Source: Cloacibacillus porcorum | GTDB lineage: Bacteria; Synergistota; Synergistia; Synergistales; Synergistaceae | Direction: 5' to 3' | Length of the DNA: 64,000 nt | Assembly (NCBI RefSeq): GCF_001701045.1 | Contig: NZ_CP016757.1 | Coordinates: forward strand, 2,692,219-2,756,218 | In this document: positions 1 through 64,000 of the stretch, one piece after another | Layout of the letters: each line of letters opens with the position of its first letter | Position numbering within the stretch: position 1 is the first letter of the stretch | Program-made: the position numbers and the translations under genes | Notes under the pieces: generated by a model | Database searches by the model: none | What the model was told of the DNA's origin: nothing | Seen by the model: only the letters and a program-made list of their open reading frames with translations

Positions 1-779
1 CCGGAAACGGTCCCCATCAAACCGGAGCTAACTATGGCGACCTTCGCTGGGCCGCCTGTCGACCAGCCGGCGAGAGCCATCGACAGGTCAATGATGAACT
101 TCCCAAGGCCTGTTTTTTCAAGCACTGCTCCAAAGAGGATGAACATGAAGACAAACGTCGATGACACCTCAAGAGGCGTACCGAATATCCCCTCTGTGCC
201 GAGATACATGTGGTTTACAATACGCGCCACGGAGAAGCCTCTGTGCGCGAGCATCTGCGGCATATAGCGTCCAAAATAACAGTAAAGCAGCGCGATAATC
301 GCGAGACAGGGAAGGACGGGATTGGATATCCGCCGCGTCGCCTCCAACAGCGTCGCAATGAGGATGAATCCCATCACAAGGTCCGTCGTGGTCGGCAGAC
401 CGGCCCTCGTAACGAGATCGTTAAAAAAGAACACGAGATACAGCGCACTTGCGACACCGAGCGCGGCAAGGATAAAATCATAGAAGGGAATGCCGCTGGT
501 CTTGGATTGTTTCGACGTGGCCGGATAGAGAAGAAATACCAGCGCCAGCGTAAATGCCAGATGGACGGCGCCCTGCATCTGGGCCAGCAGCAGTCCAAAA
601 CCCGAGGTATAGAAGTGGAAGCAGGACATCGCGACGGCAAGCAGAGCCACCAGCTGTCCCTGCCAGCCGGTAAGCGCTCGGAACCGCGCCTCCGTGTCGT
701 ACTTGCGCATAAGATCTTCAAGATCGATCTTCGCGTTTTCCTCCACTTGATCAATGATTTTTACTTCTGTTTCACTCAC
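1..779 (-). CDS. TRAP transporter fused permease (4TM/12TM), N-terminal part, runs off the window
   Basis: This is the first 259 residues of a fused small-plus-large TRAP permease; the rest lies beyond base 1. The start is a GTG at 777-779, preceded on the minus strand by a strong GGAGGAGG site. After a charged cytoplasmic start come the membrane segments of the DctQ-like part (from about residue 47) and the beginning of the DctM-like part. Residue by residue it is about 90% identical (my hand count) to the complete permease at 3822-5792, differing mainly in the first 50 residues. Family knowledge: such fusions import organic acids or amino acids with a TAXI-type periplasmic binding protein. 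No binding-protein gene is next to it inside the window. The substrate is unknown. Confidence 0.9.
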   Translation of the reverse strand, partial: MSETEVKIIDQVEENAKIDLEDLMRKYDTEARFRALTGWQGQLVALLAVAMSCFHFYTSGFGLLLAQMQGAVHLAFTLALVFLLYPATSKQSKTSGIPFYDFILAALGVASALYLVFFFNDLVTRAGLPTTTDLVMGFILIATLLEATRRISNPVLPCLAIIALLYCYFGRYMPQMLAHRGFSVARIVNHMYLGTEGIFGTPLEVSSTFVFMFILFGAVLEKTGLGKFIIDLSMALAGWSTGGPAKVAIVSSGLMGTVS

Positions 780-1212
780 CAAAAATTCCTCCTCCGTGGA
801 GAGTCTGAGACATATAAATGGTTACACGGACACGATAAGTATTTACATTCCAGACAATAAAATAAATTCTTGATTAATCAAGATTCTATACTTTTTTATG
901 CAAATAGCTGTCGTTCCGGTAAATAATAAAAAGTCTCGTTAATTATTATATACTTTTATTAGACAAGTATCAACAATCAGCTTTCTAATTATTCTCAAAA
1001 GAGATGCGGCTGTACCGCCGCTAAAACAACAAACAGAAAAATACAGATATACCGGAATGTCTTTCTTCAGCCCCTTCTTTGCCAGCCGACGCGAAGAGAG
1101 TTATATCCTATATTTTATTCGATAATGTAAATAAAATATAACGATAGCGGCTGATTATATATAAATCGCATTGCCGCATTGGTATCTGAGTTCACAACAA
1201 CTATAATTCGGC
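780..1212. other. Gene-free AT-rich stretch upstream of the TRAP gene
   Basis: Between the first TRAP permease start and the terminator of the peptidase gene there is no credible ORF on either strand. Several AT-rich tracts (about 860-970 and 1100-1170) are suitable for promoters of the minus-strand TRAP gene, but I cannot fix a -35/-10 pair with confidence. Confidence 0.5.
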
Positions 1213-1255
1213 AAAAAAGCCCCTATCGCCTGCATAAGTTGGCAGACGATAGGGC
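1213..1255 (-). terminator. Rho-independent terminator of the C26 peptidase gene
   Basis: On the minus strand an arm GCCCTATCGTCTGC (1242-1255) pairs with GCAGGCGATAGGG (1221-1233), one G-U wobble, and is followed by a T run read from 1213-1218. It lies just downstream of the stop at 1287. Confidence 0.85.
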
Positions 1256-1286
1256 AGATATCAACTTTTGTTATACCACGTAATAA

Positions 1287-2642
1287 CTACCGCTTCTTTT
1301 TGACGTAGAAAAACAAGGGCATGGCAAGAAGAGCCATCAGTCCTGCGGCCGCTCCGGCGTTGCATCCAGATGAGGATGACGAGTGGGAGGCGGGGCCGTC
1401 CGCGTGAGTTCCGGCATATTTAACCAGAGCGCCAAGCACGGCGTTGCACAGATCCTGATCGACATCCACGCCGCGGGTATCTTTCAGCGCGTCACGTTCA
1501 GGGTGCCACTGCACCGCAAGGGCGAACAGGCTGTCGCGATGCTCTATTGCCTCTACGATACCGTCGGAAGAATAGGCCGCTATCGTCAGCCCCTTGCCCA
1601 GCTTTTGCGGATCTATGGCCTGGTGGTGCGCCGTAGCAACCAGATCGATCGAGGTGTCTCCGATGATATCGTACAGCCATTTCGAACCGGTGAGTATGCC
1701 AATGTTATCTCCTGATTTAAGGTTATGATATCCTGTGCCGCCGCTGTGGATCAGGCCGTCTATCTGGACACGGTAATGCGGCTCGTCCTCGCAGCTAACT
1801 TTATCATATGTCTGCGTCGCCTCATTCCATTTTCTGTATCCGGTATCTTTAAGCACACCGGTAACACGGCTGGCGTCAATTTCACCGGCAAGGACCTTCT
1901 GTCCCAGATAGTAGGGGACATCCTGGATCAAACCGCCTCCCATCGCCACATTAAATCCCTGTTCGCCGCGGCAGACCGCCAGCAGAGGAACGTCCATGGC
2001 GACAGCCTGCTGCATCAGACTGATATCCGAAGTATCGCGGGCGTCATTCCATCCGCTTGATCCGTGCGGCGTCTGCTTTTCACCGTACAGCGCGGGGTTC
2101 CAGTCTTCCCCACCGGTCTCGAAGAGGCCGTTAATTTTGGATAAAACCTCTTTAGCCTCTTCCGCGCTCTTAACCTGCGGCAGGAAGACGGCGAAGGCTC
2201 CGTTACGCTCAAAGGCCTCGGCAAATCCTTTGTAATCCGACCCTATTTTATCGCTTTTCCAGGAGATACCGACCACTGGACGGGTACGGACCTTCGTGAC
2301 GATGATATTTGCGATCTTACCGCTGTCATCGATGGTAAGATCGGCGATGACAGCTTTACCCAGCGTGCGCTCGCCGATGTCGGTGCTTAAAACCGCCGCC
2401 GGAGCATCAGGCACACCCATAATATCCTTCAGTTTTGCTACCGTGTCGATACCATTGCCGGTCTTATCAACAATTTTAGCTTCACTGACATCGGCAGAGT
2501 GGACGACATTGTATTCAAGCATGGCGCTTTCATTAATTGAATAAAGCTTCGCGCCGCTCAGCGTTTCCGCCGCCAACGCCGCTAATGGCAGCACAGACAA
2601 CATCATCAATGCCACAAAAACAGACAGGAACCGTCTTCTCAT
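1287..2642 (-). CDS. Secreted peptidase C26 / class I glutamine amidotransferase-like protein with Synergist-CTERM-like sorting tail
   Basis: A 451-residue protein. Residues 1-25 are a signal peptide (MRRRF then a hydrophobic run ending AALAA). The C26/PuuD-like glutamine amidotransferase domain spans about 122-425, with nucleophile elbow AVCRGEQG (Cys224) and the His-x-Glu pair in WHPE (His380, Glu382), so the triad looks complete. Family members hydrolyse gamma-glutamyl bonds. The C-terminus has a Ser-rich spacer, the GCNAG motif, a hydrophobic segment and a final VKKKR, which matches the Synergist-CTERM sorting signal known from Synergistota. I chose the ATG at 2642 because it begins the signal peptide and follows AGGAG; an upstream extension to 2711 is open but looks untranslated. 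It probably acts on extracytoplasmic gamma-glutamyl substrates; that role is inferred. Confidence 0.88.
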   Translation of the reverse strand: MRRRFLSVFVALMMLSVLPLAALAAETLSGAKLYSINESAMLEYNVVHSADVSEAKIVDKTGNGIDTVAKLKDIMGVPDAPAAVLSTDIGERTLGKAVIADLTIDDSGKIANIIVTKVRTRPVVGISWKSDKIGSDYKGFAEAFERNGAFAVFLPQVKSAEEAKEVLSKINGLFETGGEDWNPALYGEKQTPHGSSGWNDARDTSDISLMQQAVAMDVPLLAVCRGEQGFNVAMGGGLIQDVPYYLGQKVLAGEIDASRVTGVLKDTGYRKWNEATQTYDKVSCEDEPHYRVQIDGLIHSGGTGYHNLKSGDNIGILTGSKWLYDIIGDTSIDLVATAHHQAIDPQKLGKGLTIAAYSSDGIVEAIEHRDSLFALAVQWHPERDALKDTRGVDVDQDLCNAVLGALVKYAGTHADGPASHSSSSSGCNAGAAAGLMALLAMPLFFYVKKKR

Positions 2643-3218
2643 TCTCCATAACACTCCTTTTCTTTTGTTAGGACCAAGCTTACCAAGAACCTCGCCACAC
2701 AAAATCAGCATCGAGAGCTCCCCCGCCGATAACGGCTTGCCACCAAAAAGACAGGTATGAATAGGGTTAACACTCTCGCTGCTGAACCGAACGCCTTTAC
2801 CACCTCCTTATATATTCAGGTTTCTAAAGTATGTTCCTGCTTTTAAGAACAGGCGACAAACAACACGGGCAGGGAAAAAAGCGTATAACCGCATTTCTTC
2901 GATTGCACACTAATGATGAATACAGACTGTCCACTCGCAGACATCAATGCACAGCACAACAGCAATGGCAAAAATATTCACACAGCTTAGCTGACGGTAT
3001 TTCTTCTGCGCGCTTTTACCATTATTTGCATCCCGTTGTTACAATTACATGGTCATATTTTCTAACAATAATTTCTTTTACATTACAGTTAGTATTTATT
3101 GCCGGATTCTACTTAGCAATAATACTGGTTATTTTAATCATTGTCAATGATATTATGAATAGTTATTACCAATATAACTAATTAGTTATTTGCGAAAATT
3201 GTAAGTATATTATTAGAT
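2643..3218. other. Divergent intergenic region between the C26 peptidase and the XRE regulator
   Basis: The part near 2650-2830 is the 5' leader of the minus-strand peptidase gene. A GGAGG on the minus strand near 2805 could belong to a short leader ORF, which I cannot support further. The part from about 2980 to 3218 is AT-rich and should hold the regulator promoter. A 116-codon plus-strand ORF at 2831-3181 has no good ribosome site and an odd composition, and I do not accept it. Confidence 0.5.
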
Positions 3219-3671
3219 ATGGACACTAAAGAATTCGGCAGAAGGTTAAAAAAATACAGAGGGAAGACATCACAAGAAAAACTTGGAGAGTTGTTGGGTT
3301 ATGGCCAGACTTACATCAGCAGCTTGGAGAAAGGCCTGTCCAACCCATCGATTGAATTGCTGGATAAACTTGTAAAAACAACAAAAATCACCTCTTCTTA
3401 CTGGCTCGGAGAAATAGATGAAGCTATTTCCATCAAGGATCTGCCCGGCATCTCTGAAAACACCGTGAAAAAGCCCCCGTCTCAATCTAGCATCACAGGT
3501 GATAAGTTTTCCGCCTTTGACATGGAGCTTGATTCTCTGTCATCATTTTTCCGTGACCGCGTAAAACACGAAATCGGCACGGTCAAAGATTCAACCTTCA
3601 AACGGGTACGGGAGGACATAGAAGAGCTGCACATCATGCTCAAATATGAGCAGGATAAGAACGACAGATAA
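3219..3671 (+). CDS. XRE-family helix-turn-helix regulator
   Basis: 150 residues. Residues 5-62 form a Cro/C1-type HTH: a first helix EFGRRLKKYRG, then SQEKLGELLGYGQTYISSLEKG as helices 2-3, then a conserved NPSIELLDKL. The rest is a charged, probably helical tail with no recognised ligand domain, suggesting a dimerisation region. It lies divergent from the C26 peptidase and convergent with a TRAP permease, so either could be a target. Its ribosome site is weak (AT-rich sequence before the ATG), consistent with low expression. Function as a DNA-binding repressor follows from the family; the operator is not identified. Confidence 0.85.
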   Translation: MDTKEFGRRLKKYRGKTSQEKLGELLGYGQTYISSLEKGLSNPSIELLDKLVKTTKITSSYWLGEIDEAISIKDLPGISENTVKKPPSQSSITGDKFSAFDMELDSLSSFFRDRVKHEIGTVKDSTFKRVREDIEELHIMLKYEQDKNDR

Positions 3672-3774
3672 GGATACAGACGGTCCTCTCTTATTTTCTT
3701 GCGCGGGATCTCTCGCCTAAAGACACAGCGGCCTGACAGTATGCGGCGATCTGTTACATTTCTGTGTTCAATAT

Positions 3775-3804
3775 AAAATGCGGACTCATGTGAGCCCGCA
3801 TTTT
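3775..3804. terminator. Bidirectional terminator between convergent XRE and TRAP genes
   Basis: AAAATGCGG pairs with CCGCATTTT around a CTCA-TG-TGAG inner stem with one A-C mismatch. A/T runs on both sides serve both strands. Confidence 0.85.
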
Positions 3805-3821
3805 GTATTTTGAGAATTCAC

Positions 3822-5792
3822 CTACAAGGCAGTTTCCGTGGAAATTTTCTTCTCCTTAATTCGCTGAACGACATAGATCAGCGCCAGAACTGCGAGACCG
3901 GCGAGGTCGGAGGCTGTGCCGGGGATCATCAGCCCTAAGGCGCCTCCAAAGGCCAGCAGCCGCATATACCAGGCAAGCGGCGCCTTGAAGTATCCGATCG
4001 TGAACATCGCGAGCAGGAACACTCCGATGAGCGCCGTACAGATCGCCTGTATCATCTCAAGCGGCACCACGTCGATGAAGAGCAGCATCGGACTATAGAC
4101 ATAGATGTACGGAACGAGGAATCCGGCCAGCGCAAGTTTGAAGGCCGTGACACCGGTCTTCATCGGGTCCGCCCCCGCGATCCCCGCGCCGGCGTAGGCC
4201 GCAAGCGCGACCGGCGGCGTCAGGTCGGCCGCGATGCCGAAGTAGAAGACGAACATGTAGGCAGCCATCGGCGGCACGCCCAGCTGGAAGAGCGCGGGAG
4301 CCGCCATCGTACTGGTGACGATAAAGTTAGCCGTCGTCGGCAGCCCGGTCCCGAGAACGATGCTCGCGCACATCGTGAAGATGAGCGTCAGTATCTTGCT
4401 GCCGCCCGCCGCCGCGACTATCGCTCCGGCGATGCGCAGCGCAAGTCCGGTAAGCGTCCCCATTCCGACGACCATGCCGACGGTGGCGCAGGCGCAGGCC
4501 ACGCCGATCGCGCCGCGCGCTCCGGCTTCAAAGGCCTGGAATATCCGGTCTGGGGTCAGGCGAGTCTCTTTATTGAGCCAGGAGAGCACGAAGCTGACTA
4601 GGATGCCGTTGAAGGCAGCCTTAAGCGGCGTGTAGCCGGCAAGCAGGAAGTAAATGATCGCCACGAGCGGGATGAGCAGGAAACCCTTTGACTTAAGCAG
4701 CGGCCATATAGGAGGCAGCTGCGACCAGGGGATACCCTTAAGTCCGAGGCGGCAGGCCTCAAAGTGCACCTGCACCATGACTGCAAAGTAGTAAAGGAGC
4801 GCGGGGACGATAGCCGCAATGGCGACCTGTATATAAGGGACGCCGAGGAACTGCGCCATGATGAAGGCGCCGGCGCCCATGACGGGAGGCATTATCTGCC
4901 CGCCAGTTGAGGCCACCGCCTCGACCGCGCCCGCAAAGTAGGGCTGGTAGCCAACGCTTTTCATGAGCGGAATGGTGAACATACCTGTCGTGCAGACATT
5001 GGCGACCGAAGAGCCGGAGACCGTCCCCATCAGTCCGGAGCTGACGACCGCGACCTTCGCGGGGCCGCCAGTCGACCAGCCGGCGATGGCCATTGAGAGG
5101 TCGATGATGAAGCGCCCAAGCCCCGTCTTCTCAAGCACCGCTCCAAAGAGGATGAACATGAAGACAAAGGTCGAGGAGACTTCAAGCGGGGTGCCAAAGA
5201 TTCCCTCCGTACCAAGGTACATGTGGTTTACGATACGTGCTACCGAGAAACCGCGGTGCGCGAGCATCTGAGGCATGTAGCGTCCGAAATAGCAATAGAG
5301 CAGCGCGGCGATCGCAAGACACGGAAGTATCGGGTTGGATATCCGCCGCGTCGCCTCCAGCAGTGTCGCGATGAGGATGAATCCCATCACTAGGTCAGTG
5401 GTGGTCGGCAGGCCGGCCCGCATCACCAGGTCGTTGAAGAAGAATACCAGATAGAGGGAGCTTGCCACTCCCAGCCCGGCCAATATGTAGTCATAGAAAG
5501 GTATGCCGCTGGTCTTGGATTGTTTCGAGTTAGCCGGATAGAGAAGAAAGACCAGCGCCAGCGTGAATGCGAGGTGAACGGCGCCCTGCATCTGGGCAAG
5601 CAGCAGCCCAAACCCTGATGTATAGAAGTGGAAGCAGGACATCGCGACGGCGAGCAAAGCTACCATCTTTCCCTGCCAGCCGCTCAGCAGCCTGAAACGC
5701 GATTCAGTGTCATACCGGCGCATAAGGTCGTCAAGGTCGAGCTTCGCGCTTTCCTCCATAACCATGGTTGTCTTTGCCTCTGTTTCACTCAT
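3822..5792 (-). CDS. TRAP transporter fused permease (4TM/12TM fusion)
   Basis: 656 residues. A cytoplasmic start of about 40 residues is followed by a DctQ-like four-helix part and a DctM-like part with many membrane segments. Conserved family stretches include GLMGTVSGSSVANV (near 255-270) and TGLPTTANFI in the C-terminal half. TRAP permeases use a sodium or proton gradient and a periplasmic binding protein to import carboxylates or amino acids. The start ATG follows AGGAGG. The gene is a close paralogue of the truncated permease at the window start, so the two arose by duplication around the C26/XRE genes. No binding-protein gene is adjacent, so it may share one encoded elsewhere. Confidence 0.93.
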   Translation of the reverse strand: MSETEAKTTMVMEESAKLDLDDLMRRYDTESRFRLLSGWQGKMVALLAVAMSCFHFYTSGFGLLLAQMQGAVHLAFTLALVFLLYPANSKQSKTSGIPFYDYILAGLGVASSLYLVFFFNDLVMRAGLPTTTDLVMGFILIATLLEATRRISNPILPCLAIAALLYCYFGRYMPQMLAHRGFSVARIVNHMYLGTEGIFGTPLEVSSTFVFMFILFGAVLEKTGLGRFIIDLSMAIAGWSTGGPAKVAVVSSGLMGTVSGSSVANVCTTGMFTIPLMKSVGYQPYFAGAVEAVASTGGQIMPPVMGAGAFIMAQFLGVPYIQVAIAAIVPALLYYFAVMVQVHFEACRLGLKGIPWSQLPPIWPLLKSKGFLLIPLVAIIYFLLAGYTPLKAAFNGILVSFVLSWLNKETRLTPDRIFQAFEAGARGAIGVACACATVGMVVGMGTLTGLALRIAGAIVAAAGGSKILTLIFTMCASIVLGTGLPTTANFIVTSTMAAPALFQLGVPPMAAYMFVFYFGIAADLTPPVALAAYAGAGIAGADPMKTGVTAFKLALAGFLVPYIYVYSPMLLFIDVVPLEMIQAICTALIGVFLLAMFTIGYFKAPLAWYMRLLAFGGALGLMIPGTASDLAGLAVLALIYVVQRIKEKKISTETAL

Positions 5793-6103
5793 AACGATTC
5801 CTCCTTATTGTGGAGACTTTAGGATACAGAACATCATATATAATGCACGCAGCGGATGCCGTGACATTATATATTTCTGTCTGCGACTGAAAAACAGGCA
5901 GTTTTAGATATTTACCTTTACAGGTTTTACTGGTGGACGCGCGGAAAGCATATATCCAGCCATGCCGCCCGACAGCGAGATGGCAAATACCTACCGCACC
6001 TCTATTAAGAGGAAACTATGGGAATCTTAGCTTCATTTACTGCGCGTCTCAGAGGCCGGAAGCGCGGTGCGTGGTTAGATTTACAGCCTCAGTACGCCGA
6101 GGA
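5793..6103. other. Gene-free stretch between the TRAP permease and deoC
   Basis: It contains the TRAP gene's 5' leader (AT-rich, 5800-5930) and the 3' side of deoC. I see no convincing ORF and no strong terminator hairpin. Confidence 0.45.
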
Positions 6104-6757
6104 TCAGCTCTGCAGCCTGCCGCCGCACATCTCTACCGATTTGGAGGCGCCTATCCGGTCCGCGCCGGCTGCTATTAGGCGCGCGGCAAAATCCGCGCTG
6201 CGTATGCCGCCAGAGGCCTTGATCTTAAGAGTCTCCCCCACCGTCTCCCGCATCAGCCTGACGTCTTCCTCCGTCGCCCCGGCGGTGGAAAAGCCGGTGG
6301 AGGTCTTTACGAAGTGCGCGCCCGCCGTCATTGCGGCGCGGCAGGCGCGTATCTTTTCCTCTTCCGTAAGGAGACAGGTTTCTATTATCACCTTGACGAC
6401 GCACAGGGGGACCGCTTCGACTACGGCCTTGATGTCCTTTATTACATCTTCATCTGCGCCGTCTTTTATTAACCCTATATTTATCACCATATCGATCTCC
6501 GAGGCGCCGTCCTCCGCGGCCTTTTTCGCCTCAAAGGCCTTGGAGGCGCTGCTCGCCGCTCCAAGCGGAAACCCTACGACGGTACAGACGGAGACAGAGG
6601 TTCCCTTAAGCAACTCAGCCGCCAGAGGTACGCGCGAAGAGTTAACACAGACAGAGGCAAAACCAAAGCAGCGTGCTTCGGCACAGAGTTTTTTTATGTC
6701 TTCGGCCGTAGCCTCGGGTTTGAGATTAGTATGGTCTATATAGGGCGCCAGATTCAT
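6104..6757 (-). CDS. deoC: Deoxyribose-phosphate aldolase
   Basis: 217 residues, normal length for short bacterial DeoC. It cleaves 2-deoxyribose 5-phosphate to glyceraldehyde 3-phosphate and acetaldehyde in deoxynucleoside breakdown, in the cytoplasm. Class I aldolase landmarks are present: VGFPLGA (61-67), the acidic EIDMVINIG with Asp89, the Schiff-base Lys151 in FVKTSTGF, and Lys180 in KASGGIR. The start lies 4 bases after the stop of the LysR-type regulator at 6761-7666, so the two are probably co-transcribed. No other nucleoside genes (deoA, deoB, cdd) are nearby, so the local pathway context is unusual. Confidence 0.95.
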
Positions 6758-6760
6758 CTA

Positions 6761-7666
6761 TTACTTCTCCCTTTCCTTACCCAATTCCGTTATCCGCTGT
6801 TTCAGAACCTCGTCAAATATTGTCAGTCCCGGTATTGAACTCGATTTCGGATACCTGTGGGTCAGCTTATAATATACAATATCCGGAGGGGAGTCGTAAA
6901 CCTTTTGAAATACCGCATTTGGAGACTCTTTCTTGAACTGCCCTGCGGCAGATTCCGGAATCATACACCACTGCCCCGGATGTTTCATCAGGGAGGTCAC
7001 GAGATTCACCGAATCGAGCTTCACCTTAAAAGACTTCATCGGGTCCCATATATGGTCATGCCATAAACGGTATCCTCCGCTCCATTCGATATAGAACTCG
7101 TCCTCCTGTTTCAAATCATCAGGTTTTATAAATTCTCCTTGGACCTCTCCATCATAGGGAATGCGCGCCGCGATAAATCCTTCTTTATAGAAGGGCTCTA
7201 TCTGAACATAACGCGTATTTTCCTCGTGCAGGGTGATCGCCACGTCAAGCGCGCGGCTTTCTACGGCCTGGTACATCTGGTCGGAAGGGTCGGTCAATAT
7301 ACGCAGATATACCGGAGGTTCATGTTCAAGCAGTATGTTGTATATCTCAGGAAGCAGGCGGCAGTTGACACTCTCTGAGCCTCCTATGGTGAGAGAATAG
7401 GCAGAACCGGGACTGCGTGCGTTTCCAATCTCTCTGCTGACCTCCTGCCATTTGAGCGCGAGCGGAAGGAATCCCTCGCCGGCGGGCGTCAGACGAATAG
7501 ATTTCATACCCTTCTGGCGGTCTACCAGTATCATGCCCATCTCGCTCTCCAGCTCGCTGAGATTATAGCTTATCGTCGACTGAGTGACGTTAAGAAGCTC
7601 GGCCGCTTTTCCGAGAGTACGCGACATGGCGACTGCAAGAAAGGTCTCTATCCCCTTTTCGTGCAT
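6761..7666 (-). CDS. LysR-family transcriptional regulator
   Basis: About 301 residues. The N-terminal winged HTH (about 5-60) shows FLAVAMSRTLGKAAELLNVT and QSTISYNLSELE, followed by a substrate-binding domain of the periplasmic-binding-protein type. I place the start at the ATG at 7666, eight bases after GGGAGG; the frame also offers GTG 7675 and ATG 7672, which lie too close to that site. It sits between the sodium-pump subunits and deoC on the same strand, so it may be part of a single operon oadG-oadB-lysR-deoC. LysR regulators usually act on a neighbouring promoter in response to a small metabolite; the ligand is unknown. Confidence 0.9.
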   Translation of the reverse strand: MHEKGIETFLAVAMSRTLGKAAELLNVTQSTISYNLSELESEMGMILVDRQKGMKSIRLTPAGEGFLPLALKWQEVSREIGNARSPGSAYSLTIGGSESVNCRLLPEIYNILLEHEPPVYLRILTDPSDQMYQAVESRALDVAITLHEENTRYVQIEPFYKEGFIAARIPYDGEVQGEFIKPDDLKQEDEFYIEWSGGYRLWHDHIWDPMKSFKVKLDSVNLVTSLMKHPGQWCMIPESAAGQFKKESPNAVFQKVYDSPPDIVYYKLTHRYPKSSSIPGLTIFDEVLKQRITELGKEREK

Positions 7667-7716
7667 TCTCATCACCTCCCTAAATTATTCTATTCTATTT
7701 CTATCTTTTTATCAGC

Positions 7717-8838
7717 TTATTTTAACAAAGTAAGCATCGCTCCCGCGGCGACCGCCGTTCCTATAACGCCTGCGACGTTTGGCCCCATGGCGTGCATCAG
7801 GATATACTGTCCTGGGAATTCCTTAGATACGACCTTCTGACATACGCGTGCCGCCATCGGTACGGCTGAAACTCCGGCCGCGCCGATGATAGGATTGATC
7901 CTGCCGCCGGACAGCACCTTCATAACCTGGCCAAAGACAACACCGCCTGCGGTGCTGAAGATGAAGGCGACAAGTCCCAGACAGATTATCTTAATAGTCG
8001 CAATCGTCAGAAAGGTTTCGGCACTCATCGTCGCGCCAACGGAGATTCCGAGGAATATCGTCGTGGCGTTTAGCACCTCGTTCTGCGCGGCGAGCGAAAG
8101 ACGCTCCGTACAACCGCATTCACGCATAAGGTTCCCAAACATCAGCATCCCAATAAGGGGGACAGCCGCGGGAAGAACGAGACCGCAGGCCAGTGTCGAT
8201 ACTATTGGGAATAGGATGCGTTCGGTACGCGAGACAGGGCGCAGCTGCTCCATCTTTATCGAACGGTCGGCTTTAGTTGTAAGCAGCTTGATGACCGGCG
8301 GCTGAATAAGAGGGACAAGCGACATGTAGCTATAGGCGGCCACAGCCACAGCCGGCAAGATCGCCGGGGCCAGTTTCGCGCAGAGATAGATCGCCGTCGG
8401 TCCGTCCGCCCCGCCGATGATTCCAATACCGGCGGCCTCCTGGATAGTAAATCCCATCAGCATCGCGCCGATAACGGCGACAAAGACACCAAGCTGTGCG
8501 GCGGCGCCAAGCAGGAAGGTGACTGGATTCGCCAGCAGCGGGCCAAAGTCGGTGAGCGCGCCGATACCCATGAATATTATGATGGGGTATATCTCATGGT
8601 TTATACCAAACATAACATAATATAAAAATCCTCCCTCGTCGATGATCCCAGAAAGAGGAAGATTCACGAGCAGGCAGCCAAAGGCTATCGGCATGAGCAG
8701 CAGCGGCTCAAAATCCTTGGCGATCGCAAGGTATAGCAGGACGAACGAAACACAGAGCATCAACAGATTGCCGGTCGTAAGGGCGACAAAACCCGACTGG
8801 TCGACAACCCCTTTTAGAGCGGTCATATATAGTTCCAT
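7717..8838 (-). CDS. Sodium-translocating decarboxylase beta subunit (OadB/GcdB/MmdB family)
   Basis: 373 residues, almost entirely membrane helices, the usual size of the beta subunit. The family signature GIGIIGGADGPTAIYL appears about residues 137-152, containing the Asp thought to carry the sodium and proton traffic. The protein couples decarboxylation of a carboxybiotin carrier to sodium export. The gene overlaps the leader of nothing and starts three bases after the stop of the OadG-like gene upstream. No alpha (carboxyltransferase) or biotin-carrier gene is in the window, so the substrate (oxaloacetate, malonate, methylmalonyl-CoA or glutaconyl-CoA) cannot be assigned. Confidence 0.92.
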   Translation of the reverse strand: MELYMTALKGVVDQSGFVALTTGNLLMLCVSFVLLYLAIAKDFEPLLLMPIAFGCLLVNLPLSGIIDEGGFLYYVMFGINHEIYPIIIFMGIGALTDFGPLLANPVTFLLGAAAQLGVFVAVIGAMLMGFTIQEAAGIGIIGGADGPTAIYLCAKLAPAILPAVAVAAYSYMSLVPLIQPPVIKLLTTKADRSIKMEQLRPVSRTERILFPIVSTLACGLVLPAAVPLIGMLMFGNLMRECGCTERLSLAAQNEVLNATTIFLGISVGATMSAETFLTIATIKIICLGLVAFIFSTAGGVVFGQVMKVLSGGRINPIIGAAGVSAVPMAARVCQKVVSKEFPGQYILMHAMGPNVAGVIGTAVAAGAMLTLLK

Positions 8839-8840
8839 CG

Positions 8841-9014
8841 TTATTTACCCTCTGCGGTCTTTTTGTCAAACGACGCAGCCAGCTTGCCGGTGGCCTTCAT
8901 TACCAGCATGAGTCCTATTATTACAAGAAAAACGATACTCATGGAGATGAAGGACATGATAAGCGCCCCCATCGGTCCGACAAAATATGAACTAAGAGAA
9001 GACGTAATAGGCAT
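8841..9014 (-). CDS. OadG-like small subunit of a sodium-pump decarboxylase
   Basis: 57 residues with one membrane helix (about 16-40: ALIMSFISMSIVFLVIIGLM) and a short charged, Lys-rich tail. Size, topology and position directly before the beta-subunit gene match OadG/gamma subunits, which hold the membrane and soluble parts together. The ATG at 9014 follows AGGAGG with a 9-base spacer; an upstream in-frame extension to 9083 lacks a ribosome site. The sequence itself is poorly conserved in this family, so the call rests mainly on context. Confidence 0.7.
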   Translation of the reverse strand: MPITSSLSSYFVGPMGALIMSFISMSIVFLVIIGLMLVMKATGKLAASFDKKTAEGK

Positions 9015-9127
9015 CGCAAATTGCCTCCTAATTTTTTGGCATGGAATATTATTCCATTGTACAGAATTAATTTGGAACAGCACTATCAGTATAAAAAAAT
9101 TTTAGAGGTGGGTATTCCGGGGAGATA

Positions 9128-9520
9128 CTATTCTCTCTTCTGGACTGTTTTAGGGTTGCTGATGCCGCAGTAACGGGCATTAGCCATATAGATATCGGTA
9201 AGCAGATAGGTGGTGATACTTGGCTCCGCCCCTATTTCCAGCAAAAGCGGAAGGTTAGCACGGAAAGATTCAAATGGACTCTCGTCTCGGTTACGAAGGC
9301 TCTTTACCACCCCGGCGGGGACAGAATCCGCGGGGACGGAGATGGTGCCAAAGGATATATCATTTGCGCTGACGGAAAGGTACATGATATCGGCGTCGGC
9401 GTTGGCATAACCCGGAGAGGCGACAGACATAGGCAGCCCTGCCGCAAAGAGCATGACGATAAGCGCAAACAACGCCAGCGTTATCTTTTCTTTGGTCCGT
9501 ATAGAAGAGATAATCATCAT
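9128..9520 (-). CDS. Hypothetical exported protein
   Basis: 130 residues. The N-terminus has a short basic region and a hydrophobic segment (about 12-35, LALFALIVMLFAAGLPMSVA), a signal peptide or membrane anchor. The remaining 95 residues look soluble and show no motif I recognise. It is on the same strand as the OadG/OadB genes and about 110 bases upstream of them, with no terminator visible between. Function unknown. Confidence 0.6.
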   Translation of the reverse strand: MMIISSIRTKEKITLALFALIVMLFAAGLPMSVASPGYANADADIMYLSVSANDISFGTISVPADSVPAGVVKSLRNRDESPFESFRANLPLLLEIGAEPSITTYLLTDIYMANARYCGISNPKTVQKRE

Positions 9521-9608
9521 TCATGCCCCCTCTCTTTTAGCTAATAGCTTCACATAGATTAAATACCATTTAACTTAATATTTCAACTACATTCTACTAT
9601 TTAAATAT

Positions 9609-9779
9609 TTAACCCATGAATTTTTTCATAAGATATGTGCAGATTATTACCACAGCGCACATCACGATAATCCCGAGAGTCCCCGAACCGCTGATTATTT
9701 CAGCAGACGCCTCGGCCGGAAGCGCCGCGAAGGTGAGGAAGGTGAACAACAACAAAAGCAGAAAAGTTTTATTTTTCAT
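9609..9779 (-). CDS. Small membrane or exported peptide, 56 residues
   Basis: A short ORF starting MKNKTFLLLL: a signal-like hydrophobic segment (about 5-22) ending in PAEASA, then a second hydrophobic segment (GTLGIIVMCAVVIICTYLM) and a basic end KKFMG. A moderate AAGGCGG site precedes the ATG. Codon use resembles the neighbours. The layout (cleavable signal, short spacer, membrane helix) suggests a small envelope protein; the family is unknown. Confidence 0.55.
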   Translation of the reverse strand: MKNKTFLLLLLFTFLTFAALPAEASAEIISGSGTLGIIVMCAVVIICTYLMKKFMG

Positions 9780-9804
9780 CGAACAGCCGCCTTTCTAAGG
9801 GCAC

Positions 9805-9839
9805 AAAAAAGAACCTATCAGAATAACGCCTCTGATAAG
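9805..9839 (-). terminator. Putative terminator upstream of the small peptide
   Basis: CTTATCAG (minus, 9832-9839) pairs with CTGATAGG (9814-9821) and is followed by a T-rich tract read from 9805-9812. It may end read-through transcription from the dehydrogenase operon. Confidence 0.55.
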
Positions 9840-10022
9840 TGCTGTTCACTATTTTTATATCATAAAATGAGAGGAAGTCAACAATAAAATCAGTAAGATT
9901 TATCGAAAAGCAGACTACTTTCCGAGATTTTCACAAAAATTTGCATTATTTCAATACTAAAATTGCCGTCATCCCCATAACACGGCATCTCTATACATCA
10001 AGTACCACATAAACAACGAAGG

Positions 10023-10047
10023 GGCGGCCGCCACATGGACGGCCGCC
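10023..10047 (-). terminator. GC-rich hairpin after the dehydrogenase operon
   Basis: GGCGGCCG pairs with CGGCCGCC around a 9-base loop, 20 bases past the stop of the FAD oxidoreductase gene. The T tract is weak, so it may be a processing or pause hairpin. Confidence 0.5.
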
Positions 10048-10066
10048 TTTACGAAGAAAGAGTTTA

Positions 10067-11215
10067 TTAGATGAACGCAGGTTCGAAGAAGAGATCGTTC
10101 TCGGCAAACCTTGCAAGGCGGAAGCGGTGCAGGTCGACAAATGGCGTCTCTCCCATAAGCATCTCCTTGCAGACACGCCCGCCGGAGGGACCGAACTGAA
10201 GGCCGTGACCGCTCCAGCCGCAGTTAACGAGAAGCCCCTCTACCGGGGTCCAGTCGATGATCGCGTTATGGTCCGGCGTATTGTCATATGGGCCCGACCA
10301 CTGGCGCACGACGCGGACGCCTCTGAGGGCCGGTATTCTCTTGAGCACGCTCTTGGTGACGCCTTCGAGGAACTTGGCGCTGTTTCCGGCCTCTACCGTA
10401 TGCGGCTCGCCGGGGTCGTCCCGTCCGAACATGAAGGTACCGTTCGGGCACTGCTTAAAGTAGGCTCCGTCGTCGAGGCAGAGAACCATCGGGCAGTCGA
10501 AAACCTCCACAGGCTCCGTGATGAGGATGTTGTGGCGCTCGGGATAGACGGGAAGCTCCACGCCGACGGTCGCCGCCAGCGGCGTAGACCAGGGGCCGGC
10601 GGTAAGGAGCACCTTGGGCGCGTGCCACTCTTCACCGCTCTCCGTCACGACGCCCTTTATCCTGCCGTTTTCCGCGAGCAGCTTCGCGACGGGAGTGTAT
10701 GTCTTTATCTCCGCCCCGAGACGGCGCGCGGCATGTCCGTAGGCCAGCGTCAGCGTCTGCGGATTGATATGTCCGTCGTCGCCGCAGAAGGCGGCGCCCA
10801 GGATGCCGTCAAGATTCAGATAGGGCCAGCGCTCATGTATTTCGGCGGGCGTCATCATCACAGAGGGGATGTCGAGGCTCTTCTGAAGCGTGACGTTCTT
10901 GTTAAGCTGCTCCATGCACGAATCCGAGTAGGCAACCCACATATAGCCCCACTGCGTGAATTCAAGCTTCATCCCCGTGTCGAGCTCCTCCTCAAGCGTC
11001 GGGAAGACGGAGAGGTTGTACTTCGCCATACGGAGGTTGACCTCGGTGCCGAAGTGCTGGCGAAGGCCGGCCGCGGAACGGCCCGAACCGCCCGATGAGA
11101 GATATTCTTTTTCAAAGAGGACCGTTTTCACTCCGGCCTTCGCAAGTTCATAGGCGGTAGCTGCTCCATGCACACCGCCGCCAACAATTATTACATCAGC
11201 AGTTTTTATCGTCAT
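10067..11215 (-). CDS. FAD-dependent amino-acid oxidoreductase (DAO / sarcosine-oxidase-beta / HcnC-like)
   Basis: 382 residues. The N-terminal dinucleotide fold GGGVHGAATAYELAKAG (about 12-28) binds FAD; SGGSGRSAAGLRQHFG (about 42-57) is typical of the DAO/SoxB group, and the C-terminal WSGHGLQFGPS loop is also typical. The family oxidises the C-N bond of glycine, sarcosine, proline, opines or D-amino acids. It is the last gene of a five-gene operon with two FAD/iron-sulfur partners, so electrons probably leave via iron-sulfur centres rather than to oxygen, as expected for an anaerobe. The start ATG follows GGGAGG. Substrate unknown. Confidence 0.9.
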   Translation of the reverse strand: MTIKTADVIIVGGGVHGAATAYELAKAGVKTVLFEKEYLSSGGSGRSAAGLRQHFGTEVNLRMAKYNLSVFPTLEEELDTGMKLEFTQWGYMWVAYSDSCMEQLNKNVTLQKSLDIPSVMMTPAEIHERWPYLNLDGILGAAFCGDDGHINPQTLTLAYGHAARRLGAEIKTYTPVAKLLAENGRIKGVVTESGEEWHAPKVLLTAGPWSTPLAATVGVELPVYPERHNILITEPVEVFDCPMVLCLDDGAYFKQCPNGTFMFGRDDPGEPHTVEAGNSAKFLEGVTKSVLKRIPALRGVRVVRQWSGPYDNTPDHNAIIDWTPVEGLLVNCGWSGHGLQFGPSGGRVCKEMLMGETPFVDLHRFRLARFAENDLFFEPAFI

Positions 11216-11229
11216 GGCACATTACCTCC

Positions 11230-11496
11230 CTAGTCTTCGTCGGCCAAGAGCATGGCCTTTACCGGCTTCACGGGAGGACGGATGACTCCCGCCCTCACCT
11301 CGGCGATGGGTTTGCCGGTGGCGCGCGCAAGCTCGCGTATGATGATGTCGCGGCATCCGCGTCCCTGGCATGGCCCCATACCGACGCGAAGGATGCGCTT
11401 CAATTCGTCAAATTCGGTGTAGCCCGCCGCGATCCACTTGCGGATCTCGTCGATCTCTATCTCTTCACAGCGGCATATCACATTTACTTTCGCCAT
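11230..11496 (-). CDS. BFD-like [2Fe-2S] protein of the dehydrogenase operon
   Basis: 88 residues with the four-cysteine BFD pattern: CRCE near the start (Cys8, Cys10) and GPCQGRGC about residues 42-49. In opine, proline and HcnB-type dehydrogenases this domain is usually fused to the C-terminus of the NAD(P)/FAD subunit. Here it is a separate gene between the 4Fe-4S protein (its ATG overlaps that stop region) and the DAO subunit. Role: electron transfer within the complex. Confidence 0.85.
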   Translation of the reverse strand: MAKVNVICRCEEIEIDEIRKWIAAGYTEFDELKRILRVGMGPCQGRGCRDIIIRELARATGKPIAEVRAGVIRPPVKPVKAMLLADED

Positions 11497-11497
11497 T

Positions 11498-12013
11498 TCA
11501 GCACACCACCTTTATCGCGCGTATTTGATCGGCCATCTCTTTCGGAATGACGACGCTGACCACGTAGGTGCGGTCTTTCGAGGGTTCGGTGACCGCTATG
11601 ACTTCTCCATCCGCTACGGCCTCTCCTGTACGGTCGAGGCATTTGACGGTTTTGCCTTTTTCCGGCAGCGGCAGCATTTCATAGGGGAGTTTGATCACGG
11701 CTTTGTCCGCCGCGTAGGTCATGTCTATTACGAAGCAGGCCAGCCCAGGGCATCTGGAGACGCAGATTCCGCACCCCGTGCATTTGGCGTAGTCTATCTG
11801 CGGCACGTCGTTTATGTCTTCAAAGGGGAGGACGGCTCCCGTTGGGCAGCTGGTGTAGCAGGGGTTGCAGGGGATGCGTTTCGGGCATTCGATTACCACG
11901 TAGCCGCCTTTTTTGGTTTCCCACGCCTCCTGCGGCGGCAGTACCGCACCTTCGGTGTGTTCCACGAGGATTCCGCTGTTGAATAGTTTTTCTTTATCGC
12001 ATGTGCAGCCCAT
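11498..12013 (-). CDS. 4Fe-4S dicluster ferredoxin-like subunit
   Basis: 171 residues. Cys-rich motifs CNPCYTSCPTGA (about 51-62) and CTGCGICVSRCPG (about 79-91) are laid out as ferredoxin clusters, with the rest forming a beta-rich tail. An additional CTCDKE occurs at the N-terminus. The gene starts four bases after the stop of the FAD/NAD subunit and ends against the BFD gene, so translation is coupled. It likely wires the FAD/NAD subunit to the amino-acid-oxidising subunit or to an external ferredoxin. Such an extra subunit is absent from classical HcnABC. Confidence 0.88.
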   Translation of the reverse strand: MGCTCDKEKLFNSGILVEHTEGAVLPPQEAWETKKGGYVVIECPKRIPCNPCYTSCPTGAVLPFEDINDVPQIDYAKCTGCGICVSRCPGLACFVIDMTYAADKAVIKLPYEMLPLPEKGKTVKCLDRTGEAVADGEVIAVTEPSKDRTYVVSVVIPKEMADQIRAIKVVC

Positions 12014-12016
12014 TGT

Positions 12017-13117
12017 CTACGCCTCCCATCTTTCTACGAGGACCTGACCTATTCCGGCGAGGATTTTTTCTCCCACTTCTCCGGCGCGGAGGTGGTGGAG
12101 TCTGGTCCAGTATTCTTCGAATTTTTTGTCTTCTACTTTGTGGCCGAGGGCTTTGGCCGCCGCGTGGCCCGCTATGCGCCCCTCTACCATGGCCGCCGAG
12201 GCCTCTTCTATGCCGGAGGCGTCTCCCGCAACCCAGATGTCAGGGTTGCTGGTGCGCATGGTTTTGTCTCTGAAGGGTACGTAGCCGCAGAGCTGCGGTA
12301 CGAACTGCATTTTGCAGCCCGCCTGCCAGAAGAGTTCGGTGGTCGGCGTGAGGCCTACGGCCATGCAGATGATGTCGCAGTCTATTTTACGGGGCTCGCC
12401 TATGAGCTGGAATTTGTCGTCGAGTTCCTGGATGACTGCTCCCTCGAGGACTTTGTCGCCTATGGCCTCGACTATGGTGTGTCTCAGGAGGATGGGGATG
12501 CCGAGTCTTCTTATTTTCGCCGCGTGGACCCAGTAGCCGCCGATTTTAGGCATGGCTTCTACTACCGCCGCCACTTCGACTCCCGCCTGGGTGAGCTGGT
12601 AGCTGACTATGAGGCCGATGTTCCCCGCTCCCACCATGACGACTTTTTTGCCCGGCACGACTCCGTAGACGTTCATGAGGGTCTGTACCGCTCCCGCTCC
12701 GTAGACTCCCGGAAGGTCGTTGTTGGGGAAGGGGATCATTCTCTCCTGCGCTCCCGTCGCCACGACCGCCTTTTTGGCTTTCACGCGGTAGTAGTTCTCT
12801 TCTCCCTCCATGACGGTGTAGACTCCGTCTTCGGGATAGCAGCCCGTCACGGTGGAGTTGCAGTTGATTTTTACTTTGTCTCCCAGCGACGATATTTCGT
12901 CGAGCAGGATGTCGGCTATCTTGTAGCCGCGCGTTCCCGCGTATTCGTCTCTGGAACCGAAGAATTTATGGGTCTGTTTGACGAGCTGGCCGCCGGGATG
13001 GAGGTCGCTCTCGATAACCGTGACGCTGGCTCCCGCAGTCGCCGCTTCCGCCGCCGCGCAGAGGCCCGCCGCTCCGCCGCCTATTACGAGGAGGTCCGTC
13101 TCATGTATTTTCTTCAT
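12017..13117 (-). CDS. FAD/NAD(P) pyridine-nucleotide-disulfide-type oxidoreductase (HcnB / opine dehydrogenase alpha-like)
   Basis: 366 residues. It has an FAD fold at the start (LLVIGGGAAGLCAAAEAA, about 9-26), a second dinucleotide fold near the middle (VVMVGAGNIGLIVSYQL, about 159-175), and the C-terminal WVAGDASGIEEA motif that completes the FAD site. Family members form the electron-transfer subunit of multi-subunit amine and amino-acid dehydrogenases. No redox-active CxxxxC disulfide is visible. The start ATG follows AGGAGGGG; the next gene upstream is the [2Fe-2S] protein 15 bases away. Confidence 0.9.
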   Translation of the reverse strand: MKKIHETDLLVIGGGAAGLCAAAEAATAGASVTVIESDLHPGGQLVKQTHKFFGSRDEYAGTRGYKIADILLDEISSLGDKVKINCNSTVTGCYPEDGVYTVMEGEENYYRVKAKKAVVATGAQERMIPFPNNDLPGVYGAGAVQTLMNVYGVVPGKKVVMVGAGNIGLIVSYQLTQAGVEVAAVVEAMPKIGGYWVHAAKIRRLGIPILLRHTIVEAIGDKVLEGAVIQELDDKFQLIGEPRKIDCDIICMAVGLTPTTELFWQAGCKMQFVPQLCGYVPFRDKTMRTSNPDIWVAGDASGIEEASAAMVEGRIAGHAAAKALGHKVEDKKFEEYWTRLHHLRAGEVGEKILAGIGQVLVERWEA

Positions 13118-13132
13118 CTCTTATACCCCTCC

Positions 13133-13453
13133 TTAACAGACTTCCAAAGGAACGCGGCCTTTGTCCCTCTGGGTCTCGACCTTCATGCCCGCCGTAAGCG
13201 GCGTGACGCAGGTGCGGACGTTGGGGACGCCGTCGACCACCATGAAGCAGGAGCTGCATTTGCCGATCGCGCAGAAGAAACCGCGCGTCCTCTTCATCTC
13301 CGGCGTGATGCGGTAGATGTGCACCCCGTTCGCGTGCAGCGCCATCGCTATCGGCTCCCCTTCGTATCCTTTGAGCTCGCGCCCGTCGAAGGTAAATGTC
13401 ACTTCCCGACCGTGTTTGTAGTCCAGTATCGGGTGATTCTGTATCAGTTCCAT
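13133..13453 (-). CDS. (2Fe-2S)-binding ferredoxin-like subunit (HcnA-like)
   Basis: 106 residues. A plant-ferredoxin-type fold is suggested by CAIGKCSSC (about 62-70) and a later RTCVTPL Cys, giving the C-x4-C-x2-C...C arrangement. It matches HcnA and the N-terminal domain of heterotetrameric sarcosine oxidase alpha. I chose the ATG at 13453, preceded by GGAGGGAG; an in-frame extension to 13510 has no site. It is the first gene of the operon 13453-10067. Confidence 0.87.
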   Translation of the reverse strand: MELIQNHPILDYKHGREVTFTFDGRELKGYEGEPIAMALHANGVHIYRITPEMKRTRGFFCAIGKCSSCFMVVDGVPNVRTCVTPLTAGMKVETQRDKGRVPLEVC

Positions 13454-13836
13454 GCCCTCTCTCCCTCCTTGGTCTCGATGAAAATATAATCCGCACAATA
13501 ATCTTAACAAAATAACTAAACGATAATATAATACACTGCTTTATATTGTTTGAAAAATGATGTTTATGGTTATATATTATCGAATTTATCAATATTTAAA
13601 ACACGCAATTATGTTATATTTATGTGATTTTTATAGATAATAATTAATTAAATTTTATTTTATAGTGGGACAAACAGGCCTTGTCACTTTTTTACAAATT
13701 CAACGCGCCTATTATTTCTTTCATTTCCCTTTTTGCTCATTTTTAAGCAGCTCTTAATTATCGAATTTATGTGAATTAGCTCTCAAACTATCTCTCTGAT
13801 ATAATTACGTTAATCTTAGAGGGGGAGGAATTTGTT
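13454..13836. promoter_or_regulatory. AT-rich divergent promoter region
   Basis: About 380 bases, much more AT-rich than the genes on both sides, between the divergent dehydrogenase operon and the cupin gene. It must hold both promoters. TTATCGAATTTAT occurs twice on the plus strand (about 13576 and 13758), with partial repeats of AATTTAT elsewhere; this could be a shared operator. No gene seen. Confidence 0.5.
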
Positions 13837-14169
13837 TTGAAGATCGAAGGCATACCTTACCAGACCGTTGACTGGAACAAGATAGAGGCCGTACCTCACA
13901 GGGGCGAGAGCGGAGAGGCTCTTTGGCGGACATTTGAGAAGGGTAATATCCGCGCCCGGCTCGTGGAATACGGCCCCGGTTATCTCGCGGACCACTGGTG
14001 TCCGCGCGGACATGTGCTCTTTGTCCTTGAGGGCTCCGTCATCTCCGAGCTGGAGGACGGGACAAAGGAGGAGCTTACGCCGGGTATGGGGTATGTCGCC
14101 GAAGACGACGACAAGAACCGACACCGCTCTTTCTCGCCGAACGGAGTCAAGCTGTTCATCGTAGATTAG
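13837..14169 (+). CDS. Small cupin-domain protein with DHWC motif
   Basis: 110 residues, a single cupin barrel. Motif 1 is seen in DHWCPRGHVLFVLEG (about 53-67), a GxxG...E sequence, and motif 2 near PGMGYVAEDDDKNRH. It resembles the DHCW-motif cupin family, in which the motif residues probably bind a metal. It is divergent from the amino-acid dehydrogenase operon and may be co-regulated through the shared AT-rich region. GGGGGAGG precedes the start. The reaction is unknown. Confidence 0.8.
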   Translation: MKIEGIPYQTVDWNKIEAVPHRGESGEALWRTFEKGNIRARLVEYGPGYLADHWCPRGHVLFVLEGSVISELEDGTKEELTPGMGYVAEDDDKNRHRSFSPNGVKLFIVD

Positions 14170-14171
14170 AG

Positions 14172-14205
14172 AAAAAGAGGGCGGCCGCGGCCGCCCCTTT
14201 AAATT
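14172..14205. terminator. Bidirectional terminator between cupin and helicase genes
   Basis: An 18-base perfect palindrome of GGGCGGCCG and CGGCCGCCC (14179-14196), flanked by an A run on one side and a T-rich run on the other, between convergent genes. Confidence 0.85.
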
Positions 14206-15777
14206 TTATTCTTCGGTATTTTCTTCCGTAATCTTTATCTGATGTATCTTGTCCTCGAAGCCGAATACCGAACCGTCGATCTTGTTTACCTCGACATCTA
14301 TCTGTTCCATGTTCGCGAAACGGTAGCCCTCCGGCAGGCGGTTCGCGAAACGCTTTATCTTCAGCAGCGCCTGGAGGTAATTTCTTTCCGTCTTTCTGAG
14401 CAGGTTTGCGCATTCCATCGCGTCGGGCATCTCGTATTTCGCAAAGAGGCGCGCGATCGCGATGTTCACCTCGCGCTCCATCTCGTCGCTCCATATGTCG
14501 CCGAGGACCCTGCGGACGCGCTTTCTTTCGTTCTGGTCCTTGATCTGCGCGAGCATCTGCGTTATCTCGCGCAGCGCCCCCTCGACCTCTTTGGTCACAG
14601 AGCGAACGTCGCGGCGCGGCATCGAGCACTCGGCGATCATGCGGGCCTCCGTCTCAACGGTGACCTCCTTTTTTAACAGCCTGCCGATCGCGGGAAGCAG
14701 CTTTATCTTCGCCTCCTCGCGCGGCTTGTCGAGCGTCTCAAGGTAGAGTATCGCCGTGTCGTAGTCAAAGTTTTCGCATTTGCTGCGCGGGATGTACGAC
14801 ACGTATCCCGTATCGAAAAATCCCTTGCGCCCCGCGCGGCCCGCCATCTGCATGAATTCATTCTTCGTCAGCGGCCCGTCGATGAATTTCGCCATCTGGC
14901 CGAAGACCACCGTCTCCGCCGGCAGGTTCACCCCCAGAGAGAGCGCGTCCGTCCCCGCGACCACGTCTATTATCCGTTCGCGGAAAGCCATCTCGACAAG
15001 CAGCTTTTCTTTCGGCAGCATAGAGCCGAAGTACATGCCTACGCCGCGCAGCATCGTCTCTGGAACCTTTTCGACCTCGAGTATCTGAGACATCTCGCGC
15101 AGGCGGGCGCGCTTGTCACGCTCCACTTTGCGGCGGGTCTTCGCGATCTGCGCCGCGATCCATTCGACGCCCTTTTTGGAAAAGGCGAAGACGAGCGCGT
15201 CGTGGATCTGGTTGAAGCGCAGTCCGCGCTGCTTGTAGACGAGCTTAGTGACGCGGTTCTCCGTCTCAAAGAGGGTGAAGTAACGCCGCGCCATCTCTTC
15301 GAGGTAGGCCCGTACCTTATCGGGGTTGCCGAAGGTTGCGGACATCACAAGGATATCGCTCTCTTCGTCCGTGCGGCGCAGGCCGTCTATGTAGGCGCGC
15401 GCGCGTTCCGGATCGTTGAAGATGAAATGAAATTCGTCAATTATCACCTTTTGTCCGGGGATGTGGGCATATTTTAGGGTATATATCTCCTGCGTGCAGC
15501 AGAGCACCTCGGCTCCCGCGTTTTTCTTGAAGTCACCCGTCTCCAGCCCCACGTCGAAGCCCATAGATTTGAGTTCGAGGTAACGTTCGTTTGAGAGGGC
15601 TTTGATCGGCGCGGTAAAGATCACGCGTCCCTCCGGCATCTGAGGCGTGCCGTCGCGGCTCATAAGGCCGGCCCATATATAGGCGACCCAGGTCTTGCCG
15701 CTGCCTGTCGGGGCGGAGAGGATCGCGTTCTTCCCCGCTATTTTCTCAAGCGCTTTTTCCTGCCATTTATAGAGCAT
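14206..15777 (-). CDS. DEAD/DEAH-box helicase, Ski2-like
   Basis: 523 residues. Walker A is APTGSGKT (about 21-28), motif II is DEFH (about 115), motif III is SATF, and motif VI is QMAGRAGRKG, the form typical of Ski2-like and Hel308-like helicases. After the two RecA domains there is a helical C-terminal region without a zinc cluster. It is shorter than Mtr4/Ski2, so it probably represents a bacterial minimal form acting on RNA or DNA. Its ATG abuts the stop of the GNAT gene, so the two are co-transcribed. Confidence 0.9.
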   Translation of the reverse strand: MLYKWQEKALEKIAGKNAILSAPTGSGKTWVAYIWAGLMSRDGTPQMPEGRVIFTAPIKALSNERYLELKSMGFDVGLETGDFKKNAGAEVLCCTQEIYTLKYAHIPGQKVIIDEFHFIFNDPERARAYIDGLRRTDEESDILVMSATFGNPDKVRAYLEEMARRYFTLFETENRVTKLVYKQRGLRFNQIHDALVFAFSKKGVEWIAAQIAKTRRKVERDKRARLREMSQILEVEKVPETMLRGVGMYFGSMLPKEKLLVEMAFRERIIDVVAGTDALSLGVNLPAETVVFGQMAKFIDGPLTKNEFMQMAGRAGRKGFFDTGYVSYIPRSKCENFDYDTAILYLETLDKPREEAKIKLLPAIGRLLKKEVTVETEARMIAECSMPRRDVRSVTKEVEGALREITQMLAQIKDQNERKRVRRVLGDIWSDEMEREVNIAIARLFAKYEMPDAMECANLLRKTERNYLQALLKIKRFANRLPEGYRFANMEQIDVEVNKIDGSVFGFEDKIHQIKITEENTEE

Positions 15778-15778
15778 A

Positions 15779-16249
15779 TTATAGTTTCATGCGCATCACG
15801 GGAAGGAGGCGTTCAGGCATTCCCTCCGTCTGCTCTTCTCCTATCTTCTCCGCTCCCATATGTCGGTAAAACTCCTCGGCGTTCGGGTCGGATACTATGT
15901 AAAGTTCATCGGCTCCCATCGTCTCGGCCATCTCGCAGGCGTGAAGGAAGAGCTTGCCCCCCAGCCCCGTACCGATCTCGTCGGGAAGCACCCACAGGTG
16001 TTCAAGCCACCATTTGTCACCCTTCTTCTCAAGCGCGTAAAAGCCGACCTTTTCGTCGGTATCCTCATGCTCTATGAGGTAAGACGGGTTGTTTTCGATA
16101 AAATCCTGCTCAATGCTGAGCATATCCCGGAAGATGTTCATCACATCCACGGGGTAATCCCAGTAAGACTTGGACCTCCAGGCTATATCCGACAGATCTT
16201 CCGCCTCTTCTGGTTTGGCCGGACGTATTCGAACGTCGTCATCGTACAT
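15779..16249 (-). CDS. GNAT-family N-acetyltransferase
   Basis: 156 residues with the GNAT order: an N-terminal beta-alpha region (IRPAKPEEAEDLSDIAWRSK), a central strand LEHLWVLPDEIGTGLGGKLF carrying the acetyl-CoA loop (Q/R-x-x-G-x-G/A form, here IGTGLG), and the C-terminal EEFYRHMGAEKIGE. The substrate cannot be predicted; the Trp/Tyr-rich middle suggests a small amine. It shares an operon with the helicase downstream. Confidence 0.85.
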   Translation of the reverse strand: MYDDDVRIRPAKPEEAEDLSDIAWRSKSYWDYPVDVMNIFRDMLSIEQDFIENNPSYLIEHEDTDEKVGFYALEKKGDKWWLEHLWVLPDEIGTGLGGKLFLHACEMAETMGADELYIVSDPNAEEFYRHMGAEKIGEEQTEGMPERLLPVMRMKL

Positions 16250-16361
16250 CTATCAATCGTTCTCCCCTTATATTAAGATATGCGACGTACATTGTACCAC
16301 AACGCCGCGGAATGGGGGTAACGTACTCTTTGCAGGGACGGGGTGCAGGCCCGGTTACCCT

Positions 16362-16390
16362 CCGTCACGGAAGGGCTGCCTCCGTGACGG
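16362..16390. repeat. Perfect 10-bp inverted repeat between GNAT and M20 genes
   Basis: CCGTCACGGA (16362-16371) and TCCGTGACGG (16381-16390) form a hairpin with a 9-base loop just past the M20 stop. There is no T run, so it is more likely a 3'-end protecting hairpin than a standard terminator. Confidence 0.6.
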
Positions 16391-16404
16391 CCTTAAACTT
16401 GAAC

Positions 16405-18012
16405 TCAGAGGCTGCGGCGTGACAGCTCCCGCACCGCGAATTTCAGCAGCGAGGGCAGTATATCCAGCGAATAGCGCAGGTGCAGCCGTTCATCTTTTTT
16501 ATGCGGCGATTCCCCGCTTGGGCCGAGGTTGATGACCGGCAGGCCAAGCCCCTGCATCTCTTTGAGCGGGATGTTATAGATGCTTCCCCAGCCGGGCATG
16601 TTGCCGCTGAGAGCGCGCACGTCGTCGTCTGATATCTTCGCCCCGACGTAGCTGAGGTCGCAGAGCCCCGCGAATAGCTCCGACTCCGTCATCTTGAGGC
16701 CGTATTTTTCCTCGCACTCCGCCTCGACGGCGCGCGCCGTTTCAACTGCCGCCCGGTCGCGTGGGTCGTCCGTGAGGTCGGTGCGCACCGGCAGCCACGG
16801 AGGCAGGAAGAAACAGACGATATATGGCCCCTCGACACCGGAACGGTCGGCGATGAAATCTACACACTTTATGCCGCGCGCGCGCATGTCGCCGGGAGGC
16901 AGCGTCTCCGTGTAATGGCGCAGCTCCTCGTCGAAAGAGGCTCCGTGATGTCTGCGCGCCAGCTCCGTGAGCTCCTCCAGCGTGTAGACCGCAGGCTCCA
17001 CCGGCACAAACTCCGCCCCCTCATAGCCCAGCGCGAGCAGCGCGCGGTAGGAGGCGGTGAGCTGCTCCGAGCTCTGGCGCAGCGCATAGGCGGCGACGCC
17101 GCGCATCTGCTTCATCACCAGCGCTGGGGTGTTGTTGGTCGTAAAGCAGTTGAAATACGCGTAGGCTTTGTCGGGGACTGTGACGCTGTAGAGGTCGTGC
17201 AGCGCCTTCATGTCGAGGCAGATCCACGAGGGCTGACAGACGCCGTGCAGCGGGTCCGCGAGATAGGGGTTGCCCTCGGCGTAGGAGACCAGCCGCGAGG
17301 CGGCGAGCAGTGCGGAAAAGCCGTTGTAGCAGTTTCCCACATGGGCATCGCGGCCACGGATGTAAAAGCCTGGCATCAGTTTGCCGAGCGTGCCGAGAAA
17401 GACCATCGGGCCGACGACGCCGGAGCGTCCCGCCTCTCCCGGCTCGGTATTGAGCGCCGCTAGAAAATCGAGCCCCTCCGCCTGCATCGCCGCCAGGGCC
17501 AGCAGCGCGCCGCGCATTCCGGCGGAGGAATTTTCCTCGTCCCCCACCAGCGCCATGACCAGATTCACATCGAACAGGGAGCGGTCCTCGGCGAACTCCT
17601 CGATGATGGCCGTTTCGAGCGCCGCGCCGCACTTCATATCCATCACGCCGCGCCCGTAGAGTACGTCAGAGTCCGCGCCGAATATCTCCGCGAGCCGGTC
17701 GGCGTTGAAGGCATGTTCGGCGATATCGCCGTAACATTTTACGTCGACGACGTCGTAGTGGCCGATGAGCAGCACCGTGCGCGCCGTCTTTTTGGCGGCG
17801 TCGACGCGTGCGACAAGCGACTTCAGTTTATAGAGAGAACCCTCCAGCGGCGTATCGACCAGCTGAAGATGTCCGGGGTTTTCACGAAAATAAGGAAGCT
17901 TTGCAAGTTTTTCAAAGAGCCATTCGCCGGGCGCGCTCTCCGCGGCGCTCTCCGTAACACTCGGCAGCGCGACAAGTTCTTTTATCATCGATAATAGATA
18001 TTCTCTGTCCAT
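16405..18012 (-). CDS. M20-family metallopeptidase, RocB-like
   Basis: 535 residues, the length of RocB-type proteins (classical M20 enzymes have about 400). Metal-site motifs: IGHYDVVD (about 82-89), GRGVMDMKCG (about 119-128), the catalytic pair GDEENSSAGMRG (about 155-166), and AHVGNCYNG in the dimerisation domain. RocB is linked to arginine use in Bacillus, but its reaction is not settled; the family hydrolyses amide bonds of amino-acid derivatives. The ATG follows AGGAGG. A monocistronic unit, in keeping with peptide or acylated amino-acid catabolism. Confidence 0.88.
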   Translation of the reverse strand: MDREYLLSMIKELVALPSVTESAAESAPGEWLFEKLAKLPYFRENPGHLQLVDTPLEGSLYKLKSLVARVDAAKKTARTVLLIGHYDVVDVKCYGDIAEHAFNADRLAEIFGADSDVLYGRGVMDMKCGAALETAIIEEFAEDRSLFDVNLVMALVGDEENSSAGMRGALLALAAMQAEGLDFLAALNTEPGEAGRSGVVGPMVFLGTLGKLMPGFYIRGRDAHVGNCYNGFSALLAASRLVSYAEGNPYLADPLHGVCQPSWICLDMKALHDLYSVTVPDKAYAYFNCFTTNNTPALVMKQMRGVAAYALRQSSEQLTASYRALLALGYEGAEFVPVEPAVYTLEELTELARRHHGASFDEELRHYTETLPPGDMRARGIKCVDFIADRSGVEGPYIVCFFLPPWLPVRTDLTDDPRDRAAVETARAVEAECEEKYGLKMTESELFAGLCDLSYVGAKISDDDVRALSGNMPGWGSIYNIPLKEMQGLGLPVINLGPSGESPHKKDERLHLRYSLDILPSLLKFAVRELSRRSL

Positions 18013-18236
18013 AATTACCGCCTCCTAAACTTTTTAAATAATATCACAATACGGCGGTGGATAAAATCGCGGTCATGGCTGGAAACAGGTCCGCTCCTAG
18101 TATTCCGCGCCTCTCCAGGATAAGCCTCCCGCTTATGGAGGTGCTTCACCCGCAAAGCGGGAAAATTTTCTCCCTTGACATTCCTCCCCGCGGCTGTAAA
18201 ACTTGTCAAAGAACTTTTGAGAGGATGTTTTACTCA

Positions 18237-18944
18237 ATGGCCAAACCATTTATCAAGCCCGTCATCACGCCGAGGGAGGCCGCGGCCTACGCCGCTCCCG
18301 GCAAGAGCCTGATGGTCGGCGGCTTCAACTATGGCGGCGCGCCCTACACGATAATTGAGGCGCTCTGCGATAGCGGCGTGAAAGATATAGATCTTATCTG
18401 CGTCGACACCAGCTACTTCCAGACCAAAGTTCCCGGCCCCGTAGGCGTGGCGCGGCTCGTGACAAACGGTCAGCTCCGTTCGCTCGTCGCGTCGCATATC
18501 GGCCTCAATAAAAAGACGCAGGAGCTGTACACCAGCGGAAAATTGAAGATAGAGCTGATACCGATGGGCACCTTCGTCGAACGTATCCGCGCGGGTGGCG
18601 CGGGGCTCGGCGGCATACTTACGCCAACCGGCGTGGATACCGTCTACGAGGAGGGACGCGAGACCGTCGAACTCGACGGACGGCGCTACATCCTTGAGCG
18701 GCCGCTGCGGGCAGATACCGCCTTCATCCGCGCCTATAAGGCCGACGCGGCGGGCAATCTCGTCTACTACGGGACAAACCGGAACTTCAACCCAACGATG
18801 GCGACCGCGGCGACAAGGGTCGTGGCGGAGGTGGACGAGGTGGTGCCGCTTGGCGAAATAGATCCCAACAATGTCGTAACCCCGGGAATATTTATTGACG
18901 CTCTGGTATTGAAGGGAGATGGCGAATATGCTTCCAGAACTTAA
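18237..18944 (+). CDS. 3-oxoacid-type CoA-transferase, subunit A
   Basis: 235 residues. The glycine-rich MVGGFNYGGAP loop, the GTFVERIRAGGAGLGG stretch (about 102-117) and TPTGVDTVYEEG identify CoA-transferase family I alpha subunits (AtoD/CtfA type). The enzyme moves CoA between acyl groups such as acetoacetate, butyrate or acetate. I start at the ATG at 18237 (MAKPF); the open frame extends upstream to 18057 through a structured-looking leader. TTGACA at about 18176 could be a -35 element. Its last 26 bases overlap the subunit B gene, so the two are translationally coupled. In amino-acid fermenters such pairs serve lysine, glutamate or butyrate pathways. Confidence 0.9.
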   Translation: MAKPFIKPVITPREAAAYAAPGKSLMVGGFNYGGAPYTIIEALCDSGVKDIDLICVDTSYFQTKVPGPVGVARLVTNGQLRSLVASHIGLNKKTQELYTSGKLKIELIPMGTFVERIRAGGAGLGGILTPTGVDTVYEEGRETVELDGRRYILERPLRADTAFIRAYKADAAGNLVYYGTNRNFNPTMATAATRVVAEVDEVVPLGEIDPNNVVTPGIFIDALVLKGDGEYASRT

Positions 18945-19596
18945 TGAGAGAGAGGCCCGCGCGCGCATCGCCAAGAGGGTCGCATCGGAGCTTGAGGACG
19001 GCGCGCTAGTCAACCTCGGCATCGGCATCCCGCAGCTCGTGCCGGATTATCTGCCAAAAGGGGTACGGCTCATACTGCAGACGGAAAACGGCGTCATCAA
19101 CGCCGGCGCAAGTGCGGACAGGCACGACCTGCGCGTCATCGACGCGGGCGGCACGCCGGTATCGGTGCTGCCCGGCGGCGCGCTCATCTCCTCGGAGCTC
19201 AGCTTCGCGATTATGCGCGGCGGCCATATTGACGTCACCGTTCTCGGCGCGCTTGAGGTCGACCGCGAGGGAAGCCTCGCAAACTGGATGATCCCCCAGG
19301 TACGGGTCCCAGGCATGGGCGGAGCGATGGACATCGTCACGGGGGCAAAAAAGGTCTACGTCGCGACGCGCCACTTCGACAAAGAGGGGCGCAGCAAGCT
19401 CGTGCAGAAGTGTTCGCTGCCACTTACTGGGCGCGGCGTGGTCGACGTCATCGTCACCGAATACTGCGTGGTGCGGAACATCTACGGCCATATGGTGATG
19501 ACCGAGATCGCCGAAGACACCGGTCTCCAGGCGCTGCTCGACCGGACGGAGATGCAGATCGACGTCAGCTCTCAGCTCCGACGAGTAGATTTTTAA
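18919..19596 (+). CDS. 3-oxoacid-type CoA-transferase, subunit B
   Basis: 225 residues. VNLGIGIPQLVPDYLP (31-46) and QTENGVI (54-60) with the catalytic Glu56 identify the beta subunit (AtoA/CtfB type); the Glu forms the CoA thioester intermediate. PGGALISSELSFAIMRGGHIDV follows as expected. The ATG lies inside the end of subunit A with GGAG immediately before; an alternative ATG is at 18928. The gene is convergent with a glycosyltransferase. Confidence 0.92.
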   Translation: MANMLPELNEREARARIAKRVASELEDGALVNLGIGIPQLVPDYLPKGVRLILQTENGVINAGASADRHDLRVIDAGGTPVSVLPGGALISSELSFAIMRGGHIDVTVLGALEVDREGSLANWMIPQVRVPGMGGAMDIVTGAKKVYVATRHFDKEGRSKLVQKCSLPLTGRGVVDVIVTEYCVVRNIYGHMVMTEIAEDTGLQALLDRTEMQIDVSSQLRRVDF

Positions 19597-19626
19597 AACG
19601 GCTAAATATCCGCGCTACACACCCTC

Positions 19627-20679
19627 TCAATTAAGGTGAAACAGATGCGCGATATTCTCTTTAAGCTGCGCCTTTAGCCTCTGGATGCAGTCACGGGAAT
19701 GTCTGTGACAGTATTTTTCATTTGTAAGGGCACGGAACATCGTCTCAATGACACTGTCCTTCCACGGTGTTAGACTTAGATAGTGCCAGTAGAGCATATC
19801 GGCATTAGAGCCAGTATATGCGACCCATGGTTTGGTACGACCACTAAAATGCCATATTCTTTCGAGGGAAAAAAACTTGTCGAAATGGTCTATCTTAGAG
19901 TCCGTATTGTATTTGACATCTAAATATACGATATCTCCCAGATATTCGGCGTTGAGAAAATCCTGGTCGGGCAAAAAGGGTAAAAAACGGTCGAAATACT
20001 TCGCCGCACGCTTAAGGAGCGTCCCCTTCTCCCCGGCCTCGCGGCGCATCTTTTCCAAATTCATGAGCAGCACACCGGAATTTATGTAACGCTCTCTCGT
20101 AAGCCCTCTGCCATCCGTTTTGATCGCAGCCTTCGTGGTCTTTATCTCCGGCAGAGGCCTATATACATCGTCAAGTACGCCCGCAAGCGCGTATCCTCTT
20201 TCGTATAACCTAGTATTCCAAAGCTCTTCGACATCCAGCGCGACTACAATATCACAGTCAAAATAGAGCACTTCTTTTATTTCCGGCAAAAGCTCCGGCA
20301 TCGCCAGCCGATAAAGACAGCCTCTGGAACATATTCCGCAAAGTTCGTCTATATCTACTTTAGTAATATTGTCAAAGCAGTCTGACACGTTTATAAAATC
20401 TATTTCACGGCGGCAGGCTACCCCGCTCTTTGAAGGAGCTAAAAGAGCTGTTTTCTCAAGCATCCTGCGATTTTCTTCCGAAAGGGTTTCGTCGTGGAGG
20501 ATATGGAAAGATACAGCGGCGTCCGTGTTCATCAACAAAGAGACCATCACTACGCCTGCATTGCGGGAATAACTGCCCTTGGGGTCATAGATCGAAAGTG
20601 CCACGTCTATGACCTCGTGATTTTTTGCTGACATTATCCCACAAATGGGATCGTTCACATCGACCACCCTCTCAATCAT
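19627..20679 (-). CDS. Glycosyltransferase family 8 protein
   Basis: 350 residues. The GT8 fold is visible in the N-terminal VMVSLLMNTDAAVSFHILHDE region, the metal-binding DxD in YFDCDIVV (about 135-142) with LDVEELWN following, the INSGVLLMNLEKMR block, and LPDQDFLNAEYLG. It transfers a hexose from a UDP-sugar, typically onto LPS core or a surface glycan. The ATG at 20679 has an AGGA nine bases before; a GTG at 20658 after GAGAGGG is a possible alternative start. No other polysaccharide genes are near, so it is an isolated gene. Confidence 0.88.
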   Translation of the reverse strand: MIERVVDVNDPICGIMSAKNHEVIDVALSIYDPKGSYSRNAGVVMVSLLMNTDAAVSFHILHDETLSEENRRMLEKTALLAPSKSGVACRREIDFINVSDCFDNITKVDIDELCGICSRGCLYRLAMPELLPEIKEVLYFDCDIVVALDVEELWNTRLYERGYALAGVLDDVYRPLPEIKTTKAAIKTDGRGLTRERYINSGVLLMNLEKMRREAGEKGTLLKRAAKYFDRFLPFLPDQDFLNAEYLGDIVYLDVKYNTDSKIDHFDKFFSLERIWHFSGRTKPWVAYTGSNADMLYWHYLSLTPWKDSVIETMFRALTNEKYCHRHSRDCIQRLKAQLKENIAHLFHLN

Positions 20680-20806
20680 TATATAATTTCCTACAGTATA
20701 TCACCAAGACTCCGCTCCACGTTCAAAACACGCACCATTACCGTGTACGCGCTAATATGGTCAGCTCCTAGCTCCCGCGCGTCATAAACCGTTCGATATC
20801 CTCGTT

Positions 20807-21745
20807 TTAAAGTCTGAGACCTGCCGCTTCCTCCAGCGCCCGGATCTGCCGCAGATAGGTGCGGTTGACGGGGACGGCGAGGCCGTGCCTGTCGGCGATC
20901 TCGACCACCGTGCCGGCAAAGGCACCGACCTCAGTAGGGCGGCGCGCCTCGATATCCTGCAACATCGAGGTCTTTCCCTCGGCGCCCAGCATATCCATGA
21001 TCCGGAAACAGTCGTCGATCTCCGGCGTTCCCAGAGAGATCCCCTCCGCTCCGGCCACGGCGGCGGCCTCCTCCATCGCCGAACGCATCAGGGCGCGCGC
21101 GGAAGAAGAACGCTGCATCATCCCGTAGGTAAATCCGAGGATCGCGGAGGTCTGGTTTAACCCCGTATTCATCATGAACTTCTTCCAGAGGCTCGTTATC
21201 ATATCCTCCGGTATCTCATACTCAATGCCGGTACGCCGGAAAAACTCTTCCACAGCCGTCACGTTCTCCGAATAACGGCCCGGCTCGTTGCGCGCCTCTC
21301 CGAAGGGGATAAAGCCGGTATTCTTGCAGAAGGTGCAGTCACCCTCACGCGTCGCGTCTATCTTCATCGCGTAGGAATAGAGCACCCGCTCCGCGCCGTA
21401 ACGCTCCATCAGCACCTTTTCGCTCGTGACGCCGTTGAGCGGCGCGATGATCACCGTCTCGGGGCCGACAAAATCCCCTATCTCCTCCACCGCCGCCGCG
21501 AGCTGGGTATTCTTCACGGCGACAAAGACCAGATCGGCTGGGCGCTCTCCGCTGCCAGGCTCCGCGACATTAAATCGGTACTGCCTGCCGTTATAGGTTA
21601 TACCATTTTTACGGTAGCGTTCGGCGCGCTCACCGGCGGCTACGACCCGAATCTTCTCGGGAGACAGATGCTCCGCGATCGTCGTCAGATAGGCGCATCC
21701 GACCGCTCCCAGCCCGATAAGGGCGATATTCTCTATCTTCTTCAT
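20807..21745 (-). CDS. Ketopantoate reductase-like protein (ApbA/PanE family)
   Basis: 312 residues. NADP fold GLGAVGCAYLTT at the N-terminus, VKNTQ about residue 75 and PLNGVTSE about residue 105, then the C-terminal helical domain with the catalytic Lys in SLWKKFMMNTGLNQ and the substrate-binding DIEARRPTEVGAFAG. PanE reduces 2-dehydropantoate to pantoate for CoA synthesis, but this family also reduces other 2-oxo acids, so pantothenate is likely but not certain. I start at ATG 21745, nine bases after GGAAG inside the end of the preceding gene; an ATG at 21754 is also in frame. Confidence 0.88.
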   Translation of the reverse strand: MKKIENIALIGLGAVGCAYLTTIAEHLSPEKIRVVAAGERAERYRKNGITYNGRQYRFNVAEPGSGERPADLVFVAVKNTQLAAAVEEIGDFVGPETVIIAPLNGVTSEKVLMERYGAERVLYSYAMKIDATREGDCTFCKNTGFIPFGEARNEPGRYSENVTAVEEFFRRTGIEYEIPEDMITSLWKKFMMNTGLNQTSAILGFTYGMMQRSSSARALMRSAMEEAAAVAGAEGISLGTPEIDDCFRIMDMLGAEGKTSMLQDIEARRPTEVGAFAGTVVEIADRHGLAVPVNRTYLRQIRALEEAAGLRL

Positions 21746-21746
21746 A

Positions 21747-22106
21747 TTAATCATCTTCCATTTCGTTACAGGTTTGTTTTTTCGTCTCCCCAGACTCTCT
21801 CTTCCCGCGTTGGAGGCGGTGCAGCAGATACCAGATGCCGCCGTAGATGATCGGTGAGAGGCCCAGTAAAACGGATAGCGCCGTAATACCGCCCATCCTC
21901 ATATACGAGGTCTGGATGAAGGCGTCCCCCAGAAAATACCCCGCCGCCAGCAAGACGGCATATAAACCGGCGGCCTTCAGCGGCGTAAGGTCGCCGGCGA
22001 AGCTGCACAGCCCCCACAGCACGACGCAGACAAGCAGCGCGGCGGCGATTGGATGTTCAAAGACCAGCAAAAGCAGGAATACCCCGCCGGTTACGATCAC
22101 AGACAT
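21747..22106 (-). CDS. Small integral membrane protein, about 119 residues
   Basis: Three or four hydrophobic segments (about 4-20, 22-38, 46-62 and 72-93) followed by a charged tail rich in Arg, Lys and Glu. No family recognised. Its stop overlaps the ketopantoate-reductase start region, so they form an operon. The IS110 element ends about nine bases upstream of the ATG, so its promoter and part of its Shine-Dalgarno sequence now come from the element. Confidence 0.65.
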   Translation of the reverse strand: MSVIVTGGVFLLLLVFEHPIAAALLVCVVLWGLCSFAGDLTPLKAAGLYAVLLAAGYFLGDAFIQTSYMRMGGITALSVLLGLSPIIYGGIWYLLHRLQRGKRESGETKKQTCNEMEDD

Positions 22107-22175
22107 CTCTTTACCTCCTCGTATAATAAGTTAGTTGTTCAAGAGCACGTTTCATAGTATTGTTCTTGTACAAAA

Positions 22176-22320
22176 CATACAGACGCTGTGGGCTGGTATA
22201 ACCTCCTACCGCATAGACGGTTTCCTAAAGGCTCCAGCCACAGCTTTTTACTTGACCGGTGATTAGTCAGATACCGCTTCGACGGTTTATATATAACGAG
22301 GATCCGTTGGTAAAAAGTAT
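22176..22320 (+). ncRNA. Candidate IS110 bridge RNA
   Basis: Two stem-loops of matching plan. The first has an outer stem GCTGTGGGCTGG (22185-22196) with CCAGCCACAGC (22234-22244), one bulge, and an apical ACCG-N6-CGGT hairpin (22208-22221). The second has the same apical ACCG-N6-CGGT (22273-22286). Between outer stem and apical hairpin lie internal loops, the layout of target- and donor-binding loops in IS621-type bridge RNAs. In loop 2, TAGTCAG (22264-22270) equals the right-end sequence at 23684-23690, and ACGAGGA (22296-22302) is complementary to the left-end TCCTCGT (22116-22122). Loop 1 matches the flanks only partly (ACCT on the left). Confidence 0.65.
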
Positions 22321-22358
22321 GTGGTTTCCCAGCGTGCTGTTTCTTTTTGAAAGTGGGG

Positions 22359-23546
22359 ATGGTCTTGATTTATGTTGGTATTGATGTTGCCAAGGATAAG
22401 CATGACTGCTGCATTCTTGGCGATTCTGGCACGTGTCTGCGGGAGTCTTTCTCCTTTTCGAACGACAAGGAAGGTTTTTCAAAGCTCATTGCCGCCATTT
22501 CGGCTGTTTCCGGAAAGAGCGCAGACTCTTCTCAGATAAGGACAGGACTTGAAGCTACCGGACATTACAGCGCAAACCTTGTGGCTTTCCTCCGTTCCAG
22601 CGGATTTCAACCCGTGGTGTTCAACCCTTTGCGCGTGAAGCTTTATCGACAGGCAATTTCACTGCGCAGAACAAAAACAGACAAGGCCGACGCAAAATGT
22701 ATCGCGGGGATACTGATGTCAGAAGTCTCAAGTCCTGTCACTGTATCTTACCAGATTCAGGAGCTAAAGTCTCTTACACGCCACAGGCACAGGCTAGTTG
22801 CCATTTGCAGCAGATCAAAGGTTTCCATGTCCAGAATGGTCGACTTGCTTTTTCCAGAACTGCCCTCTTTAGGGCTCAGAACGGGGCAGGCGTCTACACT
22901 GGCGCTTATGGCAGAACTGCCGGGGGCGGATATGATTGCCGCGTGTCGCATCGACCGGCTGACAAATATCCTGCGTTACGCATCAAAGGGCAGGTATGGG
23001 AGAGAAAAGGCTGAGGCAATAAAATCAATGGCGAAGAATTCTATTGCCAGAACAAGCAAGGCTCTTTCTTTAGAACTCTCTCAGGTCATTGAGCAGATAC
23101 GTTTCTTTAAACGACAGATCGCGTTTTTGGACAGACAGATCGCGGCTATGGTCGCTGAAATAAATACGCCGCTGCTGACGATTCCTGGTATTGGCTTTCG
23201 TACCGCCGCCGTCATACTTGCGGAGATAGGCGATATACGACGCTTCAAAAAACCTGACCAGCTTCAGGCCTTCGCTGGACTTGACCCGTCCACATATCAA
23301 TCCGGCAAGTTCAACGCGGCGAACACGCCTATGGTCAAACACGGTTCGACATATCTGCGCTGGTCTCTGATGCAGGCGGCAAGGCTCTGTTCTATCCACT
23401 GCCGTGACTTTCGAAACTATATGGAGCACAAGATTGCCCAGGGAAAACATTACTTTGTCGCTTTGGGACATCTTTCAAAAAAACTCATACGCGTTATATT
23501 CCACATGCTTTATACAAACGAGGTATTCGTTTCAATGGCTGCCTGA
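22359..23546 (+). CDS. IS110-family transposase (DEDD recombinase)
   Basis: About 395 residues. The N-terminal RuvC-like domain begins YVGIDVAKDKHDCC with the first catalytic Asp, and has the LEATGHYSANL block. The C-terminal Tnp_20 domain has IPGIGFRTAAVILAEIGD and AFAGLDPSTYQSGKF; the Ser of the QSG motif is the expected nucleophile. These enzymes use a bridge RNA to recombine donor and target DNA. The ATG at 22359 follows GTGGGG; TTG codons on each side are alternatives. No frameshift or internal stop is seen. Confidence 0.93.
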   Translation: MVLIYVGIDVAKDKHDCCILGDSGTCLRESFSFSNDKEGFSKLIAAISAVSGKSADSSQIRTGLEATGHYSANLVAFLRSSGFQPVVFNPLRVKLYRQAISLRRTKTDKADAKCIAGILMSEVSSPVTVSYQIQELKSLTRHRHRLVAICSRSKVSMSRMVDLLFPELPSLGLRTGQASTLALMAELPGADMIAACRIDRLTNILRYASKGRYGREKAEAIKSMAKNSIARTSKALSLELSQVIEQIRFFKRQIAFLDRQIAAMVAEINTPLLTIPGIGFRTAAVILAEIGDIRRFKKPDQLQAFAGLDPSTYQSGKFNAANTPMVKHGSTYLRWSLMQAARLCSIHCRDFRNYMEHKIAQGKHYFVALGHLSKKLIRVIFHMLYTNEVFVSMAA

Positions 23547-23841
23547 TTTAGGATGCCATCACAAACTACTTCTCGTTTCTGACTTCTGGCTTGGGAAGAG
23601 GTCAATTTCTGTATGCTTTTGTCAAGGTACGATGTTTTCCTAGTTCTTTTACTCTTTTTTGTTACTTTCCTCTTGACTTCGTATAGTCAGTCTTAAACCA
23701 AGAGCCAATTTTAAGATATCCCCGTATACTCTCGGGGCGGGCCGCTCCGCGGCGGTGTATAATTTTAAATATCTTAACGCATAACGGCAAAGTTATACAT
23801 AAAACAGCCGAAAATCCGGCAAAAGATCGGAGGAGATAAAG
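23547..23841. other. IS right end and promoter of the Memo-AMMECR1 gene
   Basis: The first about 147 bases are the noncoding right end of the IS. From about 23710 a hairpin with TTAAGATAT and ATATCTTAA arms encloses a GC-rich centre, and a GGAGGAG site precedes the ATG at 23842. Confidence 0.5.
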
Positions 23842-25233
23842 ATGGGAATTACGGCAGGAATCATGGTTCCGCACCCGCCGCTCATAATACCGGAGGTTGG
23901 GCGCGGAGAGGAGCGGACCATCATAAAGACAATCGAGGCATATAGGGAGGCCGCCGCTTTCGTCGCGGACTCCGCGCCCGACACTGTGGTCGTCATATCG
24001 CCGCACTCCACCCTCTACGGCGACTACTTCCACATCTCTCCCGGCGAGCGCGCCTCCGGCAGTTTCGCGCGCTTCGGCGCGCCAACGGTCTCCCTCTCCG
24101 TGGACTACGACGAGGAATTTGTCCGGGAACTTGAAGCCGCGGCGGCAAATACCGGACTGGCGGCGGGAAGGCTCGGAGAGCGGAACAGAGAGCTCGACCA
24201 CGCAACGCTTGTGCCGCTCCATTTTCTCGCCGAGGCCTGCGGCGGGATAAAGGCAAAAGTTGTGCGCGCCGCGCTCTCCGGCCTTTCGCTCGCCGAACAC
24301 TACCGCCTCGGCATGCTCATAAAGGAGACATCTGAGAGGCTCGGGCGGCGGACGGCGGTCATCGCCAGCGGCGACCTTTCGCACCGGCTCAAAGAGGATG
24401 GACCATACGGATTCAACCCCAGCGGTCCACTTTACGACGAGCGTATCATGGCAGTGATGGGGAACGGCGATTTCGGCGAGCTCTTCAACTTTTCCGAGGG
24501 GTTCTGCGACAGCGCGGGAGAATGCGGCCACCGCGCCTTCGTCATCATGGCGGGATGCTTCGACGGTACGGAGGTGGAGGCAAAGCGCCTCTCCTACGAG
24601 GGGCCCTTCGGCGTCGGCTACGGCGTCTGCACCTTTCACGCGGCGGGGCCGGATGAAAAGCGCCGACTGCTCGCCGAATTCGAGAAAAAAGAACGCACGG
24701 AGTTAGCGGCGCTGAAAGAAAAAGAGGACGCTTACGTCCGACTCGCACGGGCGGCGGTCGAAGCATACGTCACCGGCGGCGAAAAGATCGCCGTACCGGC
24801 GGGACTTCCTGAGGAGATGCTCTCCCACCGCGCAGGAGCCTTCGTATCGCTTAAAAAAGAGGGAAGGCTGCGCGGCTGTATCGGCACCATCGCGCCCACC
24901 GCCCCCTCAGTGGCGAGTGAGATTATCAACAACGCCGTCAGCGCGGCGACGGCGGACCCGCGCTTTGACCCCGTAGAAAAAGAGGAGCTCGCGAAGCTGG
25001 TCTACAGCGTCGATATCCTCGGCGAGACGGAAAAGATAGACTCCGCCGCCAAACTCGACGTGAAACGCTACGGCGTAATCGTCACAAAGGGAGGCCGCCG
25101 CGGCCTGCTGCTGCCCAACCTCGAGGGCGTGGACAGCGTGGAAGAACAGATCTCCATCGCAAAGAAAAAGGCGGGCATCGGCGCGAACGACAAGGTCCAA
25201 CTCGAAAGATTCGAGGTGGTACGCCATCACTAG
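23842..25233 (+). CDS. amrA: Fused Memo-like dioxygenase plus AMMECR1 domain protein (AmmeMemoRadiSam system)
   Basis: 463 residues with two domains. Residues 1-270 form a class III extradiol-dioxygenase/Memo fold with putative metal or active-site residues in PHPP (about 10-13), SPHSTLYGDYF (about 53-63), DHATL and SGDLSHRL. Residues 290-463 form an AMMECR1 domain with the hallmark LRGCIGTI (about 345-352). The AmmeMemoRadiSam trio (AMMECR1, Memo, radical SAM) is widespread and occurs together in many prokaryotes; its chemistry is not established to my knowledge. The gene runs directly into the radical SAM gene. Confidence 0.93.
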   Translation: MGITAGIMVPHPPLIIPEVGRGEERTIIKTIEAYREAAAFVADSAPDTVVVISPHSTLYGDYFHISPGERASGSFARFGAPTVSLSVDYDEEFVRELEAAAANTGLAAGRLGERNRELDHATLVPLHFLAEACGGIKAKVVRAALSGLSLAEHYRLGMLIKETSERLGRRTAVIASGDLSHRLKEDGPYGFNPSGPLYDERIMAVMGNGDFGELFNFSEGFCDSAGECGHRAFVIMAGCFDGTEVEAKRLSYEGPFGVGYGVCTFHAAGPDEKRRLLAEFEKKERTELAALKEKEDAYVRLARAAVEAYVTGGEKIAVPAGLPEEMLSHRAGAFVSLKKEGRLRGCIGTIAPTAPSVASEIINNAVSAATADPRFDPVEKEELAKLVYSVDILGETEKIDSAAKLDVKRYGVIVTKGGRRGLLLPNLEGVDSVEEQISIAKKKAGIGANDKVQLERFEVVRHH

Positions 25234-25234
25234 G

Positions 25235-26056
25235 ATAAATTGCCCCGTATGCTTCCGGCGCTGCCCGCTCGAAGAGGGCGAAACCGGCTTCTGCCGCGCG
25301 CGGCGGAATACCGGAGGGCGCAGCGTCAGCGTGAGCTACGGGAAGATTACCTCGGCGGCGCTCGACCCGGTGGAGAAAAAACCATTTGTGAAATTCCACC
25401 CCGGCAGCCTCATTCTCTCTGTCGGCACCTTCGGCTGCAACATGGACTGCCCCTTCTGCCAGAACTACGAGATCGCGGGCGCGGGAGAGGGGGGCGTCCC
25501 AACCCGCAGTATTTCTCCGACGGAACTCGCCGCGCTCGCCGACGAACTGCGCGGCCGCGGGAACATCGGGGTCGCCTACACCTACAACGAACCGCTCGTC
25601 GGCTGGGAATTTGTGCGCGACAGCGCCGCCGAAGTAAAAAAGCGCGGGCTGAAAAATGCCGCCGTCACCAACGGCTCCGTCTCGGCGGAGACGCTCTCTG
25701 AACTGCTGCCCTACATTGACGCCTATAACATCGACCTCAAGGGCTTCACAGACGAATACTACAGGAAACTCGGCGGCAACCTGGAGTCGGTAAAAGAGTT
25801 CATAAAGACAGCCGCCTCCAAAGCCCACGTCGAACTGACGACCCTCATCGTACCGGGAGAAAACGACGGCGACGATGAAATGGCGGCGCTTTCCGCCTGG
25901 ATCGCCTCCGTTGACAGGAAGATCCCCCTCCACCTCACACGCTTCTTCCCCCGCAGGCTCATGAGCAACAGAAAACCCACGGAGACGGCGCTACTGCGCC
26001 GATTGGCGGAAATCGCGGCGAAACGGCTCGACACCGTCGTCATGGGAAACATCTAG
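25235..26056 (+). CDS. amrS: AmmeMemoRadiSam system radical SAM enzyme, apparent AUA start
   Basis: 273 residues if started at ATA 25235, one base past the TAG of the preceding gene. The N-terminal Cys cluster CPVCFRRC (3-10) and GFC (18-20) and the following RRNTGGR are family hallmarks, so translation must begin before the first standard start codon, GTG 25331. No in-frame ATG, GTG or TTG exists upstream of the cluster. The radical SAM CNMDCPFC (Cys68, 72, 75) and a TIM-barrel-like region with YTYNEP and NIDLKGF follow. The frame is +1 relative to the upstream gene. A G-to-A change of an ancestral ATG, a sequencing error, or a +1 frameshift are the alternatives. Confidence 0.88.
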   Translation: MNCPVCFRRCPLEEGETGFCRARRNTGGRSVSVSYGKITSAALDPVEKKPFVKFHPGSLILSVGTFGCNMDCPFCQNYEIAGAGEGGVPTRSISPTELAALADELRGRGNIGVAYTYNEPLVGWEFVRDSAAEVKKRGLKNAAVTNGSVSAETLSELLPYIDAYNIDLKGFTDEYYRKLGGNLESVKEFIKTAASKAHVELTTLIVPGENDGDDEMAALSAWIASVDRKIPLHLTRFFPRRLMSNRKPTETALLRRLAEIAAKRLDTVVMGNI

Positions 26057-26093
26057 CACAAAAAATACATGTTCCGTCTTTGCGCAGGGCATA

Positions 26094-26124
26094 CAAAAAG
26101 TGCGGCAGGTAAATCCTGCCGCAC
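26094..26124 (-). terminator. Terminator of small peptide gene 1
   Basis: A perfect 10-bp stem of GTGCGGCAGG and CCTGCCGCAC with a 5-base loop (26100-26124), followed on the minus strand by a T run (26095-26099). It may also end amrS transcription. Confidence 0.9.
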
Positions 26125-26202
26125 CTATCTAAAGGGAGAGGGTATAGTCTGTGAGTGGGGACAGACTCGTAAACTCTTTCTTTTATATAACGCGCAAAGC
26201 TC

Positions 26203-26352
26203 TTACATCGCCTTCGCGGCTACCTTCGCGCCCTCTTTTTCTTTTCCGTAATCGCGCCAAACTTCGCCAATTTCCATAACAACCGCAAAGACAAGGCTGC
26301 CTACCGCTGTAAAGACGGTGATCCCATACATAAACATTTCTCCATACGCCAT
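26203..26352 (-). CDS. Small single-span membrane peptide 1 (49 residues)
   Basis: A short ORF starting MAYGEMFMYG: hydrophobic segment GITVFTAVGSLVFAVVM (about 10-26), then EIGEVWRDYG and a Lys/Glu/Ala-rich tail. A very good GAGGAGG lies eight bases before the ATG, and a terminator follows the stop. The start sequence, ribosome site and promoter are shared with peptide 2, and its plan with peptide 3, so these form a local family. Function unknown; small membrane regulators, type I toxin-like peptides and small subunits of a membrane complex are all possible. Confidence 0.75.
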   Translation of the reverse strand: MAYGEMFMYGITVFTAVGSLVFAVVMEIGEVWRDYGKEKEGAKVAAKAM

Positions 26353-26388
26353 TGTGACAACCTCCTCAAGATGTACTATATTTAAACT

Positions 26389-26486
26389 CTTCGGAATCGG
26401 CCGTTCCTGATGGCATTAATAATATCAGTCCCTCATAGATTAGTAAAACGACAAAAATAGATATGTAACATGAAAAAATATCATGT
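26389..26486 (-). promoter_or_regulatory. Promoter/operator repeat, copy 1
   Basis: A 52-base segment (26435-26486) nearly repeats 26821-26872, with weaker similarity continuing to about 26389. It contains the inverted repeat ACATGA-N7-TCATGT (26468-26473 and 26481-26486), a likely operator, followed in the minus direction by AT-rich promoter-like sequence. It precedes peptide 1. Confidence 0.6.
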
Positions 26487-26739
26487 CTGTGGAGATAAAA
26501 AAAGGCGGCGGAGAAACCTCCGGCACGCCTATTCTAAAGAAAGGAGGAGCAAAATCCGCCGCGCGGAGACAGACGTCAAACTGAATGCAGCTGCCTCCGC
26601 ACACCTGCCATCCCGGACTCTTTTCATCACAGTGACTGCCGCCCCATATTTCACGCACCGCCATCACTGCCGCAAAACAAAAGCTGCCAGCCGCCGTAAA
26701 GGCGGTAAGTGCTATCAACATGATCTCCGCAAATGTCAT
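26440..26739 (-). CDS. Small membrane peptide 2, with a doubtful 3' end
   Basis: The first 33 residues (MTFAEIMLIALTAFTAAGSF... to EIW) match peptide 1 in layout, and the ribosome site GAGGAGGTCGTCACA is almost the same as that of peptide 1. After EIW the similarity is lost and the open frame runs 99 residues, through a strong terminator hairpin (26497-26529) and into the promoter repeat of peptide 1. A real coding end inside a terminator and promoter is unlikely, so the C-terminal part probably reflects a frameshift or stop loss. A +1 shift near residue 33 would end just before the terminator. Confidence 0.5.
   Translation of the reverse strand: MTFAEIMLIALTAFTAAGSFCFAAVMAVREIWGGSHCDEKSPGWQVCGGSCIQFDVCLRAADFAPPFFRIGVPEVSPPPFFISTDMIFFHVTYLFLSFY
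26497..26529 (-). terminator. Terminator of small peptide gene 2
   Basis: GGCG and CGGAG pair with CTCCG and CGCC around a short loop, followed on the minus strand by seven T (26497-26503). Confidence 0.8.
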
Positions 26740-26778
26740 TGTGACGACCTCCTCTTATATCGCTGAATTTTATTATTT

Positions 26779-26872
26779 ATGAATTATCTGTTCCTTATGG
26801 TTAGATAATACCAGCCCTATATAGATTAGTAAAACGACAAAAATAAATATAAAACATGAAAAAATATCATGT
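26779..26872 (-). promoter_or_regulatory. Promoter/operator repeat, copy 2
   Basis: Second copy of the repeat (core 26821-26872), with ACATGA (26854-26859) and TCATGT (26867-26872) conserved. It precedes peptide 2. A diverged third form may precede peptide 3 near 27138-27165. Confidence 0.6.
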
Positions 26873-26882
26873 ATAACCACAC

Positions 26883-26907
26883 AAAAAAGTGCGGCCGCAA
26901 GGGCCGC
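26883..26907 (-). terminator. Terminator of small peptide gene 3
   Basis: GCGGCC and GGCCGC arms (26891-26907) followed on the minus strand by a T run (26883-26888). Confidence 0.75.
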
Positions 26908-26931
26908 CTCTTTCCCTAGGGAGGGATATAT

Positions 26932-27084
26932 TTAGCAGCCGGCTCTCTCTCCCTCAGCCCGAGGGGCCGCTGCTCCGGCTGGCTCGCTCCAAATCGTCAC
27001 TTTCAGCATATACAGTGAGAATACGGCGGAGACCAGTGCCGTAATTCCCATCGTACTCATCAGAATTATCTCACCTAACTGCAT
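26932..27084 (-). CDS. Small single-span membrane peptide 3 (50 residues)
   Basis: Starts MQLGEIILMSTMGITALVSAVFSLYMLKVTIW, then an Ala/Pro/Glu-rich tail ending GERAGC. The order (short polar start with Gly-Glu, single membrane helix containing a GIT motif, Trp at its end, charged tail) matches peptide 1. A GGGGG-rich site precedes the ATG and a terminator follows. Function unknown. Confidence 0.7.
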   Translation of the reverse strand: MQLGEIILMSTMGITALVSAVFSLYMLKVTIWSEPAGAAAPRAEGERAGC

Positions 27085-27444
27085 TGCCACTACCCCCTTC
27101 GTCTGCCTTCAACGTGCGCAGAGTATAGCCAAGAGGCGATAGATAAGTAAATCAAAACATTTCTCTATTTCGCTTCTGATACGTAATTTTACCTAGAGGG
27201 AAAAAGCCTGTGCCCAAGTGGTTTTATCGGCATTTAACAAGCCAGCCTCCGGCAATATATGGCACAGGCCAATATCAGCGGCGGTTTTTGGCGCGGGAAT
27301 CGATAATTACATTCTAACAGTTATTTTTTTATATAAATATTTACATAAACTTGATATAAAAAGTACAGCAGCTCCGGCGCGAGGGAAGGTCATTGCCCGC
27401 TGGAGCCGCTTTCACGGAGAAATTACGCAATATTGCCCATTCGA
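27085..27444. other. Gene-free stretch with two terminator-like hairpins after the racemase
   Basis: Just past the racemase stop, AGCGGCTCC and GGAGCTGCT (27402-27410 and 27367-27375) pair and are followed on the minus strand by T (27358-27362): a good terminator. Further on, GCCTGTGCC and GGCACAGGC (27206-27214 and 27261-27269) form a long-loop stem ending in T (27201-27205), possibly a backup. The rest near 27100-27180 should be the promoter of peptide 3. Confidence 0.65.
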
Positions 27445-28449
27445 TCAGTGGAGAAGAAAACCAGGAAGCAAAGGATCGCTCTCATGGCTGATAAGCCAGT
27501 TGAATCCGATGATGTTCGCGCTGCCTTTGATAAAGGGGATAATCGAGCGGTGATCCCCGATCATCGGCCCCTCCTCGTAATGCCCCTCAAAGAGGGTACC
27601 GAGGATACTCTCGTGGAAAAAGGGCTCATTGGGCGAGAGTTCGCCTTTGTCGGCGAGCAACGCCATCTTGGCACAGGTGCCGGTGCCGCAGGGCGAACGG
27701 TCCACGTTGCAGGTGCCGAAAACGACGCAGTTGCGGGCATGCTCCCCCTCCCGGTGCAGGCCAAATTCCGCGAGCAGAATCTTATTATTCACCGGTATCT
27801 GCGGATGGCGCACCGTATGCTGCCTGTTGGCCTCCTCCATCACCTCGACGCCGAGCTTGATCAGGCGTGCGGATTCATGCGGCACCAGGTCAAGGCCGAA
27901 GTCCGCGGCATCCAGGATCGCGAAAAAACTGCCGCCGAAGCAGACATCAAACTTCACCGTACGCCCCAGCGATGGAAGAAAGAGGTCGAGGCCGCGCGCG
28001 TATACGAAAGAGGGGACATTCTGCAGTGTCGCGCTGACCGCCTCGCCATTTACGACCTCGACCTTAAGCGTGACGAGGCCCACAGGAGTGTCGAGTTTAA
28101 CGTAGGTATAGGGCTCAAAGACCTGAACCATCTGCAGATTCACCATCGCCGAGGCGAGGCCGATCGAGCCGTGGCCGCACATAGAGACGCTGCCGCCAGA
28201 GTCGCAGAAGATGACGCCGGTGTCCGCCTCCTCGTGTACTGGCGGCACCATAATTGCGCCAAACATATCGGCGTGGCCGCGCGGCTCCGTCATTATAAAG
28301 CGGCGAAAATCATTGTGGTTGTGGCGAAAGTCAACCCACTTCTCCGCCATCGAGGCACCGCGGAAAATCGGCGCGCCGCCGATGACGATACGGGTTGGCT
28401 CTCCGCATGTGTGTGAGTCTACTACGGCGACCATTTTGCCGATTTTCAT
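27445..28449 (-). CDS. Proline racemase family protein
   Basis: 334 residues. Both catalytic cysteines are present: Cys91 in SMCGHG and Cys254 in SPCGTGT. This two-Cys form indicates a racemase or epimerase; the dehydratase relatives have Thr at the second position family or lose one Cys. Substrates in the family are proline, trans-4-hydroxyproline and others. The MKIGKMVAVVDSHTCGEPTRIV start is typical. The ATG at 28449 follows GGGAGAGA. In a Stickland fermenter, D-proline is reduced by proline reductase, but no prdA/prdB is in this window. Confidence 0.9.
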   Translation of the reverse strand: MKIGKMVAVVDSHTCGEPTRIVIGGAPIFRGASMAEKWVDFRHNHNDFRRFIMTEPRGHADMFGAIMVPPVHEEADTGVIFCDSGGSVSMCGHGSIGLASAMVNLQMVQVFEPYTYVKLDTPVGLVTLKVEVVNGEAVSATLQNVPSFVYARGLDLFLPSLGRTVKFDVCFGGSFFAILDAADFGLDLVPHESARLIKLGVEVMEEANRQHTVRHPQIPVNNKILLAEFGLHREGEHARNCVVFGTCNVDRSPCGTGTCAKMALLADKGELSPNEPFFHESILGTLFEGHYEEGPMIGDHRSIIPFIKGSANIIGFNWLISHESDPLLPGFLLH

Positions 28450-28593
28450 ACTTTCATCTCTCCCTGTTGTCTCCGAAATTACTCTTATAGTAACAGAGAG
28501 GCAAGAATTTAGCAACCGTAGGTTACTTTTAATTTAATAAGAAATTTATATTATAAATCAAGCTTAAATATTCAGATAGTAACTACAAAAACA

Positions 28594-30756
28594 CTATTCC
28601 TTGATCTTGACCTCCGTCTGCGGGAAGGGGATCTCGATATTATGCTCGCGGAAGGCCTCCAGGATGCTCATGCGCACGGCGCTCTGCACGTTTGACTCGA
28701 AGACGTTGCTGAGGTCGATGAAGAAGAAGGCGGTAAACTTTATCGCGCTGTCCTCGAACTCCGAAAGGATGATACGGAAGGGAGGCGTCTTCAGGACGTT
28801 CGGATTTTCGCTGAGGACCTCGCGGATGATGCCCATCGCCTGTGAAACGTTGCTGTCATAGCCGATCGAAACACTTATCTCCGTGCGCGACAGCGAATTA
28901 TTCAGCGTCAGATTCAGCACGGGGCTCTCCAGTACCTTACTGTTGGGGATTATCAGGTGACGCGACTGCTGGCAGACGAGGACTGTGTTCTGCAGCGTTA
29001 TCTCGGCTACGATGCCGTGCGTATCCCCGATGACCACCTCGTCGCCGATGCGCAGCTTCCTCTGAAAGAGCAGCAGGATGCCGGAGAGGGTATCTCCCAT
29101 GATCTTCTGTGTACCGAGACCGATAGCGATCGCCGCCGCGCCGCCCATGAAGGCGAAGGCCGTCAGTGGGATATGCAGCATCCACAGCGTTATCAGGAAA
29201 GAGACGATAAGGCCTAAATAGAAGACGATATTCTGGATCAGCAGCGAGCTGTGGCGGCTTATATGCTCAGATCTTCTCTCAAAGTGTCGCCGCGTGAGCG
29301 CCACGGCGTAATGGGTCACGAGCAGGCCGAAGAGAAAGATTATCAGCGCGAGGCTGAGCTTCTTCGCTGTGATCGGGTAATCGTCGATACTCCATACCTC
29401 CATGTCCAGCAGGCCGCCGACGTTGTCACGCCAAATACTTTCGATCTTGTCATCGGTGTTGGCCTCACCGATCATACGCTCCGTCTCCGCAAGCAGTATC
29501 TCAAACTGCCCTGACATCTCGCCCAGCATCATAATATATGAGAGATAACGGTTCATCCGCGCGTCGATATTCGCGCGGAACTCGTTACGCATTGATATTT
29601 CTTCTTTTGTCTTGAGCCAGCCGTCCTCGCCAAAGCGCCGCGTCACCTCCTGGGCCACCCGGCGCAGATCCTGCAGATCCTCATTGACAAACTTCAGGTT
29701 CACACGGCACTGTTCGAACAGCGCATTCGTCCGTCCCTGCAGATCACGGCGTTCCTTAAGCGTCAGTTTGCCGGAGAGCAGGTCATCCATCGAACGCCAT
29801 GTAAGCCGTGTCGCGGACCATATCTCGACAAGGTCTAGGACGAGCAGCGTCTCATCTTCCACCAGCTTCTGTTCCGTCGGTATCCAATATTTGGCAAAAT
29901 CAGTCTGGAATTCAACGCGGCGGCGAGCCTCGCTAAGGCGGTCGAACTTGTCGTTGAGCATGACTAAGGTGCTATCCAACAGCCGCACCTTCGCGTCAAC
30001 CTTTGAGTCAAGAAGGGAGAAATCCTCCTGTGAAAAGTCGAGGTTCTCGCGCACATTTTTGATGATCGGCTCCAGCGTATCAAGCTTTTCTTTCAGCTCC
30101 GAGGATTCCTGCATCGCGATCTTCATACTGCTTTCATAGAAGGTATAATCGGCGTAGCAATGTTCAAGCTTCGCCTTGATTATCAGCAGCGCGAAATTAT
30201 ACTTGAGGCGGTTCTCCGTCGAGAGGGAGCTCTTTTCGCGGCAGAGGCGGTACTCCTTCTCGATTTCTCCCTTCCTCTCGCTGAGGCTGCGCAGGTTCTC
30301 TCGGTAGCGCGCGAGATTCTCCTGCCAGCTCAAAAAAGACTGGCGGCAGTTGTCAATATCCTCAATGACGTTCAGGTAAAAGGTGAAGGGATAGGGCGGC
30401 TTCGCGGCTGCCAGCTCGTTCAGCCGCGCGTCGTCGAGAATGAAATTATTGTCAGTACCGACACGCTTCTGAAGAAAATGGATGCTGTAATAGGTATTGA
30501 TAATCCCATTCAGCTCGTACTCATATCTGAGTACCTCGGAGACAGGGATATCATACTGCCGCGCGAGCCCCTCTTCGATATCACGCACCCTCCGCAAATC
30601 GCGCACGATCTGCGCGGCGCGTGCCGCCGGCTCCGTCTGATAACGCGCCAGCTCTTCGCGGATATCGGCAAGGGTGGCGGCATTCGCCCGCCCCATAAAG
30701 AACGAAAAAATAAGCGCGGTCAAAAAAAGATAAAGACCATTTTTACGGAGATTCAT
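28594..30756 (-). CDS. MscS-family mechanosensitive channel with long N-terminal periplasmic domain
   Basis: 720 residues. A signal peptide (1-27, ending RANA) is followed by about 440 mostly helical, charged residues with coiled-coil character, the MscK/YbdG-like periplasmic part. Membrane segments start about residue 478, and the MscS core is at about 545-640: AIAIGLGTQKIMGDTLSGI pore-lining region, then GDEVVIGDTHGIVAEI and VLVCQQSRHLIIPNSKV in the beta domain. It releases solutes under osmotic down-shock. It is a single gene facing away from the LysR gene. Confidence 0.93.
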   Translation of the reverse strand: MNLRKNGLYLFLTALIFSFFMGRANAATLADIREELARYQTEPAARAAQIVRDLRRVRDIEEGLARQYDIPVSEVLRYEYELNGIINTYYSIHFLQKRVGTDNNFILDDARLNELAAAKPPYPFTFYLNVIEDIDNCRQSFLSWQENLARYRENLRSLSERKGEIEKEYRLCREKSSLSTENRLKYNFALLIIKAKLEHCYADYTFYESSMKIAMQESSELKEKLDTLEPIIKNVRENLDFSQEDFSLLDSKVDAKVRLLDSTLVMLNDKFDRLSEARRRVEFQTDFAKYWIPTEQKLVEDETLLVLDLVEIWSATRLTWRSMDDLLSGKLTLKERRDLQGRTNALFEQCRVNLKFVNEDLQDLRRVAQEVTRRFGEDGWLKTKEEISMRNEFRANIDARMNRYLSYIMMLGEMSGQFEILLAETERMIGEANTDDKIESIWRDNVGGLLDMEVWSIDDYPITAKKLSLALIIFLFGLLVTHYAVALTRRHFERRSEHISRHSSLLIQNIVFYLGLIVSFLITLWMLHIPLTAFAFMGGAAAIAIGLGTQKIMGDTLSGILLLFQRKLRIGDEVVIGDTHGIVAEITLQNTVLVCQQSRHLIIPNSKVLESPVLNLTLNNSLSRTEISVSIGYDSNVSQAMGIIREVLSENPNVLKTPPFRIILSEFEDSAIKFTAFFFIDLSNVFESNVQSAVRMSILEAFREHNIEIPFPQTEVKIKE

Positions 30757-30852
30757 CTGCTTTACCCTGCCCTCTTTATACGTCTTAGTATATTATTATA
30801 TAGGCAAACGCCGCAAAAGATAATAACGCCGGACGGCGATTGGAGGGGCCAT

Positions 30853-31743
30853 ATGGATACCAGAAAATACGAAGTCATCATCAAGGCCGCCGAATGCGGT
30901 AACCTCACCAAAGCGGGCGAGAGCTTCGGCTATACGCAGTCCGGCGTAAGCCACATGATAAAGGGAGTGGAAGAGGAGTTCGGCTTCCGCATCTTCATGC
31001 GCGGACGAGACGGCGTAAGCCTTACCACAGAGGGCGAACGGGTCCTGCCTTTTCTGCGCGAGATCGCGAAGTGGAACGAGAGCCTCGGCCAGACCGTCAG
31101 CGCCATCAACGGCCTCATCTGCGGCACGCTGCGCATCGGTTCCTTTACAAGCATCGCCATACACTGGCTGCCGAAGATCATTAGACGCTTTCAGCAGGAC
31201 TATCCCAACATCAACATTGACATCACTGAGGGCGGCATCAGCGCTCTCGAGGAGGCTCTCGAAGAGGGCTCTGTGGACCTCACCTTTATGAGCGTGCAGC
31301 CGGGCCGCAGCTTCGACCGGCTGATACTGAAAAAAGACCCCTTCCTCGCCATCCTGCCGAAGGGACATCCGCTGGAAAGAGAAAAATCCTTCCCCCTCGA
31401 GGCCTTCAACGGCGTCGACTTCATCCTCGTCACGCGCGGCTTCGACTACGATACAAACCGGCTGCTGAAAAAATACGCCATCACTCCGAACATAAAATTC
31501 ACCTCGCACGACGACCACACCGTCTTCTCGATGGTCGAAAACGGCCTCGGCGTCAGCATCCTCCCCGAGCTGGTCATGCAGAGTTACAAAGAACGCTCCG
31601 TTACGCTGCCCCTTGAACCGGAGGTATACCGCGACATCGCCCTCTGCCTCCCCTCCTTCGCGGAGGCCTCCCCCGCGAGCCGCCGTTTCATCGAATACGT
31701 CAAAAAGATGGTCGCCCCGGACGGCAGTATACGCGGTATCTAA
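30853..31743 (+). CDS. LysR-family transcriptional regulator
   Basis: 296 residues. Winged HTH: EVIIKAAECGNLTKAGESFGYTQSGVSHMIKGVEEEFG (about 6-43), then the ligand-binding domain (90-290) with a conserved LRIGSFTSIA start. The ATG at 30853 is preceded by GGAGGGG; upstream ORF extension into the MscS gene is not real. It is divergent from the MscS gene and convergent with the lsrF operon across repeats. Target unknown. Confidence 0.92.
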   Translation: MDTRKYEVIIKAAECGNLTKAGESFGYTQSGVSHMIKGVEEEFGFRIFMRGRDGVSLTTEGERVLPFLREIAKWNESLGQTVSAINGLICGTLRIGSFTSIAIHWLPKIIRRFQQDYPNINIDITEGGISALEEALEEGSVDLTFMSVQPGRSFDRLILKKDPFLAILPKGHPLEREKSFPLEAFNGVDFILVTRGFDYDTNRLLKKYAITPNIKFTSHDDHTVFSMVENGLGVSILPELVMQSYKERSVTLPLEPEVYRDIALCLPSFAEASPASRRFIEYVKKMVAPDGSIRGI

Positions 31744-31755
31744 CTAACCCCACGT

Positions 31756-31881
31756 AAATCGGCGTTTATACGCGCCGTCTGCGTCATAACTTACCCCCTG
31801 AGCGTCCTCGCCGTATGAAGATACGGCTCCGGTACTCAGGGGGTAAGTTATTTAGCATCCAGCACGTCTAAACGCCGATTT
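31756..31881. repeat. Palindromic hairpin element, unit E1
   Basis: Outer arms AAATCGGCGTTTA (31756-31768) and TAAACGCCGATTT (31869-31881) are perfect. Inside is a 17-bp perfect stem: ATAACTTACCCCCTGAG (31786-31802) with its complement at 31835-31851, then symmetric internal loops and a GCCGTAT-GAAG-ATACGGC tip. It resembles unit E2 in reverse orientation. Confidence 0.85.
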
Positions 31882-31949
31882 CCTATGGATGGGGGAGAGA
31901 TAAATAACGATTTAGCTTCTGTCCTATCGATGATAAACGGAGGTTTTTT

Positions 31950-32131
31950 CTTAAAGCCTTCCTCTCTGAGGAAGGTGGATCGCCGCCGTCTTTGCGGCAA
32001 GACGGAAGGAGTGTTGCTCTGTTTAGTACGGAAACCGCGCCATACAGAGCCCGTGGCAAAAGCCGCGGGAGAACATAAGGTCAAAACTCCCTCACCCCGC
32101 TTTCGCGGGGAGCTCCCTCAAAGAGGGCTCC
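31950..32131. repeat. Interspersed repeat, copy A
   Basis: About 110 bases from about 31973 match 37842-37953 in reverse orientation, including the GGTGGATCGCCGCCG and GACGGAAGGAGTGTTGC blocks and GCCGCGGGAGAAC. It begins with CCTTCCTCTCTGAGGAAGG and ends with a GGAGCTCCC hairpin. No ORF seems real. Confidence 0.8.
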
Positions 32132-32168
32132 AAAAAAACATCGCTATTTACCTCTTCCCCCACCAGAA

Positions 32169-32359
32169 GGAAATCGGCGTTTATAAGCAGAGAACCAAAA
32201 CGCCGATTTTTGCGTTTTGTGTGATTCGCTTAGTTTGTTCATCAGAAGTGCGAGTTGCTAAATAACTTTGGGCTCTGGTACCGGAACCGTATCTTCATAC
32301 GGTGAGGATGCCAGAGCCCGAAGTTATGACGCAAATCGTGCTTATAAACGCCGATTTCC
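32169..32359. repeat. Palindromic hairpin element, unit E2
   Basis: Outer arms of 19 bp, GGAAATCGGCGTTTATAAG (32169-32187) and its perfect complement at 32341-32359, end exactly at the lsrF stop codon. The inner hairpin has ATAACTTTGGGCTCTGG (32262-32278) pairing with 32311-32327 (one G-T), then TACCGGA, ACCGTAT-CTTC-ATACGGT, GAGGATG. Stem bases differ from E1 but pairing is kept. Confidence 0.85.
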
Positions 32360-32360
32360 G

Positions 32361-33233
32361 TTATTTCAGGGACAAGAACAGATCATACGCCTCTTTGGCG
32401 CTCGCGTTCTCGTGCACTACGGCGCGCACGGCCTGCAGCATCGCCGCGGGGTTCTCAGACTGGAAGATGTTGCGTCCCATGTCCACCCCCGCCGCGCCGT
32501 CCCGGATGGCGTTATAGGCCATCTCCAACGCCTCTTTCTCCGGCGTTTTTTTGCCGCCCGCGATGACGATCGGCACGGGACAGGCCGCGGTGACCTCCTC
32601 AAACCCCTCGCAGTAGTAGGTCTTGATCACCTGCGCGCCAAGTTCGGCGAGTATGCGCGTCGCAAGCTGGAAGTAACGCTTGGTGCGCTCCATCTCTTTG
32701 CCGACGGCGGTGACGCCCATCACGGGGATGCCGTAGCGGTTACCAGCGTTTATCATATCGCTGAGATTTTTGAAGCTACCGACCTCGTTTTTGGAGCCGA
32801 CGAAGGTCTGGACGACGATGCAGGAGGCGTTGAGACGGATGGCGTCCTCCACGTCCACACCAACATGGCCGTAGCTCAGGTCTTCGTGCAGCACGCTGGT
32901 GTCGGTGGTGCAGCGCAGCGCAATCGCCTTGTTGAAGGTCGGCGGCACGCAGCTCTTAATCGCCCCGCGCGTCGCCATCAGCACGTCGGCGTATGGCGCG
33001 AGCGGAGGGATGGCAAGGTCGAGGCGCTCAAGCCCCGCGGTCGGCCCCATGATGTAGCCGTGGTCGAAGGCGAGCATGACGGTGCGTCCGCTCTTGGGGT
33101 CGAAGATACGCGCGAGGCGGTCTTTCATGCCCCAGTCACAGTGTTCCGCCCCCTTGACGTAGAAGCTCTTCTGCTCCACCGGCCTGTCGAGGCCGTAGTC
33201 TTTCGCCAGGATGTTTCCTATTTTGTCTACCAT
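32361..33233 (-). CDS. lsrF: LsrF-like class I aldolase/thiolase (DeoC/FbaB fold)
   Basis: 290 residues. It shares long blocks with Escherichia LsrF as I recall it: DWGMKDRLARIF, TVMLAFDHGY-x-GPT-GLER, ATRG, AQVIKTYY with Lys204 (LsrF Lys203), VPIVIAGGKK and GVDMGRNIFQS. LsrF transfers an acetyl group from phosphorylated 3-hydroxy-2,4-pentanedione to CoA in autoinducer-2 breakdown. No lsrK, lsrG or lsrABCD genes are here; instead dhaL, dhaK and a VOC gene follow upstream. The ATG at 33233 follows GAGGAG; a longer frame to 33368 overlaps dhaL. The substrate may differ from AI-2. Confidence 0.87.
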   Translation of the reverse strand: MVDKIGNILAKDYGLDRPVEQKSFYVKGAEHCDWGMKDRLARIFDPKSGRTVMLAFDHGYIMGPTAGLERLDLAIPPLAPYADVLMATRGAIKSCVPPTFNKAIALRCTTDTSVLHEDLSYGHVGVDVEDAIRLNASCIVVQTFVGSKNEVGSFKNLSDMINAGNRYGIPVMGVTAVGKEMERTKRYFQLATRILAELGAQVIKTYYCEGFEEVTAACPVPIVIAGGKKTPEKEALEMAYNAIRDGAAGVDMGRNIFQSENPAAMLQAVRAVVHENASAKEAYDLFLSLK

Positions 33234-33246
33234 TTTAAGACTCTCC

Positions 33247-33888
33247 TCATTCCTCGGCCGCCGATTTCGCGAAGGCCTTGAATATGATCGAAACGGAGAC
33301 CGAGCCGGGGTCTGGTATGCCCAGCGCGCGTTCGCCGAGGTTCTTGGCGCGGCCAAAGTGCGCCACATAATCTTTCGTCTTCATGCAGCCCTCATGCGCC
33401 GCGAGACGGGCCGCCTCAAGCGCCGCCGCGATGTCTGCGCCGCCGTAGTCCGCGAAGGCCGCGACTGCGGGGGTCAGCGCGTCGACCATGGTCTTGCCTC
33501 CGAGTGGGGCCTTGGAGAATTTCAAAAGCCGCGCCTCGCCGCTCTTGAAGGCCTCCGCAAGCTGCTCCTTCGTCAGCTCAGCCGCCCCCTCGGGGACGGC
33601 GCGCGCCATGCCGGAGAAGAGCGAGCCGAAGAGGGGCACGGTCGCCCCGCCGCCCATGTTGAGGACGGCCATGCCGACGGCCGAGAGCATTCCCTTGAAG
33701 TCGCCCCCCTGATAGCCCTCGGCTGTAACCTTTACCGTCTCCATCACCTTGACCATCGTCGTTCCGTGGTCGCCGTCGCCTATCTGTGAATCAAGCTCCG
33801 TCAGCTCGTCTTTCGCCTCTGTGATCGCCGAGGCCGCGCAGCCGAGCATCTTTACGAAGCGTCCGTATGTAAGTTTTTCCATTACCAC
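33247..33888 (-). CDS. dhaL: Dihydroxyacetone-kinase-like ADP-binding subunit
   Basis: 213 residues. DhaL landmarks: DSQIGDGDHGTTM (about 33-45) with the Asp cluster that holds two magnesium ions, GGGATVPLFGSLF, LGGKTMVDAL and the C-terminal GRAKNLGERALGIPDPGSVS. It carries the nucleotide for phosphorylating the ketose bound to DhaK. I keep GTG 33888, five bases after GGGCGG, with ATG 33882 as an alternative. No DhaM phosphotransferase gene is seen, so it may use ATP directly. Confidence 0.92.
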   Translation of the reverse strand: MVMEKLTYGRFVKMLGCAASAITEAKDELTELDSQIGDGDHGTTMVKVMETVKVTAEGYQGGDFKGMLSAVGMAVLNMGGGATVPLFGSLFSGMARAVPEGAAELTKEQLAEAFKSGEARLLKFSKAPLGGKTMVDALTPAVAAFADYGGADIAAALEAARLAAHEGCMKTKDYVAHFGRAKNLGERALGIPDPGSVSVSIIFKAFAKSAAEE

Positions 33889-33898
33889 GCGCGCCGCC

Positions 33899-34900
33899 CT
33901 ATTTCACCGTGTAGTAGGGCGTGTCGCAGGGGGCCTTCCAATATTTGAGCAGTTCTCCGTCCATGCGCGCCATGAAGAGCTGGAAGCCCGCCGCCTCCTG
34001 GACGGTAAGCAGCTCACCCACGTGCGAGGCGACGACTTTGACGCCCTTGCCTTTGAGGTATTCGACACAGTCCTTGAAGACGATGAGCTGTTCCATGAGC
34101 GTCGTCGCGCCTGAGCCGTTGACGATGAGCATGACCTCTTCGCCCTCTTTAATGGAGAGGTCGTCAAGCAGCGCCTGGGTCATGATCGCCGCGGTCTCCC
34201 GCGCGCTCTTCATCGTCATGCGTCCGCCGCCGCCCTCACCGTGCTGTCCCATGCCGATCTCCATATCGTCCTCGCCGAAGCGCGATATCTCCGCGCCGTT
34301 GGCGGGATGCGTCGCGCCGCGGCAGGCGACGGCGATCGTCGCCATGTTGTCGGCGAACTTCTGCGCGATTGCGCGGACCTCTTCAAGATCCTTGCCCATA
34401 CCGGCGGCTCCGCCCGCGACCTTCGCGAGGGGGATGCAGCCTACGAGGCCGCGGCGGTTGTCGGAGTCGGAGCGCGGCGCGTTGGAGATGTCCTCCTGCG
34501 TCGTGACGCGCGCCACCTTGATCCCAGCGTCCTCCACCTGTTCCATCGTCATTTCGGCGGCCATCATGTCTCCCGCGTGGTTGAGCACGACGAAGAGCGC
34601 GCCCTTCGGAGCCGAGGCGAGGGAGAGGGCCTCAAAGCAGGCGGCCGGTCCGGGGGCGGCGAAAACGTCGCCGACGACGGAGATGTCGAACATACCGTCG
34701 CCGACAAAGCCTGAGAGCGCGGGTTCATGCCCCGCGCCGCCGAGGGTAACGATGTGGACGCGGTCGGCCTTTTCCATGTTCTTGTTGATGACGAGGTTAT
34801 TCTCGCGAACCTCGATCTTATCGGGGAAGGCAAGCGCCATACCCTTGAGCAGTTCTTTGGTGAGCGTCTCGGAATTGTTGATAAATTTCTTCATTGCCAT
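33899..34900 (-). CDS. dhaK: Dihydroxyacetone-kinase-like substrate-binding subunit
   Basis: 333 residues. GGAGHEPALSGFVG (54-67) and NHAGD (107-111) line the substrate site, and His220 in GMGQHGEGG is the residue that would bind the ketose covalently. In DhaK the corresponding loop usually reads G-I-H-x-E-P-G; here Pro is missing, which may alter substrate choice. The order dhaK-dhaL-lsrF with short gaps (10 and 13 bases) indicates one operon and a shared pathway. The phosphorylated product could be the LsrF substrate. Confidence 0.92.
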   Translation of the reverse strand: MAMKKFINNSETLTKELLKGMALAFPDKIEVRENNLVINKNMEKADRVHIVTLGGAGHEPALSGFVGDGMFDISVVGDVFAAPGPAACFEALSLASAPKGALFVVLNHAGDMMAAEMTMEQVEDAGIKVARVTTQEDISNAPRSDSDNRRGLVGCIPLAKVAGGAAGMGKDLEEVRAIAQKFADNMATIAVACRGATHPANGAEISRFGEDDMEIGMGQHGEGGGGRMTMKSARETAAIMTQALLDDLSIKEGEEVMLIVNGSGATTLMEQLIVFKDCVEYLKGKGVKVVASHVGELLTVQEAAGFQLFMARMDGELLKYWKAPCDTPYYTVK

Positions 34901-34955
34901 TTTACGTTTCCTCCTATTTAGCCTAAGTTTCGTTCCCTGCGGCGGCGTTCGCGGC

Positions 34956-35276
34956 TTAGTCCGCGCACTCCATCAGTTCAAATAGGACTCCGTCGCGCCA
35001 GGCAAAGGCGATTTTCGTCTTTTCGTCGACCGGCGTCACGGGCAGGACGATCTTCTCGCATTTCGCAAGCTCTCCATTGAGGTCGTCGACCTTGTAGGCC
35101 ACATGTGGATAGTTTTTAAGATCTTCCGGCATCGTCGAATCCGGCTCGAAGCGCAGGCATTCGTACTGATAGGGGTGGTCCTTCGGGTCGGTAAGGAAAA
35201 GCTTCATCTCCGGGGAGTATACTTCATTGGGCTGCGGCGTCTTCACCGGAACGCCAAGGTGCATGTACTGTGCCAT
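34956..35276 (-). CDS. Small VOC/glyoxalase-fold protein, first gene of the lsrF operon
   Basis: About 106 residues. The sequence begins MAQYMHLGVPVKTPQPNEVY with alternating strands and ends IAFAWRDGVLFELME, with His at about 6 and 57 (YPHVAYKV) and Glu in FELME as possible metal ligands, the pattern of vicinal-oxygen-chelate proteins. Such proteins isomerise, epimerise or lyse small oxygenated substrates. The start at 35276 follows AGGAGG. Its place before dhaK suggests it prepares the sugar or ketone substrate. Confidence 0.75.
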   Translation of the reverse strand: MAQYMHLGVPVKTPQPNEVYSPEMKLFLTDPKDHPYQYECLRFEPDSTMPEDLKNYPHVAYKVDDLNGELAKCEKIVLPVTPVDEKTKIAFAWRDGVLFELMECAD

Positions 35277-35446
35277 TGCATAGTCCTCCTTCGTCATTTT
35301 GCGCTGCTGGTGTATATTCGCTGTTCCTATATTTTAACATAGCAGTATTATTACGTACCTCACTTTTTTGCCGCCGCCAGGCATTTTTTCCCTGTTTTGT
35401 ATATAATGGAGATGAAAAACCGATAGAGAAAAGGACAGTGATCGAT

Positions 35447-35953
35447 ATGGTTTCTGCAATCATGAAACGCCGGAGCATTCGGAAGTTTACGGAGGAAAAG
35501 GTCTCCGCCGACAGCGCGATGAGGATCGTCGAAGCGGGAGCCGCCGCACCGAGCGCGATGAACAGGCGTCCAGTGCGTTTCATCCTGCTCGATAAAGAGG
35601 CGATGGCGCGCTTCGCGGAAAAGGTGGCACAAAAGGAGCCCTTTATCGAGGGTCAGTGGGCCATCGCAGTCTGCGCCGACCGCCGGGGTTACGACCAGGA
35701 GGGCGCCTGGCTTGAGGACTGTTCCGCGGCAATGGAGAATATCCTGATCGCTGCGACGGAGATGGGGCTCGGCTCTCTCTGGTACGGCGTATACGCGCGC
35801 CCCGCGAAGGAGCCGCAGGTGCGCGAGGCGCTCAAGGTACCGAAGGGCGTGGAGGTCTGCGGCATCGCCGTGATCGGACACGCCGCCGAGGAAAAGGAGC
35901 CGCACAGAGGCGTGGATTCTTCTATACTCCACATCGGCTGCTGGAAGGAATAG
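35447..35953 (+). CDS. Nitroreductase-family FMN protein
   Basis: 168 residues. RRSIRKFTEEKV (about 8-19) and AGAAAPSAMNRRPVRFILL (about 30-48) are the FMN-binding start; ENILIAATEMGLGSLWYGV and VPKGVEVCGIAVIGHA complete the fold. Proteins of this size act as NAD(P)H-FMN oxidoreductases for various electrophiles. The ATG follows AAAGGA; an in-frame upstream extension is not convincing. The first chagasin-like gene follows after 8 bases. Confidence 0.9.
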   Translation: MVSAIMKRRSIRKFTEEKVSADSAMRIVEAGAAAPSAMNRRPVRFILLDKEAMARFAEKVAQKEPFIEGQWAIAVCADRRGYDQEGAWLEDCSAAMENILIAATEMGLGSLWYGVYARPAKEPQVREALKVPKGVEVCGIAVIGHAAEEKEPHRGVDSSILHIGCWKE

Positions 35954-35961
35954 CCGGTAAG

Positions 35962-36393
35962 GTGAAAGCTGCCGGGAGGGGATTATTTATACTTGCGGCC
36001 GTCGCTCTGCTCGCCTTCCCGGCAAGCGGCGCGGAGGCGGCGCGGCGTTATATAACGGAGAGGCCGCTTCCAACGACCGCCAGCACCGACGTCAGGGAGA
36101 CCGCGATTGAGGCGGAGCTTGACGGAGACTTCACGCTCACGCTCGAAGCCCCCGCGCTGCCGGGCTATTCGTGGAGCCTCTATAATTCCCTGCCTCCGGG
36201 GGGCTCTCTCATCTCGGTGTCGAGTACCCAGAGGCAGGCGGTATCGCCCGACGTGACGCCGACGGCGGTCGAGACCAGGAGCTTTCACGCCTCCTCCACC
36301 GGACGCAACAGGATCATCTTCCGCTACGCGCGCCCCGGCGACGAGGCTCCGCTGATATATGTAATATTCAGTCTGAATGTGAGGCTAAAGTAG
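35962..36393 (+). CDS. Chagasin-like (I42) secreted protease inhibitor 1
   Basis: 143 residues starting with GTG. Signal peptide 1-26 (AAVALLAFPASGAEA). The mature part has LPGYSWSL, corresponding to the N-P-x-T-G-Y-x-W loop, and TRSFHASSTGRNRIIFRYARP, corresponding to the third inhibitory strand. I42 proteins block papain-like cysteine proteases by three loops. The first loop here is diverged (no Asn-Pro-Ser-Thr), so activity may be weaker or altered. It is followed one base later by a better-conserved paralogue. Confidence 0.78.
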   Translation: MKAAGRGLFILAAVALLAFPASGAEAARRYITERPLPTTASTDVRETAIEAELDGDFTLTLEAPALPGYSWSLYNSLPPGGSLISVSSTQRQAVSPDVTPTAVETRSFHASSTGRNRIIFRYARPGDEAPLIYVIFSLNVRLK

Positions 36394-36394
36394 G

Positions 36395-36817
36395 ATGTAT
36401 AGATTTATCGTCGCTCTCTGCGCGTTGACGCTGCTTTTTTCCGCGGGCCGCGCACAGGCGGAGAGACGTCATGCGATGGTTATGCCCTTTCCCGTGACGG
36501 AGGCAACCGACATCCGCTATCTGGAAGCAGAGACCTTCCTCAACGACGACTTTGAGATTTCGCTTGCGGCTAACCCCTCTACCGGCTATACATGGATCGA
36601 CTACGACGGACTGCCCACGGCGATCTCCTTCGTCTCGCGCACCTATGACCCTCCAGCCGCGGCCATGCCCGGCGCCGAGGGAAGGGAGCGGCTGCGCTAT
36701 CACGCAAACGCCACCGGACACAACCACATCATCCTGAAGTACGCGCGCCCGTGGGAGGGCAAGCCGGCGGCATACGCCGTCTGCTGCGTGTATGTGAAGC
36801 TGCCAAGCCAGCTGTAG
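36395..36817 (+). CDS. Chagasin-like (I42) secreted protease inhibitor 2
   Basis: 140 residues. Signal peptide 1-22 (ending GRAQA). NPSTGYTW (about 62-69) is the classic first loop and KYARPWEG (about 118-125) the third; a Pro/Gly-rich middle loop fits the second. Start coincides with the stop of paralogue 1, so the pair is co-translated. They may control endogenous cysteine proteases such as C26 or C1-type, or host proteases; this is inference. Confidence 0.85.
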   Translation: MYRFIVALCALTLLFSAGRAQAERRHAMVMPFPVTEATDIRYLEAETFLNDDFEISLAANPSTGYTWIDYDGLPTAISFVSRTYDPPAAAMPGAEGRERLRYHANATGHNHIILKYARPWEGKPAAYAVCCVYVKLPSQL

Positions 36818-36869
36818 ATATAACGGAAATACCGCTCCCGCCGCTCCGGCGGGCAATTTTTATCGCCGC

Positions 36870-37556
36870 CTATTTTGCCGCGGCGCTGAGATATTTTGCC
36901 GTGTAGGGACAGACGACGAAGCATTTGCCGCAGATGTCCGCCTCTATGCCCGTGCGGGCCATCATCAGCTCCCGCTGCTTGCGCGTGCACCTTCCGGTAT
37001 CCACAATCAGGTCGCGGTCCACCGCGCTGTTCCACAAAAGGCCACTCAAAGCCTGACCAGGACAGGAGCTGCGGCAGAGGTCACAGCCGCCGCAGAGCGG
37101 CTCCATCACGGATGAGGCGCAGGCGAGCGGCGCGTCTGTGAGCAGCGAAGAGATGCGCACCGCGGAGCCGTATTCTGGGGTGACGAGCAGGCAGCTTTTG
37201 CCGATCCAGCCAAGACCGGACCGTACCGCCACCGTTTTGTGCGGCAGGGCGCTGCGGCAGTCAGCGTCATAGCTCACGGCGTCGGTCGTCTGCGGCTGCG
37301 CGGAATAGCCGCGTTCGCGCAGGTATTCCGCGCCGGAGGTAACTATTCGGTTCAGCCCGTTGTTGAGTTCATGGTACATGTAATAGTAGCTCTTTGTCGG
37401 GCCGTCCGCAATCTCCCGCAGAATGTGCGGCGGTACCGGAAGCGCCACCGAGACTGCGCGGGGATAGCCGCACCCCGCCACACCGCTCATATCCGCAAAG
37501 CCGACGAGCTTCGCGCCGATACCATATAAAAAGTCTTTGAATTCCTCCGACAGCAT
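36870..37556 (-). CDS. 4Fe-4S double-cluster protein, QueG-like
   Basis: 228 residues. The C-terminal half contains CGGCDLCRSSCPGQAL (about 153-168) and CGKCFVVCPYT, an eight-Cys double-cluster domain like that of epoxyqueuosine reductase. The cobalamin-binding N-terminal half of QueG is not clearly present, although the N-terminus has a conserved-looking GLGWIGKSCLLVTPEYGS. It is shorter than QueG (about 380), so I call it QueG-like and unassigned. The ATG at 37556 follows GGAGGGCG. Confidence 0.82.
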   Translation of the reverse strand: MLSEEFKDFLYGIGAKLVGFADMSGVAGCGYPRAVSVALPVPPHILREIADGPTKSYYYMYHELNNGLNRIVTSGAEYLRERGYSAQPQTTDAVSYDADCRSALPHKTVAVRSGLGWIGKSCLLVTPEYGSAVRISSLLTDAPLACASSVMEPLCGGCDLCRSSCPGQALSGLLWNSAVDRDLIVDTGRCTRKQRELMMARTGIEADICGKCFVVCPYTAKYLSAAAK

Positions 37557-38219
37557 ACCACACGCCCTCCAATAACAGAAGATATGATGCGGACCATAAG
37601 GTCCTTGGTAAATTTTACACCATGCCGCCATGATTTCCTCCCGTGGAATACTTCATTCACGGTGAAGCCATGCATGGAAAGACAGCGGAGCAAACGCATC
37701 AGCAAAAGTCAAAAAGGATATAAATTACTGTTTAACAAAGATTTTGGCTCCCTCTCTGAGGCGGCCAGGGAGCCGAAATCTTTGATTTAGTGCGATTCGG
37801 CTGGTAGTTACATCAGAGCTGTCCCGTAGGGACTGAGGGAGAGTTGACCTTAGGTTCTCCCGCGGCTTTTGCCGCGGGCTCTGTTTGGCGCGGTTCTCGC
37901 GCCAAACAGAGCAACACTCCTTCCGTCTCGCCGCAAAAACGGCGGCGATCCACCTCTGATGTAACTACCAGCCGAATGATGGAAAAACTAAGTTCGACGA
38001 CGAAAATCAATAGATTTTCTGTCTCACTTATCGCACAAATCAGAAGAGCTCTGATTTGGCTCCCTGGCCGCCTCGGAGAGGGAGCCAAAAATCTGAGATA
38101 AACCGTTGTTTATCGCCTCCGACCATTATTTATGCGTTTATCCCAGGATAGAACATGCCGTTTTACAATTATTTGCCGCGAATGTATGATAGAGAAACAA
38201 TCAAAGAGGGGGGCTCCAT
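37557..38219. other. Divergent intergenic region occupied by a nested palindromic element
   Basis: About 660 bases without a credible gene. The centre (37739-38094) is the repeat listed separately; its flanks hold the promoters of the two divergent genes. The plus-strand end has GAGGGGGG before the threonine dehydratase ATG. Confidence 0.6.
37739..38094. repeat. Nested palindromic element, includes interspersed repeat copy B
   Basis: Outer arms of about 36 bp (37739-37774 and 38058-38094, one mismatch and one indel) contain GGCTCCCT and AGGGAGCC, themselves palindromic. Inner arms of 24 bp are perfect (37795-37818 and 37954-37977). The core 37842-37953 is the reverse complement of the copy A repeat near 31973. 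No transposase, so it is MITE-like. Confidence 0.85.
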
Positions 38220-39182
38220 ATGCAGTTCACCGTCAGCCAGATAAAAGAGGCTAGAGAGCGCATCGCTCCGTATATCACGGAGACGCCGCTGATAAGGCTA
38301 GGGAATCTGGATCAATACCTCGGATGCCGGGTCTACGCAAAACTTGAGTCCATGCAGAGGACGGGCTCGTTCAAGCTGCGCGGGGCCGTCAATAAGCTGC
38401 TGTCGCTCTCCGCCGAGCAGCTTGGCCGCGGCGTCGTCGCGGCCTCCTCCGGCAATCACGGAAAGGCGCTCGCCTACGCCGCGGGGCTGCTGGGGGCGAA
38501 GTGTACCGTCGTCATGCCGCGGACCGCGCCGCAGAATAAGATCGAGGCGATCGGGAAACTCGGGGCGGAGGTCGTGCTCTGCGAAACCTCAGAGCGTTTC
38601 AGGATCGCCGAGGATATCTGCCGCGAGCGCGGCGGAACGATGGCACCGCCGTACGACGACTACGAGATAATGGCCGGACAGGGCACCGCCGGCCTGGAGA
38701 TCTTGGAACAGGAGCCGGATCTGGACTGCGTGATATCCCCCGTCAGCGGCGGCGGACTGATCGGCGGCCTTTCCACCGCGCTGAAGGCCGTCTCGGAGGG
38801 AAGGATACGCGTCGTCGGCGCGGAGCCTGATATATTGCCGCGCTACAGCGAGAGCCTCGCCGCCGGAGAACGTGTCACCGTTCCGCAGCGGCGCTCGCTG
38901 GCGGACGCCCTCGCCTCGCAGACGCCTGGGGTCAGGAACTTCCCCGTCGTGCAGGCCAACGTGGAGGGAATTGTCCGCGTCTCGGAGGAGTACATCAAAA
39001 AGGGGATGAAGCTGCTGCTGACGGAGGGAAAGCTGCTCGCCGAACCAGCCTCCTGCATCGGCGCGGCGGCGCTGCTCGAGGGGCGTATCTCCGTAAGGGA
39101 GGATGAGAAGGTCTGCCTGCTCATCTCCGGCGGCAACGTGGGACTAGAGCAGCTGGAAATCCTGCGGGACGTAAGTATATAG
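38220..39182 (+). CDS. Threonine/serine dehydratase (threonine ammonia-lyase, PLP)
   Basis: 320 residues. PLP Lys52 in SFKLRGA, SSGNHGKA (substrate loop) and the phosphate-binding SGGGLIGG (about 179-186) are conserved. Length indicates the short catabolic form (TdcB type) without the ACT regulatory domain. It converts threonine or serine to 2-oxobutyrate or pyruvate plus ammonia, a suitable energy-yielding step in an amino-acid fermenter. A terminator follows the stop. Confidence 0.9.
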   Translation: MQFTVSQIKEARERIAPYITETPLIRLGNLDQYLGCRVYAKLESMQRTGSFKLRGAVNKLLSLSAEQLGRGVVAASSGNHGKALAYAAGLLGAKCTVVMPRTAPQNKIEAIGKLGAEVVLCETSERFRIAEDICRERGGTMAPPYDDYEIMAGQGTAGLEILEQEPDLDCVISPVSGGGLIGGLSTALKAVSEGRIRVVGAEPDILPRYSESLAAGERVTVPQRRSLADALASQTPGVRNFPVVQANVEGIVRVSEEYIKKGMKLLLTEGKLLAEPASCIGAAALLEGRISVREDEKVCLLISGGNVGLEQLEILRDVSI

Positions 39183-39250
39183 AACCTCCGCAGCGTAACC
39201 GCCCTACATATGCTTATTTTGCTCAAATCTTAAAGCACCAGAAATAAGAA

Positions 39251-39286
39251 GACGCCCTTGACAAAAATGCCGGGGCGTCCTTTTTA
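39251..39286. terminator. Terminator between convergent threonine dehydratase and grdD
   Basis: GACGCCC (39251-39257) and GGGCGTC (39273-39279) followed by five T and an A/T tail on the plus strand. Confidence 0.85.
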
Positions 39287-39319
39287 TTTATGGGGAAGTT
39301 TTTTCGCAGTCTGCCGCTA

Positions 39320-40483
39320 CTAGAGGTAGTTGGCAGCGACCAGAACCTCTTTGACTTTTTCTTCGTTCTTCTTCGCGAACTTAATGACGGGGCCGGTGCA
39401 GCCCATTGAGGACTCGGCGTAGATACCGGCCTTCCAGAGCGCCTTGACAGCGTTTTCTATCTCAAGGACGTCGACGCCGTGGATCTCTTCGTCTGTCGGC
39501 TCGGCCGCGGGGGCTTTGACATCTTCCTCGGCCGCCGCCTGTTTCGGCTGCATGGCCTCGATGAGATCGTCAAGTCCGGCCGCCTTAGCCGCCGCCAGCT
39601 CCTTCGCCACGATCGCGGGGAGTCCGTTTTTCGCGGCGCTAGCGTTGAGCGAGAGCGCGGAGGCGATGACAGGAGCACCCGAGGCGCGGGAGATGATCGA
39701 GATGACCTTGTTCCAGCCCTCTCCGGCGGAGGGGCCGTAACCCCAACCCATCGCTTCGTAGTTGCCGCCGGTGGTCCAGGCTCCGAAGAGCTTCATAAGG
39801 ACGTTTCCGGTGAGGGTGTCCGTCACACAGACGTCGGCCGCTCCGGCGAGCAGGTCGTTGCCGCGAAGGATCGCGCCGCCGTCTTTTCTGATGCTCTCCG
39901 CGAAGTTAATGCCGTAGCCGTTGTCCTTGAGTTTCTGGAGGGCGCGCAGAACTGTCTGAGCGCCGTCAAGGTTGAGGACGCCGACCGTCGGCTCCGGTAT
40001 GCCGGCAGACTTCGCTACCGCGATGCCGTAGATGGCGTTGCGGAGCATAGCCTCCGTCCTGACCGGGGAGGACGTGCCCGTAGAGGAGGCTACGAAGCAC
40101 GGTTTCCCTTTGCCAGGCGTAAATACCTTTCCTATTGTGGTTACACCGACGGGGAACGGGTAGTGGAGAGCTACCGCACCTTCTATGGTCCCGTCGCTCA
40201 GTGCCTTTTCCATCGCCGCGGATATTTCGTGCTCGTCCGCCGCCGTCTCGACCCAGTTAAGGTCTTCGTAGCCCGCGAGTTTCGGGCCGATGCAGAATAC
40301 TTTCACGCTGGGGTCGTTCTGCATTGCGAGGCGCGCGCCACGGCAGAGCTCTTCCTGGCCGAGCTCGCTGCCGTATGCCATAAGGCCGACTTTGGTCTTT
40401 TTGCCGCCGCCCTCTTTAGCCTCTTCTATTATTTCGCCCAGTATGTCGCCTATCAAGGCCTTTACGGATGCGTTATCTGTCAT
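39320..40483 (-). CDS. grdD: Glycine/sarcosine/betaine reductase component C, alpha subunit
   Basis: 387 residues, related to PlsX. It forms protein C with GrdC, in which Se-carboxymethyl selenide from GrdA becomes acetyl phosphate. Visible family blocks are AYGSELGQEELCRGARLAMQ, ALHYPFPVGVTTIGKV and MGCTGPVI, with Cys362 near the end at about the position of the C-terminal Cys known in clostridial GrdD. The start follows the GrdC stop by 11 bases, so the two are translated from one message. Confidence 0.93.
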   Translation of the reverse strand: MTDNASVKALIGDILGEIIEEAKEGGGKKTKVGLMAYGSELGQEELCRGARLAMQNDPSVKVFCIGPKLAGYEDLNWVETAADEHEISAAMEKALSDGTIEGAVALHYPFPVGVTTIGKVFTPGKGKPCFVASSTGTSSPVRTEAMLRNAIYGIAVAKSAGIPEPTVGVLNLDGAQTVLRALQKLKDNGYGINFAESIRKDGGAILRGNDLLAGAADVCVTDTLTGNVLMKLFGAWTTGGNYEAMGWGYGPSAGEGWNKVISIISRASGAPVIASALSLNASAAKNGLPAIVAKELAAAKAAGLDDLIEAMQPKQAAAEEDVKAPAAEPTDEEIHGVDVLEIENAVKALWKAGIYAESSMGCTGPVIKFAKKNEEKVKEVLVAANYL

Positions 40484-40494
40484 TGTTTTTCCCC

Positions 40495-42027
40495 TTACTT
40501 TTTGAGGCTTGCGGCAAGTTCTCCGAGGCTCTCAAGGATGAGTTCGCGGATCTCTTCTTTGCTCACTGTGGCTTCCGCCTGCTTGGGCTGCGGCTTCTCG
40601 ATGAGGAACGAGGCGCCGTCGGCCAGGTTGGTCAGACGACCAAGGAAGAGACTGCCCTTACCGATGATCATCGCGCGGGTCATCTTGCCGGCGTTGATGG
40701 CGTCGGCGGCGTGCCCCATGAACGGCACTCCGGAGGGAATATGTCCCTGCGTATGGACGAAGCCTGTCATACCATGCTCTTTTGTGAACTTCACCATGTC
40801 GGCCTTTTCGATGGCCTTCTTCATCACCGCGAGGGCCGCGATCATCTTGAAGTTCGCCGTCGGCACGTCGCCCGCGCCAGCGGGAAGGGTGATCTCGGGG
40901 TTGTGGAGCTCCGGTGAGAATTTATCCACATCGGCAAATGTCAGTCCGACCTTCTGAAGCGGCTCGTAGGTGAGGACGGAGGTGACGGTCTGCGGCGAAG
41001 CGCCCGCGCCGACAGTATGCTTGCCGATCGCGTCTAGGCGGATCACAGGCAGGGTGCCGTCGTCGGGAACGATGAGGACGCCGAAGGAGCCGATGCAGTT
41101 TTCAAGGGCGGGAAGCTCTTTTTTGACGTGGTCGCGCGCGTTCATGTAAAGCTTGGGAATCGCGCCGCCCGCGATGACCGCGACGTTCTTACGGGTTCCC
41201 GCGGCGACCATCGAAGCGCCGGAGAGAACCGCGTTAACGGGGCCCGCGCAGAAGCCGCGCACGTCGCAGCCGGAGGAGTTCACGCAGCCCGCTATTTCGG
41301 CGATGGCCTTCGCGAAGTTGCCGCCGCCGCGCTGGTTCATGTCGCCGGCCGCCTCTTCCGAACATTCGATGACAAAGTCGATATCCTCGGGCTTCATACC
41401 GCTGTTCTGGATGAGGTGGAGCAGTGAGAGCACGGCGCTCGCCTTGCAGGTGATGTTCACCAGCAGCTCATAGGCGGTGAGGTTCGGGTCGACTTCGTGT
41501 CCCCTTCTCGCGCAGCCGACAACCTTGCCGTCGACATAGAGGGGCAGCGCGCCCGCGGTCTTGACTTCGTTCTCTATCTCAGCCGCGTCGTGGCCTGCCT
41601 CGAGGCGCGCTACGATATCTTCGCGCATCAGGGGGTGTTTGGCGATCTTTTCCTTGACGGCGGCGGAGAAATCCTTATCAAGCCAGACAAGGTCGAATAC
41701 GTCGCAGATGTCGAGGAAGGCGATCGTCTCGTCTTCGGGCATGATCTCGCCGTATTTCCCGAAACGGATCTCCTGCGGCTCAAGGTTCTTGTACCAGGGC
41801 TGGGGACGCGTTTCAAAGTCCTCTATCTCCATGGCGCCGATGTATGTGAGGTTCGGAGCGTAGCTGGCCGCCTCGTGGTAGTTCTGCTGGTATTTGGGAA
41901 GTTCTTTGAGGAATTCTGAATCGGGGTGCGTCTCCCTCTCTACAAAGGGGGTGTTGCCGTACCAGAGGCCGAGCTCGGGTGTGTGGTTTAATGAATAGGC
42001 TGCCGCTTTGATCGCTGCGTTTGGCAT
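40495..42027 (-). CDS. grdC: Glycine/sarcosine/betaine reductase component C, beta subunit
   Basis: 510 residues, thiolase/KAS III-like. NAAIKAAAYSLNHTPELGLWYGNTP at the start, and SGCDVRGFCAGPVNAVL with a Cys in the centre (about 259-275) as candidate nucleophile. With GrdD it generates and releases acetyl phosphate in glycine-type reduction. The start follows GGAGGAG. Upstream is an AT-rich leader (42060-42180) that should hold the promoter. GrdC/GrdD serve all B components of the cell, so they could work with both grdB-type operons in the window. Confidence 0.95.
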   Translation of the reverse strand: MPNAAIKAAAYSLNHTPELGLWYGNTPFVERETHPDSEFLKELPKYQQNYHEAASYAPNLTYIGAMEIEDFETRPQPWYKNLEPQEIRFGKYGEIMPEDETIAFLDICDVFDLVWLDKDFSAAVKEKIAKHPLMREDIVARLEAGHDAAEIENEVKTAGALPLYVDGKVVGCARRGHEVDPNLTAYELLVNITCKASAVLSLLHLIQNSGMKPEDIDFVIECSEEAAGDMNQRGGGNFAKAIAEIAGCVNSSGCDVRGFCAGPVNAVLSGASMVAAGTRKNVAVIAGGAIPKLYMNARDHVKKELPALENCIGSFGVLIVPDDGTLPVIRLDAIGKHTVGAGASPQTVTSVLTYEPLQKVGLTFADVDKFSPELHNPEITLPAGAGDVPTANFKMIAALAVMKKAIEKADMVKFTKEHGMTGFVHTQGHIPSGVPFMGHAADAINAGKMTRAMIIGKGSLFLGRLTNLADGASFLIEKPQPKQAEATVSKEEIRELILESLGELAASLKK

Positions 42028-42235
42028 TTTAATTACTCCTCCTGTTGGTTTGATCGCGTAATTTATCTCTGTTGACCGTATATAACTTTACAACAAACTC
42101 CATACTACCATATCTTAGGAGATAGTATATTTTATTTTTCCTGATATGTCTTTATGCTTATGAATAATATTTCACATACTCTGCCCCTTTTCCCGGTTAG
42201 AAAAGGTAACTTGGAATAAAATACCTGGAAATTAC

Positions 42236-42258
42236 GCAAAAATCCGACCGATTTTTGC
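42236..42258. repeat. Perfect 9-bp inverted repeat
   Basis: GCAAAAATC (42236-42244) and GATTTTTGC (42250-42258), between grdC and the PucR fragment on the minus strand. It may terminate the PucR transcript or act as an operator for grdC. Confidence 0.55.
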
Positions 42259-42313
42259 GGGCCTCCCATTCTGTTGTGGCTTTCCATTTTTGCCACTTAT
42301 GCGGGCGGAGGCT

Positions 42314-42703
42314 TTATGATTTAAGGTTTTCCATATCCTTCAGCGAGAATGCCACCCAGAGGTCAAAGGCGTCTTTAAATTTCCAGGGGTCTTTTCCCGT
42401 CAAAGCTCTGATCTTTTTAAGCCTGTATTGGAGACTGTTCCGGTGAAGGCGCAGGCGGCGCGCGGAACCGCTGCTTGAAAACGGCGATTCGCACCACTCC
42501 ATAAAGGTGTCCCGTATAGCTTTGTAGTCCGACCGTCTGTCGATATCCCGTAAGACCCTGGTGGTAAAATCACGCCGGGAGCTTTCTGACAGCAGCCCCA
42601 ATACGGACAACATATCTCCATATGTCTTTATATCGTCATGGAGGTCATAGTCCTCTTCTCTATATTCGCATAGCTGACAATGAGACAAACGGTCTATTTT
42701 CAT
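42314..42703 (-). CDS. Short PucR/CdaR-type C-terminal HTH protein
   Basis: 129 residues starting at ATG 42703 after AGGGG. The C-terminal LHRNSLQYRLKKIRALTG (about 89-106) is the PucR-family HTH_30 recognition region, preceded by a helical region (SRRDFTTRVLRDIDRR). Full PucR regulators have about 400-550 residues, so the sensory part is missing; a terminator upstream makes a larger gene unlikely. It could be a remnant or a natural short regulator of grdC-grdD, which lie downstream on the same strand. Confidence 0.7.
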   Translation of the reverse strand: MKIDRLSHCQLCEYREEDYDLHDDIKTYGDMLSVLGLLSESSRRDFTTRVLRDIDRRSDYKAIRDTFMEWCESPFSSSGSARRLRLHRNSLQYRLKKIRALTGKDPWKFKDAFDLWVAFSLKDMENLKS

Positions 42704-42758
42704 TATCCCCTTTCGAACAAACGCGGCCCCCGGTATCAAGCGCCTCTACTAGAGCCTC

Positions 42759-42797
42759 TTAAAAAGGCGCGGCCTGCGTTTTCACAGGCCGCGCCTT
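42759..42797 (-). terminator. Terminator downstream of dapF
   Basis: An 11-bp perfect stem, GGCGCGGCCTG (42766-42776) and CAGGCCGCGCC (42785-42795), with T run on the minus strand from 42761-42765. Confidence 0.85.
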
Positions 42798-43032
42798 CAA
42801 ATAGGGAGGAGGAATATCGGGGTTACCTTCAAAAAGCAGATAGCCAAAGAATGACAATTTTGTAACGGCCGCCAAAGCGCGCTCGCTAAATCTTCCTACA
42901 GCGGCGGAAAATTTTCTTCCGGCAAAGAAATTTCCCGTGCTGGCCATCCATCTAAAGGCTGGCGTTCGGCCACAAATATCCTCAGCAGGGGCCGCCCTTC
43001 CGTCAGGCTGCGGATTTTTTGTGCGGACAGCT

Positions 43033-43120
43033 CCTTCTTTACGAACTAAAGTTATTATACAGAAGAGAAGGAAAGCTATGTTTCAGTTTTTTACCACAAA
43101 AATGTCTCTATCGACGCAAA
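43033..43120. repeat. Decayed repeat, copy 1
   Basis: Aligns by eye with 55810-55896 at about 70-75% identity. Both carry GAAGGAA, then ATG or GTG and a frame beginning MFQFFT, which soon becomes closed or nonsensical. Possibly the 5' end of a lost gene or element. Confidence 0.45.
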
Positions 43121-43151
43121 CGGGGTTCGTGGCTGACGGCATAGGACAAAA

Positions 43152-43985
43152 TCAGAGAAGCGCCTCCGGCATAATCGATATCTCCGCGACGGCGACGGCG
43201 CGCCCCTCAAGCTTCGGCAGGATATCCCCATTTTCACTCCGCAAAAGGCTCACGCCGTTCACGCCGCCGGGGTTCTTAACGCGAACATCCGGCCCCGTGC
43301 GTCCGGAAAGCCACGAGACGATCGCCGAGGCCACCGAACCGGTGCCGCAGGAGAGCGTCATATCCTCCACTCCGCGCTCGTATGTCATGATGTCGATCAT
43401 ATCCGCTTCGCCGCCCATGACGGCGAAGTTCACATGCGTTCCCTGTGGAAAGAGGTCCGATCTGCGGCGGATCGCGCGTCCGACCGGCGCGTACTCTTCA
43501 AAGCGGCGGCTCCTCTCGCGCTCAAAGATTACGCAGTGGGGGACGCCGACGGTGATAAAAGAGTATTCGAATTCATCCTCCCCCACGCAGAGGCGTCCGT
43601 CCGTGACCATGCCGCGAAGCGAAACAGGGGCGAGATCCATCGTCACGAGGCCACCGTCCACCACGGCGCGTACCATTCCGCCAAGCGTTTCGAAGGTCAG
43701 CTCTCCTGTCTTCGCTATCCCATAGTCCAGCGCGAAGCGCGAGACGCAGCGAGCGCCGTTGCCGCACATTTCACCCTCCGTTCTATCTGGGTTGAAGATA
43801 CGCATTTTAAAATCCGCGGCGGCCGAGGGCTCCGCGACGACCAGTCCGTCGGCGCCGACCGCCTGCCGCCGGCGGCAGGCCTTTGCCGCAAGATTTGAGA
43901 GAAATTCCGTGTCATAACGCAGTGCCATGTTATCTAAGACAAGAAAATCGTTCCCGTTGCCGTTCATCTTAACGCACTCTATCAT
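43152..43985 (-). CDS. dapF: Diaminopimelate epimerase
   Basis: 277 residues. Two catalytic Cys: GEMCGNGARC (about 76-85) and TLSCGTGS (about 219-226). KMNGNGNDFLV at the start is also typical. It interconverts LL- and meso-diaminopimelate for lysine and peptidoglycan synthesis, in the cytoplasm. The order dapF after an aminotransferase on the same strand may link to the DapL-type pathway, though that aminotransferase is of a different class. Confidence 0.95.
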   Translation of the reverse strand: MIECVKMNGNGNDFLVLDNMALRYDTEFLSNLAAKACRRRQAVGADGLVVAEPSAAADFKMRIFNPDRTEGEMCGNGARCVSRFALDYGIAKTGELTFETLGGMVRAVVDGGLVTMDLAPVSLRGMVTDGRLCVGEDEFEYSFITVGVPHCVIFERERSRRFEEYAPVGRAIRRRSDLFPQGTHVNFAVMGGEADMIDIMTYERGVEDMTLSCGTGSVASAIVSWLSGRTGPDVRVKNPGGVNGVSLLRSENGDILPKLEGRAVAVAEISIMPEALL

Positions 43986-44110
43986 CTTATACTGCCCCCT
44001 CTGGAATAGCTTATACAGACCTTATACAATGGCTCTTTCCACAGCGGAAATCACCACACACTGAAAGTAAGAGATTTTCTCCGCTTTTTTACACATCTTT
44101 GAACGTAATC

Positions 44111-44162
44111 GGGACCTCCTGCCGGTATCGTCCTATGTCAGGAACTTTACCGCGGAGGCCCC
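44111..44162. repeat. Long imperfect hairpin after the aminotransferase gene
   Basis: GGGACCTCC (44111-44119) pairs with GGAGGCCCC (44154-44162, one wobble), then GCCGGTA/TACCGC and TCCT/AGGA inside. No T run. Possibly a 3'-end structure. Confidence 0.5.
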
Positions 44163-44198
44163 ATATATATCGTGCTATACGCTTTTTCTCCGAGCAGG

Positions 44199-45449
44199 CT
44201 AAATTCTCTCGGCAGCCGCCAACTTTACCGCAGTTGTGAAGACCTCCAGCGCCTGACGCAGCTCATCCGTCGGCGGATAGGTGGGCGCGATCCTGATTAT
44301 GCTGTCTTTCGGGTCCAGTCCGTGGGGATATGTCGCGCCCGCCGGCGTCAGCTTTACGCCGGCTTCTTCGCAAAGGCGGACTATCTTTTTCGCGCAGCCC
44401 TCCGGCGCCTCGAAGCAGATGAAGTATCCGCCCTTCGGCCTGCCCCAGCGGACGAGTTCCAGCCCTCCGAGCTCGCGTTCCAGCGTCTGAAGCACAAGTT
44501 CAAACTTCGGACGCACGATATCCGCGTGCTTTCTCATATGCGCCTCCACGGCCTTTTTGTCCGGCAGGAAGCGCGTGTGACAAAGCTGGTTCACCTTGTC
44601 GTAGCAGACAAGCTGGTAGCGGATAAGGTCGGCGGCAAAGGCGATATTCGCGGGGCTTGCCGCCATCGCGCAGACTCCGCCGCCGGCAAAGGTTATCTTG
44701 GAGGTGGAGGTGAACATGAGGACCCGGTCCTCCGTTCCGTGCCTGAGGCAGGCCTCGTAGATGTTGGCAAGCTCGTCCCGGTCGCCGTCGTAGAGGTGGT
44801 GCATACAGTAGGCGTTGTCCCATATCAGACGGAAGTCCGGGGCCGCCGTCTCCATCGCCGCCAGGCGCTCGACCGTCTCGTCGGAATAGGTGAAGCCGGT
44901 GGGGTTTGAATACATCGGCACACAGATCATCCCGCGCACGTCAGGGTCCTTAGCCAGCCGCTCGACCTCGTCCATGTCTGGGCCGTCTTCACGGGTCACC
45001 ACCGGAAGCATTTCAATACCGTAGGTATCGCAGATATGGAAATGCCAGTCATAACCGGGGACAGGACAGATAAATTTAATCTTCTCCAGCTTCGACCAGG
45101 GCGTGAACCCCTCCATCGGTCCGTTGATAAAGCATCTTTTGAGCGCGTCGGAGATCATGTTGATGCTCGAACTTCCACCGGCGAGGACCTGCTCCGCCGA
45201 CACGCCGAATATTTCGGCAAAGAGGCGGCGCACCTCGGGTATTCCCTTGAATTCACCGTAATTGCGGACGTCCATTCCGTTCTCGCAGATAAAATTATTA
45301 TCGTCCAGTGTGTGAAGCATCGGAATGGAGAGGTCAAGCTGGGCCGTATCAGGTTTGCCCCTGGACATATCCAATTTCAGGCCAAGCCCCTTCAGCTCCT
45401 CATATTTTTTACGAATTTCATTTAGATTAAGAGCGTTTTCCGACATCAT
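44199..45449 (-). CDS. PLP aminotransferase, Aminotran_MocR-like group
   Basis: 416 residues. A GGSSSINMISDAL motif for phosphate binding, PMYSNPTGFTY, IWDNAYCMHHLY (PLP O3' and N1 contacts), and Lys in TSTSKITFAGGG. The N-terminal MSRGKPDTAQLDLS is typical of the aspartate aminotransferase subgroup called type Ic or MocR-like. It is probably an aspartate or aromatic aminotransferase. The start at 45449 follows AAGGGGGAA. It is downstream of the hydroxyacid dehydrogenase, so both may process 2-oxo acids. Confidence 0.9.
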   Translation of the reverse strand: MMSENALNLNEIRKKYEELKGLGLKLDMSRGKPDTAQLDLSIPMLHTLDDNNFICENGMDVRNYGEFKGIPEVRRLFAEIFGVSAEQVLAGGSSSINMISDALKRCFINGPMEGFTPWSKLEKIKFICPVPGYDWHFHICDTYGIEMLPVVTREDGPDMDEVERLAKDPDVRGMICVPMYSNPTGFTYSDETVERLAAMETAAPDFRLIWDNAYCMHHLYDGDRDELANIYEACLRHGTEDRVLMFTSTSKITFAGGGVCAMAASPANIAFAADLIRYQLVCYDKVNQLCHTRFLPDKKAVEAHMRKHADIVRPKFELVLQTLERELGGLELVRWGRPKGGYFICFEAPEGCAKKIVRLCEEAGVKLTPAGATYPHGLDPKDSIIRIAPTYPPTDELRQALEVFTTAVKLAAAERI

Positions 45450-45556
45450 ATATTCCCCCTTGATCAGCCCGCCGCAGTTTTTCCGCGGCGGACGCAGATT
45501 ATTATATATCACGCGGCATCGCCGCCCAAAAGGAGGCTCGCATCACAAATAAGGAC

Positions 45557-46534
45557 TTATTTATTGACGATGTTGATACATTCGCCCGCTATATATGCCT
45601 TCGCGTTCGCAACGGCGCAGTCGATGATTCTCTGCCGGCATTCCTTCGAGGCCCAGGAGATGTGCGGCGTGATGATGCAGTTCTTGGCGTTAAGCAGCGG
45701 ATTGTCTTTCGTGATCGGTTCCGAAGAGACGACGTCGACGGCTGCCACCGAGACCTTGCCGGAGTTCAGCGCATCCGCCAGATCCTGCTCCACCACTATC
45801 TGCCCGCGGCTGTTGTTGACGATTATCACACCGTCCTTCATTTTTTCTATATTGTTCTTGTTGATAAGCCCTTTGCTGAACGGATTCAGCGGCATATGCA
45901 CCGCAATGACGTCGGAGGAGGCCAGCAGCGTTTCAAAATCGACGTAATCGGCCACGGCGCGGCCGGCGTTCGTGGGATAGGGGTCATAGGCCAGCACCTT
46001 CATACCGAGTGCGCCCGCGGTGGCGGCCGTGCGGGTGCCGATCTTACCGAGGCCCAAGATCCCCAGGGTCTTTCCGTCGAGTTCGATCAGCGGATAATCC
46101 CAGTAGCACCAGTCTATGTTGTTTTCCCATTTGCCGGCATGCACGGTCTCGCTGTGATGGCCTATATGGAGGCAGGCCTCCAGCATCAGCGCAATCGCGT
46201 ACTGGCTCACCGCCGCGCTGCCGTATGTGGGGATATTGGCGACGGGGATGCCCTTTTCCTTCGCGTAGGCGACGTCGATGATATTATAACCGGTCGCCAG
46301 CATGTTGATGAATTTTACGCTCGGGCAGGCGTCAATGATATTTTTCGTGATCGGCACCTTTTTCGTGTAGACCAGTTCGGCGTCTCCGATACGCGCTATA
46401 ACCTCCTGCTCGTCCGTCTGCGACGTGCGGTCGTATACGGTCAGATCGCCCAGAGCGCCCAATTCGTCCCAGCTCAAATCGTCTGAATTTACGGTAAAAC
46501 CATCCAAAACGACTATCTTTTTCTTCTCCTGCAT
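45557..46534 (-). CDS. D-2-hydroxyacid dehydrogenase
   Basis: 325 residues. NAD fold LGILGLGKIGTRTA (about 153-166), then the catalytic Arg in NNSRGQIVVE (about 238-247), Glu in SSEPI and His in ITPHISWAS (about 296). These match the glycerate/hydroxypyruvate and D-lactate dehydrogenase group. It would oxidise D-2-hydroxy acids formed by the LarA-like isomerase upstream, or reduce 2-oxo acids. The start follows AAGGTGG. Confidence 0.93.
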   Translation of the reverse strand: MQEKKKIVVLDGFTVNSDDLSWDELGALGDLTVYDRTSQTDEQEVIARIGDAELVYTKKVPITKNIIDACPSVKFINMLATGYNIIDVAYAKEKGIPVANIPTYGSAAVSQYAIALMLEACLHIGHHSETVHAGKWENNIDWCYWDYPLIELDGKTLGILGLGKIGTRTAATAGALGMKVLAYDPYPTNAGRAVADYVDFETLLASSDVIAVHMPLNPFSKGLINKNNIEKMKDGVIIVNNSRGQIVVEQDLADALNSGKVSVAAVDVVSSEPITKDNPLLNAKNCIITPHISWASKECRQRIIDCAVANAKAYIAGECINIVNK

Positions 46535-46621
46535 AACGTAACCACCTTCATATAATTTTTTATAAATTCGTTATCCGCGCCGCGCCTGCGCGCTGGCCGC
46601 GGTATGGCCTGTACTTGAGGA

Positions 46622-47851
46622 CTAAACCAGCGTCAGCCTCTCGTGCGCCGCCACATGATCAAGAAGGGCCTCTGAGACCTCTATCGTTTCAAGCTCAAGT
46701 GTATTTTTAATTTTCACGATTTTGAGCCTATTCCTGTCGGCTCCCCTCGCCAGCTGGATCGCGAAGCGCAGCGCCTCATCCTCTGAGTCGGCGGTGATCG
46801 GGATCTTGGAGCCCTCCGGCGACTTGACGGCAAGCGCGTTGGCGTACATCAGAGGCAGGTCCAGCTTATTCAGGACTTTGCGCGTTATCACATCGAAGAT
46901 GCCCACCCCTACGGCGTTGCCGTGAGATTCATCCGTGACGTCGAAAAGTACCATGCGTTTGATCTTCGGCACCGGCAGGACGAACTTTTTGAGCAGGAAA
47001 CTCTTGCCGAGGATATTGGGATCAAAGCCGGAGCCGGAGATGTTTTTGCCGATCTCTTCGACTATCAGGACGTCGATGTCGGGGATCATCAAAGTCGGCA
47101 TATTGTCCTTCGCAATCTTTACCAGCTCTTTTTCCCGTTCTATGATCTTTTCGGCGGGAATCGCCTCGATCATCGCCGTTTCATCGTAGGCGTTTTCGAG
47201 TATCGCCACGCCGAATCCGACGCTGGCGTGTTTCATTATCATCCCGGCGGCCTCGATCAGGATATCGGCGAAATTATCAAAATCCGCCTCGTGCACCGCG
47301 GTACAGCCGACATGGTTGCCGAGCCCGATGACCAGCATCTTGCAGACGCCGCTTTGGATATCCCCGACAAAATCCGTATGCAGCTTGACCCTGTTTATTG
47401 GCACGATAAGATCCGCTCCGAGCGCCGCGGAATCAAAGTAAACGTCTATTCCGCCCGACGTCCTGCCCAGGCGGACCACATCCACGGAGGTGACTATCTC
47501 GACGCCGATATTTTCCTCTGTGATGCCGTAAGAGGCGAGGACTTCGCGCTGGCCCTCCGGCGTTCCGCCGCCGTGGCTGCCCATGGCGGAAATGATAAAC
47601 GGTTCGCCGCCAAGTTCTTTGATCTGCCCGATGACCTCTTTCACGATCTTCGCGAGATTTTTGATGCCCCGGCTGCCAACTGCGACGGCGACCTTCGCGC
47701 CGGGCTTGATCTTCTCTGATATCTCTTTTTTAGTGATCTCCTGTTTTATATGCGCCTCAATGTCCTCAAGCCGCGGTCTGGAAAAACTTTGCCGGACCCT
47801 GTGCATTTGGGGAAGAGGGTAGTTCAGCTGCTCTTCAAGCAATATAGGCAT
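46622..47851 (-). CDS. Nickel-pincer-dependent isomerase, LarA (lactate racemase)-like
   Basis: 409 residues. The N-terminal DUF2088/LarA domain contains VAVGSRG, SAMGSHGGGTPEGQ (likely first catalytic His), RVKLHTDFVGDIQSGVCKML with His and Lys (Lys is the residue that carries the pincer nucleotide in LarA) and GLGNHVG. LarA relatives epimerise 2-hydroxy acids with a nickel pincer cofactor built by LarB, LarC and LarE, none of which are in this window. It is upstream of a D-2-hydroxyacid dehydrogenase, which suggests hydroxyacid uptake and oxidation. The start follows GAGGAGG. Confidence 0.88.
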   Translation of the reverse strand: MPILLEEQLNYPLPQMHRVRQSFSRPRLEDIEAHIKQEITKKEISEKIKPGAKVAVAVGSRGIKNLAKIVKEVIGQIKELGGEPFIISAMGSHGGGTPEGQREVLASYGITEENIGVEIVTSVDVVRLGRTSGGIDVYFDSAALGADLIVPINRVKLHTDFVGDIQSGVCKMLVIGLGNHVGCTAVHEADFDNFADILIEAAGMIMKHASVGFGVAILENAYDETAMIEAIPAEKIIEREKELVKIAKDNMPTLMIPDIDVLIVEEIGKNISGSGFDPNILGKSFLLKKFVLPVPKIKRMVLFDVTDESHGNAVGVGIFDVITRKVLNKLDLPLMYANALAVKSPEGSKIPITADSEDEALRFAIQLARGADRNRLKIVKIKNTLELETIEVSEALLDHVAAHERLTLV

Positions 47852-47911
47852 TTTTCATCCTCCTCGTAAGATAAGTATGCTGCCGCCCACCACGGGAAGC
47901 GCATACAGTTA

Positions 47912-47947
47912 CAGGCGGTACTTGGCATAACGCCCGTGTACCGCCTG
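47912..47947. promoter_or_regulatory. 10-bp inverted repeat upstream of the larA-like gene
   Basis: CAGGCGGTAC (47912-47921) and GTACCGCCTG (47938-47947), about 60 bases before the start codon. No T run, so it is a candidate operator or a 5'-leader hairpin. Confidence 0.5.
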
Positions 47948-47983
47948 CCGCGTAAACGATGTGCGCCCGATGGGATATATCTG

Positions 47984-48838
47984 TCATGACGGCCCAGATA
48001 TGCGCCATTCAAATTCAGTTGAGGCGGAGGAGAGCTTCGAGTATCGTTTAGGCGATACCCCTTCAAGCTTTGTGAAGGTACTGATAAAGTAACTCGTACT
48101 TAAAAAACCCACCATTTCCCCCGCAAGTTTCACGCTGTAACCGGCGCGCAGGAAATCCTTTGCCTTGAACACCCTCATATTGGTGATGAACGCCCTCAAC
48201 GTGATGCCCGTCACGTTTTTAAAAGTGCGTCACAGCTGTGATTTGCTGATAAAGAACGTGTTGGCGAGATTTTCCAGCGAAAGGTCCTCCGCGTAGTGCT
48301 CCTGAATGTATTGGACGACGGGAAAGATCCTGTCAAGCGGCTTTTTGCTGCGTGGAAGCGAGGCCTCGTTTTTCGTCGACTCATACAGCGCATTGATGTG
48401 TATGAGCATCTCCGCCAGACAGATTTTGCCGTAGACCTCCTTCCCATAGTCGGAACACTCCGGAGAGAGGTAATAATCCAGCTTTTTGATCTGCTTCAGC
48501 AGCCTCTCCAGCTGATCTTCTCCGAGCTGGTAACGGTGATTGAAGTTTCGGTGATCCAGAAAACAGGAGGTGAGGTCAAATCCGGCGGTGGAAACACCGC
48601 TCACCTCATCGGCGTCGAAGTTGATCGCGTAGAACTGATAGGGCTGCTCGTCGCTGGCGCCGTCGCTGCGGTGAAAATCCATGTTGTTCATGACAAAGAG
48701 AGAACCCCGGCGAATGGGATAGACCGCGTTGTTGATGTACATTTTGCCGCCGTCGGAGAGGGTCAGCAATATCTCCATCCCTTTGTGAAAATGCAGATTG
48801 CGCCAATTCCACTGCTGGGTACGAAAAATAATAAACAT
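47984..48838 (-). pseudogene. AraC-family regulator interrupted by one in-frame TGA
   Basis: From ATG 48838 (after GGGAG) the frame encodes an AraC ligand-binding domain (LHFHKGMEILLTL, RRGSLFVMNNMDFH), then the first HTH up to ISKSQL; a TGA (48230-48232) follows and the frame continues as RTFKNVTGITLRAFITNMRVFKAKDFL and the second HTH to 47984. Only one codon is changed. The expected residue is Ser or Cys, and TCA to TGA or TGC to TGA would explain it. Either the gene is newly inactivated or the TGA is decoded. It is upstream of, and probably controlled, the larA-like operon. Confidence 0.85.
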
Positions 48839-49161
48839 CGTGACTCTCCCTTCATAGCTGCAATATTTTAAGCTGATAATATCATACATCAGAACCCGTT
48901 AAATGGATACTATAACTATATACGCGCACTTGTCCCCGACATGAGCTGTGAGGCGGAGAAACGTGCCCGTCCGAATATCTGAATCTACGTCTGCTCCGCC
49001 GAGCGGATATCGTGAACGCCATGCCGCGCCGTTACAGACGGGTCTTGAATATCATGCACGGCACAAGTATATTTCAATCTCTTTACCGGCTATTATTTTT
49101 TCAAGGTGCGTGATATGCCGGCAGCGCCGGCTCTGAAGCTATGGAATTGCACCGTCCTCCC
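48839..49161. other. Gene-free stretch between the TAXI-TRAP operon and the AraC pseudogene
   Basis: About 320 bases. The first 60 hold the AT-rich leader of the AraC gene. I see no gene, and no strong terminator for the upstream operon. Confidence 0.4.
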
Positions 49162-49392
49162 CTACTCGAGACCGACGTCGATCCTTGCATCCTCCGCGCT
49201 GATTGAATCCGCCTCGATAACCACGTCCTTATCGCGGAAATATACGATGCCAAACACCACGACATAAGAGGCCAACAGCCAAAGGATGATGAACAGGCCG
49301 GTATGTGAATTCATCAGGCGCAGCTCTTTCAAAATCACCGCGAAAATTACGAATGCGATTAAAAACAGCCATCTGATATATTTTCTTTTCAT
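49162..49392 (-). CDS. Small two-span membrane protein next to the TRAP permease
   Basis: 76 residues: helix 1 about 7-25 (IRWLFLIAFVIFAVILKEL), helix 2 about 33-52 (LFIILWLLASYVVVFGIVY), then an acidic tail. Starts 11 bases past the permease stop, so it is co-transcribed with the TRAP genes and could be an accessory subunit. No family recognised. Confidence 0.7.
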   Translation of the reverse strand: MKRKYIRWLFLIAFVIFAVILKELRLMNSHTGLFIILWLLASYVVVFGIVYFRDKDVVIEADSISAEDARIDVGLE

Positions 49393-49402
49393 GGTTTATT
49401 GT

Positions 49403-51361
49403 TTAAGCCTCCAATTCTCCGCCCTGTTCAAAATCAAGGCCCTCTTTTTTATAAGCGAGATAATTGAGCGTCAGGATGATAACGCCTCCGGCCAGTCCCG
49501 CAAAGGTAAGATCCCAACGCGGGCTTAAGGACAGCAGCGAGCAGACAAACAGGACGGCTCTGAGTACAAGATTGATCTTCGCGAACGCATACCCTTCAAT
49601 GACCGCCGCAAAACAGACGACCGCAATCAGACAGCCGACGCTGTTGATGATAATATCCGCCGCAGAGCCGATCATGATCAACCCGGGATTATATACAAAG
49701 GTAGCAAAGACCAGTAACCCGGGAAAGCCGATGCAGAATCCCTTGACCGCCGTCTTCATCGGCCCGGCCTTGGCAATACCGGCCGCGGTGAAGGAGGCGA
49801 TCGCCACCGGCGGTATGATATTTGAAAGCACACCCCAGAAGAGCGCGTACATATGAGCCGCCAAAGCGGGAACGCCCATCTGCATAATGGGGGGAATGAC
49901 CGTTACAACCATGATTATATAGACCGCGGTGGTGGTCAGCCCCATGCCCAATATAACGGCCAGGACAGCCGCCAGAAGCAAAGCCAGCCACAGATGTCCG
50001 CCGGAGATGCTCACGATCTGCGTCCCTAATTTCAGCCCCACACCGGATAAGGTCGAAGAGCTGACGATGATCCCAGCCGCGGCGCAGGCCATCGCCGTCA
50101 CGACCGTCGCCTTGGCCGCCGCTTCACAGACGGAGAGGATATTTTCGGCGCCGGGACGGCTGCTTTTTTTCAGGAAGCTGACGATGAACAGACCTACTAT
50201 CGACCAGAAACAGGCGGTAGTCGCAGTGTAGCCCGAAACCAGGAAATAGACCAAGAGGCCGATGGGGAGCAGCAAATGAGCGCCATTCTTCAGGACGTCT
50301 TTTACGACCGGCATCTCCTCTTTTTTCAGAGGAGGGATTTTTGACTTGCGGGCATGGAAGTCCACGGCGGCGAAAAGCGCGAAATAGTAGCATAGCGCCG
50401 GGATGGCGGCAGCCAGCGCCACCGTTACATAGGAGAGCCCCAGATAGGCGGCGACGACAAAGGCGGTCGCCCCCATGATCGGCGGTGTGAACATACCGCC
50501 GGTGGAGGCGCAGGCTTCAACGCCGCCGGCATATGTACTCTCGTAGCCGACTCTTTTCATCAAGGGGATCGTAAATGTTCCGGTGGTCGTAACATTAGCG
50601 CAGGAGCTGCCGGAGAGCATGCCGAAGAAGGCGCTGCCTACCACCGCCGCCTTGGCGGGACCGCCGACCTTCGCGCCGAAGGCGCCAAGGGCAAGATCAG
50701 TAAAGGTGCGTCCGGTACCGGTCTCCTCCATGAAAGCGCCAAATATTAGGAAGAGGACGACAAAAGAGGCGATCGTGCCGAGGGGCATGCCAAAGATACC
50801 GCCCTCCTGCATATACATGTCCAGAACCAGTGATTTCAAACTTGTGCTCGGTCCGTAGAAAATCCAGAACATCTGTTCGCTGAACAGCGCCTGAAAGGTG
50901 AAGAAGATGGCGATAAGCACCATCGGCAGCCCCAGCGAACGCCGAGTGGCCTCCAGAACCAGAAGCCAAAGGATGACTCCCATACAGATGTCAGCAGTGT
51001 TGGGAGAGATGACCTGCCGTAATTCAAAGGCTTCAACATCCCAAAGATAGTAAATCTCCAACGCCAGACTCAACAGAATACACACGACATCGACAAGCGT
51101 CCATATACTTGGTTTATCGCTCCACGATTGGCGGCTGAGCGGGAAGAAGATGAAGCATAGCACCAATACGCCGGTCAAATGCAGGGATCTGTAAAAATGC
51201 GCCTCGGGATGGCCAAACATTCCGGCGTATAGGTGAAAAGCAACAAAGGCAAAAGATAATCCTACGATAATAAAAGCCAATACCTCTCGCGGGCCAAATT
51301 TTTTAGCCTCAAGCAGACAGCTGATGGCCGTCAGCGGACGAGCTTCTCCATTTTGTATCAT
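49403..51361 (-). CDS. TRAP transporter fused permease (4TM/12TM), TAXI type
   Basis: 652 residues. A DctQ-like N-terminal part precedes the DctM part, with GMLSGSSCANVTTTGTFTIP (about 239-258) and GLTTTAVYIIMVVTVIPP. It is clearly a different paralogue from the two permeases near the window start. It is accompanied by its own TAXI binding protein gene 120 bases upstream, making a complete transporter. The ATG follows AGGAGG. With the neighbouring reductase pair it may bring in that pair's substrate. Confidence 0.93.
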   Translation of the reverse strand: MIQNGEARPLTAISCLLEAKKFGPREVLAFIIVGLSFAFVAFHLYAGMFGHPEAHFYRSLHLTGVLVLCFIFFPLSRQSWSDKPSIWTLVDVVCILLSLALEIYYLWDVEAFELRQVISPNTADICMGVILWLLVLEATRRSLGLPMVLIAIFFTFQALFSEQMFWIFYGPSTSLKSLVLDMYMQEGGIFGMPLGTIASFVVLFLIFGAFMEETGTGRTFTDLALGAFGAKVGGPAKAAVVGSAFFGMLSGSSCANVTTTGTFTIPLMKRVGYESTYAGGVEACASTGGMFTPPIMGATAFVVAAYLGLSYVTVALAAAIPALCYYFALFAAVDFHARKSKIPPLKKEEMPVVKDVLKNGAHLLLPIGLLVYFLVSGYTATTACFWSIVGLFIVSFLKKSSRPGAENILSVCEAAAKATVVTAMACAAAGIIVSSSTLSGVGLKLGTQIVSISGGHLWLALLLAAVLAVILGMGLTTTAVYIIMVVTVIPPIMQMGVPALAAHMYALFWGVLSNIIPPVAIASFTAAGIAKAGPMKTAVKGFCIGFPGLLVFATFVYNPGLIMIGSAADIIINSVGCLIAVVCFAAVIEGYAFAKINLVLRAVLFVCSLLSLSPRWDLTFAGLAGGVIILTLNYLAYKKEGLDFEQGGELEA

Positions 51362-51483
51362 TTATTTTTGTTCCTCCTTTTAACATACTTTCTTACACAT
51401 CTAAAAGACGATAGACCGCAGGGAAACAGCTTCTCGTGTTGGAGAAAGCCGCTTCCCTGTCAATCATTTAGAAAAAGAGGCTC

Positions 51484-52506
51484 CTATTTTACTTTGATAC
51501 CCTTTTCATTAAGATATTTCAGCGCACCGGGGTGAAGAGGTATGTTGGCTACCTTAGGAAGGTCCTGTGGGTTGCAGATTTTGGGCCAGCCCCTCGCCTC
51601 TGTCGCCTTAAAAGAATCCTTATAATAGCCGGATTCATAGATGGTTTTGGTGACGATATAGACGAAATCTTCCGGCAGGTCGGCGTTGCAGACGATGGTG
51701 GTGGGGATGGCGATGGTCTTGACGGGATAATTCTGCTTGTCATAGGTGTTCGGCTGCATGGTGGCTTTCACATAACCGGTCATCGAGGGATCGGCCAGCA
51801 CCTTGTCGGCGTGCGCGTCGTCTATGCTGAGGAATTTAACTCCCGGCTGTATGATAAGGTTGACGATGCTCGGCATAAGTCCGCCATATGTGCCGATAAA
51901 GTCCATATGGCCGTCCTGCATCATCGTAGAGGCGTCATCCCATCCAAGGGACATGACCTCTCCGCCCGCGGCTTTAATGTCGTTGAATGACATGCCGTAG
52001 GCCTTAAGGAGCGCCTCAATCATCATCCTGTCGGTAGACGCGAGCTTGCCCCCGTTTACCTTCTTGTCTTTCAGCTGGCTGAGATCTTTGATATCGGATT
52101 TTTCGGGAACGATCAGCTGCGCAAGCATCAGCTCCTGGGTTCCGACCAGACGCAGATTCGTCAGCGGCTTCTCGTAGGGCGCCATTCCCTTATAGGCCAG
52201 ATACTGGTTCTGCGCGGTGGTCAGCGTCAGCACCATCTCTTTGCCCTCGTGTACGGCGGAGACGTTAAAGGCGCCGCCGGTGGACTGAACGGAGCAGGGA
52301 GCATTTATGCCGGCTTTTTTCAAAGCTGCTTCCAGCTTAGAGGCCAGAACGGCGGAAGCGGGATACCATATGCCTCCAGGGAATCCCGTGCCGATTTTGA
52401 CAAATTTAGGATAAGCCGGCGCGGCGGCTACCGTGCTGCAACTGAACAAAAAAACACTAAGGCAAACAACAAACGCGGCTGCTAAATTAATTTTTGAACG
52501 AAACAT
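51484..52506 (-). CDS. TAXI-family TRAP solute-binding protein
   Basis: 340 residues. Signal peptide 1-29 (ending STVAAA; an LFSC stretch could also act as a lipobox). The mature part begins FVKIGTGFPGGIWYPASAVLASKLE, the TAXI hallmark, with later TTAQNQYLAYKG and SLGWDDAS. TAXI proteins bind carboxylates or amino acids such as glutamate. The start at 52506 follows AAGGAGG. It is separated from the GrdB-type gene by a hairpin, but on the same strand. Confidence 0.94.
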   Translation of the reverse strand: MFRSKINLAAAFVVCLSVFLFSCSTVAAAPAYPKFVKIGTGFPGGIWYPASAVLASKLEAALKKAGINAPCSVQSTGGAFNVSAVHEGKEMVLTLTTAQNQYLAYKGMAPYEKPLTNLRLVGTQELMLAQLIVPEKSDIKDLSQLKDKKVNGGKLASTDRMMIEALLKAYGMSFNDIKAAGGEVMSLGWDDASTMMQDGHMDFIGTYGGLMPSIVNLIIQPGVKFLSIDDAHADKVLADPSMTGYVKATMQPNTYDKQNYPVKTIAIPTTIVCNADLPEDFVYIVTKTIYESGYYKDSFKATEARGWPKICNPQDLPKVANIPLHPGALKYLNEKGIKVK

Positions 52507-52696
52507 ATTTTCTTCCTCCTTATTTTCCCGTACTGCCAGCAAAATTCAAACCTGCTTGCGCCTTTACATAAACGTCGTCTTCCGCCGGCATCTCCCCTTT
52601 CAAAAAATCGCTCCGACGCCTCTCGGTATATCTCTATCCGGCAGCGCCGCCCTACATTTGGGACCGTTATTTTCCCATCTTCACAGCATTGGCGAA

Positions 52697-52724
52697 AGTG
52701 GGCTTTGCCACAGCAAAGCCCACT
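52697..52724 (-). terminator. Hairpin after the GrdB-type gene
   Basis: A 12-bp perfect stem, AGTGGGCTTTGC and GCAAAGCCCACT, with a CACA loop. The T run is short on the minus strand, so partial read-through into the TAXI-TRAP genes is possible. Confidence 0.75.
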
Positions 52725-52733
52725 CTTGTGATT

Positions 52734-54032
52734 TTAGAAGAAAGTCTGTTCAGTAACGTCCGTGGAGACCGCCTTAAGGGCGCGCTCGACGAGACTTTTC
52801 TGCATCGCCTTCTGCTCCTCGGCTGTAAGCAGGGGATCGCTGAAGGGAGATACAAGCCCGTAACCGGGAACTATACGGTTCGCCCCGGTGACCTTGGATA
52901 CGGAGACAAGGTTTGTGACATGCACTATGGGGAATCCCGCTCTGTCTATCTCTTTTACCATCGTTGCACCGCAACGAGTGCAGCTTCCTCAGGTACTGAC
53001 AAGGACTACGGCGTCGACCGCCTCTTTCTTGAGCGCTTCGGCGATCTCTTTGCCCATCCGGCGGGCGTCCTTGAGGGTGGCCAGGTTGCCGGTGGTCGAG
53101 TAGAGGGTGTTGCAGAGCTCGCCGATCACACCGGCTTTCTCAAATTCCCTGAAGGAAGAGAGCGGAAAGAGAACCTCCGGATTGGCGTTGACAAAGTCGG
53201 TGTTGATGCCGCAGTGGACGCTGTAGAAGTCTCCCTTTACAAGAACATCCTTGCCGGAGACATCGTAGGTCGCCCATATGGAGCAGGTGCCGCCGGGAAT
53301 GCGGTCAGGGTTGCCGAGGGGAACAAGTCCGCCGGTGCTGACGAAGGCGACCTTGGCCTTGCTGAGATCGCCGACCGCCTTGGAGGGAACGACGTTGTCG
53401 CGCGGCTCAATCTTCAGTTCGGTCTCGTAGGGCTGACCTGAGAGTTTGGCAAGAAGCATATCGACGGCGCGGTCGCCGGCGGTCTTCTCCGCAAAGACCT
53501 CTTTTCTGATGCCGTGCGGGAAGTAACCCTCGGCGTCGGCCCAGAGTATCTCTTCGCCGGAGATCATCTTGTTGACGATGCCGGCCATCGCGGCGGCGTC
53601 CTGACGCATCTTGGCTGCGCTAGCGCCGCCCTTCATGATATAGAAGGGTTCCTCTTTGAACATCGCCACGCCGGGGTTTTCCTCGTGCATGCTGGTAACC
53701 GCCTGCACGCCATATTTTTCGTGCGCGAATCTGCATATTTCGCCGCAGCAGACGCCGTAACGTCCGGCGCGGAAGGCGGGTCCGGCGGCCATGATATCGA
53801 ACTCTTTACCTTCAAGGAAGGCGGCGATGCGCTTCAGCGCCTCGTCTTTGTGGCTGGCCATAAAGTTGTCGCCGCAGATGATGGTGTGCGTAACCTCGGC
53901 ATCTTTCAGAGCCGCCTTAAAGGCAAGCGCCGGACCTACAGGCCCCTCTTTGATGACAGGCTCAAAATCAGCCTCGTTTTCTCCGCCGACGCCGCCGAAA
54001 AACTGGTTGGCATAGAATATAATCTTTTTCAT
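52734..54032 (-). CDS. GrdB-type selenoprotein (component B selenoprotein subunit of a glycine/sarcosine/betaine-type reductase), paralogue of unknown substrate
   Basis: 432 residues when the TGA at 52989-52991 (codon 348) is read as selenocysteine. The frame continues GSCTRCGATMVKEIDR, giving the U-x-x-C-x-x-C family site, to the stop at 52734. A 17-base hairpin, TCGTTGC-GGT-GCAACGA (52961-52977), begins 11 bases past the TGA and is identical to that in the other grdB-type gene: a bacterial SECIS candidate. The N-terminal FFGGVGGENEADFEP is typical. It pairs with the GrdE-like gene 30 bases upstream. Substrates known for this family are glycine, sarcosine and betaine; here it is not assigned. 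Confidence 0.9.
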
Positions 54033-54062
54033 TTATTTATCCCCCCATACGATATATCTGAG

Positions 54063-55391
54063 CTAGTATTCCTTCACGGTCTTGGTCGTGAAACCGGCGC
54101 AGTTGGTGCTGTCCACAATCATGCAGCCGTTTACGATCAGAGAACCGTCCGGGCGCAGGCTGGGGCCGTATTTCTCGTGAGCGGTCCACGCGGCGTGATA
54201 AAAGTCGCGGGTCACGGAGGCGAGATCGCCGATCACGTTCTTCATCGGCGGGAATTCAAAGACGGTGCCGGAGTCGCCGGTGGAGACGATGGCGTCGGCG
54301 ATGGGGTCGAGCATCGATTTGCCGCTGTGCTCCGGAGTAAGTCCCACCGTCTTGATGCCGCGATGTTCCAGCTCGGAGCACATGAAGAAGAAGTCGACGT
54401 CGTAGTTGCTGCCGCCGGCGACGGAGGCGACGATCGCGCCGTCAAGCTTCAGCAGGGAGGCCAGCTCGCCGCCGGCAACCTTTACCGTCTGCTTGAAGTG
54501 GTTGGGCACGTCGACCGCGAAGGGAACAACGCCGACAAAATTGATAGTCTTGCCGTGTTCCTGATAGAGACGTTTGATTATCGGCCAGTTCTGATAAGTA
54601 TAGGTGCAGTAGCCCTCTCCGTAGAGGCCGCCCTGGTTGGTGATCTGTCCGTCGAATACAGCGTTGGGGTGCATAAGGAAGGGCAGCATGTTTTCGCAGT
54701 CGATACCGAAAATTCTCTCGTTAAAGAACTTATCCTTGCCGACCTGAGCCTTGATCTGGAAGAAAAGGGCGACCCTCGGAAGCCCCTTCTTCTCCGCCTC
54801 TTCGGCACCGGGCTCAAGCTCGTAGCATTCCCAGTCTTCCGGCTCCTGGTCTTTCAGCGAAGCGGCCACATAGTCCGCCAGATAATGGGCGGCCATCTTC
54901 AGCGGAGCCTCGTTTCTGAAAGGCTGGTCTAGCTTTGTGGGGTTGACCAGTTCCGCGTATACCACAAGGTTCACCATCTTCGCAAAGATGGAGTGCTCCG
55001 CGCCGGGGCCGCTCATATCAAGCATGCCCTCGGCCGCCTGCGAGTATTTACCGCAGGCGATGACATTGATGCCTTTCATCGCGTAGAGGTCGCCATCGCC
55101 GCAGCTTTCGATCGTCAGACCGCCGGTCACGCCGGGGAAGGTGGCGCGTCCATCGGGACGGAAGCGTGGCTCCAAACCGACCTTGCAGGGCAGAATGCGG
55201 GTCTCGTCACCGGGATGGACAATATATATCTCTATGTTCTTCAGTTCTTTGTCCGGGTCCAGAGAGGCGATAGCTTCACCTTTATTGATTGTGAGCACGC
55301 CGTTTTTGAATGAGGTCTTTTCACCAAATACGATGTCCTTAACATGAAAATTACCTATTCTCAGCTTTTTCGTATGTTCCAAACTCTTCAC
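54063..55391 (-). CDS. GrdE/GrdG/GrdI-type reductase subunit lacking the Asn-Cys processing site
   Basis: 442 residues, the usual size of the GrdE-type proprotein. Shared blocks with the GrdE at 57692-58987: EGMLDMSGPGAEHSIFAKMVN, DCENMLPFLMHPNA and NWPIIKRLYQEHGK. Where GrdE has GNC (Asn244-Cys245), this protein has TNQGG (about 251-255), with no Asn-Cys. In GrdE the Cys forms the pyruvoyl group after cleavage. It might be cleaved elsewhere (a TNC is at about 429-431, 12 residues from the end), or not at all. It is the first gene of the unit with the GrdB-type gene. Confidence 0.85.
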   Translation of the reverse strand: MKSLEHTKKLRIGNFHVKDIVFGEKTSFKNGVLTINKGEAIASLDPDKELKNIEIYIVHPGDETRILPCKVGLEPRFRPDGRATFPGVTGGLTIESCGDGDLYAMKGINVIACGKYSQAAEGMLDMSGPGAEHSIFAKMVNLVVYAELVNPTKLDQPFRNEAPLKMAAHYLADYVAASLKDQEPEDWECYELEPGAEEAEKKGLPRVALFFQIKAQVGKDKFFNERIFGIDCENMLPFLMHPNAVFDGQITNQGGLYGEGYCTYTYQNWPIIKRLYQEHGKTINFVGVVPFAVDVPNHFKQTVKVAGGELASLLKLDGAIVASVAGGSNYDVDFFFMCSELEHRGIKTVGLTPEHSGKSMLDPIADAIVSTGDSGTVFEFPPMKNVIGDLASVTRDFYHAAWTAHEKYGPSLRPDGSLIVNGCMIVDSTNCAGFTTKTVKEY

Positions 55392-55526
55392 ACTCCCAGC
55401 ATTTTACATGAAATACTTTCAATATGCCAAAGCTTAAACCTTAAGCCTAAAGAAACGCCTCTCACACCAGCAAAACAATAAGCGGCAAGATAGATATAAT
55501 CCCGCGTCGTCAAGCGCTTTTTCAAT

Positions 55527-55698
55527 TTAGAATGCAATGGTTTTCGGTATGGCGTCAGTGAGGTCTTCAGACAGAGGCAGGGCTCTCATTCCGAAAAACA
55601 ACTTCTCCGATGTGAATTGGGCCCAAATCTCCATCGAGATACGGAATAGTTCCTGCCATGTAGTCTTAGACAGTTCATCACGTACTTTGTAAAATAGT
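55527..55698 (-). pseudogene. Possible C-terminal gene fragment
   Basis: A frame on the minus strand reads VRDELSKTTWQELFRISMEI, then about 30 more protein-like residues to a TAA at 55527-55529; upstream in frame is a stop. I do not recognise the family. It could be the end of a gene destroyed by rearrangement. Confidence 0.3.
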
Positions 55699-55809
55699 CA
55701 TCCATACTGCGGTCTTATGCCTAAAACCGATGTTCGGCAACAGGCGGCACATATTAGCAAAGACGATCGCGACATTCCGTTATTGATTTATAAAGGTGCG
55801 AAAGAGCTT

Positions 55810-55896
55810 TTCTTCTACGAACTTCGCTAAGTTTACAGAAAAAGAAGGAACCCGTGTTTCAGTTTTTTACCTTAAAAATATCGTAATCGACGCAAA
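55810..55896. repeat. Decayed repeat, copy 2
   Basis: Counterpart of 43033-43120: GAAGGAA then GTG and TTTCAGTTTTTTACC, then ATCGACGCAAA. Same orientation as copy 1. Confidence 0.45.
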
Positions 55897-56314
55897 AATT
55901 TACACAGAGGGTAGATTAAAGTTAGGTTGCCGATCTTTCTCCAGCACCTTTCTGAAATATTTTGAAGGGCCTATACGGCCTTCAAAAGTAGGTATAAGTC
56001 TCAAAAATCTGGAGCCAGCCGCAAAAATCTTTCGTATAAAACAACGGGTGGGAGCTGTATTTTATGCTCAGGCACGAATACCAAAAGGGATGTTTGGCTG
56101 ATTAGCCGTGAAGGCGCAAAGAGAGATAAAATACCCGAAAAACACAAATATAGTAGCAGTACATCAAAGGTGGGGCGCTGCGGAATTAAGAAATGAGATA
56201 CTAGGCTGTCAGGCTGTTATGAGAAAACGTTCTAATTTTAGCCGTGTAACGCGAAGTGCAATATCCTTGAAAAATCGGCGGCGATTTTGAGTGGGAACAT
56301 CGTATGTCAAAGAT

Positions 56315-56357
56315 AAAAAAATAGAGGGGCGGCAAGAAACCGTCCCTCTATTTTTTT
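56315..56357 (-). terminator. Terminator of the grdX-grdE-grdB operon
   Basis: AAATAGAGGG pairs with CCCTCTATTT around a CGG-loop-CCG stem, followed by long T and A runs on both sides. Confidence 0.9.
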
Positions 56358-56369
56358 ATTATTTAACTA

Positions 56370-57677
56370 TTAAAATACTGTCTGCTCCGATATCGGCGTC
56401 TGGAGGGCCTTCATGGCCTTGTCCAGGATCGCGCGGCGGATCTGCTTCTCTTCCTCGGCGCTCTTGCTGATGTCTCCGAGGGGATAGGGGATGGCGACCG
56501 CGGGAACTATGCGGTTCGCGCCAACCGTCTGCGAGATCGGTACGATCGTGCAGATGTGTACCACGGGCATTCCAAAGGCTTCGATCGCTTTGACCATCGT
56601 TGCACCGCAACGAGTGCAGGTTCCTCAAGTGGAGGTGAGGATCACGGCGTCAACTCCGTCTTTCTTGAGCTGCTCACCAATGGCGGTGCCGAACTTCTTC
56701 GCGTTGGCAATCGATGTTCCATTGCCGACGGTCGTGAAGAAGTATCTGTAGAGCTTTTTGAAGACGCCCTCTTTCTCCATCTCGCGGAGCACGTCGACGG
56801 GAAGCACTCTGTTGGGGTCAGTGTTGGCATAGGTCGGGTCGTAACCGCCGTGCGCCGTCGCGTAATGCTCGCCGTCAGCCGTCTGTACACCTTCGATATC
56901 GTAGGTGCCGAACTTCATCGCGCTGGAGGCCTCGATGTGGTCGGGGTTGCCTTTCGGGACGATGCCGCCGGAGGTGACGAGCGCGATCGTCGCGTTTTTA
57001 AGGTCTTTAATCGCCTCGCCGGGGGCTACGCGGTCAAAGCTGGGCATCGGATATTCGGTGGTGAACTCTTCGCCCTTGAGCTTCTTGACGAGCATCTCCA
57101 CCGCGCGGTCCGCGCCGGGTCTGTCCTGGAAGAAGTTGACGCGCACGCCGCGGGTCATGTAACCGGCCTCTTCGGGCGAGCCGGGGTTGCCGTTCGTCTC
57201 AAGGACTTTGAGGACGAGCTTCGCCATCGCGGGAACGGCCGTCTTGATACCGCGCGCGTTGTCGGCTGTCGGGACGATGAATACCGACTTCTTGAACATA
57301 TCCGCGCCGGGGTTCTCCTCGTACATACCGGAGACGGCGGGTATGCCGAGCTTCTTCTGTACCGCGTCGGCTACGCCGCCGGCGGCGGTGCCGTAACGTC
57401 CGGCGTTGAATGCGGGGCCGGTGACGACCGCGTCGGGCTGGAAGGCGGAGATGAGCTTGAGTATCTCTTCGGTCGCCGATTCCATGTTCTCCGCGTAGTA
57501 GCCGTCGCCGCAGATTACCGTGCCGACGACTTCGGCGGCGTCGCCGAGTTCGTGGGCAAGGGCCATGCCGGGTCCGACTACGCCGGGGCGTGACTCGGGC
57601 TTGGTGTCAGCCTTCTCTTCTCCGCCGATACCGGCAAAGAACTGATTTATGTAGTGTACGATCCTCTTCTTTGTCAT
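56370..57677 (-). CDS. grdB: Glycine reductase component B selenoprotein subunit
   Basis: 435 residues with TGA at 56625-56627 as selenocysteine 351, close to its known position near 350. Sequence around it: STUGTCTRCGATMVK. A SECIS candidate hairpin TCGTTGC-GGT-GCAACGA lies at 56597-56613. The protein activates glycine together with GrdE and passes the carboxymethyl group to GrdA. It is the last gene of grdX-grdE-grdB, followed by a terminator. The glycine assignment rests on the glycine riboswitch upstream of grdX and the normal processing site in GrdE; sarcosine or betaine forms cannot be fully excluded. Confidence 0.93.
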
Positions 57678-57691
57678 TGTCTTTCGTCCTC

Positions 57692-58987
57692 CTACCAGGT
57701 TTTGGCGCTGAGGGGGTTAAAGCCCAGCTCGCATGTCGCGCCTGTGATAGCCTGCAGCTCAACCTCTATCGACCCGTCGGCTCTGAGCGAACCGTCGAAG
57801 CCACCGGCTATAACGTCCGTGTAGTCCGTAAATCCGATCAGTTTTTCCTGCGGGGGCAGTACGACGATCATGTTCGCGTTGCCCGCCGTTACCACCGCGT
57901 CGGCCTCTTTCGTGGCGTCGGCGAGCGACTGGCTCGCGCCGTCGCGGCCCGCGTATTCGTCGGTGATGAGCGCCGTTCTGATACCGGCCTGCTCCGCCTT
58001 GCGGCAGTTCATGATAAGGTCGGCGTCGGGATTGCCGAAGCCCTCTTCGCTGATTACAACGCCGTCGACGCCGAGCATCGAGGCGAGCTTCACCGCGTAC
58101 GAAGAGCTTCTCTGCTTGTCCATCAGCGTGACGTTCTCGTTTGTGATGATTACGCCGATGAAGTTGATGTCTTTTCCGTGGCGCTCATAGAGGCTGCGGA
58201 TGACGGGGTTGTTCTGGTGGACATAGGTGCTGTTCTTGTCGCATGCGGAGACGCAGTTGCCGGAGACGATCGCGCAGTCCATTGTCTCATTGGGGTGGAT
58301 CAGCGTGGGGATAATCTTCTTCGCGTCCACGCCGTAGACGTAGGTGTCATGAAGAAGTCCCTGAGTCTGGAGCATGTAGATGTAGGCAACCTTCGGGAGT
58401 CCGGGATAGGCTTTCATGGCCTCCGCGAACGAGGGAAGCTCGTAGGGCTTTGTCTCATCTACGGCTGCGCCAGCCTTCCAGGCGGCCTCCGCGACGTAGA
58501 GCGCGGCGCGGAATCCGGCAAGGCGGCAGGCTTTCTCATATTCGTGGGGCTCGATGCCTTCGACGGGCTCGAACACGAGCACGGCGTTCATCGTCTTTGA
58601 GAAGGGGGTGTATTTCGCGCCCTCGCCGCTCATGTCGACGATGCCTTCCTGGAATCCGACGATGCGTCCGCAGGTGACGACGGCCGCGCCGTCAAGGACG
58701 AAGGTCTTTCCACTGCCAACGGTGTCAACGCCGCTGAGCATGCCGGGGAATACCTGACCAACGCCCTCCGTCTTGTAACGGGGCTGGATGGCGTCTTTGA
58801 CAGGGCAGATGCGGACCGATTCGCCGGGACGCGCGAGGTCGGCGTTCAGGGTCTTAAAATGCTCTGTGTCCGAAGCCGCTGCGAGGAACTCTTCTTTGTT
58901 GATCTGAAGGGTGCCGTCGGCAAGAAGGGCGGTCTTGTCGCCCCATGCGATGTTCTTAACTTTTGCCTTCTGCAGTTCGAGTTTCAT
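57692..58987 (-). CDS. grdE: Glycine reductase component B proprotein (pyruvoyl precursor)
   Basis: 431 residues. Cleavage between Asn244 and Cys245 in SGNCVSACDK would give two subunits of about 26 and 20 kDa, with the Cys becoming a pyruvoyl group that binds the glycine amine as Schiff base. The C-terminal GATCELGFNPLSAKTW is typical. The start follows AAGGAGG. It lies between grdX and grdB, as in clostridial operons but without grdA or thioredoxin genes. Confidence 0.94.
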   Translation of the reverse strand: MKLELQKAKVKNIAWGDKTALLADGTLQINKEEFLAAASDTEHFKTLNADLARPGESVRICPVKDAIQPRYKTEGVGQVFPGMLSGVDTVGSGKTFVLDGAAVVTCGRIVGFQEGIVDMSGEGAKYTPFSKTMNAVLVFEPVEGIEPHEYEKACRLAGFRAALYVAEAAWKAGAAVDETKPYELPSFAEAMKAYPGLPKVAYIYMLQTQGLLHDTYVYGVDAKKIIPTLIHPNETMDCAIVSGNCVSACDKNSTYVHQNNPVIRSLYERHGKDINFIGVIITNENVTLMDKQRSSSYAVKLASMLGVDGVVISEEGFGNPDADLIMNCRKAEQAGIRTALITDEYAGRDGASQSLADATKEADAVVTAGNANMIVVLPPQEKLIGFTDYTDVIAGGFDGSLRADGSIEVELQAITGATCELGFNPLSAKTW

Positions 58988-59036
58988 AATGATCCTCCTT
59001 GAGTGATTTTTGAGGGAAATAGCGCGCTGTAAATGT

Positions 59037-59474
59037 CTATCTGTTTACCGCTTCCGGGTACCGTCTCTCCGGAGGCGTTAAGACCGAATATTGATGGAAG
59101 GTCTCTTCCAGCAAAATGAAATCAAGATAACGGAAGTCGTTATCTATCCTCTCCGCGAGTTCGCCGGGGCGCATAAGCTTCGGCGAGCTTTCAAAGACTC
59201 TGATCGCGTTTTCAATGAGATCGAGCGACTGCAGGTCGATGGCTCCGCCCCTCGAACAGTCCTTCTTAAGGATCAGGGAGCGGTAGGGCTGCTGGTTCGG
59301 CTTAAAATTCCCATAGAGGGGATTGGCAAGCAGCTCCCAGCCAAGGTGGATGAGATCGCGTCCGGCATATAGGACATCCAGCGCGCCTCCGTCAAGGTAG
59401 TCAAGCGACTGTACATGACCTTTGAGATTAGGGTTGTTTGAGATGCATACATAAGAATACGAGAACAAACCCAT
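59037..59474 (-). CDS. grdX: GrdX-family protein
   Basis: 145 residues. GrdX proteins open glycine reductase operons; their role is not known. Family features are the start VCISNNPNLKG and the DVLYAGRDLIHLGWELLANPLYGN block with a PYRSLIL continuation. The gene lies directly downstream of a glycine riboswitch and 50 bases before grdE, so it is the first gene of the operon. The start follows AAAGGCGG. Confidence 0.92.
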   Translation of the reverse strand: MGLFSYSYVCISNNPNLKGHVQSLDYLDGGALDVLYAGRDLIHLGWELLANPLYGNFKPNQQPYRSLILKKDCSRGGAIDLQSLDLIENAIRVFESSPKLMRPGELAERIDNDFRYLDFILLEETFHQYSVLTPPERRYPEAVNR

Positions 59475-59529
59475 AGGACACCGCCTTTCTGGCTAATATC
59501 CTCTGTTTTCGTCCTCGCCTGTTTTTGAC

Positions 59530-59636
59530 GTGTCCAGAGTGCTGTCCGGCGACAATCCTTATGCCTGAGAGTTTCAACCTTATGGTCTTGCCCCTTCGGC
59601 GCCCATAGTTAAAGTGGACGGGTCTCTCTTGCCGCT
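59530..59636 (-). promoter_or_regulatory. Glycine riboswitch, single aptamer
   Basis: On the minus strand: GCAAGAGAGACCCG, then GCGCCGAAGGGGCAA, then AAACTCTCAGGCATAAGGA, and GCCGGACAGCACTCTGGAC. GAGAG/CTCTC P1-type pairing and the conserved core match the glycine (gcvT) aptamer. It lies in the leader of grdX. Only one full aptamer is seen; the following region may form a leader-linker. It probably turns the operon on when glycine is abundant. Confidence 0.92.
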
Positions 59637-59746
59637 TTCATTCAGCTTGACCTTAGTATATCAAGAGCAAAATTCTTGTCAACAGCTTTCGAAGGTATTT
59701 TGTGATATTTTGCACCAATATTATCCTATTTTTTATACTATAGCAT

Positions 59747-59786
59747 AAAAAAAGCGTCTCTTTTTTGATAAAAGAGACGCTTTTTT
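59747..59786. terminator. Bidirectional terminator downstream of the NSS transporter
   Basis: An 11-bp stem, GCGTCTCTTTT (59754-59764) and AAAAGAGACGC (59770-59780), flanked by A and T runs on both sides. Confidence 0.9.
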
Positions 59787-59814
59787 ATTTTTCAGAACAA
59801 CGGAAGTGATGTTT

Positions 59815-61158
59815 TTACCATTTAAGCCCCGTGATGAAGATGAGTCCGATACAGACCGGCGCGACGACGCGGCACACCCACAGCCAGGCCGTGTAGAACG
59901 GGAAGTCGTGCTCTCCGAAGTTCGTGACTTCGTCCTTAGCGCCCTTCGTCCAGATCCAGCCGACAAAGAAGGATGTCAGCATCCCTCCTACCGGCATGAC
60001 GGCGTTGTTGGTGATAAAGTCCATCGCGTCAAGGAAGTCTTTGCCGCAGATCTTCGGGAAGTGGCCGCCGACGGAGAGGGCGGAGGGCACACCGAGCAGC
60101 GCGATAGCTATGCCCATGACGACCGCCGACTTTGCGCGTGACCAGCCGAGTTCGTCTATCGCGAAGGTGACGACGACCTCAAGCAGTGAGAAGGCCGAGG
60201 TGATGGCGGCGATGAAGAGCAGCGCGAAGAAGGCGAAGGAGAAGAAGGCTCCCATCGGCATCTTGGCGAAGACGATCGGCAGCGTGACAAAGGTAAGTCC
60301 CGGCCCGGCTCCGGCGTCGACGCCGAAGGCAAATACCGCGGGGAAGATGACAAGTCCGGCCATAATCGCGACACAAGTGTCGAGCAGTACGATAGTACTG
60401 GTCATCTTTGGCATATATTCGTGTTTGCCGAGGTAACTGCCGTAGGTGATGATGATGCCCATCGCCAGGGAGAGCGAATAGAACCCCTGCCCGACCGCCG
60501 CCAGCACACCCTCTCCCGTGAGTTTTGAGAAGTCCGGCAGCAGGTAGAAGCGCAGCCCCTCCGTCGATCCCGGCAGGGTGACGGAACGGATGATGAGCAG
60601 TATCAGAATAAAGAATAGCGCGGGCATGAGGATCTTGCAGCTTCTCTCGATGCCGCCGCTGATACCGCGGTAGACGACAGAGATGACAATCGCCATGACG
60701 ACGCCGTGATAGGCAATCGCCTGCAGGGGATCGGAGACGAAGGCGCCGAAGACGTCTCCAGCCTTGCCGGCGGCCGCGGCCTCCATCAGCCCACCGAATG
60801 ACTTAAACATGTAGGCGAGAGTCCAGCCGGCGATGACAGCGTAGTATGAAAGAATGACAAAGCCGCAGAAGAAGCCCATCCAGCCGACTATCGGCCATGC
60901 TCCGCCGCCAAGTTTTTTGAAGGCCCCCACGGAGTCAAGTTTCGCCCGGCGGCCCATGGCAAACTCCGCCAGCATGAGCGACGATCCGATGATGATAACG
61001 ATGGCAAGGTATACGAGAACGAAGGCGCCTCCCCCGTACTTACCGGTAATATATGGAAAACGCCAGATATTTCCAAGCCCGACGGCGGAGCCGGCGGCGG
61101 CCATGATAAAGCCGAATCTGCTCCCCCACTGCTCTCTGTTTCCTGAGTTTCCTTCCAC
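59815..61158 (-). CDS. Sodium-dependent NSS/SNF-family amino-acid transporter
   Basis: 447 residues, about 11-12 membrane helices. GSAVGLGNIWRFPYITGKYGGGAF (about 18-41) contains the sodium and substrate sites of helix 1, as in LeuT-type carriers. Bacterial homologues import amino acids, including glycine, leucine and tyrosine. Next to the glycine reductase operon a glycine carrier is attractive but not proven. No riboswitch is seen before it; the leader (61159-61260) is AT-rich. Confidence 0.93.
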   Translation of the reverse strand: MEGNSGNREQWGSRFGFIMAAAGSAVGLGNIWRFPYITGKYGGGAFVLVYLAIVIIIGSSLMLAEFAMGRRAKLDSVGAFKKLGGGAWPIVGWMGFFCGFVILSYYAVIAGWTLAYMFKSFGGLMEAAAAGKAGDVFGAFVSDPLQAIAYHGVVMAIVISVVYRGISGGIERSCKILMPALFFILILLIIRSVTLPGSTEGLRFYLLPDFSKLTGEGVLAAVGQGFYSLSLAMGIIITYGSYLGKHEYMPKMTSTIVLLDTCVAIMAGLVIFPAVFAFGVDAGAGPGLTFVTLPIVFAKMPMGAFFSFAFFALLFIAAITSAFSLLEVVVTFAIDELGWSRAKSAVVMGIAIALLGVPSALSVGGHFPKICGKDFLDAMDFITNNAVMPVGGMLTSFFVGWIWTKGAKDEVTNFGEHDFPFYTAWLWVCRVVAPVCIGLIFITGLKW

Positions 61159-61381
61159 AAAAACCCTCTCCTCTCAAAAGTATGCCGACTTTTGAATTTA
61201 ATTTATAAGTTCGTTTTTTATTCGGCTTTATCTATATATCATAAATTGATTTCTAAAACAAATGTCAGATAAATTTATTTTATGTCTTTCTGCCGTTTAT
61301 TTACCCTTTTTTGCAAAAGTCTTTATATTTCCCTACTTTGTTATTTACTAAAAAAAGCCTTTTTACCCATAACGAAAGCAG

Positions 61382-61428
61382 AAAAAATAAACCACGCATA
61401 TTTTATATTGTATGCGTGGTTTATTTTT
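61382..61428. terminator. Bidirectional terminator after ymdB
   Basis: A 16-bp perfect stem, AAATAAACCACGCATA (61385-61400) and its complement (61411-61426), with A/T flanks. Confidence 0.9.
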
Positions 61429-61429
61429 A

Positions 61430-62209
61430 TTATTGAGTTACCGCTCTGTTTATCCTTACTATATCAAGGGAACGTCCCGTCTCCGCATCTATTTCTATGA
61501 CGGCCCCCTGGAACTTTACGTTCTCTTCGGAGACCTCAAATTTACACGGCGTCCCGGTAAGGAATTTCGGAAGCACTGATTCCGCCGTCATGCCTATCAC
61601 GCCTCCGTGGCCGCCGGTCATACCGGCGTCGGAGAGAAAGGCGGTGCCTCCAGGAAGGATCTCTTCGTCCGCCGTCTGAACGTGCGTATGAGTTCCGACT
61701 ACGGCGGAGACCTTACCGTCAAGATATACGCCGAGCGCCCTCTTTTCGGAGGTCGCCTCCGCGTGGATGTCGACGAATATCGCAGGTACGGGGCATTCGG
61801 CGACCAGCCTCTCGGCCGTCTGAAAGGGGCAGTCAAGGGGCGGCATGAAGGTGCGTCCCTGCAGACAGAGAACGGCAAGCCTTTCGCCGTTTTTCTCGTA
61901 GACGGCGTAACCGCGTCCGCGTGTGCCCTGCGGATGATTCGCGGGGCGCAGCACGGCTTTTTCGCTGTCCAGCAGGGGAACAAAATCCTTCTTGTCCCAG
62001 ACGTGGTTGCCGTTCGTGAGGATGTCGATACCGGAGGAGAAGAGCTCTTTCATCACCTTTTCGGTGAGTCCGAAGCCACCGGCGCTGTTTTCCCCGTTGG
62101 CGATGATGAAATCAAAACCGCCGTATTCTTCCTTAAGCCTGGGGATCTCCCGGGCCGCCGCTTCGCGGCCTGGGCGCCCCATGATATCGCCGATGAATAA
62201 TATGCGCAC
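61430..62209 (-). CDS. ymdB: YmdB-type metallophosphoesterase (TIGR00282 family)
   Basis: 259 residues. Metal-binding motifs in order: GDIMGRPGREA (6-16), NGENSAGG (about 39-46), GNHVWDK (about 68-74) and GTHTHVQTADE (about 174-184). Family members are cyclic-nucleotide or phosphate-ester hydrolases with a two-metal site. It follows the RNase Y gene with a 9-base gap, the same order as in Bacillus, where the two are linked to RNA control and biofilms. Confidence 0.94.
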   Translation of the reverse strand: MRILFIGDIMGRPGREAAAREIPRLKEEYGGFDFIIANGENSAGGFGLTEKVMKELFSSGIDILTNGNHVWDKKDFVPLLDSEKAVLRPANHPQGTRGRGYAVYEKNGERLAVLCLQGRTFMPPLDCPFQTAERLVAECPVPAIFVDIHAEATSEKRALGVYLDGKVSAVVGTHTHVQTADEEILPGGTAFLSDAGMTGGHGGVIGMTAESVLPKFLTGTPCKFEVSEENVKFQGAVIEIDAETGRSLDIVRINRAVTQ

Positions 62210-62218
62210 GGGCAGCGC

Positions 62219-63760
62219 CTATTTCGCGTATTCCACGGCGCGGGTCTCCCTTATCAGGGTGACCTTTATCTGCCCGGGATATCTGAGCTCTTCCTCGATC
62301 TTGCGCGCGATATCGTATGCGAGCTTCTGCATCTCGCCGTCGTCAGTGACGGTGGGAGCCACCGCCACGCGCACTTCGCGTCCCGCCTGGATCGCAAAGG
62401 CCTTGCTGACACCCGAGAAGGTCTTTGCGACCTCTTCGAGTTTTTCAAGGCGTTTCACATAGGCGTCGAGGCTTTCGCGGCGCGCGCCGGGACGTGAGGC
62501 GGAGACGGCGTCCGCCGCCGCTACGAGTACGGCGTAGATCGTCAGAGGTTCTTCGTCTTCGTGGTGCGAGGCTATCGCGTTCACGATATCGGGGCTCTCG
62601 CCGTAGCGTTTTGCCAGGTCGGCTCCGATCTTCGCGTGCGTACCCTCTATCTGGTGGTCAACAGCCTTGCCTATATCATGTAAAAGCCCTGCTCTGCGGG
62701 CCTTCAATTCATCGAGTCCCAGCTCAGCCGCCATCACGCCCGATAGATGCGCCACTTCAAGGCTGTGGGCGAGGGCGTTCTGTCCGTAGCTGGTGCGGTA
62801 ACGCAGTTGTCCGATAATTTTTGCCAGTTCACCATGCATGTTTTTGATGCCCGTTTCGAGAAGCGCCTCTTCGGCGGTCTCAAGAATCTGGACCTGAACG
62901 TCCTTCTCCGCCCGCTCTATTATTTCCTCTATGCGGGCCGGGTGGATCCTGCCGTCGACGACCAGTCTCTCAAGCGAGAGGCGGGCCACTTCGCGGCGTA
63001 CGGGATCAAAGCTGCTCAGCGTGACGGCCTCCGGGGTGTCGTCGACGATGAGGTCGACTCCGGTGAGCGTTTCAAAAGTCCTGATGTTGCGGCCTTCGCG
63101 TCCGATGATGCGCCCCTTCATCTCGTCGGATGGGAGATTAACGACGCTTACAACCACGTCGGATGCGAATTCGACGCTGCAGCGCTGAATGGCGGTCGCG
63201 ATGACCTCCTGCGCTTTACGGTCAGCTTCGCGTTTCGCGCGCTCTTCAAGCTCTTTGAGACGCAGCCCGATCAAATGGTTCGCATCGGACTCCACCTCGG
63301 CAAGAAGCTGCTCACGCGCCTCTTCACGCGTCAGCTGGGCAATCTGTTCCAGCTTCGCGATTAGTTCCTGTTCCTGCGCAGAGAGCCTGTTCAGCTTTTC
63401 CTGCACATGTTCGTTGCGGTTCTTAAGTTCTTCTTCTTTGCGGCTGATGTTCTCAATCTTCTTGTCGAGATTTTCTTCCTTCTGTTCCAGACGGCGCTCG
63501 GAACGCTGGATTTCTCCGCGGCGTTCTTTTGTGTCGCGGTCAAGCTCCTGTCTCAGCCGGTGTATCTCTTCTTTGCCCTCGGCGAGAATGTCGCGCTTCG
63601 CAATTTCGGCCTTCTTAGTGGCCTCCTGTATAATGCGCTCGGATTCCGAAAGGGCTCCTCTGAATTTTTTTTCTTCGCTTTTTTTGTGATATGTAAAACC
63701 TACCAGGGCGCCTACGGCGAGTCCGGTGATTATACATAGTACAGCTGTGGTAAATTCCAT
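62219..63760 (-). CDS. rny: Ribonuclease Y
   Basis: 513 residues, typical length. N-terminal membrane anchor (4-23), long coiled coil (about 27-185, EKKFRGALSESERIIQEA onward), KH domain with GRIIGREGRNIRTFE (about 216-230), and HD domain with HDIGKAVDH (about 364-372). It starts bulk mRNA decay from the membrane. The ATG follows GGTGAAAGG. It is followed by ymdB as in Firmicutes. Confidence 0.96.
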   Translation of the reverse strand: MEFTTAVLCIITGLAVGALVGFTYHKKSEEKKFRGALSESERIIQEATKKAEIAKRDILAEGKEEIHRLRQELDRDTKERRGEIQRSERRLEQKEENLDKKIENISRKEEELKNRNEHVQEKLNRLSAQEQELIAKLEQIAQLTREEAREQLLAEVESDANHLIGLRLKELEERAKREADRKAQEVIATAIQRCSVEFASDVVVSVVNLPSDEMKGRIIGREGRNIRTFETLTGVDLIVDDTPEAVTLSSFDPVRREVARLSLERLVVDGRIHPARIEEIIERAEKDVQVQILETAEEALLETGIKNMHGELAKIIGQLRYRTSYGQNALAHSLEVAHLSGVMAAELGLDELKARRAGLLHDIGKAVDHQIEGTHAKIGADLAKRYGESPDIVNAIASHHEDEEPLTIYAVLVAAADAVSASRPGARRESLDAYVKRLEKLEEVAKTFSGVSKAFAIQAGREVRVAVAPTVTDDGEMQKLAYDIARKIEEELRYPGQIKVTLIRETRAVEYAK

Positions 63761-63839
63761 TTTCCTTTCACCTCATTATTCTTTTGTCATGGTCCATTTT
63801 AAGTTTTGTTTGTCAGACGTAAAATTATATCAGATAAAA

Positions 63840-64000
63840 TCAATAATGAATTTTATGCCAACGTCTGGTATTGTACATAAAAAACGTCTCTTTCACAAGA
63901 GGTAGGTTCAAAGCCTCCAAGCGCCCCATAAAATCCTCCGCGCGGAACGCAGACGCTACCGCGCTGATGACCGGCAGACGCTGAGCGCGGCAGTAACTTT
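63840..64000 (-). CDS. C-terminal end of an unidentified gene, cut by the window edge
   Basis: A frame on the minus strand open to the window edge ends with TGA at 63840-63842: ...QRLPVISAVASAFRAEDFMG then EALNLPLVKETFFMYNTRRW and a short basic tail. It has a protein-like composition, and lies 80 bases before rny. I do not recognise the family. Confidence 0.4.
   Translation of the reverse strand, partial: SYCRAQRLPVISAVASAFRAEDFMGRLEALNLPLVKETFFMYNTRRWHKIHY

Follow-up and report, generated by a model that had tools for sequence, protein, structure and literature searches.

Grd-type selenoenzymes conserve energy in a soluble manner and may reduce more compounds than glycine, sarcosine, betaine and fluoroacetate; in the part of the literature drawn on here, two protein B sets of 'Ca. 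Formimonas warabiya' DCMF are left without a substrate (PMC6778437). We asked what might be reduced by a divergent reductase pair of Cloacibacillus porcorum, encoded in the 64-kb stretch of DNA analysed here (the window), for which the original prediction had proposed an imported substrate other than glycine. Where a clade of such enzymes comes with a dedicated binding protein, further substrates can be sought by screening ligands against that single soluble protein.

A divergent protein B pair in series with a TAXI-TRAP transporter

The pair is designated GrdE' and GrdB', labels coined in the present analysis. Both subunits scored above the cut-offs of the protein B families (Table 1; GrdB' also TIGR01918, 522.4 bits, cut-off 65.45), and GrdB' carries selenocysteine (Sec) in a UxxCxxC motif followed by a SECIS element. 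GrdE' lay under all NCBIfam equivalog cut-offs and reads QGG at the position of the GNC motif of glycine GrdE, which bears out the odd GrdE of the original prediction; lacking the pyruvoyl-forming Cys, it is, judging by these residues, unable to generate the pyruvoyl group in its customary position. A structure search returned no solved relatives for GrdE' and just two matches for GrdB', with E values of 0.22 and 0.82, which we regarded as chance.

Downstream lie a TAXI solute-binding protein (the open frame 51484-52542 also matches PF16868 NMT1_3, 174.1 bits, cut-off 27) and a fused permease, both above their cut-offs, and a small hydrophobic protein that is 72% conserved in the sister species, had zero Pfam or NCBIfam matches and was not found in genomes G164 or G104. 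The five genes thus stand in series on the minus strand as predicted. The whole 3.59-Mb genome holds just 10 TAXI genes above the cut-off.

The sole glycine riboswitch of the window precedes the classical grdX-grdE-grdB operon, and the Rfam scan of the window found none ahead of grdE'/grdB', again in agreement with the original prediction. The proposed sharing of GrdA, GrdC and GrdD with the classical system is likewise supported: the genome has one GrdA match, so that GrdE'/GrdB' must share protein A, and grdC and grdD lie within the same window. A 12-pair hairpin separates grdB' from the TAXI gene (52697-52724). Promoter-like sites were at background (8 found, 7.5 expected), and terminator-like sites numbered 13 against 8.9 expected.

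Table 1. Features of the window, in order of position
Feature	Position	Strand	Match, bits (cut-off)
grdD, alpha subunit of component C (downstream step in common)	39320..40483	-	NF040747 562.4 (350)
grdC, beta subunit of component C (downstream step in common)	40495..42027	-	NF040746 730 (450)
Aspartate aminotransferase type Ic	44199..45512	-	NF053594 580.2 (435)
D-2-hydroxyacid dehydrogenase	45557..46534	-	PF02826 188.2
LarA-type nickel-pincer isomerase, group 22	46622..47851	-	NF052515 509.8 (400)
Regulator of the AraC family (cupin-like part and double HTH), open only if an in-frame TGA is read through	47984..48838 (ORF could start at 48889)	-	
Candidate SECIS hairpin, stem ACGTGA/TCACGT, loop CGGGCA, 13 nt past araC TGA	48199..48216	-	
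In-frame TGA of araC, candidate Sec codon, second helix of first HTH	48230..48232	-	
Small hydrophobic protein, 76 aa	49162..49392	-	
Fused TRAP permease	49403..51361	-	TIGR02123 TRAP_fused 577 (320.65); PF06808 DctM 304.9 (23.8)
TAXI solute-binding protein	51484..52506 (ORF open from 52542; ATG at 52506 likelier start)	-	TIGR02122 TRAP_TAXI 165.2 (84.35)
grdB', selenoprotein subunit, 432 aa incl. Sec, STUGSCTRC motif	52734..54032	-	PF07355 439.5 (22)
SECIS_4 of grdB'	52951..52988	-	RF01990 52.9 (gathering 38)
In-frame TGA of grdB' (Sec codon)	52989..52991	-	
grdE', alpha (substrate) subunit, divergent glycine/sarcosine/betaine-reductase protein B	54063..55391	-	PF09338 346.6 (22.2)
Classical grdB with TGA; SECIS_4 at 56587-56624	56370..57677	-	TIGR01917 644 (602.2)
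Classical grdE, GNC motif kept	57692..58987	-	PF09338 671
Glycine riboswitch, classical operon only	59543..59641	-	RF00504 65.9

The pair belongs to a distinct clade with its own choice of transporters

Removal of near-copies reduced 90 GrdE matches to 61, and a partial second grdE' copy (L091:1-645) was excluded from the tree and from all counts. GrdE' falls in a 10-member clade (support 100/100) drawn inside the betaine-reductase GrdI group, where several forks are open and long branches were flagged; by sequence, the clade lies next to the betaine reductases or among them. The Cys of the GNC column is missing from all ten members, which sets them outside the pyruvoyl-type glycine and sarcosine reductases, and the former pyruvoyl site holds a varied motif across the clade. 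The GSFMP motif, present in most betaine-like rows, is absent from 10/10 GrdE', and UGxCTRC is kept in the GrdB' of 9/9 further members.

We then compared the neighbouring transporters, counting ten GrdE' loci out of 11 rows because L049 and L088 come from a single genome. A transporter adjoins grdE'B' in nine of the ten: TAXI plus TRAP in five and a sodium:solute symporter in four, with none within 5 kb in the last and BCCT in none. Among 31 betaine-like loci, 26 had BCCT, and TAXI, TRAP and sodium:solute symporters were all at zero. As these loci also supplied the transporter models, a match in a locus that seeded the model concerned is no independent evidence. The BCCT, sodium:solute symporter and TctA labels were first assigned by eye, and families were then checked for four BCCT proteins and for symporters from three loci. 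With a sodium:solute symporter in four of the ten and a varied motif at the former pyruvoyl site, substrates may differ within the clade. In locus L091 a creatininase-family gene lies near grdE'B'.

The order grdE'-grdB'-TAXI-TRAP recurs in 4/5 Synergistota genomes whose GrdE' is at least 58% identical. DCMF, with a GrdE' of 66% identity, has upstream of the pair a TAXI-TRAP from a different lineage (TRAP 33% and TAXI 28% identical to those of C. porcorum), followed on one strand by grdE', grdB', trxB, trxA, grdA (PF04723, 256 bits), grdC and grdD. Read from sequence, this is an independent linkage of TAXI-TRAP to grdE'B' in another phylum, and the gene-neighbourhood survey that the original prediction called for thus yielded the co-occurrence of reductase and TAXI genes in other genomes.

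The six glutamate-site residues mutated in VcGluP (Y45, S75, Q93, E125, Y200 and M201; residues and mutations as given in the part of PMC11574862 used here) provided a comparison for the ligand pocket. None of the six is kept in four Synergistota TAXI proteins, which agree among themselves at five of the six positions, and on this comparison glutamate was rejected as the ligand.

Collectively, these data partly support the earlier reading of an imported-compound reductase module. A distinct clade with a transporter in 9/10 members fits a dedicated transporter and a non-glycine substrate, but the transporter family is inconstant. The proposed extent of the module (49162-55391) held for its five genes but omits the AraC regulator with its conserved in-frame TGA and three further genes that accompany the others in three genomes.

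A proposed reaction and its alternatives

We think it quite likely, from gene content and phylogeny, that a TAXI-TRAP-fed GrdE'/GrdB' branched off the betaine reductases, changed substrate and cleaves an imported X-CH2-COO- compound to yield acetyl phosphate. TAXI-TRAP would import the anionic or zwitterionic compound and GrdE' would hold it without a Schiff base, so that X would need no pyruvoyl activation and could be a quaternary or tertiary ammonium, another onium or another good leaving group, as opposed to a primary amine like that of glycine. The GrdB' selenolate would displace X and take the carboxymethyl group, which would pass to GrdA, with GrdC/GrdD releasing acetyl phosphate for ATP and thioredoxin providing the electrons. 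Betaine reductase hands its product to GrdA/GrdC, and we infer a hand-over to GrdA and GrdC/D from GrdE'B'. The continuous run in DCMF from TAXI-TRAP through grdE'B', trxB, trxA and grdA to grdC and grdD makes acetyl phosphate from an imported X-CH2-COO- compound a likely outcome. The Schiff-base argument leans on statements about GrdI and FarE in the part of PMC10838667 cited here. As to the substrate itself, we speculate on carboxymethyllysine, for which the consulted portion of PMC9501902 cites Cloacibacillus evryensis as a degrader, and equally speculatively on arsenobetaine, dimethylsulfonioacetate, and nitrilotriacetate-like or creatine-like compounds.

Given that the tree draws GrdE' among the GrdI sequences and that both lack the pyruvoyl Cys, the pair could instead be one more reductase for betaine (or dimethylglycine), set apart only by an uncommon transporter, and the best NCBIfam score of GrdB' is indeed with the betaine model NF040795; that score (554 bits), however, lies under the cut-off of 775. 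The genome also already has a betaine-like pair (L003/L011, with the GSFMP motif) that groups with BCCT-linked reductases, whereas GSFMP is lost throughout the GrdE' clade and BCCT adjoins none of its members. A second betaine reductase is therefore unlikely, and plain betaine reductase was rejected as the best reading on the clade and BCCT-linkage evidence. Fluoroacetate reductase was likewise rejected, GrdE' scoring 115.2 bits against NF053623 (cut-off 675). A further alternative is that the transporter works for the LarA group 22, D-2-hydroxyacid dehydrogenase and aminotransferase genes and that its position after grdB' is incidental. These genes follow on the same strand in three genomes, and some Synergistota loci elsewhere have an organic-acid transporter beside LarA group 22 (checked as TctA at one locus, labelled by eye at the rest), so TAXI-TRAP could serve them here. 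Yet G104 keeps grdE'-grdB'-TAXI-TRAP (transporter 71-79% identical) with no LarA group 22 match in a genome 80% complete, and in DCMF no match to any of the three genes was found in the 21 kb covered at the TAXI-TRAP-grdE'B' locus, which makes an incidental position improbable. No substrate of LarA group 22 was found in the portions of the literature searched. In Cloacibacillus and one relative the module includes the AraC regulator as well as these three genes, which are for a 2-hydroxyacid. Under the preferred reading of a TAXI-TRAP-fed reductase, the three enzymes may act on what is released or supply electrons, the least certain link of the scheme.

An AraC-family regulator with a conserved in-frame TGA

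With its TGA read as Cys, the adjacent AraC-family gene matches PF12833 (62.6 bits) and PF00165 (60.6 bits). The TGA was present in 2/2 genomes of the genus, two species in which the protein is 71% identical. In a comparison with 21 loci as input, one of which (L012) gave no match, the TGA column holds Cys in 8/8 near-full-length relatives, being the sole invariant Cys column among these eight proteins, and in 5/10 matches to the HTH alone. tRNA-Sec was above the cut-off in 5/5 genomes. The gene therefore combines an in-frame TGA aligned to Cys, a Sec-using genome and coding constraint downstream, where dN/dS is 0.098 (0.116 before the TGA) at a dS of 1.55-1.85, values from two species at synonymous saturation. 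Synonymous conservation near the TGA was 9/12 versus 104/194 overall (P = 0.11). The hairpin past the TGA fits a simple SECIS rule in both genes with TGA and not in the gene with Cys, a rule likewise satisfied at 502/8533 codon positions. A search of three genomes for an operator motif common to the regions ahead of grdE' and araC gave only short matches, none of which recurred between genomes.

In MarA-type proteins the second helix of the first HTH faces DNA, with helix 3 of MarA contacting it. On this sequence evidence, the regulator is probably a Sec-containing transcription factor, with Sec in that helix, through whose translation selenium would gate the selenoenzyme module. Without Sec the protein would end inside its own DNA-binding domain, so a cell making it could check for selenium before using the enzymes, and redox control through a selenol at the DNA interface is possible. 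If Sec-bearing, it would be the first AraC-type DNA-binding regulator known with Sec within the literature searched, and would tie a selenoenzyme operon directly to a test for selenium; the selenoprotein family lists in the consulted parts of PMC13188914 and PMC9312934 yielded no AraC-type or other HTH regulator.

The TGA could also be an ordinary nonsense mutation in a decaying pseudogene. It occurs in just two genomes, both from one genus, no Rfam SECIS match follows it, and a published selenoprotein scan of a genome identical in length lists 18 known selenoproteins and 0 new ones (PMC12013277, Table 2). Decay is nevertheless difficult to reconcile with the same TGA in a species so diverged at synonymous sites and with dN/dS as low after the TGA as before it: downstream, 30 or fewer nonsynonymous among 68 changes would arise with P = 8e-9 under neutrality, 0/2000 neutral simulations reached the observed identity of 71% (highest 60%), and there are zero indels in 240 nt. 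We accordingly give a pseudogene little credence. Least likely of all, the TGA would be a real stop, the halves being made separately through re-initiation at a GTG six codons on. Both species have the GTG at that site, and re-initiation would account for purifying selection on the second half, but the break would fall within helix two of the first HTH, the residual RTFK residues between TGA and GTG are conserved, and the position of the TGA on the sole invariant Cys column would be left unexplained, the G164 gene having 27 codons one step from TGA.

Comparison with known systems

Betaine reductase GrdH/GrdI is the nearest group in the GrdE tree, likewise without the pyruvoyl Cys and with a Sec B subunit, and its product is passed to GrdA/GrdC in the cited parts of PMC10838667 and PMC13188914; GrdE' differs as a separate clade that has lost GSFMP and is accompanied by TAXI-TRAP or a sodium:solute symporter in place of BCCT. 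FarE/FarB, a fluoroacetate reductase described in the same species and serving a non-amine substrate (PMC10838667, in the part used), is also a Grd-type protein B without pyruvoyl Cys and with a transporter in its own operon, but in that material farB lacks the CxxC that GrdB' keeps and the far transporter is of the major-facilitator type. The 'putative regulatory protein, FmdB family' resembles the AraC regulator as a Sec protein with a regulatory name; in the consulted portions it is listed as a UxxU protein (PMC13188914) or U/CxxU (PMC9312934). VcGluP and TtGluBP share the TAXI family with the C. porcorum binding protein by sequence, and all six compared VcGluP site residues differ. The classical GrdE/GrdB of the window is alike in family, gene order and SECIS type, but only its operon has the pyruvoyl Cys, the glycine riboswitch and a sodium-dependent transporter.

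The grdE'B' module and its paralogues

The genome is a single contig of 3,585,187 bases, of which the window covers G000:C1:2692219-2756218. The original prediction placed a divergent reductase pair, a TAXI binding protein, a fused permease and a small membrane protein in series on one strand, and we confirmed this arrangement on the minus strand. Pfam and NCBIfam families back four of the five genes; the 76-aa small protein gave no match in either search. The grdB' frame is open through an in-frame TGA with an Rfam SECIS_4 element directly after it, and its product retains the full STUGSCTRC motif. Read at the level of sequence, the enzyme family, Sec in GrdB', the identity of the transporter, the clade described below and the linkage of the genes are evident. 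A classical glycine set lies just upstream of grdE', and grdC and grdD fall within the same window. Between grdB' and the TAXI gene lies an inverted repeat of 12 pairs, perhaps an attenuator or mRNA-end hairpin. Before grdC, a 141-aa piece whose match to CdaR-type regulators is confined to their C-terminal part is perhaps a gene remnant.

Coordinates of the features discussed (window positions unless a fetched locus, L, is named)
Feature	Position	Strand
Module: grdE', grdB', TAXI, TRAP, 76-aa protein	49162-55391	minus
grdE'	54063-55391	minus
grdB'	52734-54032	minus
grdB' TGA	52989-52991	minus
Inverted repeat	52697-52724	
AraC regulator gene	47984-48838	minus
AraC TGA	48230-48232	minus
Sodium-dependent transporter, riboswitch, grdX, grdE, grdB (glycine set)	56370-61158	
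grdC and grdD	39320-42027	
CdaR-like piece	42314-42739	
GrdB-like piece	L017 1501-2001 (G000:C1:3480911-3481411)	
Alanine racemase, sister species	L048 1949-3091	
TRAP permease, dehydrogenase, LarA22	L113 2-2736	
PreA-like and xanthine-dehydrogenase-like genes (upstream of TAXI-TRAP-grdE'B')	L090 1116-6482	
Second, partial grdE'B' copy	L091 1-5748	

The genome encodes eight GrdE-family, nine GrdB-family and one GrdA match. When the eight GrdE paralogues were aligned, the expectation of an odd GrdE held, with QGG in GrdE' at the place of GNC, the pyruvoyl motif of glycine GrdE, in classical GrdE and a further paralogue (L002). Neither GrdE' nor GrdB' reached an NCBIfam equivalog cut-off, the nearest being betaine GrdH (554 bits versus 775). 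Elsewhere in this genome, a GrdB-like C-terminal piece with Cys replacing Sec (STCGTSSRC) adjoins a Sec-containing GrdB (L015) whose motif lacks one Cys (STUGTSSRGG).

Distribution of the GrdE' clade and its transporters

GrdE matches at E <= 1e-30 occur in 129 of 185 Synergistota genomes; GrdE' relatives of at least 58% identity are confined to five, namely the genome itself, a sister species (G134, 94%), a Synergistes sp. MAG (G164, 85%), a Synergistaceae MAG (G104, 75%) and G166 (58%), with the next GrdE at 41%. A one-genome-per-species scan of bacteria and archaea yielded 24 loci. In a tree of 61 GrdE sequences, a ten-member GrdE' clade (support 100/100, in 100% of bootstrap trees) unites these five (window, L048, L088, L089 and L051, respectively) with 'Ca. 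Formimonas warabiya' DCMF (L090) and four Clostridia (L091, L092, L093 and L094). The clade is drawn within the betaine-like group, where several forks are open and long branches are flagged. None of the ten members has Cys at the GNC column or the GSFMP motif found in most betaine-like rows; two have GSFTP.

We surveyed ten distinct GrdE' loci for four transporter models within 5 kb of grdE'. TAXI and fused TRAP were present in five, the window included, so that the predicted co-occurrence of transporter and reductase extends to other genomes; four carried a sodium:solute symporter, one (L091) matched none of the four models, and BCCT was found in none. Among 31 betaine-like loci, 26 had BCCT and none had TAXI, TRAP or the symporter; because the models were built from these same loci, what is informative in these counts is the absence of cross-hits. 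The TAXI-TRAP genes of DCMF lie upstream of grdE' rather than downstream, and their permease resembles another of the window's TRAP permeases (38%) more than the grdE'-linked one (33%), so it is a different transporter that is linked to the reductase there. We regard the grdE'B' module as a genuine and conserved variant within a known family of enzymes, represented in two phyla and equipped with dedicated transporters.

In DCMF, TAXI-TRAP-grdE'B' is immediately preceded by PreA-like and xanthine-dehydrogenase-like genes. L091 contains a second, partial grdE'B' copy; the DUF5058, MFS and creatininase-family genes that accompany it may point to a cyclic amide precursor.

Downstream hydroxyacid genes

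At three loci (the window, G134 and G164), a run of same-strand genes continues beyond the transporter: first an AraC regulator, then a nickel-pincer isomerase of LarA-type group 22 (LarA22), a D-2-hydroxyacid dehydrogenase and finally an aspartate aminotransferase. In G134, an alanine racemase (PF01168, PF00842) separates LarA22 from the dehydrogenase. LarA22 is present in 70 of the 185 genomes and was not found in G104. Because the G104 gene run ends after TRAP, and because LarA22 in 30 fetched loci (flanks up to 1.5 kb) neighbours the dehydrogenase once and the aminotransferase never, the hydroxyacid genes seem to be optional extras of the module. In another genome, LarA22 adjoins a fused TRAP permease and a D-2-hydroxyacid dehydrogenase (31%), which hints at a role of LarA22 in the use of imported hydroxyacids.

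A candidate selenocysteine-containing AraC regulator

The AraC gene has an open frame only when its internal TGA is read through. The same codon is TGA in G134 and TGC (Cys) in G164, and Cys occupies the position in all eight rows matching most of the protein, G164 included, and in five of ten matches limited to the HTH part; in an alignment of eight proteins it is the sole invariant Cys column. Between the window and G134, dS is 1.55 before the TGA and 1.85 after it, and dN/dS 0.116 and 0.098. The downstream stretch differs at 68 of 240 nt (42 at third positions) with no indel, departing from neutrality (P = 8e-9), and none of 2000 neutral simulations reached the observed identity. Each of the five genomes examined has a tRNA-Sec scoring above cut-off.

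In both TGA genes, but not in the Cys gene, the TGA is followed by a hairpin with loop CGGGCA, under a rule that is also met at 502 of 8533 coding positions of the window; the Rfam search returned no SECIS after this TGA, and the excess of synonymous conservation near it is not significant (P = 0.11). Counting against Sec in this protein, the available part of PMC12013277 gives 18 known and no new selenoprotein genes for C. porcorum CL-84(T) (GCA_001701045.1). In the portions of the literature covered by full-text searches (including PMC13188914, PMC12013277 and PMC9312934), no regulator of the AraC or another HTH type was found to contain Sec. In a fold model (mean pLDDT 75), residue 203 lies within helix 199-210, which forms the second helix of the first HTH; residues 167-274 align with residues 9-116 of MarA as solved in complex with DNA (1bl0; Z 14.1, rmsd 2.4, 106 aligned). 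On balance, we think it probable that the regulator carries Sec, making it a candidate Sec-containing transcription factor and the part of the module most deserving of a bench test.

Proposed mechanism and comparison with known systems

We infer a substrate of the form X-CH2-COO-, which would be imported by TAXI-TRAP and reductively cleaved by GrdE'B' via a selenolate, with acetyl phosphate formed through GrdA and GrdC/D. In DCMF, trxB, trxA, grdA, grdC and grdD lie just downstream of grdE'B' in the same direction, which supports acetyl phosphate as the usual outcome. The cupin-like N-terminal half of the AraC protein would sense a ligand and switch the module on, only when selenium is available to complete the DNA-binding domain.

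The part of PMC10838667 consulted describes GrdI and FarE as lacking the cysteines for pyruvoyl formation, the Schiff base serving glycine and sarcosine. On this reasoning, the GrdE' substrate should bear a leaving group that needs no Schiff base. None of the six mutated glutamate-site residues of VcGluP, as given in the portion of PMC11574862 available, is kept in four Synergistota TAXI proteins (Y45 to W, S75 to A/T, Q93 to T, E125 to M, Y200 to G and M201 to T). Since Q93 and E125 are described there as coordinating the ligand amino group in VcGluP, their replacement fits a TAXI ligand that may have no free alpha-amino group.

Follow-up and report, generated by a model that had tools for sequence, protein, structure and literature searches.

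In the established scheme of glycine reductase, a carboxymethyl group passes via GrdA to GrdC/D and is released as acetyl phosphate. The alpha subunit of its component B, GrdE, is a proprotein: in C. difficile, mass spectrometry has proven its cleavage at an Asn-Cys pair, which yields a pyruvoyl group (PMC9908766). The role of this pyruvoyl group is debated, a putative carbonyl in the partner subunit GrdB having been credited with substrate binding (PMC9908766). An uncleaved GrdE-type subunit with a selenocysteine-containing partner has also been published, namely FarE/FarB of Cloacibacillus porcorum MFA1; Leong et al. 2023 (PMC10838667) described FarE as no proprotein and as 'similar to grdI'. 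Since GrdI-type proteins of betaine reductases read SGSFMP at the site in our alignment, and given the statement of Leong et al. on FarE and grdI, loss of the cleavage site is already described for betaine- and fluoroacetate-type relatives and holds no novelty in itself.

The locus presented here lies in a 64,000-nucleotide stretch of the Cloacibacillus porcorum chromosome (the window), which also carries a canonical GrdE/GrdB pair that served for comparison. We read its GrdE-type gene, with a probability of about 0.74, as encoding an uncleaved, pyruvoyl-free component B alpha subunit for an acetate derivative unable to form a Schiff base, from a lineage joined to GrdI. The features on which the comparison rests are the following.

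54063..55391, minus strand: GrdE/G/I-type (component B alpha) subunit gene, assigned by PF09338, alignment and tree
54618..54644, minus strand: loop aligned with the cleavage loop, residues 250-258, ITNQGGLYG, with Gly254-Gly255 for Asn-Cys (from the alignments; coordinates calculated from residue numbers)
52734..54032, minus strand: partner GrdB/H-type selenoprotein, 432 aa, STUGSCTRC, 30 bp downstream of 54063-55391 (PF07355, 439.5 bits)
52951..52988, minus strand: SECIS of the partner gene (Rfam RF01990 SECIS_4, 52.9 bits, gathering cut-off 38, E 3.3e-10)
57692..58987, minus strand: canonical GrdE proprotein, SGN244-C245VSAC, for comparison (PF09338, 671 bits)
56370..57677, minus strand: canonical GrdB selenoprotein, for comparison (TIGR01917, 644 bits vs cut-off 602)
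56587-56624: SECIS of the canonical GrdB gene (RF01990, 59.8 bits)

The minus-strand gene 54063-55391 begins with GTG and encodes 442 aa. Its product belongs to the Gly_reductase superfamily (346.6 bits against a PF09338 gathering cut-off of 22.2) and is 34% identical to the canonical GrdE of 57692-58987, with which it shares the PF09338/PF07355 pairing, the alpha-then-beta operon order and the predicted order of secondary-structure elements; GrdE, in contrast, is cleaved at Asn-Cys to give the pyruvoyl group, and the 442-aa protein has no such site. In the pairwise alignment N252-Q-G254-G255-L-Y-G stands opposite S242-G-N244-C245-V-S-A-C, and the same register recurs in multiple alignments of 74 and then 138 homologues. 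This register is safe because both flanks show strong conservation (HPN...D.. before the site, TY..QN.P.I..LY..HGK.INF after it), and the initial annotation, which had placed Gly-Gly (254-255) opposite Asn244-Cys245, was correct on this point. Neither the pairwise nor the multiple alignments put a Cys or Ser at the cleavage position. An alternative alignment with a Cys there is excluded by the conserved flanks, which fix the register, and by the lack of any recurrent Cys or Ser in the loop among the related proteins described below; Cys262 (GYCTY) is absent from the termite orthologue. The sole N-C pair of the protein, N430-C431 near the C-terminus, was considered as another cleavage site and ruled out, as it is not kept there in members of its clade (described below) with less than about 70% identity. 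AlphaFold models of the 442-aa protein and the canonical GrdE (pLDDT 87.5 and 85.0) have an identical order of secondary-structure elements, with the cleavage-site region forming a loop between two conserved segments. The PDB holds no sequence relative of the protein, and a fold search with its confident model (pLDDT 87.5) gave no convincing match to solved structures, the best having an E-value of 0.03. On these alignments, the protein would remain unprocessed and would lack the pyruvoyl group.

The adjacent selenoprotein gene has all the features expected of a component B partner: one in-frame TGA (ORF 52734-54032, STUGSCTRC), the UxxCxxC motif and a SECIS element. The TGA and UxxCxxC are kept in every complete partner within the clade described below, and the hairpin that follows the TGA is nearly invariant at the nucleotide level across 68 distinct grdB stretches. 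The proposal that the partner keeps its selenocysteine is thereby confirmed, and with the Sec partner intact the complex is unlikely to be dead, as had also been suggested. That the gene is a decaying, non-functional paralogue, an idea to which the loss of a residue catalytic in relatives lends some appeal, is scarcely credible: orthologues at 94, 85, 74, 66 and about 58% identity are found in both Synergistota and Firmicutes and always adjoin a GrdB-type gene with TGA and UxxCxxC, the frames are open throughout and the SECIS is intact.

How far the loss extends was gauged in 82 homologues dereplicated at 85% identity, a sample drawn around the query and hence no unbiased census. Asn-Cys is absent from 50 of them; the site reads Asn-Cys in 32 and Ser-Phe in 28, with other residues in the remainder. 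The initial annotation had considered that the enzyme works without the GrdE-type pyruvoyl, which is probably so, and had treated the loss as unusual, which finds no support, as GrdI and FarE also lack the site; betaine subunits of the GrdI type, reading SGSFMP, are just the kind of known relatives without the site that it had named as counting against its claim. Within the genome itself (3,585,187 bases, a single contig) eight genes match PF09338, and the Asn-Cys pair is kept in two (L001, L002). No Cys occupies the site in L003, in gene 54063-55391 (L006) or in L007, which is FarE (880.4 bits, over the NF053623 cut-off of 675) within a farACEB-like operon; L003/L010 is a GrdI-type paralogue without Asn-Cys that has a BCCT gene adjoining. 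L004 and L005 have loop cysteines and no Asn-Cys pair. Where GrdE has SGNCVSAC, L004/L011 and L005/L012 carry the inserted loops GSHNTVCSDK and GAHCTVCSDK, respectively, and a proline racemase family gene lies near L004. In L008 the loop is shortened and there is no Asn-Cys pair; this GrdE-type gene (L008/L014) is distant from all named families and adjoins a DctM-type TRAP transporter.

The 442-aa protein does not reach the NCBIfam cut-off of either GrdG or FarE, scoring 217.3 bits with the sarcosine GrdG model NF040793 (curated cut-off 780) and 115.2 bits with the fluoroacetate FarE model NF053623 (curated cut-off 675). FarE further differs in a loop deletion and FarB in the lack of a conserved CxxC, and the far operon, unlike the present locus, contains an MFS transporter and a radical SAM gene. 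A FarE-like loop deletion (RYWE...PNYYLQN) was also seen in two loci from Clostridium sp. H5 and a Lachnospiraceae MAG (L171, L172), and fluoroacetate-type reductases may accordingly occur in Firmicutes, beyond the reported Synergistota. D-proline reductase PrdA/PrdB is a more remote comparison: homology to PrdA covers part of the protein (41.7 bits, far under the PrdA cut-off of 700), and PrdA is longer.

When the cleavage-site columns are left out of the alignment, the resulting tree puts the gene into a clade that numbers 11 members and has 100/100 support. This clade and the GrdI (SGSFMP) group are joined at 100/100, and every Asn-Cys protein falls outside their union; the clade is drawn as sister to the GrdI group, the latter having only 79/83 support itself. 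Identity of the 442-aa protein to GrdI-type proteins is about 34-41%, and the two share the missing Asn-Cys pair and a Sec partner with UxxCxxC. They differ at the loop, which reads TNQGGLYG rather than SGSFMP in the present protein. Within the clade the loops are QGGLYG, MGGLYG, FGGLYG, FQGMCG (in the member from Ca. Formimonas warabiya), QFGLMG, GMGLAG, GEGLAG and DTLFFA (in the most distant member). Gly-Gly is common to the orthologues at 94, 85 and 74% identity, and the notion that it marks a clade holds for four near orthologues only, other residues being found in the wider clade. Gly-Gly is rejected as a functional motif, since the loop varies inside the clade; it is one local form of a variable loop, as would be expected where there is no cleavage to preserve. 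Clade members above 50% identity were found in 5 of 188 Synergistota genomes and in a few Firmicutes, a same-genus genome carrying the 94% orthologue and Ca. Formimonas warabiya a member 66% identical to the 442-aa protein; among 392 Lachnospirales genomes, at the E-value used, a clear member appeared in one, already known. This distribution is patchy across the genomes surveyed, and horizontal transfer of the clade genes is likely.

The same loop bears on the idea that a carbonyl cofactor, pyruvoyl or other, still forms from another residue of the protein or in GrdB (e.g. the Ser of STUG). Earlier work has proposed a carbonyl in GrdB and suggested formylglycine in STUG (PMC10838667, PMC9908766); we nevertheless consider this quite improbable here, as the loop has no conserved Cys or Ser across the clade, the N-C pair at the C-terminal end is not conserved at that place, and no maturase gene is seen in the operon, whereas the far operon has its radical SAM gene.

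The surroundings of the pair, and in particular its transporters, separate the clade from the betaine reductases. Downstream of the partner gene lie the following.

51484..52542, minus strand: TAXI-family TRAP solute-binding protein (TIGR02122, 165 bits)
49403..51361, minus strand: TRAP transporter fused permease (TIGR02123, 577 bits)
47981..48838, minus strand: AraC-family regulator with a candidate selenocysteine at codon 203 (in-frame TGA 48230-48232)
46622..47851, minus strand: LarA-like nickel-pincer isomerase, group 22 (NF052515, 509.8 bits vs cut-off 400)
39320..42027, minus strand: GrdD-type and GrdC-type genes for the shared acetyl-phosphate-forming component C (ORFs named by reading)

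The two TRAP genes stand beside the grdE-grdB pair in the orthologous loci L075, L076 and L077 and, at lower identity, in L095, so that a TAXI-TRAP system adjoins the clade pair in five genomes (that of the window, L075, L076/L093, L077/L094 and L095), Formimonas included; sodium symporters adjoin it in L078, L097, L098 and L099. A BCCT transporter (the query was confirmed as PF02028) accompanies 25 of 28 GrdI-type loci with adequate flanks; none was found at the clade loci, and near 54063-55391 the TAXI-TRAP genes stand in its place. Other neighbours (creatininase-family, xanthine-dehydrogenase-like, PreA-like and amidohydrolase genes) were considered as guides to the substrate and rejected, as none recurs between members. 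In one Lachnospiraceae MAG (L096, 1-12616) two clade pairs, each of a grdE-like and a Sec grdB-like gene, are separated by about 8 kb that include a creatininase-family gene scoring below the curated creatininase cut-off; a search of openly searchable papers for creatine and glycine reductase together found nothing.

These neighbourhoods weigh on the proposal that the pair represents another betaine reductase (GrdI/GrdH), with glycine betaine as its substrate and a loop that has drifted. The union with GrdI has full support in the tree, and betaine_GrdH is the best NCBIfam match of the partner 52734-54032, albeit at 554 bits against a cut-off of 775. The Formimonas clade member is probably also the gene named GrdI in its genome paper (PMC6778437), judging from locus-tag order and positions, a name that came from clustering with betaine reductases among few references. 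Against this stand the lack of BCCT at every clade locus, the absence of the GrdI-group SGSFMP motif and the separate GrdI-type gene with BCCT in the same genome, as well as the physiology of Ca. Formimonas warabiya, which with glycine betaine and H2 forms monomethylamine and no trimethylamine (PMC8163858) and in which the reductase induced on betaine is of the sarcosine type (PMC9768040). Taken together, the transporter neighbourhoods and the Formimonas results indicate that the substrate is probably something other than glycine betaine, and the betaine proposal is improbable.

Under the preferred reading of a pyruvoyl-free alpha subunit, the uncleaved protein would pair with the GrdB-type selenoprotein 52734-54032 and help to bind X-CH2-COO- or a close analogue, probably imported in C. 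porcorum by the adjacent TAXI-TRAP transporter. The GrdB selenolate would displace the leaving group X, and the carboxymethyl group would then move to GrdA and on to GrdC/D for release as acetyl phosphate. A GrdA gene with one in-frame TGA is present in the genome, and in tblastn searches the GrdC/GrdD-type genes at 39320-42027 match a GrdC/GrdD-like pair in locus L095 at 48-49% identity. No Schiff base would be needed if X were neither a primary nor a secondary amine, e.g. a quaternary or acylated nitrogen or a non-nitrogen group. Because the role of the pyruvoyl group is debated, it is chemically plausible that an enzyme could dispense with it, above all where the substrate forms no Schiff base; the same uncertainty over its role in GrdE (PMC9908766) makes the Schiff-base argument itself a weak one.

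The AraC-family gene, separated by about 560 bp from the TRAP gene upstream of it, is arguably of more interest than the missing cleavage site. Its TGA, at codon 203, falls within the helix-turn-helix region (SKSQL-TGA-RTFKNVTGITL) and recurs at the same codon in the other same-genus genome (G137, in the L075 orthologue), and a Synergistes MAG has Cys there; TGA-bearing forms occur in 2 of 188 Synergistota genomes. The two TGA-containing genes are 71% identical, with dN/dS of 0.12 (0.180/1.552) before the TGA and 0.10 (0.174/1.666) after it, so that the part downstream of the TGA is under equal purifying selection. The TGA is followed by a hairpin of 7 base pairs with G at the second loop position, its loop starting 19 nt after the TGA (18 in the grdB gene of the window); the Cys orthologue has no such hairpin. 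Synonymous resampling gave stems of such length at a suitable position in 0.46% of cases, the folding energy alone being unexceptional (10.7%), and an Rfam scan reported no SECIS in the gene 47981-48838. We consider the gene a candidate selenocysteine-containing transcription factor, none of such kind having been found in the open literature. Its link to the reductase is one of position, and it may belong instead with the LarA gene. A role for LarA group 22 in the reductase pathway is doubtful in turn, given relatives at 57-73% identity in Synergistota without a nearby grd pair. Several times among loci L194-L202, LarA group 22 genes lie beside aconitase-X-like, hydroxyacid-dehydrogenase-like and CoA-ligase-like genes, which suggests an undescribed hydroxyacid pathway around this group. 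A broader reading, which we offer tentatively and think rather unlikely, would make the clade a reductase for a substrate class new to glycine-reductase-type enzymes with an adjacent, possibly controlling, Sec-containing AraC factor; if the AraC factor does contain selenocysteine and controls the pair, the selenoenzyme operon would be turned on only when selenium is available.

Loss of the pyruvoyl site is common in the family and here follows a lineage rather than one odd enzyme, which corrects a tempting inference from the single sequence. Annotation of clade members as betaine (trimethylamine-forming) reductases may be mistaken, and under the preferred reading the clade would offer a natural test of the need for a pyruvoyl group in C-X cleavage and would mark an additional substrate for the selenium-dependent reductive fermentations of anaerobes from the gut and the environment, among them those represented by one Clostridium and one Lachnospiraceae genome.
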